A stretch of 64,000 nt of DNA from Ricordea florida (Eukaryota; Cnidaria; Anthozoa; Corallimorpharia; Ricordeidae). Made by a program: the position numbers and the translations under genes. The notes below the pieces were generated by a model. It was not told where the DNA came from, did not search any database, and saw only the letters and a program-made list of their open reading frames with translations. Of this stretch, positions 1 through 64,000 are shown one piece after another; position 1 is the first letter of the stretch; each line of letters starts with the position of its first letter. Location of the stretch: the NCBI GenBank assembly GCA_949710005.1, contig OX453274.1:1077501-1141500 (forward strand), in the 5' to 3' direction.

Positions 1-428
1 GAAAGAGGTCGCGAGGAAGGAGAAATCAATCTAAAAAAAAGAAAGTCGCGCGACAAAAGGTCATATTTTTAGGCTTTCATCATGAAAACAATAACTCATC
101 CATACGATTGGAAAAGTATGTAAGCACTCGGAATGGCGTTAACAGGGCTCCGTATCTTGGAGATTCGGGTGATAGTTCGGTTTAGCATCCCTACGTTGAT
201 ACTTTCTTTTACTCTTCAACCTTCTGCCGCACAATATAATGTAAGGAGTTGATGGAAAGTAGAAAGACACAGCCTCTTTGTTTTCCCCACAATTAAAATG
301 AGTAAAAGGATCATAGAAACCGTAAGCAAGATGAAGGCGAAACGCTGCATTCTGATCTTATTATTCCAGCCAGGGGTCTGCGTTGCGCATCTCGAAAAAA
401 AGTATGACTAACAAGAGTGTTAACTCAC
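1..428. other. Left edge: presumed intron of gene B
   Basis: No exon recognised on either strand. The next gene B exon should carry the Gly-x-x-His-Asp half of the zinc site and the Met-turn. It was not found here, so it lies beyond the left edge. Confidence 0.4.
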
Positions 429-3400
429 TTGTGCGCAGACTCATGAGCGAGGATCAGGGCAGAGGCCAGGCCAATATCATTACTAACAGATGTGCCTAAT
501 GTGCTGCACATAGTCCTGAAGGAAGCAAGACCTAAAAAATACACATACCATAACTTCTATTAACAGGTTCATTGTTTTATCGTGAATCAAACCAGGCAGT
601 GTGACAGAAACAGTACTTAACTGTAAGGCTGTTTGTTTTACTATACAGTGTAGTTCTTCCTTGTCAAATAGGGATCAAGCAATGCAGTGTGACCATTCTT
701 TGGAAAGCTACTGAACAGTACTGTACTGTGGTACTGTTTGTTGTACTTTACAGTATGGTTCTACCTTTTTCATCTGTGGATCAAACAATGCAGTGTGACC
801 ATTCTTTGGAAAGCTACTGAACAGTACTGTATTGTGGTACTTTTTGGTTTACTATCAATGTGGTTCTAACTTTTTCATCTGTGGATCAAACCATGCAGTG
901 TAACCATTCTATAGGAATGTTTGTTTTTCTATATAATGGGGTTTTAGATAGCTTTATTAATCTAAATCTGTAAGTAAAACAGTGCAGTGTGACCGTTATT
1001 TGGAAAGCTACTGAACAGCGCTTGCGAAATTGATATATTTGTGCCGTTGTTTGCTTACCTCCAACGCTTCCCCTGGAAAGAAAGAAATAGAAAAAGATGT
1101 TGGATAGAAATGAATAAGTGGTGATGAATTAATTATTTAGATATCAGAAATGGAAAGAATAACTTTTTGTTGGTGAGACAATGATGACATTCCAAATCGT
1201 TGCCAAATATGGTCTCGTTGGGATAGGAATTTCCCTTGACTCAGCGAACTTCTCCAATCGGGCATGAAATGTTCCGTCAGTTACATTGATTTGATGAAAA
1301 CAACATTTTGAACAATCACACTGGAATCAAACGTAACTGACAGTGCCAGGATTGGGGCCGAGGGGGCGGTGGGTGGGGAAGAATGGTGCCACAGTTGGAG
1401 AGAAGGGGGTTGGGGTTCGTGATTAGGGGACCTAACGTTAGATTGCCATACCTTGACACCAGTGCTAGCACGTCCGGATGGAGAGGATGGGAGTCTGAGG
1501 CTGGTATATTTGACGATGGTTTCTTCGCCCAGTTTTTTAAAGCGCCAATCTTTTGAAGGTTACCAGCGTTTGCCTGGTATCCAAACTAAAACCAAGGAAT
1601 GAATGATAGAATTGCCAATAGCGAAAAAACAAGAAACAAATAAATCATGGAAATACAAGCACAAAGAAATAAATGGTATTTGAAAATAACAATTCACGTT
1701 TATTAAGTAATGGGTTTGTAGTCTTTTAATGAGTCATTATAAATCAGTTTACATATTTCAATTTGTGTGAAGTAGTAAGTACTCAGTTGAACTTCAGATT
1801 GTGCACTGTTAACATCAAGTGTAAGTGCTTATATTTCCCTTCCTTAATTTCTGCGTTTTTCTGCATGTCTTTTTAAAATAAATCAGTGTGTATCGTAAAT
1901 CTTATATTTTACTTACATCTTTCACCAGTTTAATCTGAACCACTGATATTGTTATTTTCTTGGCGCCGATGCTCTCGTCGTGATATATCGTGTTTAGCTG
2001 AAATAAATTAAGCTTGCGTATCATATAGACTCGCACACTGTGGTTGAAAATAATTAGTCGTGTATGTTTTTAGAAACCTTTTCTGGTTTCAGGAATGTTT
2101 TGGCGTCCATATTCTCTTGGTTCCAGGTCATCCTAAGTACAGAATTAAATGATAAAATCGTTTTACGTTTCCAGGATAAAAGAACTGAATGGCTTGCCGA
2201 ACGAGTTGATCAAGTAGGTTTTACATCAAAGCTGACGATTGGTCGGTAGATGTCGTCACTTTTTGACGTCATACTTTTGACCAATCGATTGATTTATCAA
2301 TCAATCAATCTACCCTTTAAACAAACCATTAATAAATCTGTTAATCAATTGTCAAAATTCCTAAAGAAGAGAAAATTCTTATTTCGATGGAGATTTTTTT
2401 GTCTTTAGACAATTGACAAATGAACTTAGAGTTCGCTATGTCGTACTATCATCCTTGTCCAAAACCACAGTTACAGATGCATTATGGACTATCTGCTATT
2501 TCCGCTCACCAGATTTGCCAGCATTAGTAAAAACTTGGTTGTCTTGTCTTTATGAAATGCAATTGTGTATTGATCGGCAACGAGCGTCATTTCGAGGTAC
2601 TTTTCTCCATCTCCACGGTTCTTTTCGGCTTTTTTCGTCGTTTTAACTCTTTTCTTTCCTTTTGATTTTGGATCTGCCATAAACCTCTCACCTTCATCGA
2701 CATCTATGCAAATAGGAGAGACCAAATTGACAAGAATCGTACATGAGATCTAAATCTGTTTCATAATTATTATAAATCATATATTACCGACATTAACAAT
2801 TAATACTCAAGCCAATAACGAACACTTTTAGATTGCTTTCGTAGCGAAAAGTTTTTTTAAGAATGTCTACAGTTTATTTAAGCGTTTCGTGACTTTTTAG
2901 AATGCGAAAAACGTCCAAAACATTATAGTTAAATGAATACCACAGTCGTATGACATTTTCAGGTACCTCACAAAGAATAATTACTGTGCATGCTTTAATC
3001 ACGGTCTATGATAAATCAAACATCCTCACAGATTAGCATGCATTACAATTCTTTGTATAATTTTTCGTTCAGCTTTCCAAACATTGTCTACAATGCGCGC
3101 AAAAATTAGAGCTGGGTTAAAGAAGCTAGGACAACACTGGAGAGTAAAATAGCTTATTAGTGTAGTGGGCACCTAAGAAGAAATGTTTTGTAATTTATAA
3201 TGGTAACACTAAAAGGATTTGTCTTCCAAAACATAGCTCTCCAGTCAGTTACTATATTTTTTAACATTTTGCTAGAGTGCAACTGTGGTAAATTTACCTT
3301 GAAGGTAACCATTTTCAGCAAGTTCGTGTTCAAGCGACCGCTTATAAACTAAATGAGGAACTCCCTTAGAAGCATCGTTTGATGCAAAGTGCTTGTCCAG

Positions 3401-4752
3401 CGGCTGAACAAAAAATGTCTGGTCCAGTAAGCGTATAATTCCCGCCTAAAAAATGGATGAAAAAGTAAGAAACAGTATTTTTCAGTAAAGTTAGTTTCCT
3501 TTGTTGTATTTAAGCCTAGAAGTTGATTAGTAATTAATTTGATTAATTATTTTGGTTCTGTTGATTATCAGCTCCTACGATAAATGGTTTTGATTACAAG
3601 AAGAGTCGCATGCATTATTTATTTAAAATATGTAAGCAATGCTCACCAATCCAGCGTCGTTGCTAAGGGCAACAAGCGATCCAGGGTGCGATGTCACGTG
3701 ACCATGATAGAACGAGTTCTCTGGCACGTTCTCTTGAGATATGGTTCCTTTTTCGTGTTTCTCCACTGTCATTCCTGGGGATATTAACCCCTCGTTCTTA
3801 GAAAGGTTTAGATGCAGAGCCATTCCAAACGCTTGCACTTTGTATAACCATACAGTTGGTTGGTTCAGGTCTCTCCTTGCTTTTGTTGGAGTGTCCAGAA
3901 TATGAGAAACAAATTCTCCGGTCTCATCCACTTGAAAAGGGTGAGTGATCTCATATTCTGGAACTGAACCAAGAATTACAACTTGAGTACAATGATGCGT
4001 AATAACTTCTCGAACTGTTTTCATTACAGCGACAATTAAGAGACAAAGTGTTGAGAACCGCAAGTGAGATGAAGAATGTTAAATAAAGAGAGAACTGGAG
4101 CAAGGAAGTGCTCCGAAAAACTTCACCAGTGAGCGGTCGATTTGGTGATAAATTGTGGACCCTGAAATGCTTGGATAACAGGTAACAGGCAAGTTAAGAA
4201 TTTTTAAGGATGCAGTAGTTGGTTTCTTAAAATGTATTTGTATATTGACTTTGAAACTGTGCTGGGAGCAGGGTCAGTTGTGCAGTGGTGAGAGCGCTCG
4301 CTATCCATACACCAGTGTGGCCCGGGTTCGATTCATGGCCCCGGCGTCATATGAGGGCTAAGTTTGTTGGTTCTCAACTTTGCTCCGAGAGGTTTTTCTC
4401 CGGGTACTCCGGTTTTCCCCTCTCCGCAAAAACCAACATTTGATTTGATTTGATATGATTTGATTTAATTTCATTTGTACTTTACAGTGTCCTCAATTAG
4501 AACGTTAGTGCTAAATACGCTTGACATTCAAAGTTCATTATTATCATTATTATCTTTCGTTCTATAAATATGAACAAACATTCAACGATTAAAATTGTAT
4601 AAGGTTTTAGTACATTGTTTGTAGACTAAGCACGACTGCCAAATCCATAAAACCGCTTTGAGCTTACCGTCATCGTGCGAACTCACTCCAAAGTGTCTTT
4701 CGAGGTCATCTTTTCTCATACGAAGATGGACTGTAGCACGCGGTTTTGTCTG
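429..4752 (-). CDS. Gene B: ADAMTS-like metalloprotease, 5' part (runs off left edge)
   Basis: Spliced gene, minus strand, N-terminal half only. Exons seen, in transcript order: 4752-4668 (probable), 3963-3647, 3445-3298, 2703-2510, 1997-1917, 1573-1452 and 515-429, with GT/AG borders. They encode an M12B-type prodomain (exon 3963-3647 starts PEYEITHPF and contains SFYHGHV; the next exon has PHLVYKRS), then the start of the reprolysin protease (KYLEMTLVADQ), a middle segment (HPDVLALVSR) and the zinc site HESAH at the end of 515-429. Phases are consistent for the first six exons (a 1-nt carry into 2703, phase 0 into 1997 and 1573). One small exon between 1452 and 515 is not found, since phases there need an intervening piece. 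ADAMTS proteases are secreted and cleave matrix proteins. The exon borders match those of the paralogue gene A. Disintegrin, TSP1 and later domains would lie left of the window. Confidence 0.8.
590..1018. repeat. Tandem repeat, about 120-bp unit, 3 to 4 diverged copies
   Basis: The phrases CAGTGTGACCATTCTTTGG and GCTACTGAACAG recur at about 680-720, 790-825 and 980-1015, with a diverged copy near 890, each followed by a GTACTG-rich and GTTCTA segment. It lies in an intron of gene B. Confidence 0.75.
4264..4555 (+). repeat. tRNA-derived SINE in intron of gene B
   Basis: The head resembles a tRNA: an A-box-like TGGTGAGAGCG and a B box GGTTCGATTC. A conserved body follows (GAGAGGTTTTTCTCCGGG, CCGGTTTTCCCCTCTCC), then a gattt-rich tail and an L2-like ending (gctaaatacgcttgacatt). 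I recognise this body from cnidarian genomes. It is not a functional tRNA gene, because the acceptor arm does not pair cleanly. Confidence 0.7.
4668..4752 (-). other. Probable 5' exon of gene B
   Basis: An 85-nt exon-like segment with a good acceptor (tgtgtcatcag) and donor (gtaagc). It reads QTKPRATVHLRMRKDDLE and then RHFGVSSHDD. It ends in phase 1, which is what the prodomain exon at 3963 needs, since that exon starts with two bases completing a Val codon before PEYE. The open frame extends upstream of the acceptor with a hydrophobic stretch (FYVFMYPLLLC), so this could instead be the first exon carrying a signal peptide. Assignment rests on phase and position, not on a recognised domain. 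An alternative start is the hydrophobic MRFSTLCLLIVA at 4063, just upstream of exon 3963. Confidence 0.45.
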
Positions 4753-4821
4753 CTGATGACACAGGAGCAAAGGATACATAAAAACATAAAACAAAGGGTT
4801 GAAGCAAGGATCTTTAGGCAA

Positions 4822-7800
4822 CGTAATAAATCAAAGCACCAATAAAGACGAAAATGTCTTAGTGCTCGGCGTTTTCATATTACTGACCAAAATATTATTG
4901 TTGTGAGCTCTGACTGAAATAAATTGAAATTAAAATAAAATACGAGAGTAAACACTTTTTTATCTAACGAGTTTTGCTTGCTTACTGAGAAACATAAAAC
5001 ACAAATGTGAAAATTATTGTAGTCACCTTTATGCCATCATGATCCTGCAAAGGTCGCTTAGCGCATGCTGTAAAGGATAAAAGTGGATATTTATTTGCTA
5101 AAATCTTTCTTAAGTTCGGTGGTACTTGGTGTATATTGATTGTAGTGGTTATTCACTATCCAAAGAGAAATTGTGCCTAAAGGTAGTAAATTTCGCGTGA
5201 AATTTTACAAGAATTTTAGGGCAATTCGGTAACATATTTGACGTCATCAAGAGCCCCATTACCCTTTCATCATGTAATAGTGGGTATTGTGGTAGACAAT
5301 ATATAGCCCATCACCAATCAGCGCATTTGAAATCACGCATTTAGTACGAAATTCGTCTCGTACGGATCAAGGTACGATCCATCAGCGACGACGACGTTGA
5401 TGCAGTCTCACTCGCAACAAAAACAGCAAAAACAAAAATTTCTTTGGTTTGCGAGTGAAAATAGTTGTCGATGAAGAGGTCTGGTGCCACAGCATTATGT
5501 GGGAAATGCGTTTCTACAGATTTTTTGGCCACATCTAAAGTGTTTTTTGTATCTGTCGTGGCACATCAATAAGCTTTTCATGCTTATATTTATGACATCT
5601 TAGATCCAGCTTACCTTGCACTGAAATTCACCTACGTTATTATGTGCCCTAGTTGACTGACTGGCACTGCCTAAATAAACTATTTCACATTGAATGCCTT
5701 GTTGTGGTGTATGCAGAATGCCGAATAGTGCCAACTTGAGATTAAATAGCTCTAAACTAAATAACTAACTGTCTTAATAGCTTTCATTGTGATTCAGAGT
5801 TACTTCCCAAGTTAATCCTTACCTTGGTGAAGGACCGATAAAATAACGAACCAACAGAATCGTTGATAATCCATGTACTGTTTGTATGTTAATTTTCCTG
5901 CAACAGTGTATTTACAGCATTAGAAGCAGAGAAGCTGGAAAAATGGTTCAAGCTAGGCTTTCAGTGCTCTGAAATACAACTGTCGTTAAACTGGAGATGT
6001 TTTACCAAACCGTTGCACGGGAATGAAATAGTAGGGTGGGTTTGTTATCCTCTTAAATAGGTAAACAACTCCTGATATAATAGTAATGAATTCTATTGTA
6101 TTAGCTATGCCGGAAGGAAGCAATAGCAAATACTCCTGTCAAGGTTTCCTAACTTTAAGAAAAAACTGCTAGAGTTTTGTGTAAAATAATCATTGAATTG
6201 GCAAAGCCGCAAACATATAGCATTATTTATGTAAACAGTTGTTATGTCCGCCGAGGTGGCCTCAAATATAAGCCTGAGTGGTGGTTTCTAGAGGTCACTT
6301 CGCCATACATCAAAGCAAATTTTAATTGATAATGTGTTAAGAAAAGAAGCAAAAAAAATAAAAAATAAAAATAAATAAAAGTTCGAAGAAGGAAATGAAT
6401 CATTTAATGAAGAAGAAATTGGCGGGGATGCCGCAGCATCTTGAGTGATTATGGAGAAATCAAGTTCTACAAGTTCAAACGTTCCCCTAGGCTACAAATA
6501 GCACGATCATCACCAAGCAATCGAAGGATTTTCTCTCAAAATGACCATTCAGCTTTGTTTAAAAGCAGCCATTTCTTCAATTTCAGCTTTCAATAGTATC
6601 AAAAGAACATCAAGTATCGTCTCTAACGACATTGAAAATATGAAAAAATACTGAACATTGAAACTACAATGTACACATTTTAGAATGTACAATTGTCTTT
6701 TTGGGAACGTCCTTGTTAGTATCTTTGTCAAGAAGAATTGAACGAAACACTGAACTTTTTAACAGTCCAGTCATGACCAATACAACTTTTTGGGTTTGCT
6801 AGGGTAGCGGGAATCAGTTTGTTAAGATGCGTGGAAATTGTTTTTATTTTTTATCAATCGACAGTGCAATTAGGGTCAATCTTTGTTACTTGAACTCAAG
6901 GGAGACTCGGACAACACTTGTCTATTGAAATTGTGAAGTTTCATCCAACTTATGAATAACGTTTTCATAAAAAATAGTACCTGCATTTATTTAAGATCTT
7001 ACTGTGTTTACGCAAGGGAAGTAAGCTTACCTTTCCTCCTAGTAAGGTAATAAGTAGTTGCTTCCAAGGCCTAATTACAACTGACTGAGAAAAGAAGACC
7101 ACGGGAAGCTATTTAAATTGAACACGATGGTGCAATTAACTTTGACCAGCCAAAACCAGGTGATAAATGGTAATCTTTTATATGTAAATACTGATTCCGT
7201 TATGTGTTAAATTGGACAGAAGGGATTGAAGTGTTTGGGGTTCAAAGCGATAAAATCTCAGGATCAGTTGGTGCTTATGTGTTAAGTGTACTGTCTTTAC
7301 ACTGTTGTAACGATTTTAAATGGAAAAATGTAAATTGCAAAGATCAAGATTGAAAGGTTGGTACCTAACTAGTACAAACAGCTCTTCACCAAGGAAAACC
7401 TGGAGTTACACGAAAACGATATGATAATAAGAGAACAACGGCCCAAGATATCAGAAGAAACTAAAAATGTCCCTGTTCAATTAGCGAGCTTGAGTATCTA
7501 GTGGACAAACATAAATACTTTACTGTATCCATGCCGATGGTAACAAAAAAAGAAAATAAAAAAAAAAAGAAAAAAAAATGCTTCGAAATGATATTTTAGT
7601 TAATAGCAGGAACATATGTCGTTGATAGAAAGAAAAAGTAAATATTCACTTATGTATATTCAAACCCGGCACGACTAGATTGAAAAAAGCGTAGTCAAGC
7701 AACTTTAAATGAAACATAGACGTAAGCAAACATCTTTTATCTACGAAAGTGTCGCTGGGGATAAAAAGATAATTTAGAAGACCCGCGTAAACTGTCGAAT

Positions 7801-10800
7801 GTGTCATGAAAACGTTTCTGTCGAGAGGAAGTTTATTCGCGTGAAAATCAGAAAGAGTACTCGGGAGAAATCAAAAAGGCATACAGAATTGTTTTAAACG
7901 CATTTTATTGCGTAGTCCAAACTGTTTATAGACAGGCCCCTGACGTATCCTACCAATTCACCATTCAGGTACACAGGGACGTCAAGTTTCTTTGTCCACT
8001 GTACTAAATATTTCTTTTTATGGTACCAGAGATGAGTAGCACGGTCTCCATACGAATTCGGTTAAGTTGGATGCCAATGTATTCTTCCGCTGAATTTAAA
8101 GAAATTTGGTCAGTACTTAATCTATCCGATCAGAAAATTTTAAGGTTAGAGTTGAAATTCCCACTTTACTTCCACCCTCTTAATCTTCGTATTATTGTCC
8201 CATTTAAACCCCTTTCTTGGTAAGATACGATCTACTTATCCACAGAATTCACATATTGAGTCATCAAGATTTGTCGTTGATCCAATACGCTCACTTTATA
8301 GAATAAGTCGTTCAAAATGTACTTTGCTTACGAAATAACATGTAGAAGTGTTTATGTGACGTTCCCTGATTTGAACTTACCAAAAACATAACTTAAAGTT
8401 GAGTATTTTTCATTCTCAAGGAGACTTTCATTTGCGTAACAATAACTGGGCAATAAAAATGAAACTTATCTATAGGGGCGTTAACGTTGTAACCCGACGG
8501 TATACTTGCCAAAAGGTCAAACGTTCTGATCAGCGAACGAGGACACAGTGTGACGTGCATTGTTACTTAGGAGCGCAAGTAAACGGAACTATAAATTCTG
8601 TACGTGTCATTTAATAAAATGTATTACAATTATAAAATAAGGGGATGCGTGCACCGGGCTCTTTAATTCACTTGCACTACTTTGCACGAGAGATCAGAGA
8701 GATATTGAGCCACCTGCCAAATGAAGGTTTGGAAATCTCATTAGTAACAAAATGAATTGTATAAAGGTCAGTATGAGAGGAGTTTTGAGGTTTTGATTCC
8801 AATAAACAAAGGGAAAGGGTGAGAATTTTTGTTGCTGGTGATTTATTTTACCGTGGGAAATGCATCCGGAAACACACTTGAAAATAGTACAAATTATGTG
8901 GCTGTATTGTTTCCTAGTCAAAAATGAATTTTGCGTCGTCTTTGTTGTGGATACAACGGGTGAAGTGTTATTCACGTGGGTGATGATCAGAACTCTAACG
9001 GAAAAACGTAAGCAACAGTTTTAATGGTTATTCGATGCAAATGGGAGGTTTGATCATTACTAAGTCTGCGTCTGTGGCAGAAAATTTAGTGATGAAAATT
9101 CTAATGGCCAACATCGGCTGTAGTTTTGTCAGGAATTAAATTTGTTCTCTGAAAATAAATCCTAGAAACTTGATGATGCTCAAAGACTTTTTTGTCATTT
9201 GTCATTTGTGCTACTGTTCAGGAGTCTTTTAACGCAAACGTTCAAGGTCTTCGTTGAATAAAAGTTCTTAACTCGTCGTTTCTAGCCAAATAGGTTTCCG
9301 CCACATGACAAGATTTGTGTGAGTTCTTTCTTTTAAATGAGGAAAATCAAAGGTCTGATTCTTGCCCTTATTTGTCACTTCCTTTCTTAATGTGTTCAGA
9401 TTTCAGGTGGCTGTGGGATGCGGGGAGCATTGCAACCCCACAAGGACATTTTGGGATTGGAGAGAACAGTGCTACATAAGATGACAGATACTAAAATTCG
9501 TTGGGGTTTGAATCGGAAGGGTCAATCATTTTATAAATGAATAAATTTAGTTTTCTTAGGTAACAATAAATATCATCACACAATGGATTGACCCCTCTCC
9601 CGCTGTGTAACGTTTATTTGTGGCTTTCTCGGACAATATAGATCGAATATGCGTGGATACTGAGGTATCCTTGCATCAACAAATTAATAACCCTTCCCTT
9701 TGTCTCCTTGAGAACACAATTAAAGTGACTGATGCAGGCACCTAATTATCCTTTTATAAAGTTTTATTCTTGCTGACATAAGTCAAAACGAATCGACAGA
9801 CTTTGTGCTTCAGTTAACTCAGTGCTCAGAAGTCTGGCAAACTTGATAGTGTGTTCTATTTCCAATCCAGCACAACAACCACGCAGCTAAAACGCCTGTA
9901 GCAGCCTTTTGTATTATAAAAATGGAACTCCGAAGGATGCTTACGAAATAGCGAGGTTTACGATCTAAGCTTGTTCCGCTTAGTAAAGTTTACATAAGGC
10001 ATTATTTGTGCCGAACAATATACAAATAACATTCCGAAAATGCTATCATGTCTCGCTTCTTTTGCAGATAGCTCCATGTTGAAGATATTTTATCACTGTG
10101 CTGCTTTCCGTCCCTAAGGATGTTATATAAAAACTTTAATTGGCAGCCTTGCCGATGCCTCTGCCATCTACCGCCACATATGAGTTTCCTTCAATTTGTA
10201 ACAGTTGTTTATTTTGCCGGAGAAGGCGATAATTTGCCATATAAATTTGCCGAGCTAATTAAAGTATAACTTTACCGAAACTATCTATGAAAACTTACCT
10301 TAGAACAAAAATTCATCAAAGCTGACTTTTCAAAATGTCCTCATCCACTGCTGCGTTTTCAGAAACCAAAAGATAAAAAATGTAAATCTTGGTATTCTCT
10401 CAAACTTTTAACATCGTTCAGAACTCGGCTTCAATACGTCAACCTCGGGCCCCATCTCAAATTGAAACTATTCTTGCTTTAAAGAAAAATTCTTAATACT
10501 CACCGTTTGTACTACTTGCTGCACCAGATACGTTCGGTGAGCGTTCTTAGTGTACGTTTGACACGGCGGACTCTATTTGGCCTTAAATCCTTTTATTCTG
10601 CACACCGTCCCTTTACTATGATTGACATGTATGTACTTTAAAGAAATATTTAACAGCTTACCTTTAAATTTCAATATAGGTCATTCGGGTCAAGCAAAAA
10701 AGAACGGACACTGATGTTGTCTTCAGAATATTGCCGTGTCCTTGTAAAGTATGTTAGAGTTTCTAAAGCTCTTGCCAGATGAAGTAAAGTATTGTTTAGA

Positions 10801-11180
10801 CATTTTCCCAGGTTCATAAAGAGTTTTACAATTATAATATTTACAAGGGAAAAATTCCAAAGAGAGGCGGAACCACCATAGGCATAAGAAATTCGGAAAT
10901 TCTTAAAACACGCAAGGCTTATTGGGTTTGAACAGACAAGGATATTTGATGAAAGCGCCCGTTTAAGTAATGACCCTTTTCACTGTAAATACTCTGAAAT
11001 AATGATAGTAATAATGATGATTTATAATTTTTATAAATTATAAATATTTATAATTAATAATATTTTTTTTATAATTTATTTTGATAATAATAACAATAGT
11101 AATAATAACTATAATAATAATGGTAATAATAATAGTAATAATATTAATAATAATAACAATAAACAATAACTATTCACAAT
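4822..11180. other. Intergenic stretch, no gene recognised
   Basis: About 6.4 kb between the first exon of gene B and the retroelement relics. ORFs here are short (at most 93 codons), without recognisable domains or splice context. One of 63 codons at 5532-5341 (-), starting MAKKSVETHFPHN, is the only one I looked at closely; I do not recognise it. Poly-A/AT tracts occur at 6340-6390 and 7545-7580. The 5' flank and promoter of gene B must lie at its left end, but I cannot place them. Confidence 0.5.
10990..11170. repeat. AT-rich microsatellite (ATA/ATT/AAT)n
   Basis: Imperfect runs of TAATAATAA and TTTATAATTT over about 180 bp, next to the retroelement relic. Confidence 0.8.
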
Positions 11181-11200
11181 TCAAGATTATTTACAAAATA

Positions 11201-12980
11201 CTAATTGATAAAATTGATATACGAAATTTCATAAATGTATAATAGAAAAGCATTTAGATGCCCACAGTGGCGACGTTTATTTTGCAGTCCAAGGAGTGTT
11301 CTATCTTGCTGCGAAAAGGCGTTCGTGAACCTCTCACTCATGCGTGTACCGATCTTAGAAGTTCGAACGAGATTTGTGTCCTGAGCCATGGGATAGTGGT
11401 GTTGTACGGCTTGGTGTCCTTCTGAGCTATCTTATCTGCAAGATGCTTCAGGAAACGCTGACACTCATATCCCATTTCGTCAGTGGTTCCAAACACTAAA
11501 TGTGTGAATGAACCCATCTCTACATCTAGCACTCGCTGCTGGTACTTGCGTTTCTTCTCGTCATTTTGCTCCTTGAATACTTCAGATGTTGTCTGTTCTG
11601 GTAACATTTGGAGTTAACGTGCGTAACTCAAAAATCAAAAAATGCCGTAACTCCTCTTGACCAGAAACCTCCCGCCTTGATGTCTAATCTTGCCTCAAAG
11701 CTTGTGACAGCGCTTCTCAAATGTAGTCGCTCGTTGTCGAGGGGTTGTCAACTTCCACATTGTTGCAGACCTTATTGATGAATTCCGTTAATAAATCAAG
11801 AACACTAACATGTCTCTGCGCTACGAAGCCCCCTTTTTTACATGCAAGGGCATGGCCTACAGTAAATTTATCCCCCCACACACATAGACTTGGTAGGTCG
11901 ACTAGAGGCAAATTATACCGTAAGCTTAGCGAGTATCTGAACTCCTGCTTATTCCGGGCTGAGCCCTGATCTGCGAGGGGCATCGCATTCAACCAAGAAC
12001 TTGCGCCCTTGTCTCTCGATTGGTTAACTAGTCGCAGCAGATCTGGGGAAAGAGTTCAGTCGATGCTCTCCATTTTCTTTTTGTCATGCGCCCTCATAAG
12101 CGACTGATGATGTCTCTTAAGCTCTTCTCTGACGCCATAAATGTACCCTGCGATGTGATAGAATCTACGTGCGCAGTAGTTATTGCCTTCGAGGCAGCAA
12201 ACTGTTGTGGCGCCTCAGCTCTCAAATCTGGCGTGCCCAGACCCTCTTGAGCTGTTGTTAAGGTTACAAGTCGACGCACCTCGTTAGGAAGAGGTTCTGA
12301 TTGATCGAGCAAAGTTGGAAGAAGTGGGTCGTCAATCGCCTCCTGGATTGGATCGAAATAATCCTCAAACGACTGTATTGTGCGCATGAAGTAGGTGAAC
12401 TTTGACTTGTACCTTTTTGTGAAGGCAATGTAAGCAGTGTGGGGCTGACTCTTTGGAATTTCGAAGAGCCTATAAAGGTCCAAGTCCATTCTCGATAGCC
12501 CTGTTGAGCCCTTGGTTCTGCTTGCTTAGTTGTAAATCTTTTCCGCGTCTATGAGATCATACACGTTTGGTGGAATATAATGAACTGGACCGTGCAACAA
12601 ACTCTCCTCTGCAATATCAGCCGCCTCGTATCTTTGGATACGTCCTCGACCGTTCTAGCTTTCTTAGAGTTCACAAATTTCCCCTTTATAAACCTCACTT
12701 CTTTATGCAACAATCAAGGTCCCCTTGTTTCCAGAGAGCTAAACGACGCTCTATTGCTACGCTGTGTTCCTTGGTTTTAGAAGTAGCGGATTGTTCTTGC
12801 AGGATCAAAGTTGGGAGCACCGTGAATGCTTTCAAGGCAACTGAGTTGAGGTCAGAATCTGCATTGAACTGCTTAATCCAGAAAGTTAATTCTTCAATGA
12901 AACTCTTCCCTGCACGGCCAGATGGTACATTGAATATATTTCTTCTGTAGTGGACGAATTCGTCATAAACACCATTGACT
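11201..12980 (-). pseudogene. Decayed retrotransposon protein, reverse-transcriptase core deleted
   Basis: Four minus-strand reading pieces follow one another in different frames. The first, about 12955-12700, has NIFNVPSGRAGKSFIEEL, then TFWIKQFNADSDLNSVALKA and LERR-like ERRLALWKQGDLD. The second, 12489-12094, has SKFTYFMRTI and GLGTPDLRAEAPQQFA. The third, 11992-11717, has NAMPLADQGSARNKQEFR, LCVWGDKFTVGHALACKKGG and AQRH. The fourth, 11607-11338, continues with FGTTDEMGYEC and FLKHLADKIAQK. I recognise these as conserved pieces of a retroelement-type protein common in cnidarians. The catalytic RT block expected between the first two pieces is missing. Stops and frameshifts show it is dead. 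Confidence 0.6.
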
Positions 12981-13026
12981 ATATTACAGAAGCTCGCGTG
13001 GCCAATATTACCCCAAGGTTTGTTCT

Positions 13027-13393
13027 TTATTTCGGAAGGAAACTCCTCATAATCGGGCAGGTTTGGTTTGATTTTGTCTGGTTTGATTCAAGTGAGACAT
13101 TCGCTAAATCCTTTGATTCTTTTGCTATTTTCAGTTCGCGGAACGACCCGTTTCGAAATATACGCTCATTACACACGCCATCTTTTAGAGTGGGTCTACC
13201 GCAAACGGTGTGTGGGTCTGTATGTTTGAGCGTAGAAAAGATGACACCGTTTGTTTTCGACATTCGCCACCGACTTCGACATCGTAGAAAGAAGGTTGCG
13301 CCCGTATTACGTGTCTGCGGTATTCCCCATTGCACGTGACTGCGATTTGCGATGAAACTCGAGTGTAAACCTATAGTCGGTTGCCCGACTAAT
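13027..13393. repeat. Insertion interrupting the RT relic; shares a segment with 35.4 kb
   Basis: From about 13393 leftwards the RT frame is replaced by a segment containing GTCTGCGGTATTCCCCATTG followed by CACGTGAC. A near-identical segment (GTCTGCGGTAATGCCCATTG then CACGTGAC) is at 35430-35465, which suggests a dispersed repeat. No terminal repeats were identified. Confidence 0.45.
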
Positions 13394-13776
13394 AAGAGAG
13401 GTCCTAAAATTGATCCTTGGGGAATACCACATATGATTGGTTCCAGTGGAGAACAAACTGAAGTAAACTGTACAAACTGTTTCCTATTTGTCAAATAGCT
13501 AGTGATCCAGTCAAGAGGGCGCCTTCTGATAGCGTAGTGGTCAAGCTTGTTGAGCAGTATATGATGATCAGTTGTGTCAAAAGCTTTCGAAAGGTCCAAG
13601 ACAACACCTCGGTCGTCTCTATTATCAATGGCAGAATAAATGTTATTAACCCAGTGAATCAACGCCATTGACGTAGAGTGACTTCTATGAAATCCAAACT
13701 GGTTATTATAAAGAAGATTATGATATGTTAAGTAATTATAGATACGAATGTAAACCAATTTTTCGTAGAAAATCAT
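13394..13776 (-). pseudogene. Non-LTR retrotransposon reverse transcriptase fragment
   Basis: The minus-strand frame contains NNQFGFHRSHSTSMAL, then GVVLDLSKAFDTTDHHILL (the catalytic-Asp motif of the RT palm) and GIPQGSILGPLL. The frame stays open to 13027, but RT similarity stops after GPLL at about 13394. The FADD-type motif and C-terminus are absent and the sequence turns into unrelated DNA. It is a 5' and 3' truncated relic of a CR1/L2/Jockey-type element. Confidence 0.8.
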
Positions 13777-13794
13777 CGCTGGTGCCGATAGTTA

Positions 13795-14092
13795 TGCATC
13801 CTCTGTTCTGTTATTTAACAAACTTAAATGGATTCCTTTCTTTGAGAATGCTAAATTAGCCAAGTGTTGTATCATTTACAAGCGTTAGCAAGGTCGCGTC
13901 CCCAGTTATCTTACAAGCTTATTAGTACTTACCAGTGAGACTCATTCACGGAAAACTAGATACGCTAAAGTTAATATAGCCTGTCCTCGGGTGGAAGAAC
14001 GTTCACTGTGACTGCTTGCCAGGAATGGAATAAACTACCTCTTCAAATGAGAAAAGCAGAGACTCTTAAGATTTTTAAGAATTCTCTTTAAA
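13795..14092 (+). pseudogene. Retrotransposon C-terminal fragment, plus strand
   Basis: Plus-strand reading pieces LFNKLKWIPFFENAKLAKC, GRVPSYLTSLL, RKTRYAKVN and a final ACQEWNKLPLQMRKAETLK, with frameshifts and stops, resemble the conserved end of CR1/L2-type ORF2 (a NxLPxxIR-like terminus). It lies head to head with the minus-strand RT fragment at 13776. Confidence 0.65.
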
Positions 14093-14391
14093 GTAGGATT
14101 TTTAAAGATCAGCAATTTGTAATTCATTTTTCATTATAAATGTTGTGCCGTATACCGGAGGGGACCTTTGGTCATATGTTATGACTTGCATCTCTAGGTG
14201 TAAATGAATGGCTTTAGTTCTGCCATTGCAAACAAGCAATTTTTCTTTAACAATTAAAACAGTAAATACAAATTAAACGTATCCTTAAGAGACGTTTGCT
14301 GAAAAAAGAAAACTTAATTCAACTACCGAAACGTGTAACAACTGAGAGAGCTAGCAACAAGTCATAAAAGCGACAGAGGTTATAGGTCAAT

Positions 14392-14397
14392 TTTATT
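14392..14397 (-). terminator. Polyadenylation signal AATAAA of gene A
   Basis: AATAAA on the minus strand, about 130 bases downstream of the predicted stop, which is a normal 3' UTR length. It supports ending gene A here. Confidence 0.55.
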
Positions 14398-14525
14398 TTT
14401 AAATCTACATATTACTACTTAAATACTTCACAAGTGGTGTTCTAGTTTTACGACTATAGTTTTCTTCAGTAACCTTCAATAAGCTCTAGCGTTACGTGTC
14501 CATCAAAGCAGCCAGCACTTGATCT
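14398..14525 (-). other. Gene A 3' UTR
   Basis: Sequence between the stop codon and the AATAAA signal. No further structure seen. Confidence 0.5.
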
Positions 14526-50970
<36,445 letters not shown>

Positions 50971-51513
50971 CTGAAAACAGAAATATTAAGAGTGCTTTTA
51001 CTTCTTTGGTGCAGCATGAAGTAACAGTTATTAAAGCTCTAATTATAATTGTAGTTACCTAGCGACAGCATGTAAGTGTTACCAACTGGCACCACAGCAA
51101 CAAATCGCGTGCGGTGAATTTTTGTGGTTACTCCGTCCTACGGAGTACCACTATGTCATGGCGCTATGCGAGTCCGTCCGTAACAATAGAATGTGACGTC
51201 ACAATAGGATGACGTCCCTGGCCTAAGGCCAAGGTCGGTGCTTGCAAATAAATGCATTTTTATGTCCTTTTAGATCGTTATTTCTTAAAAACTTAATCGA
51301 TTAAGGAAATCCTATTTCAGGTTTCTTCTGCCGGGTAATTGAAGAGAAAAATTATTTTTCAGATTTTCGCAGACACGTGAAAACAGTTCTGAAACCAAGA
51401 GATATTATATAAAAGATATTAGACAAAAGTCTGGCATAATCCCTACTCTTAGTAGGTAATCTAATAAAGATTCAATATATTAAATTATACCTGACTACTA
51501 TGTAAGCGGGTTT
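50971..51513. other. Boundary region between gene A and the Polinton
   Basis: No gene A exon is recognised here. A phase-1 donor-like site (ATGCTGTCGCTAG|gtaac, minus, about 51080-51060) could join to exon 50970, but its short frame does not look like a signal peptide. A hairpin-forming GTGGTTACTCCGT/ACGGAGTACCAC sits at 51124-51151. An AT-rich stretch with no ORF follows from 51240. The left terminus of the Polinton and its TIR probably lie here but cannot be set without the right end. Confidence 0.4.
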
Positions 51514-51815
51514 ATAAGTACGTTTTTAGGTTATTTTCAAATTTGACTGAAAAATCTCTGTCCTTTTTTAGCTTATGGGTTATTTTCAAATTTGACTGAA
51601 AAATCTTGCCTTTTTTAGCTTAAGGCACATAAGTACGTTTTAGGTTTGGGAGAGGGTACCAAGTCTCTGCAAAGCTCATAAGTACGTTTTAGGTTTGGGA
51701 GGGGTATCAAGTCTCTGTAAAGTTCATAAGTACGTTTTAGGTTTGGGAGGGGTAAGTCTCTGTAAAGTTTATAAGTACGTTTTAGGTTTGGGAGGTTACT
51801 AAGTCTCTCTGCGAA
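51514..51815. repeat. Tandem repeats at left end of the Polinton
   Basis: Two copies of a roughly 48-bp unit starting GGTTATTTTCAAATTTGACT (51530 and 51578) are followed by four copies of a 45 to 49-bp unit containing CATAAGTACGTTTTAGGTTT and AAGTCTCTG (51628, 51677, 51725, 51770). A fifth half-copy (TATAAGTACGTTTTTAGGTT, 51514) precedes them. They end about 55 bases before the PolB start. They may be part of the TIR/subterminal region, replication or promoter sites. Function is not shown. Confidence 0.85.
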
Positions 51816-51850
51816 AAATTTGAAAATAATTACGGTTTAAAAGAAAAATT

Positions 51851-51868
51851 AGTGAAATACAATACTAA
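51851..51868 (+). promoter_or_regulatory. Start-proximal element of PolB (AGTGAAATACAATA)
   Basis: AGTGAAATACAATA at 51851-51864 is matched 13 of 14 by AGTAAAATACAATA at 63492-63505, directly before (and into) the start codon of the last ORF. The recurrence at two starts suggests a shared regulatory element; the role is inferred. Confidence 0.5.
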
Positions 51869-54800
51869 ATGGAACAACAATTACAAGGATTAAAAGTACC
51901 GCAACTAAAATCTTTAGTTAGATGGTATAATATTCGTGGAAGATCTGCGTTTAATAAACCAGAACTTATTAATGCATTGGTTAATATACCTGAAATAACT
52001 AATAATATTCAACAAATAATTAATAATATTGTGGGGATTGTTAATGAGCTGCGTAATATGCCAATGAGACCAGTAAATCAACCAAATTTACCTCTCCCAA
52101 TTCCGAATATTGCACCGCCTTTAACTACCCCCCAACCAATACTAGGAACCCCACCTGGATCACCTCCACCAAGAACTCCACCTGTTACACCGCCTGGTTC
52201 TCCTCCGCAAAGAAAAAGGAAACTAGCACCAACTTTTATAAAACCACAAAAACCAAAAACTCTACCGGGTTCTATTCCGTCAAGAAAATTAGCATCACAA
52301 ATATCAATTCTTGATGAGCCGGTACCTAAAATTAATGTTCCAATTCTCAAACCAAAGAATATTTTTAAGGTGTTAGATAAAGATAAGTTTGCCAAAAAGC
52401 TTGAAGAATTAGCAAATGAAAATATCATAAAATTTACTAATAAGAAAACTAAACCAAAAAAGGGGGTAACTATATCTGATAGTGTGAGAGATGAATTGAA
52501 GGAAAAAACTAAAAAGAAAAGAACAACAATCCTCAAAATATTTTCAATAAATCCGCATGAAGAGGATCCTCTAATTCAAAATAATCGGGATAATGTTATT
52601 AGAATTTGGAGGGATCTAAATAATGATTTGACAGAAACAATTTATAATGAGTTGGAACCCCAAATAGAAATGGGGGCAAGAATTGTTTTCAGTTTTACCG
52701 CTTTGATTCAAAGAGGAAATGGAGAAATAGCTTACCACACGCACACATTTAGAAGCGGAGGAACTTTTACTTCTCTTCCAGAAATAAAAAATTATATAGA
52801 GCAGTGCGAGGGAGAAAGATTGAGTTTAGAGGGTATCGCTTGGATGAGAGCATATTTACCTCCAGAAAAGAAAATTAATAAACCAGGTGTTAATGAGGGC
52901 GGAGTTGAGTTTAGAGAAGTACAAATAAAAGTTATTAATACCAGACAACCTTTAGTTGGGTGCGGAAGATTACCCGATGAATTACGAAAGAAAAAATGTA
53001 TTTATTCCGTAGATGATAAAGATGATAATCTCTGCTTCTGGAGGTGTTTAGCTATTTTAATGAATATTCAGGATAATAAAAAGAAGCACCAAAAAATTAA
53101 GAAAAATCCTGAAAAAAGAATAGAGAAAAGATCATTATATCTAGCTAGAACTTTTTATGGCAACAAAAAATTAAAAGGAGAAGAAGTTAGATCGACAAAA
53201 TTGGTTGATTTTGAGAAAATTTCAAAAACTTTTTCCATAAACATACGGGTTTATGAGCAGAAAGATATATCAAATTTTTCAGTTTGGAAACTGGTGTTTG
53301 GGAAAAATAATTTCAAAGATGATTTACCAACTTTAAATTTAGGTCTTTATAATAATCATGGGTTTTTCATTAAGGATCTTGATATTCTTGCTCAAAACTG
53401 GGTATGTCAAGGATGTAAACAAAAATTTACCAGACACGACGATTTAAAAAGGCATTTTACTAATGAAACATGCACAGGAGGAGAGACAAAAATAATATGT
53501 ACGGGAGAAAAGATAAAACACATCACGAATGAATCTGACAAAGTTTTTTACGGGGGTAAAATAAATTTTAGTTATAAAGCGTGTAGGTGGATTGAACACC
53601 AATCTAAAACTATGGGAAAACATATTCATCATGCGCTTTGTGGCCATGGTGGCGAAAGGTGTTATAGGGATGAAGAGGGGAATGAGATTTTGTTCGATGG
53701 ATACGAACCCGAGACAAATACCGTTTTTGAGTTTTATGGTTGTAAATGGCATGGGTGTCCGTGTTCAGAAACCGACAAAATTAAATATAATGAAACTATT
53801 GAAAGAGAGAATATGATAAAAAGCTTGGGTTATAATGTAGTATCGGTTTGGGAGTGTGAAAATCCTGAATTACCCAACATCTGGTTCAAAAAGAAATTTA
53901 ACCCATATCCCTATTTTATTGATTACGATTTTGAGGGATTATTACAAAAAGAAGACAAACAGATTACCGATGATTTAATTTTTACCCATACCCATATTCC
54001 AGTTAGTGTTGCAATAATCGACAATTTAACAAAAAAACCCGTTTTTCTTTGCAACCAAAATCCTGATCTCCTCATAAAAGAATTCGTTGAAAAATTGGAG
54101 GAAATAAGAAAAATTATAGTCGAAAAGGTTAGAGAAGAATATCCGCTTCCTGATCAAGATTCCTTACAAAAAAATGTCTTGCAAAAATATGAAGAATGGT
54201 GCAATCAAGTACCTGTTTTGGGGTTTAATAGTGGAAAATACGATATCAATTTGATTAAAAGACATTTTATAAAACACATGACCGAAAAAACTAAGGAGAT
54301 TTTTATTGCAAAGAAACAGAATAGGTATATGTTTTTAACAACACCGAATTTCAAATTCTTGGATATAATGTCCTACCTTGCGCCTGGGGTTTCTTTTGAT
54401 AAGTGGTGCAAAGCAAACAACTGTGAAGCCAAAAAACTTGTACTTCCTTATGAAAAATTGGACGGTTATGATAAGCTTTCCTTAGTTGGACCCGTGAAAC
54501 ATGAAGATTTTTACTCTTCCTTGAAAAAGAAAAACATTTCCAAAGAAGAATATGAAGAATATTTGCTCGAATTCGAAAAGAGGGGGTGTGTTACAATGTT
54601 AGACTGGTTGAAAGAGTATAATTTGAATGATGTTATTCCCTTTTTGGAAGCCCTTGAAAAAACAAGGCGATTATATTATCCGGATGAAATTGATATATTA
54701 AAAGATGCCGTTTCCATTCCGGGTGTATCAATGAGGGCTGTTCTAAATAAATACCAAAAAATGAAGAAGAAAGGAGATCCTGAATTGTACGCCCCAGGGC

Positions 54801-56440
54801 AATATTGTGCCCATAGTTGCGGTGAATTTTGTAAAGACAAGTTTTGCAAAAAATGCTACAAAATAAAGAAAGATTGTAAAATATGCGACAAAAACAAGAG
54901 TTATAAATTATTGAAAACGGGTATGGTTGGAGGCCCTAGTATTATATTTACACGATATGCAGAAAAGGAAGAAACAAAGATTCGTCCGCATAAATATAAA
55001 AATCCGGAAAATTGTGCGCGAATTGTTGGGTATGACGCAAATGGTTTATATCTATCCTGTTCGGGACAAGAAATGCCATGCGGAAAAGAAAAATGCATTG
55101 AGGTTGAAAATCCATCGGAGCCTAAATTTATAAAGAAGATTTGTGAAGATATTCTTGATGGAAATCTTTTCGGGTTTTGTCAAGTTGATATCCATGTACC
55201 TGATCATCTGAAAGAAAAGTTTGAAGAGTTTTCCCCCTTATTTATTGTAGACTCCGTTCCTGAATATTTAGTACCAGAGAATATGAAAGAATATCAAACA
55301 GCGACAGGTAGAAAACATCTAAAAGACAATAAAAAATTGCTTGGTGTTACCAAGGCAAAAAAGATATTTTTATATACACCTATGATAAAATGGTATCTTA
55401 ATCATGGTTTGGAGATTACCGCCATCCATAATATTTTAAAGTATGAATCAGGAAGGCCCTTTGGATTTTTTCCAAAAGAGGTGGCAGACGCAAGAAGAGA
55501 TGGAGATATTGAGGTTTTATTGGAAAAACTAAGTAAAGCCTTTGATGAAAACAAGATTGATGATGTGGTGAAAATTACCAATGAATTAAACCAATTCCCC
55601 GATATATTTAAAGTTATTGAAGAAAATAAAGATATCAAAGTACTGATTGAAAAGTTAAAACCAAAGTACAAAGGGTGTAAAGAATTAGCCGACACGAATA
55701 AACTTAGGGGAAATTCTTTCTACGGGAAAATGATAGAAGACAAAGAAAAACATAATATTACAAGGTATACTCAGGATGAGGAAGAGGTTGAAAAAGCCCT
55801 AAGATCTGCGTTCTTTGAGGATCTTAATGAAATAAATGACACATATGAAATAATAAAACGAAAAAGACTAATAAAAATAGACAGACCCTATCAATGCGGC
55901 ATCGCGGTGTATCAGCTAGCAAAATTAAGAATGCTGGAATTCTATTACGATTTTCTAGAAAAATACGTAGATAGAAAGGATTTTGAGCTGATTCAAATGG
56001 ATACAGATTCAATGTACATGGTAATTTCAGCCGAAAATTTGGATAATATTATAAAACCCGAAATGAGAGAAGAATACTTTACCGGCGGAAAAGAAAAATT
56101 CCTATCAACTTCTAAATATCATGATAAGACTCCGGGTTTGTTCAAAAAAGAGTTTGACGGTATTAGAATGATTGCTCTTTCCTCAAAATGTTATTACGCG
56201 GAGGATGAGAAAGGAAAGGCAAAGTATAGTTGCAAAGGTACAATTCATAGACAAAACGAAATGAACTGGGATAGATACATGTCAGCTTTGAAAGGGTCAA
56301 TTGATATGTCACAAAATACAGGTTTTAGAATCAATGATAACCAAATTGTGACATATACACAAATTAAAAAAGGATTGAATGCATATTATGATAAAAGATG
56401 GGTTTATGAGGATGGAATTCACACAAAACCATTATATTAG
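51869..56440 (+). CDS. PolB: Polinton family B DNA polymerase (protein-primed type), multidomain
   Basis: 1,523 residues. N-terminus: SAP-like motif (about 6-42), Pro-rich linker (about 78-115), a conserved region with NLCFWRCLA (C389) and NNHGFF (H497) resembling the OTU-like Cys/His module of Polinton polymerases, one C2H2 finger (513-536), and a nuclease-like block DGYEPETNTVFEFYGCKWHG (610-629) with D610, E621 and K626. Exonuclease: DYDFEG (D687, E689), N787-D792 and Y917xxxD921. Then a Cys cluster (C980-C1006). Polymerase motif A YDANGLYLS (D1056), motif B KLRGNSFYG (K1278, Y1285), motif C MDTDSMY (D1378, D1380) and SSKCYY (K1440). All catalytic motifs are intact, so it could replicate element ends primed by a terminal protein. 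No separate terminal-protein gene is identified. Start chosen at the first ATG after the tandem repeats. It overlaps the integrase tail to tail by 9 bases. Confidence 0.95.
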   Translation: MEQQLQGLKVPQLKSLVRWYNIRGRSAFNKPELINALVNIPEITNNIQQIINNIVGIVNELRNMPMRPVNQPNLPLPIPNIAPPLTTPQPILGTPPGSPPPRTPPVTPPGSPPQRKRKLAPTFIKPQKPKTLPGSIPSRKLASQISILDEPVPKINVPILKPKNIFKVLDKDKFAKKLEELANENIIKFTNKKTKPKKGVTISDSVRDELKEKTKKKRTTILKIFSINPHEEDPLIQNNRDNVIRIWRDLNNDLTETIYNELEPQIEMGARIVFSFTALIQRGNGEIAYHTHTFRSGGTFTSLPEIKNYIEQCEGERLSLEGIAWMRAYLPPEKKINKPGVNEGGVEFREVQIKVINTRQPLVGCGRLPDELRKKKCIYSVDDKDDNLCFWRCLAILMNIQDNKKKHQKIKKNPEKRIEKRSLYLARTFYGNKKLKGEEVRSTKLVDFEKISKTFSINIRVYEQKDISNFSVWKLVFGKNNFKDDLPTLNLGLYNNHGFFIKDLDILAQNWVCQGCKQKFTRHDDLKRHFTNETCTGGETKIICTGEKIKHITNESDKVFYGGKINFSYKACRWIEHQSKTMGKHIHHALCGHGGERCYRDEEGNEILFDGYEPETNTVFEFYGCKWHGCPCSETDKIKYNETIERENMIKSLGYNVVSVWECENPELPNIWFKKKFNPYPYFIDYDFEGLLQKEDKQITDDLIFTHTHIPVSVAIIDNLTKKPVFLCNQNPDLLIKEFVEKLEEIRKIIVEKVREEYPLPDQDSLQKNVLQKYEEWCNQVPVLGFNSGKYDINLIKRHFIKHMTEKTKEIFIAKKQNRYMFLTTPNFKFLDIMSYLAPGVSFDKWCKANNCEAKKLVLPYEKLDGYDKLSLVGPVKHEDFYSSLKKKNISKEEYEEYLLEFEKRGCVTMLDWLKEYNLNDVIPFLEALEKTRRLYYPDEIDILKDAVSIPGVSMRAVLNKYQKMKKKGDPELYAPGQYCAHSCGEFCKDKFCKKCYKIKKDCKICDKNKSYKLLKTGMVGGPSIIFTRYAEKEETKIRPHKYKNPENCARIVGYDANGLYLSCSGQEMPCGKEKCIEVENPSEPKFIKKICEDILDGNLFGFCQVDIHVPDHLKEKFEEFSPLFIVDSVPEYLVPENMKEYQTATGRKHLKDNKKLLGVTKAKKIFLYTPMIKWYLNHGLEITAIHNILKYESGRPFGFFPKEVADARRDGDIEVLLEKLSKAFDENKIDDVVKITNELNQFPDIFKVIEENKDIKVLIEKLKPKYKGCKELADTNKLRGNSFYGKMIEDKEKHNITRYTQDEEEVEKALRSAFFEDLNEINDTYEIIKRKRLIKIDRPYQCGIAVYQLAKLRMLEFYYDFLEKYVDRKDFELIQMDTDSMYMVISAENLDNIIKPEMREEYFTGGKEKFLSTSKYHDKTPGLFKKEFDGIRMIALSSKCYYAEDEKGKAKYSCKGTIHRQNEMNWDRYMSALKGSIDMSQNTGFRINDNQIVTYTQIKKGLNAYYDKRWVYEDGIHTKPLY

Positions 56441-57406
56441 AACAGAATTAGGGGGTAACTCTGTATCATCCGGAATAACCTGTAATTCCTCACGCACAAA
56501 ACCTCGCCTTGGCCCATCTTGTAAAAAGTATAAAACAGGTTGATTAGGAGAAATTCTACTTCCAGAAATATAATAAACTTTTATGCTCCAAATGGGATCT
56601 GTGGCTCTTCTTCTTTCTCCTCCTTCAAGTTCACCCGGAGCTAATAAATATCTAACCCTAACTTCGGTTGGTAGTCTAACCTCATCAAGCCCCACCGCGC
56701 GTTTGTAATTTTTAGTTTCAATATTCACCTCTTTCATTTTTATAGCCTCATCGGGCTCTTTACCGGTTATTCTCTTTTTCGTATTATTCAAAGTTTTTAG
56801 AATAGCCGGTAATCTTTTCACCCATACTCTTGATCGATCATCACTGATCATTTCTTGCGCATATTGATGACTAAATAATCTTTCTCCTAATATTTTATTT
56901 GCATTTTCCACAAATGCTTGTGCTCTATGATTACCAGCCTCACTTCTTTGTATCTTCACATTATGGTAATTCATGAGTTTACTAACTTCTCCCATAAATT
57001 CTTTCCCAGGATCAACCATTAATGTTTTTGGGTATTTCAATCTTCTAGAATATATTTTCTTAAAAGCTTCTGATATCTCTCGACTTTCTTTTGAGGTTAA
57101 TGGCTCAGCATCTTTATATCTCGAGGCGATATCAACCAAGACTAACGCATATTTATATGTTTTTCTTCTAACTCTATCATGCGGTAAAAATAATAAATCT
57201 GCTTGGTGAATCTGATTGGGTTTATCCACAGTCCAGTGCGGTCTAGGTATATATTTAGGAGCGGGTAGATAGATTTGCCATATTGCCTGTTTCTGCAACC
57301 ATTGTTTTGCCTCATTTTCACTTACTCTGGCCTTCTCTGCCAATTTAGGAATTGCAGAATATCCTTTCCAATACCCTTCGGTTGAATAATATATTTTTGT
57401 CATCAT
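56432..57406 (-). CDS. INT: Polinton retroviral-type integrase (RVE, DDE)
   Basis: 324 residues. N-terminus: helical HTH-like segment (1-45, SENEAKQWLQKQAIWQIYLP). Catalytic core: D70 in HQADLLFL, D132 in MVDPGKEFMG and E167 in AQAFVEN, a DD34E triad intact in spacing. C-terminus: basic, SH3/chromo-like RVRYLLAPGELEGGE and VLYFLQDGPRRGF. It would join element ends to host DNA and generate the 6-bp target duplications typical of Polintons. Transcribed opposite to the capsid genes: only 31 bases separate its start from the 59-codon ORF, so the two share an intergenic promoter. The retroviral HHCC finger is absent, as is common in this family. It matches the transposon-derived proteins known from nematodes and cnidarians. 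Confidence 0.93.
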   Translation of the reverse strand: MMTKIYYSTEGYWKGYSAIPKLAEKARVSENEAKQWLQKQAIWQIYLPAPKYIPRPHWTVDKPNQIHQADLLFLPHDRVRRKTYKYALVLVDIASRYKDAEPLTSKESREISEAFKKIYSRRLKYPKTLMVDPGKEFMGEVSKLMNYHNVKIQRSEAGNHRAQAFVENANKILGERLFSHQYAQEMISDDRSRVWVKRLPAILKTLNNTKKRITGKEPDEAIKMKEVNIETKNYKRAVGLDEVRLPTEVRVRYLLAPGELEGGERRRATDPIWSIKVYYISGSRISPNQPVLYFLQDGPRRGFVREELQVIPDDTELPPNSVLI

Positions 57407-57437
57407 TTAAAAATAAACAAGTATCTTATAAATTGAA
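57407..57437. promoter_or_regulatory. Divergent promoter between integrase and small ORF
   Basis: The 31-base gap contains CTTATAAATT (57425-57434), which reads as AATTTATAAG on the other strand, so it is TATA-like both ways. The longer word AGTATCTTATAAATT is repeated at 57629-57643 before the capsid gene. It sits 3 to 4 bases from the start codon, too close for a conventional 25 to 30-base TATA-to-start spacing. A very short leader or another role is possible. Confidence 0.6.
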
Positions 57438-57617
57438 ATGGTTGAGGAGGAAGAAGAAATAAAATTTACCGAATACCAAATCAACATTATGAAAAAAATT
57501 ATTAGGAAAAAAATTCTATATATGGAAGACGGCGACCAAATTTTTAATGTTTTAATTTTAATTCCCGAAGCGAGAGAAGGTTTGTTAAAACATATTTCCA
57601 AGTTAGAAAAGGTTTAA
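57438..57617 (+). CDS. Polinton small ORF, 59 residues, unassigned
   Basis: Reads MVEEEEEIKFTEYQINIMKK and ends HISKLEKV-stop (TAA 57615-57617). Acidic start, then amphipathic helical stretches, no membrane segment. It is preceded by the AGTATCTTATAAATT word also found before the capsid gene, and is only 30 bases from that gene's start. Both points favour a real gene over chance. Function unknown; position between integrase and MCP suggests a capsid or regulatory accessory protein. Confidence 0.6.
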   Translation: MVEEEEEIKFTEYQINIMKKIIRKKILYMEDGDQIFNVLILIPEAREGLLKHISKLEKV

Positions 57618-57647
57618 AGGTTAACCAAAGTATCTTATAAATTTACA
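57618..57647 (+). promoter_or_regulatory. Promoter-like region of the capsid gene
   Basis: AGTATCTTATAAATT at 57629-57643, identical to 57420-57434, ends 4 bases before the capsid ATG. Part of the shared motif set of the element. Confidence 0.55.
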
Positions 57648-58889
57648 ATGACGTCTGAAAAAATTAATCCAAATAGAATTCCAAAAGAACCTTTTGGTTT
57701 GAAAGCAGAATCAACATTGAATCGAATTACTCTAAATCCATCCTCAGCAAGCCCCGGAGAAACATTATATATAAATATTCCAAAACTCGCCGAGAATTTA
57801 GTGATTGTGCCTGGAAGTGTATCTCTTCTATTTGATTTAGATGTCGAGGGCCATGCGAATAACACAGTTGTGAATAATGTGGGCCGTAATCTTGTAACCA
57901 GACTGAAAGTTCTTTTTGGAGGAGAAACATTGCAAGATACACAAAGATATGATTTATTTCAAACATATCATGATTTATTCTTAACCGAAGAAGAGCGTGA
58001 AGATAGATTAAAACAAGGTATTTCTTCGTTAAATATTAGAAAACTTAGAACAAAAGCCGGAGATGTAAAAACACAAGATGTAAAAGAAGTTGCTCTAGCT
58101 AATGTCCATGGTTCAAAGTACAGAATACCAATAAATCATCCTATTCTAAATGATCATGGAGTTTTTTATCCGAAGGCGTTGGAAAATCATCTTATATTTG
58201 AGATTACACTCGCACCGATCGCTAATATTCTTATTTATTCTGATACAACTAAAGCGCCATCATATTCAATCAAAAACTTAGAGTTGGAATATTCTTCCAT
58301 TTCAAGTGAATACTTGGCTCGCGAGGCTCAGGCGGCTTATCAAGTTGGTAAAGGATTCTTTTATGAAAATATTACCTTACACAAAACTTTTACATTTTCA
58401 ATTGGCGGAGATGGTGTTATTAATCAGCATATTAATTTACCGAGAAGATCAATGACGGGAATATTGTTTTTGTTTTTCGCACCCCAAGCTGCAGGAGCAA
58501 GGGATTCTGAAAATTTTTATAATCCGGGTATATCTTCCGTAGAAATTGATGTTGATGGTGTGCCAAATAGAATATACTCCAGGGGAATGATTCCGTCCGA
58601 TCTTTGGGAATCCGTGAAGAAAAGATTTCGTCGGGATGATGGTTTGCAAATTTCTTTGAAAGAAAAAGAATTTTACGCGGATAAGTTTGCTCTTTGGGTT
58701 GATACTAGAACTCATCCAGATAATGGTATTCATGGCGGCGGACTTGCTCTAAATAATACTCATGATGGCGTAAAAATAGAAATTAAAAGGAAACAGAGCG
58801 GATCCGGAACAATAACTTGTCATATGTTTGTCGTAGCTGACGCAATGATGGAGATTATGAATTCAAGTTTGAGATCAATTAAGTACTGA
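57648..58889 (+). CDS. MCP: Probable Polinton major capsid protein (double jelly-roll type)
   Basis: 413 residues, beta-rich, no signal or membrane segment. It contains VNNVGRNLVTRLKVLFGGET (about 86-105), LQDTQRYDLFQTYHDLFLTE and DLWESVKKRFRRDDG. These blocks match a conserved protein of Polintons in cnidarians and nematodes (C. elegans F54H12.2-like), the presumed capsid protein. It is shorter than the canonical adenovirus-like hexon of some Polintons (often 500 to 700 residues), so it may represent a compact MCP class. In the usual place next to the packaging ATPase. Its exact fold cannot be judged from sequence alone; a second candidate for a capsid protein was not seen. Confidence 0.75.
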   Translation: MTSEKINPNRIPKEPFGLKAESTLNRITLNPSSASPGETLYINIPKLAENLVIVPGSVSLLFDLDVEGHANNTVVNNVGRNLVTRLKVLFGGETLQDTQRYDLFQTYHDLFLTEEEREDRLKQGISSLNIRKLRTKAGDVKTQDVKEVALANVHGSKYRIPINHPILNDHGVFYPKALENHLIFEITLAPIANILIYSDTTKAPSYSIKNLELEYSSISSEYLAREAQAAYQVGKGFFYENITLHKTFTFSIGGDGVINQHINLPRRSMTGILFLFFAPQAAGARDSENFYNPGISSVEIDVDGVPNRIYSRGMIPSDLWESVKKRFRRDDGLQISLKEKEFYADKFALWVDTRTHPDNGIHGGGLALNNTHDGVKIEIKRKQSGSGTITCHMFVVADAMMEIMNSSLRSIKY

Positions 58890-58925
58890 CCAGAGGGAAG
58901 AACCTAAATTTAAAAACATTTAGTT

Positions 58926-59567
58926 ATGATACAAAAAATCATGGAAGATTTACGAGATAAAATACCATTCCATTGTATTATAACTGGACCGACGAATTGC
59001 GGAAAAACAAAGTACTTAATTGAACAGCTCCGTGGTCCTTTCCGGAAAGTTTTTGAATATATTGTTTTAATTTGTCCGACTTATTCTAAAAATAAAACTT
59101 ATCATAATTTTGCTAAAAAGGATGAGCGTTTTTATGTATTATCTCCGGATGCAAGTAACGTAGAGGAGATTAATGAGTTACTAACTGTTTGCCAAACTTT
59201 ATTCTCCGGAACTAATACACTAATAATTCTAGATGATTGCGCTGTTTCTAATGATCTGAAGAAAAGATCAAATAAGTTCATAGATTTGGCATTCTCCGGA
59301 AGACATCATGGTTTATCAGTTTGGGTTCTAACCCAGCAATTAACATCCATAGCAAAACCATTCCGCGAAAATATAGCTTGCGTTGTTACTTTTCATAATC
59401 CGTCGCAGAAAGGGATGAAAATGTTTTTCGAAGATTACGGCGGCGATTTGGATTATGAATTGGGGAAAAAGTTTGTACAACTCCTGAAAACTGAAAAATA
59501 TTCTAGGTTATGTTTATCTTTGCGATATCCATTTAATTGCTATTTAGAGATACCCGAAGTGATTTAA
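58926..59567 (+). CDS. ATPase: Polinton packaging ATPase (FtsK/HerA superfamily)
   Basis: 213 residues from the first ATG. Walker A GPTNCGKTKYL (21-31), Walker B TLIILDDCA (about 97-105, D103-D104), and WVLTQQLTSIAK (T136, Q137) as a motif III-like element. This family pumps DNA into capsids. The first ATG (58926) is followed in frame by a second at 58941, which is preceded by AAAAAATC, the context shared by the starts at 60647 and 62220. I consider 58941 (208 residues) at least as likely a start. Downstream ORF begins 7 bases after the stop. Confidence 0.9.
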   Translation: MIQKIMEDLRDKIPFHCIITGPTNCGKTKYLIEQLRGPFRKVFEYIVLICPTYSKNKTYHNFAKKDERFYVLSPDASNVEEINELLTVCQTLFSGTNTLIILDDCAVSNDLKKRSNKFIDLAFSGRHHGLSVWVLTQQLTSIAKPFRENIACVVTFHNPSQKGMKMFFEDYGGDLDYELGKKFVQLLKTEKYSRLCLSLRYPFNCYLEIPEVI

Positions 59568-59574
59568 CAAAAAG

Positions 59575-60159
59575 ATGACAAAGCCGGAAGATTATATTGA
59601 CCAACCGACAGAAAAAACTGAGGGAAAAAATGATACTAATCAAAGTGAGGATCTTGAAATAAAACAAGAATCTCTTGCCATTCTCGCTGTTCTCGGGACA
59701 ACAAAAGAATATTTAGGAATTGAAATGAGCCTGGGAGATGTAAAGAAATTATCTGCAAAAGATGTAGAAAAATATTTTAATCGTTATCAATCGGTAATGG
59801 GTAAGAAAATTAACGGAGGATTGGTAGATTCTTCCCTAGAATTAGTTTCCAAACTTATTTCGTATTTAGTTCCGGTAGATGACATAGATGCTCTTTGCGA
59901 TGATTTGAAGAAAGATAATTTGGTTAATCGTGAATTAACAAACTTTGTAGGTCTCTTGGCATTAAAAGGAGGAAGACTGACAGCACTTGCTAGCGGGGTA
60001 TTCCAGGTTGCTAAACACGTTAAATTCAACAAAAATCAACAAAAATCAAGAGAAGGAGCAGTAAATTCTAACACAACTGATCGGCGCGCTGGCGCTTCCT
60101 CTGCAGATCTTGATCAGGAAACTAAGCAATCTGCTGAAGGTGTTGATACAGTATATTAA
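59575..60159 (+). CDS. Polinton ORF, 194 residues, unassigned
   Basis: Acidic N-terminus (MTKPEDYIDQPTEKTEGKND), a helical core (LGTTKEYLGIEMSLGDVKKL, VSKLISYLVPVDDIDALCDD, FVGLLALKGGRLTALASGVF), and a hydrophilic Ser/Ala/Asp C-terminus. No catalytic motif or confident membrane helix. It begins 7 bases after the ATPase stop, so it is probably co-expressed. Related proteins occur beside the ATPase in cnidarian Polintons, with no known function. Confidence 0.8.
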   Translation: MTKPEDYIDQPTEKTEGKNDTNQSEDLEIKQESLAILAVLGTTKEYLGIEMSLGDVKKLSAKDVEKYFNRYQSVMGKKINGGLVDSSLELVSKLISYLVPVDDIDALCDDLKKDNLVNRELTNFVGLLALKGGRLTALASGVFQVAKHVKFNKNQQKSREGAVNSNTTDRRAGASSADLDQETKQSAEGVDTVY

Positions 60160-60197
60160 AAAGATCTAAAAACTTATTTGTAGCATCTAAATAACAA

Positions 60198-60608
60198 ATG
60201 TCAGAAGAAAGAGCAGAGGGTGTTGAGCAGATTACTGCAGATCCCAAAACCGAAAATAAAGATACTAAAAAGAGGGAGAAGGATCCCAAAAAGGTCGCTG
60301 CTGGAAAGAAATTAGCGGAATATAATAAAAAAGCAAAAGAAGCATTAGCCAGAGAGATGAAAAACGAAGAAGCCCCGAAAACTACAGAGAACAGTGAATC
60401 AAAATCATGGCTTCCGGAGTTATCTTTTACTACTGTTTTATCCGTTGTTGGATTGGGGTTTACAGCATTTGATCTTTTTATGAGATATAAGGAAAAAGCT
60501 AGGGTTGAATATTCTAATAGGATCGCCGATTTATCCCAAGTTCCGCAAATACCGCAACCAAAAAAGATACCATTTTCTGCAACTCCAAAATCTTTAGGAA
60601 TGGAATAA
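60198..60608 (+). CDS. Polinton small protein with one membrane segment, 136 residues
   Basis: A charged, Lys/Glu-rich first half (KDTKKREKDPKKVAAGKKLA) and one hydrophobic segment, FTTVLSVVGLGFTAFDLFM (about 75-93), followed by a basic tail. Looks like a single-pass or capsid-inner-surface protein. Not assigned to a family. In the small-membrane-protein cluster downstream of the ATPase. Confidence 0.75.
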   Translation: MSEERAEGVEQITADPKTENKDTKKREKDPKKVAAGKKLAEYNKKAKEALAREMKNEEAPKTTENSESKSWLPELSFTTVLSVVGLGFTAFDLFMRYKEKARVEYSNRIADLSQVPQIPQPKKIPFSATPKSLGME

Positions 60609-60646
60609 AGTCATTTAAAAGTTTCTTACTGATGTAGTAAAAAATC

Positions 60647-60865
60647 ATGTCAACCGAAAACAAACTTGTGAAAACTGTAACTGATTCAGCTGTACTTATC
60701 GGATTAGGAGCTGGGGTTGGTTATGTGGCTAAAAAGGTAATGAAAGAATCATTTTTGAGTGATCCATCCTCGAGTATTACAAATTACACAAAATGGGTTG
60801 CCGTATTATCCGGAAGTATGTATCTTAAAACATATTTAGAGGATCAAAAGATTTTACCAAAATAA
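60647..60865 (+). CDS. Polinton small membrane protein, 72 residues
   Basis: Two hydrophobic stretches (AVLIGLGAGVGYVAK, 15-29, and WVAVLSGSMYLKTYL, 49-63) with a Gly-rich turn. Start preceded by CTGATGTAGTAAAAAATC, shared with the gene at 62220. The stop overlaps the next ATG by one base (TAATG at 60863-60867). Unassigned. Confidence 0.75.
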   Translation: MSTENKLVKTVTDSAVLIGLGAGVGYVAKKVMKESFLSDPSSSITNYTKWVAVLSGSMYLKTYLEDQKILPK

Positions 60866-61263
60866 TGGCATTAGCATCAATAGCAATGATGGGGATAGGT
60901 GCAATATTGAATGCGGGAGCATTTACCGGAGGAAATATGCTCGCAAAATATATAATGGGGCGCAATGTGGATACGGAAAAAATACGACACGATAAGGCAA
61001 TGGAAAAATATCAAAGGGATTACGCAGAATATCAGGAAAAAAGACAAAAAATGCTTGATTGGAAAATGAAGAAAAAAGAGGAAAAATATCAAGCATCAAA
61101 AAATATTTCGGCTACAAATCAAGCCTTTGAATTGTACGGGCAAATGACTGAACCAAAATTCTCTGATTATTACAAACCAAGCGATGATCAAAAGACCGGA
61201 GAAATGATATATGTCGGGGCAGGGATGTTAGGTTTGGGTTACACAGTCAGTAAAATATTATAA
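60865..61263 (+). CDS. Polinton membrane/coiled protein, 132 residues
   Basis: Hydrophobic N-terminus (MALASIAMMGIGAILNAGAF), a strongly charged helical middle (EKYQRDYAEYQEKRQKMLDW), a conserved-looking LYGQMTEPKFSDYYKPSDDQ, and a C-terminal hydrophobic helix (VGAGMLGLGYTVSKIL). Translationally coupled in layout to the previous ORF (one-base stop/start overlap), as in compact viral genomes. I recall related proteins in cnidarian Polintons; function unknown. Confidence 0.78.
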   Translation: MALASIAMMGIGAILNAGAFTGGNMLAKYIMGRNVDTEKIRHDKAMEKYQRDYAEYQEKRQKMLDWKMKKKEEKYQASKNISATNQAFELYGQMTEPKFSDYYKPSDDQKTGEMIYVGAGMLGLGYTVSKIL

Positions 61264-61274
61264 ATTATTATTTT

Positions 61275-61304
61275 GTTATGTAACCAGTAATTGGGTTATA
61301 TAAC
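61275..61304. terminator. Hairpin between convergent Polinton genes
   Basis: GTTATGTAACC (61275-61285) and GGTTATATAAC (61294-61304) pair over 11 bases with one G-T wobble, loop of 8. It lies in the 51-base gap between the 132-residue gene (+) and the 267-residue gene (-), so it could end transcripts from both sides. Inferred from position. Confidence 0.45.
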
Positions 61305-61314
61305 ATAAGTATAT

Positions 61315-62118
61315 TTACATTAGACTTCCTTCATCAGAATATTCATCATCTTCTTCTCGTTCCATTTCTTCGGCTGCAGATTTACTATCTGAAAATCTAA
61401 CTTTAGTTAATCTTTTCCTTTCTTTTTTTGGTTTTATAACTGCTTCATAAAGTTTTACTTGAAGCGCAATACAAGAACCGCTAATAAATATTGATTCAAT
61501 TTGTATTACACCTTCTTCAACCTGGCACCCTGTGCCTAATAATTTTAATGGATCAATTTCCTTATCATTTTTAGAGTCATAAAACTTGGTTGTAATTTTG
61601 TCTTCTCTTTTTTTCCAAAATAATTTTGCATACAAGGTTGGCCCTTTATCTGGAACTCTATCGGGTGAATTTTTTTCCGTCTTCCAGTATAGAGGATTTA
61701 AACCTCCTTTTTGTTTTTCAAGCTCATTTCTTTCCAACTCAAATTTTCCAATTTTGTCTCTATTCATAAGTAAATGATCAACGCAATTGTCGACAATTTC
61801 ATTGAATAAATCAATCCATTTTTCTTCTTCGGGGGTTGGGCTGCTTCCACCCCATAAACATAATGGAAACACATATCCCGTAATTGCACCCGTTTCTGGA
61901 CTTGTGTTTGTGGAAACACCATAAGAATATAAATTTCCGGTTTTAATTACAAGTTCTCCTTCTGTTCCATCATCATTTTTCGTAAAGATTTTAATTCTTT
62001 TGAATTCAACCTTGGGTTTTGTCCCAGGAATTTGGCCAATAATTGGTTTGGAAAAGATCATGCTTTCTTGGGGATTATAAGTATTAATATCAATTAATTT
62101 AGTAGTTTCGTTCGTCAT
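61315..62118 (-). CDS. Polinton conserved viral-type protein, 267 residues
   Basis: A globular N-terminus (FSKPIIGQIPGTKPKVEFKR, TGYVFPLCLWGGSSPTPEEE), then PLYWKTEKN, GPTLYAKLFWKKREDKIT, TKFYD, DPLKLLGTGCQVEEGVIQIE and SCIALQVKLYEAVIKPKKE, then an acidic tail (REEDDEYSDEG). The LYAKLF...KFYD...ALQVKLYEA layout recalls a conserved, probably OB-fold, protein of large DNA viruses and virus-like elements (DUF5871-like), possibly single-stranded DNA binding. That is from memory and not certain. Only the second minus-strand gene of the element, divergently transcribed from the 408-residue gene with a 101-base gap. Confidence 0.7.
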   Translation of the reverse strand: MTNETTKLIDINTYNPQESMIFSKPIIGQIPGTKPKVEFKRIKIFTKNDDGTEGELVIKTGNLYSYGVSTNTSPETGAITGYVFPLCLWGGSSPTPEEEKWIDLFNEIVDNCVDHLLMNRDKIGKFELERNELEKQKGGLNPLYWKTEKNSPDRVPDKGPTLYAKLFWKKREDKITTKFYDSKNDKEIDPLKLLGTGCQVEEGVIQIESIFISGSCIALQVKLYEAVIKPKKERKRLTKVRFSDSKSAAEEMEREEDDEYSDEGSLM

Positions 62119-62219
62119 TTTATTTCTTTTTATTTTTACTTTTATTCCTTTAAATCATTTTTTCTTTTATTTTCCGACTCAAGTTAGTCTAAAGATTTAT
62201 TGCTGATGAGTAAAAAATC
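62119..62219. promoter_or_regulatory. Divergent intergenic region before the 408-residue gene
   Basis: AT-rich, T-tract-rich gap. The right end carries GCTGATGAGTAAAAAATC immediately before the 62220 ATG, nearly the same as ACTGATGTAGTAAAAAATC before 60647. The left half has long A-tracts read on the minus strand. Confidence 0.5.
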
Positions 62220-63446
62220 ATGGCAGAAGAAATACCAATGGAAGATTTTTCAAGAGATAATAATGATGCCGGAGATGATGATAATTATGATTGGGATGAT
62301 ACAGCTTTACAAACCACAAACACATCTACAACCCTTGACCAAGAGTATCATGGTTATGATGATTATAACCAATCAAGAGACAGGGCTCAATGGGAAAAAC
62401 CATCAGAAAGAATGAACCTGGGAGAAAGAGATGAGGGATATGATAGAATGAGAGAAGCTAGGCAAGAACTCAAACGATATTACCCAAATTACGAACCCAA
62501 TGACGGCGCATTTAATGTTCGGTTTGGAGAAAATGGAAGTATAGAAGGCCAATTAAGTACCGCAAGAAATAATGTTTGGCATACAATAGTTGATGAAAAT
62601 GGGGTTCTTAATATAGAAAATTTACCAAAAACATTTAGAAAAGCTCTAGGTGCTGATTATGAAAGCATGTTAGAAAAATATAATAAAACCGCTTCAGAAT
62701 TAAATGAAGAAAAAGAAAAAAATAAGGAATTAAATAATATCGCAGAGGGTTTGATGGTAGAAATAAATACACATCCGCTGGAGATTGAAAGATATGCGGA
62801 AAGAGAAAAAGAACTTAGGGAATTCATTGAGAGACAACAGGCACAAAAAGCAGAAAATAAAAGTCTTTTCGATCAAACTGTAAAACAGAATGTGGAATTA
62901 AAAATACAAGCGGAAAAACTTTTGGACGAAGTAAAATTATACAAAGAAGAAATAGACAAATATAAGAAGGGTAAATCAAATGAATCAAAATTAAAACAAA
63001 GCAATGATCGATTAAAATCTGAGGTTGATAAATTAAAAGAACGACTTAGTAATAAAACAATTTCGAGCGAAGAACAATTATCAGATATTGAGAGCCGAAA
63101 AGATGAAATATTTAAAAATTTACCGCTGCGGGAGAAACTAAAGTATATATTCAAAAAGTATGGTTTTACAGTTTTTGGTATTTTAAGTGCGGTAGGCGTC
63201 ATCATTGGGGTAATAGTTTCCAATCTTTCAAAGGGTTTATCCGCTTTGGGAAGGGGAGTTGGAAATGGATTAAAAACTCTTGGGAAAAAACTAGGTGAAA
63301 TATTACCGGGAATGGTTGGCGCAATAGTTAGCTTTCTTTTCAAAACCGCAGGCCAGGTTATTGGATTTTTAGGCGAGAATGCTTGGCTTTTGATAATGGC
63401 TGTGGTTCTTTATTTTGTGGAAAGTATAAAAAAGAAGAGAAAGTAG
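62220..63446 (+). CDS. Polinton coiled-coil/membrane protein, 408 residues
   Basis: Acidic, disordered N-terminus, then a region with RYYPNYEPNDGAFNVRFGEN and WHTIVDENGVLNIENLPKTF (85-140), a long coiled coil (about 150-290, ESMLEKYNKTASELNEEKEK) and a hydrophobic, Gly-rich C-terminus (VFGILSAVGVIIGVIVSNL from 317; GNGLKTLGKKLGEILPGMVG; AWLLIMAVVLYFV) ending in a basic KKKRK. The tail looks membrane-active, as in capsid proteins that breach membranes on entry, but no such activity can be proven from sequence. I recognise it as a common protein of cnidarian Polintons. Likely virion or membrane structural protein. Confidence 0.8.
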   Translation: MAEEIPMEDFSRDNNDAGDDDNYDWDDTALQTTNTSTTLDQEYHGYDDYNQSRDRAQWEKPSERMNLGERDEGYDRMREARQELKRYYPNYEPNDGAFNVRFGENGSIEGQLSTARNNVWHTIVDENGVLNIENLPKTFRKALGADYESMLEKYNKTASELNEEKEKNKELNNIAEGLMVEINTHPLEIERYAEREKELREFIERQQAQKAENKSLFDQTVKQNVELKIQAEKLLDEVKLYKEEIDKYKKGKSNESKLKQSNDRLKSEVDKLKERLSNKTISSEEQLSDIESRKDEIFKNLPLREKLKYIFKKYGFTVFGILSAVGVIIGVIVSNLSKGLSALGRGVGNGLKTLGKKLGEILPGMVGAIVSFLFKTAGQVIGFLGENAWLLIMAVVLYFVESIKKKRK

Positions 63447-63504
63447 ATCTGCTTCGCGACCTCTTTGTGATCTAAAGATATCACACTGACCAGTAAAATA
63501 CAAT
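63447..63504 (+). promoter_or_regulatory. Promoter-like region before the last ORF
   Basis: ACTGACCAGTAAAATACAAT sits at 63485-63504, directly before the ATG. ACTGACCAG also occurs at 58885-58893 between the capsid and ATPase genes. Confidence 0.5.
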
Positions 63505-64000
63505 ATGGATCAATACAACGGAATTTATCCTCAATTAGCTGAAGAACCAAAAAATTTCAGGATTTTAAAGTCATGCGAAGTATTAAATAATCTTAATAAG
63601 GAAATTGTTCATTACGAGGAAGTAAGAAAAAAATACAATAGGGCAAGAGGAATATTTACAAAAATCAGTGTTGGAAGTGGCGTGTTTTCAGTTATCCTTT
63701 CAGCAAGTGGTTTGGGTACATCTCTTACTGGTTTTGGAGCTATTATTGGCGTACCGTTAGGTGTTGTGGGCGGTGTATGCGGCGGGGTATCGGTTGGTTG
63801 TGCCGCTATATCAAAAAGACTTTCTCATAATGTTAGTAAACATGAACAAACAGTTTCTCTGGCAAAGGCAAAAGTAAACACCATTAACGATTTAGTTTCA
63901 AAAGCATTGAAAGATAAAACTATATCTGACCAAGAATTTTCTCTAATTTTATCAGAGTCAGAAAAGTTTGAAAAACTAAAACTAGAAATCCGGCAAAAAA
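63505..64000 (+). CDS. Polinton Gly-rich membrane protein, partial (runs off right edge)
   Basis: Open for 165 codons without a stop. Starts MDQYNGIYPQLAEEPKNFRI, then a Lys/Asn/Glu helix, then a Gly/Ala/Val-rich hydrophobic stretch (SVILSASGLGTSLTGFGAII then VGGVCGGVSVGCAAI, about 59-101) with two hydrophobic helices, then a charged helical tail. It resembles the hairpin of hydrophobic helices in pore-forming or membrane-remodelling proteins, but that is inference. I recognise related proteins in cnidarian Polintons, where they are annotated only as hypothetical. Confidence 0.75.
   Translation, partial: MDQYNGIYPQLAEEPKNFRILKSCEVLNNLNKEIVHYEEVRKKYNRARGIFTKISVGSGVFSVILSASGLGTSLTGFGAIIGVPLGVVGGVCGGVSVGCAAISKRLSHNVSKHEQTVSLAKAKVNTINDLVSKALKDKTISDQEFSLILSESEKFEKLKLEIRQK

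What the first reader, a model, noticed from the sequence alone, without database searches (positions are those of the whole stretch)
51200..64000. Intact Polinton/Maverick (adintovirus-like) element beside a host protease gene
PolB, integrase, capsid protein and packaging ATPase are all free of stops and frameshifts, with catalytic residues present (D1056, D1378, D1380 in PolB; D70, D132, E167 in INT; Walker A and B in ATPase). Most elements in animal genomes are decayed, so this copy looks young and possibly active.
Basis: partly seen in the sequence, partly recalled or inferred. Interest (0 to 1): 0.85.

Follow-up and report, generated by a model that had tools for sequence, protein, structure and literature searches.

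The report
Young swarm of intact Polinton viruses
A complete virus-like mobile element sits in this animal genome as one of what look like about 150 young copies, and its genes carry two kinds of start signals that resemble those of giant viruses, which may help to show how such elements are switched on.

Summary
PolB, integrase, capsid protein and ATPase are open, with catalytic residues present. The element starts at 51494, not 51200, and runs 4,042 bases past the window. It has matching terminal inverted repeats, a 5-bp target duplication (ACCTG) and 16,549 bp. No protease was recognised.

It is no lone survivor. The genome holds 309 copies of the repeat tip; 96 of the 100 listed form 48 facing pairs. 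Twenty further copies, picked by tips (so biased to young ones), all show 5-bp duplications; 3 of 158 gene copies carry a stop. The two 60-base tips of a copy are identical (21 of 21), while copies differ widely, are under purifying selection and are recombined gene by gene. This fits recent insertion from a diverse replicating population.

Two features look new: a giant-virus-type ssDNA-binding protein, and class-split promoter-like motifs. AAAATTGA lies upstream of PolB, SSB and two accessory genes (15 of 36 starts, 0 of 128 elsewhere); TCTAAAR at -40 to -28 lies before other genes, mostly putative virion genes (48 of 128, 0 of 36). Grouping was post hoc and copies are related. Dependence on a giant virus is possible but unproven.

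The parts
50621..51058 (-). host exon: reprolysin (ADAMTS-type) propeptide, next to the insertion
   Evidence: PF01562 E 1e-12
51489..51493 (.). left target-site duplication ACCTG (partner at L010:4043-4047)
51494..51868 (.). left terminal inverted repeat, tip ACTACTATG; matches L010 4042-3670 inverted
   Evidence: 96% over 379 bp; 6 substitutions and 10 gap columns in 378 columns
51529..51795 (.). 49- and 48-bp tandem repeats inside the TIR
51836..51842 (+). promoter-like box TTTAAAA, -33 from the PolB ATG
51869..56440 (+). protein-primed-type PolB, 1523 aa, SAP-like N-terminus, OTU-like Cys/His, exonuclease and palm motifs
56432..57406 (-). rve integrase, 324 aa, D70/D132/E167
57613..57619 (+). 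promoter-like box TTTAAAG, -35 from the MCP ATG
57648..58889 (+). double jelly-roll major capsid protein, 413 aa
58926..59567 (+). A32/FtsK-type packaging ATPase, 213 aa
59575..60159 (+). ORF P0005, 194 aa, unknown, matched in all 20 sampled copies
60165..60171 (+). promoter-like box TCTAAAA, -33 from the P0006 ATG
60198..60608 (+). ORF P0006, 136 aa, hydrophobic stretch seen by eye
60614..60620 (+). promoter-like box TTTAAAA, -33 from the P0011 ATG
60647..60865 (+). ORF P0011, 72 aa
60865..61263 (+). ORF P0007, 132 aa, hydrophobic ends seen by eye
61315..62118 (-). DUF2738 protein, 267 aa, predicted ssDNA-binding protein of giant-virus type
62148..62154 (-). promoter-like box TTTAAAG, -36 from the SSB ATG
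62188..62194 (+). promoter-like box TCTAAAG, -32 from the P0009 ATG
62220..63446 (+). ORF P0009, 408 aa, coiled coil plus C-terminal hydrophobic stretch by eye
63471..63477 (+). promoter-like box TCTAAAG, -34 from the P0010 ATG
63505..64000 (+). ORF P0010, runs out of the window and stops shortly inside L010

Best explanation
This is a full-length, recently integrated Polinton (Maverick), one of what look like about 150 relatives in the same genome that behave like a recombining virus population. Inferred cycle: PolB primes replication with its own N-terminal terminal-protein domain, which the OTU-like protease domain frees; priming starts on the (ACT)n ends and slides back by a triplet; the rve integrase inserts the linear DNA with a 5-bp duplication; MCP, penton and ATPase build and fill a capsid. 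Genes seem to be read in two classes: PolB, SSB and accessory genes carry TTTAAAR boxes, some with AAAATTGA upstream; many putative virion genes carry TCTAAAR boxes. Shown: gene set, motifs, tips, duplications, copy counts, openness of the sample, purifying selection, mosaicism, motif positions. Inferred: enzyme activities, particle formation, timing of expression, present-day activity.
For: Gene set and catalytic residues. Both TIRs and a 5-bp duplication at this copy and at 20 of 20 others. Genome-wide 309 tips; 48 facing pairs among the 100 listed, median length 16.2 kb; 101 of 101 scored MCP matches full length without stops, 96-100% identical. Of 158 gene copies in 20 tip-picked half-elements, 3 carry a stop. 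60-nt tips identical within an element in 21 of 21, against 9.4 differences on average between elements; whole TIRs 68 substitutions in 7732 aligned bases. Median dN/dS 0.07 to 0.32 for 12 genes, median dS 0.25 to 0.86 between copies. Distances of neighbouring genes are often uncorrelated, e.g. P9 against P10 r = -0.14. L018 has one extra ACT unit at both ends.
Against: No protease was recognised, and the penton call rests on size, position and reading by eye. The 20 copies were picked by well-kept tips (0 or 1 mismatch) and the 101 MCP matches are the best of 6186 first-look candidates, so old, broken copies are under-sampled; the share of intact copies in the genome is not known, and 'about 150' is half of 309 tips, with only 48 pairs seen. 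No RNA, particle or insertion-polymorphism data were available. TIR identity could be helped by gene conversion. The window copy's own TIRs differ by 6 substitutions (4 in the tandem repeats, 2 just beyond) and 10 gap columns. L029 lacks an intact PolB N-terminal part and L024 has a stop in INT. PolB/MCP (r 0.78) and P5/P6 (r 0.73) distances do agree.
Confidence: 0.8

Rival explanations
1. A transposon burst: the element spreads only inside this genome, without particles, from one or a few masters.
For: All copies examined lie in one genome, and short TIR distances fit a recent burst.
Against: Copies differ by median dS 0.25 to 0.86 while their own TIRs differ by under 1%, so most divergence predates insertion. 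Capsid, penton-like and ATPase genes are held by purifying selection. Neighbouring genes often have different closest relatives.
Confidence: 0.2
2. A provirus swarm that answers to a giant virus, like mavirus in Cafeteria: the AAAATTGA and TCTA-type motifs are read by a giant virus's transcription machinery.
For: AAAATTGA at -70 to -36 in 15 of 36 PolB/SSB/accessory starts against 0 of 128 others; TCTAAAR at -40 to -28 in 48 of those 128 against 0 of 36; block-shuffled means 0.9 and 1.1 in 164 upstreams. AAAATTGA is the early motif of Mimivirus and CroV, TCTA the late motif of CroV, and the DNA polymerase promoter of iridovirus IIV-6 holds AAAATTGATT (PMC5294985, passages); mavirus carries TCTA (PMC8547959, passages). 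Giant-virus-type SSB.
Against: The gene grouping was made after seeing the motifs, and copies are related, so the p-values overstate. Overall neither motif is commoner in the elements than in the host: AAAATTGA 0.09 per kb against 0.13, TCTAAAG 0.10 against 0.09; only the position is special. In Mimivirus the early motif is said to be absent from DNA replication genes, whereas here it lies before PolB and SSB. MCP, a virion gene, has TTTAAAR in 12 of 12 and INT has no box. No mimivirus-type 3' hairpins (2 of 149 against 0.85 by chance), and poly(A)-like ATTAAA and AATAAA are raised at the stop codon (17 against 2.2 and 8 against 2.9 in that bin), which suits a host polymerase. No giant virus was seen; the genome search for a marker did not complete.
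Confidence: 0.17
3. The boxes are plain TATA-like elements for host RNA polymerase II.
For: TTTAAA is TATA-like and the distance to the ATG is nearly constant. ATTAAA and AATAAA are raised at the stop codon, though copies of a few genes may make up that signal.
Against: The split by gene class and the AAAATTGA part are not explained. Beyond the stop codon AATAAA is not enriched.
Confidence: 0.43
4. The host keeps the elements, for example as defence against viruses.
For: Very few stops in the sample; endogenous virophages are reported to mitigate giant-virus infection in a protist (PMC10945749, title and start of abstract in the listing).
Against: Dispersed insertions with near-identical TIRs and intact duplications need recent mobility.
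Confidence: 0.1

Closest known systems
Polintons/Mavericks (PMC4028283, section 3 part 1 read; PMC8097293, passages and section 7 read)
   Same: pPolB, rve integrase, A32/FtsK ATPase, VP54-like MCP, penton-like protein, TIRs, 15-20 kb, triplet-type tips
   Different: No recognised protease; giant-virus-type SSB; MCP next to ATPase, unlike the vertebrate order; (ACT)n rather than the (AGT)2 or (AG)3 tips of vertebrates; 5-bp duplication; sampled copies nearly all open (a biased sample), against 96% defective in vertebrates
Mavirus and endogenous mavirus-like elements of Cafeteria (PMC8547959, passages)
   Same: rve integrase, TIRs, short duplications (3-5 bp in these elements, 5-6 bp in mavirus and Mavericks), TCTA-type motif upstream of genes
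DUF2738 / CP312R / P31K ssDNA-binding proteins of giant viruses
   Different: Sits in a 16.5-kb integrated element; found in 4 of 9 sampled right halves
Adintoviruses (PMC11071296, passages)
   Same: OTU-bearing PolB plus rve integrase
   Different: No reference hexon compared; no chromodomain found by Pfam

Membership tests
Polinton/Maverick | long protein-primed-type PolB with OTU-like domain | tested here: met
   Cys segment at 389 in 21 of 22 rows, H497 in 22 of 22, D1056/D1378/D1380 invariant. Pfam DNA_pol_B_2 does not match this PolB; the terminal-protein and OTU folds were not modelled
Polinton/Maverick | rve integrase | tested here: met
   PF00665 4.6e-09, D/D/E present
Polinton/Maverick | double jelly-roll MCP | tested here: met
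Polinton/Maverick | packaging ATPase | tested here: met
   Pox_A32 2.9e-12
Polinton/Maverick | penton (PX) | tested here: inconclusive
   211-aa ORF L010:1880-2515, no Pfam match; judged by eye
Polinton/Maverick | adenovirus-like protease (found in 74% of Polintons, PMC4028283) | tested here: inconclusive
   no protease family among the ORFs scanned; a diverged one could be missed
Polinton/Maverick | TIRs and 5-6 bp target duplication | tested here: met
Adintovirus | hexon recognisable by BLASTp among adintovirus hexons | not tested
   no named reference hexon was at hand
Adintovirus | integrase with C-terminal chromodomain | tested here: inconclusive
   Pfam shows only rve
Virophage (works like) | giant-virus promoter motifs upstream of its genes | tested here: inconclusive
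   motifs present and class-specific, grouping post hoc, no helper virus known
Virophage (works like) | replication depends on a giant virus | not testable with these tools
   needs infection or expression data
Giant-virus SSB (DUF2738/CP312R) | family profile and OB-type SSB fold | tested here: met

The most novel reading that the evidence does not exclude
An animal carries a living swarm of Polintons that are virophage-like: silent in the chromosomes and switched on by a giant virus, whose early (AAAATTGA) and late (TCTA) promoter code and ssDNA-binding protein they share. Animal Polintons would then be a giant-virus parasite or defence system, as mavirus is in protists. (Odds lowered from 0.2 to 0.17 on rechecking, where poly(A)-like signals are raised at the stop codons.)
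Probability: 0.17. Interest if true: 0.93.

Novelty: new variant of a known kind. Interest (0 to 1): 0.7.

Why it matters
Polintons are held to be a link between transposons and large DNA viruses, yet their particles had not been observed (PMC8097293, abstract passage, 2021) and what switches them on in animals is, as far as I recall, unknown. A genome with what look like about 150 young, mostly open, recombining copies is a good place to look for both. The class-split motifs turn the question 'who transcribes a Polinton?' into something that ordinary RNA 5'-end data can answer. The (ACT)n ends, with a matched triplet gain at both ends of one copy, fit a sliding-back start of protein-primed replication (recalled from adenovirus and phi29).

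Tried and rejected
Viral contigs (IMG/VR): four scans with MCP, an MCP alignment, PolB and a DUF2738 alignment gave no relative. Prokaryote genome contigs: TIR repeat none; PolB alignment one 24% fragment. PDB by sequence: no useful match for PolB, MCP, INT, ATPase or DUF2738; the PolB profile only weakly hits Vsr endonuclease. A weak repeat at 50115-50138 resembling the TIR was judged chance. An unsupervised 7-mer test on the window copy alone is weak: the best 7-mer (ATTTAAA) is shared by 12 of 14 upstreams, reached in 1 of 300 random sets. Mimivirus-type 3' hairpins were not enriched; poly(A)-like signals are raised at the stop codon but not beyond it. Control families L002-L009 have no AAAATTGA or TCTAAAGAT, but these pieces are mostly PolB coding and not a fair control. 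The control piece L071 gave one frame open to its end, with no promoter-like upstream that could be judged. The regex first used for AAAATTGA also allowed AAATTTGA; the strict recount is reported, and lowers PolB from 9 to 4 of 11 and SAP-Zn from 8 to 1 of 10. Contamination or misassembly was rejected: capsid copies lie on C1 to C16, and each of 21 examined elements has its own 5-bp duplication. That the SSB and promoter findings are not in print rests only on search listings and on passages of a few of the papers listed.
Full report
What is there. The window's last 12.5 kb hold about the left three quarters of a Polinton. PolB (51869-56440), integrase (56432-57406, minus), MCP (57648-58889) and A32-type ATPase (58926-59567) are open, followed by small ORFs, a DUF2738 protein on the minus strand (61315-62118), a 408-aa protein with a coiled-coil look and an ORF that runs off the window. 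Pfam supports integrase, ATPase and DUF2738 strongly and MCP weakly. PolB has no Pfam polymerase match, but 1028 relatives were found with residues 600-1500; in an alignment of 22 rows, this PolB included, the palm residues D1056, D1378 and D1380 do not vary. In the OTU-like part the Cys segment is kept in 21 of 22 rows (one row lacks that region) and the His in all 22. In published models this domain is proposed to cut the terminal protein free (PMC11071308, section 9).

The ends. The window is C3:1077501-1141500 of a 537.8-Mb genome in 48 contigs. The next 9 kb were fetched as L010. The left repeat matches L010 in reverse, 96% over 379 bp. The tips read ACTACTATG and are flanked by ACCTG on both sides; the element is 16,549 bp long. 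L010 adds a 537-aa ORF (217-1830), a 211-aa ORF that I read as the penton by size, position and C-terminal pattern (1880-2515), a 202-aa ORF on the minus strand (2567-3175) and a 128-aa ORF with a SAP/Rho_N start and CxxCGGS repeats (3283-3669, minus). That last ORF begins with nearly the same residues as PolB, since the TIR reaches into both genes. No protease family was matched in the ORFs scanned.

Not a lone survivor. MCP matches in the genome: 101 scored, 101 full length, 96-100% identical, none with a stop; the first look had 6186 candidates and only the best were scored. The 28-base tip with up to 2 mismatches occurs 157 times forward and 152 times reverse, its backward control 0 times. 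Of the 100 rows listed, 96 form 48 facing pairs, 47 of them 15.5 to 16.8 kb long and one 32 kb; 4 are unpaired in the list. Half of 309 gives the figure of about 150 elements, which is an estimate. I took 20 pairs by tip and fetched one half of each: 11 proved to be left halves and 9 right halves. All 20, and the window copy, have 5-bp duplications if the tip is read as (ACT)n (21 of 21); L018 has an extra ACT unit at both ends. Of 158 gene copies seen, some cut by the end of the piece, 3 have a stop inside the match (L024 INT, and the 202-aa gene of L016 and L025), and L029 has a broken PolB; three further short rows (L019 P5, L019 P6, L027 P5) were also flagged, P6 and P5 of L019 and L027 lying close to the end of the fetched piece. 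That script used one match per gene; the run with all matches showed two pieces only for L029 PolB and the 202-aa gene of L015. Genes without any match, such as the SSB in five right halves, are not in the 158. Because copies were chosen by good tips, this says nothing about decayed copies.

Age and population. Within a copy the first 60 bases of the two ends are identical in 21 of 21; between copies they differ at 9.4 places on average, with 28 of 420 comparisons identical. Over whole TIRs there are 68 substitutions in 7732 aligned bases, 6 of 21 copies having none. Between copies median dS is 0.25 to 0.86 by gene, with median dN/dS of 0.07 (ATPase) to 0.32 (the 408-aa protein) over 12 genes. 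So most divergence is older than the insertions. Distances between copies at neighbouring genes are often uncorrelated (P9/P10 -0.14, P10/537-aa -0.06, 537-aa/penton 0.15), though not always (PolB/MCP 0.78, P5/P6 0.73). L012 and L016 are identical in P10 yet 69% identical in P9. This points to gene-by-gene recombination, as expected when different genomes replicate in one cell. In vertebrates 96% of copies were defective (PMC8097293, passages), but that survey was not limited to copies with good tips.

Promoter-like motifs. In the window copy T[CT]TAAA[AG] starts at -36 to -32 from the ATG in 10 of 15 genes. In 22 pieces, mechanically found ORFs show TCTAAAGAT 25 times in their 100-nt upstreams, 24 of them at -40 to -31; the pieces hold 26 in all, and 51 kb of host none. 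The shorter TCTAAAG and AAAATTGA are no commoner per kb in the elements than in the host; it is their position that is special: 28 of 29 upstream TCTAAAG at -40 to -31, and 17 of 19 upstream AAAATTGA at -60 to -41. With genes named by homology, strict AAAATTGA at -70 to -36 is seen in PolB 4 of 11, SSB 4 of 5, the 202-aa family 6 of 10, SAP-Zn 1 of 10 and 0 of 128 others (Fisher 8e-12). TCTAAAR at -40 to -28 is seen in P6 12 of 12, P9 9 of 10, 537-aa 9 of 10, penton 6 of 10, ATPase 7 of 13, P10 4 of 10, P5 1 of 19, and 0 of 36 in the first group (6.6e-07). MCP and P11 have TTTAAAR in all; INT and P7 have no box there. Block-shuffled upstreams gave means of 0.9 and 1.1, maximum 5 of 164. I formed the two gene groups after seeing an earlier table, INT is placed with the second group, and copies share ancestry, so the p-values overstate the case. 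That genes down to 64-75% identity keep the box argues for function.

What it may mean. AAAATTGA is the early motif of Mimivirus and of CroV, and TCTA in AT-rich surroundings the late motif of CroV; IIV-6, an iridovirus, has AAAATTGATT in its DNA polymerase promoter (PMC5294985, passages). Mavirus has TCTA, taken as a sign that CroV may reactivate such elements (PMC8547959, passages). A similar pair, sorted in a similar way, in an animal Polinton is striking. It is not proof: TTTAAA is TATA-like, MCP does not carry TCTA, the Mimivirus early motif is said to be absent from DNA replication genes, hairpin ends as in mimivirus are missing, and poly(A)-like ATTAAA and AATAAA are raised in the bin at the stop codon (17 against 2.2 and 8 against 2.9 expected), though not further on. 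My search for a giant-virus marker in this genome did not complete.

Noticed in passing
L010:2567-3175 and L012, L014, L015, L016, L020, L021, L025, L026, L030: Accessory proteins in two slots (next to SAP-Zn, or between P7 and P9) share a C-terminal pattern like W.PSR..D...EELR.L though otherwise 27-96% identical to the window's copy; function unknown.
   Followed up: partly
L010:3283-3669: A 128-aa ORF fuses a SAP/Rho_N start, shared with PolB through the TIR, to CxxCGGSxIC repeats.
   Followed up: partly
G000:C8:21370093-21400803: PF03175-type PolB frames, which this element's PolB does not match, give 154 matches in the genome, so other Polinton families are abundant; four hits lie within 30 kb here, three of them about 5.3 kb apart.
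   Followed up: no
L015:5840-6355: Accessory ORF with a weak match to the ocr DNA mimic (PF08684, E 8e-4, below cut-off).
   Followed up: no
3623-4078, 32481-32840, 15546-25813: Second reprolysin propeptide exon, an ADAMTS-type TSP1 exon and WSC- or EGF-like exons (some below cut-off), all minus strand: perhaps a row of related host protease genes.
   Followed up: partly
13027-13791, 27271-27588: Reverse transcriptase fragments in the host part (the second just below cut-off).
   Followed up: no
P0091: One MCP cluster, 63% identical to this one, stands for 4980 member sequences, so related elements may be very abundant elsewhere.
   Followed up: no
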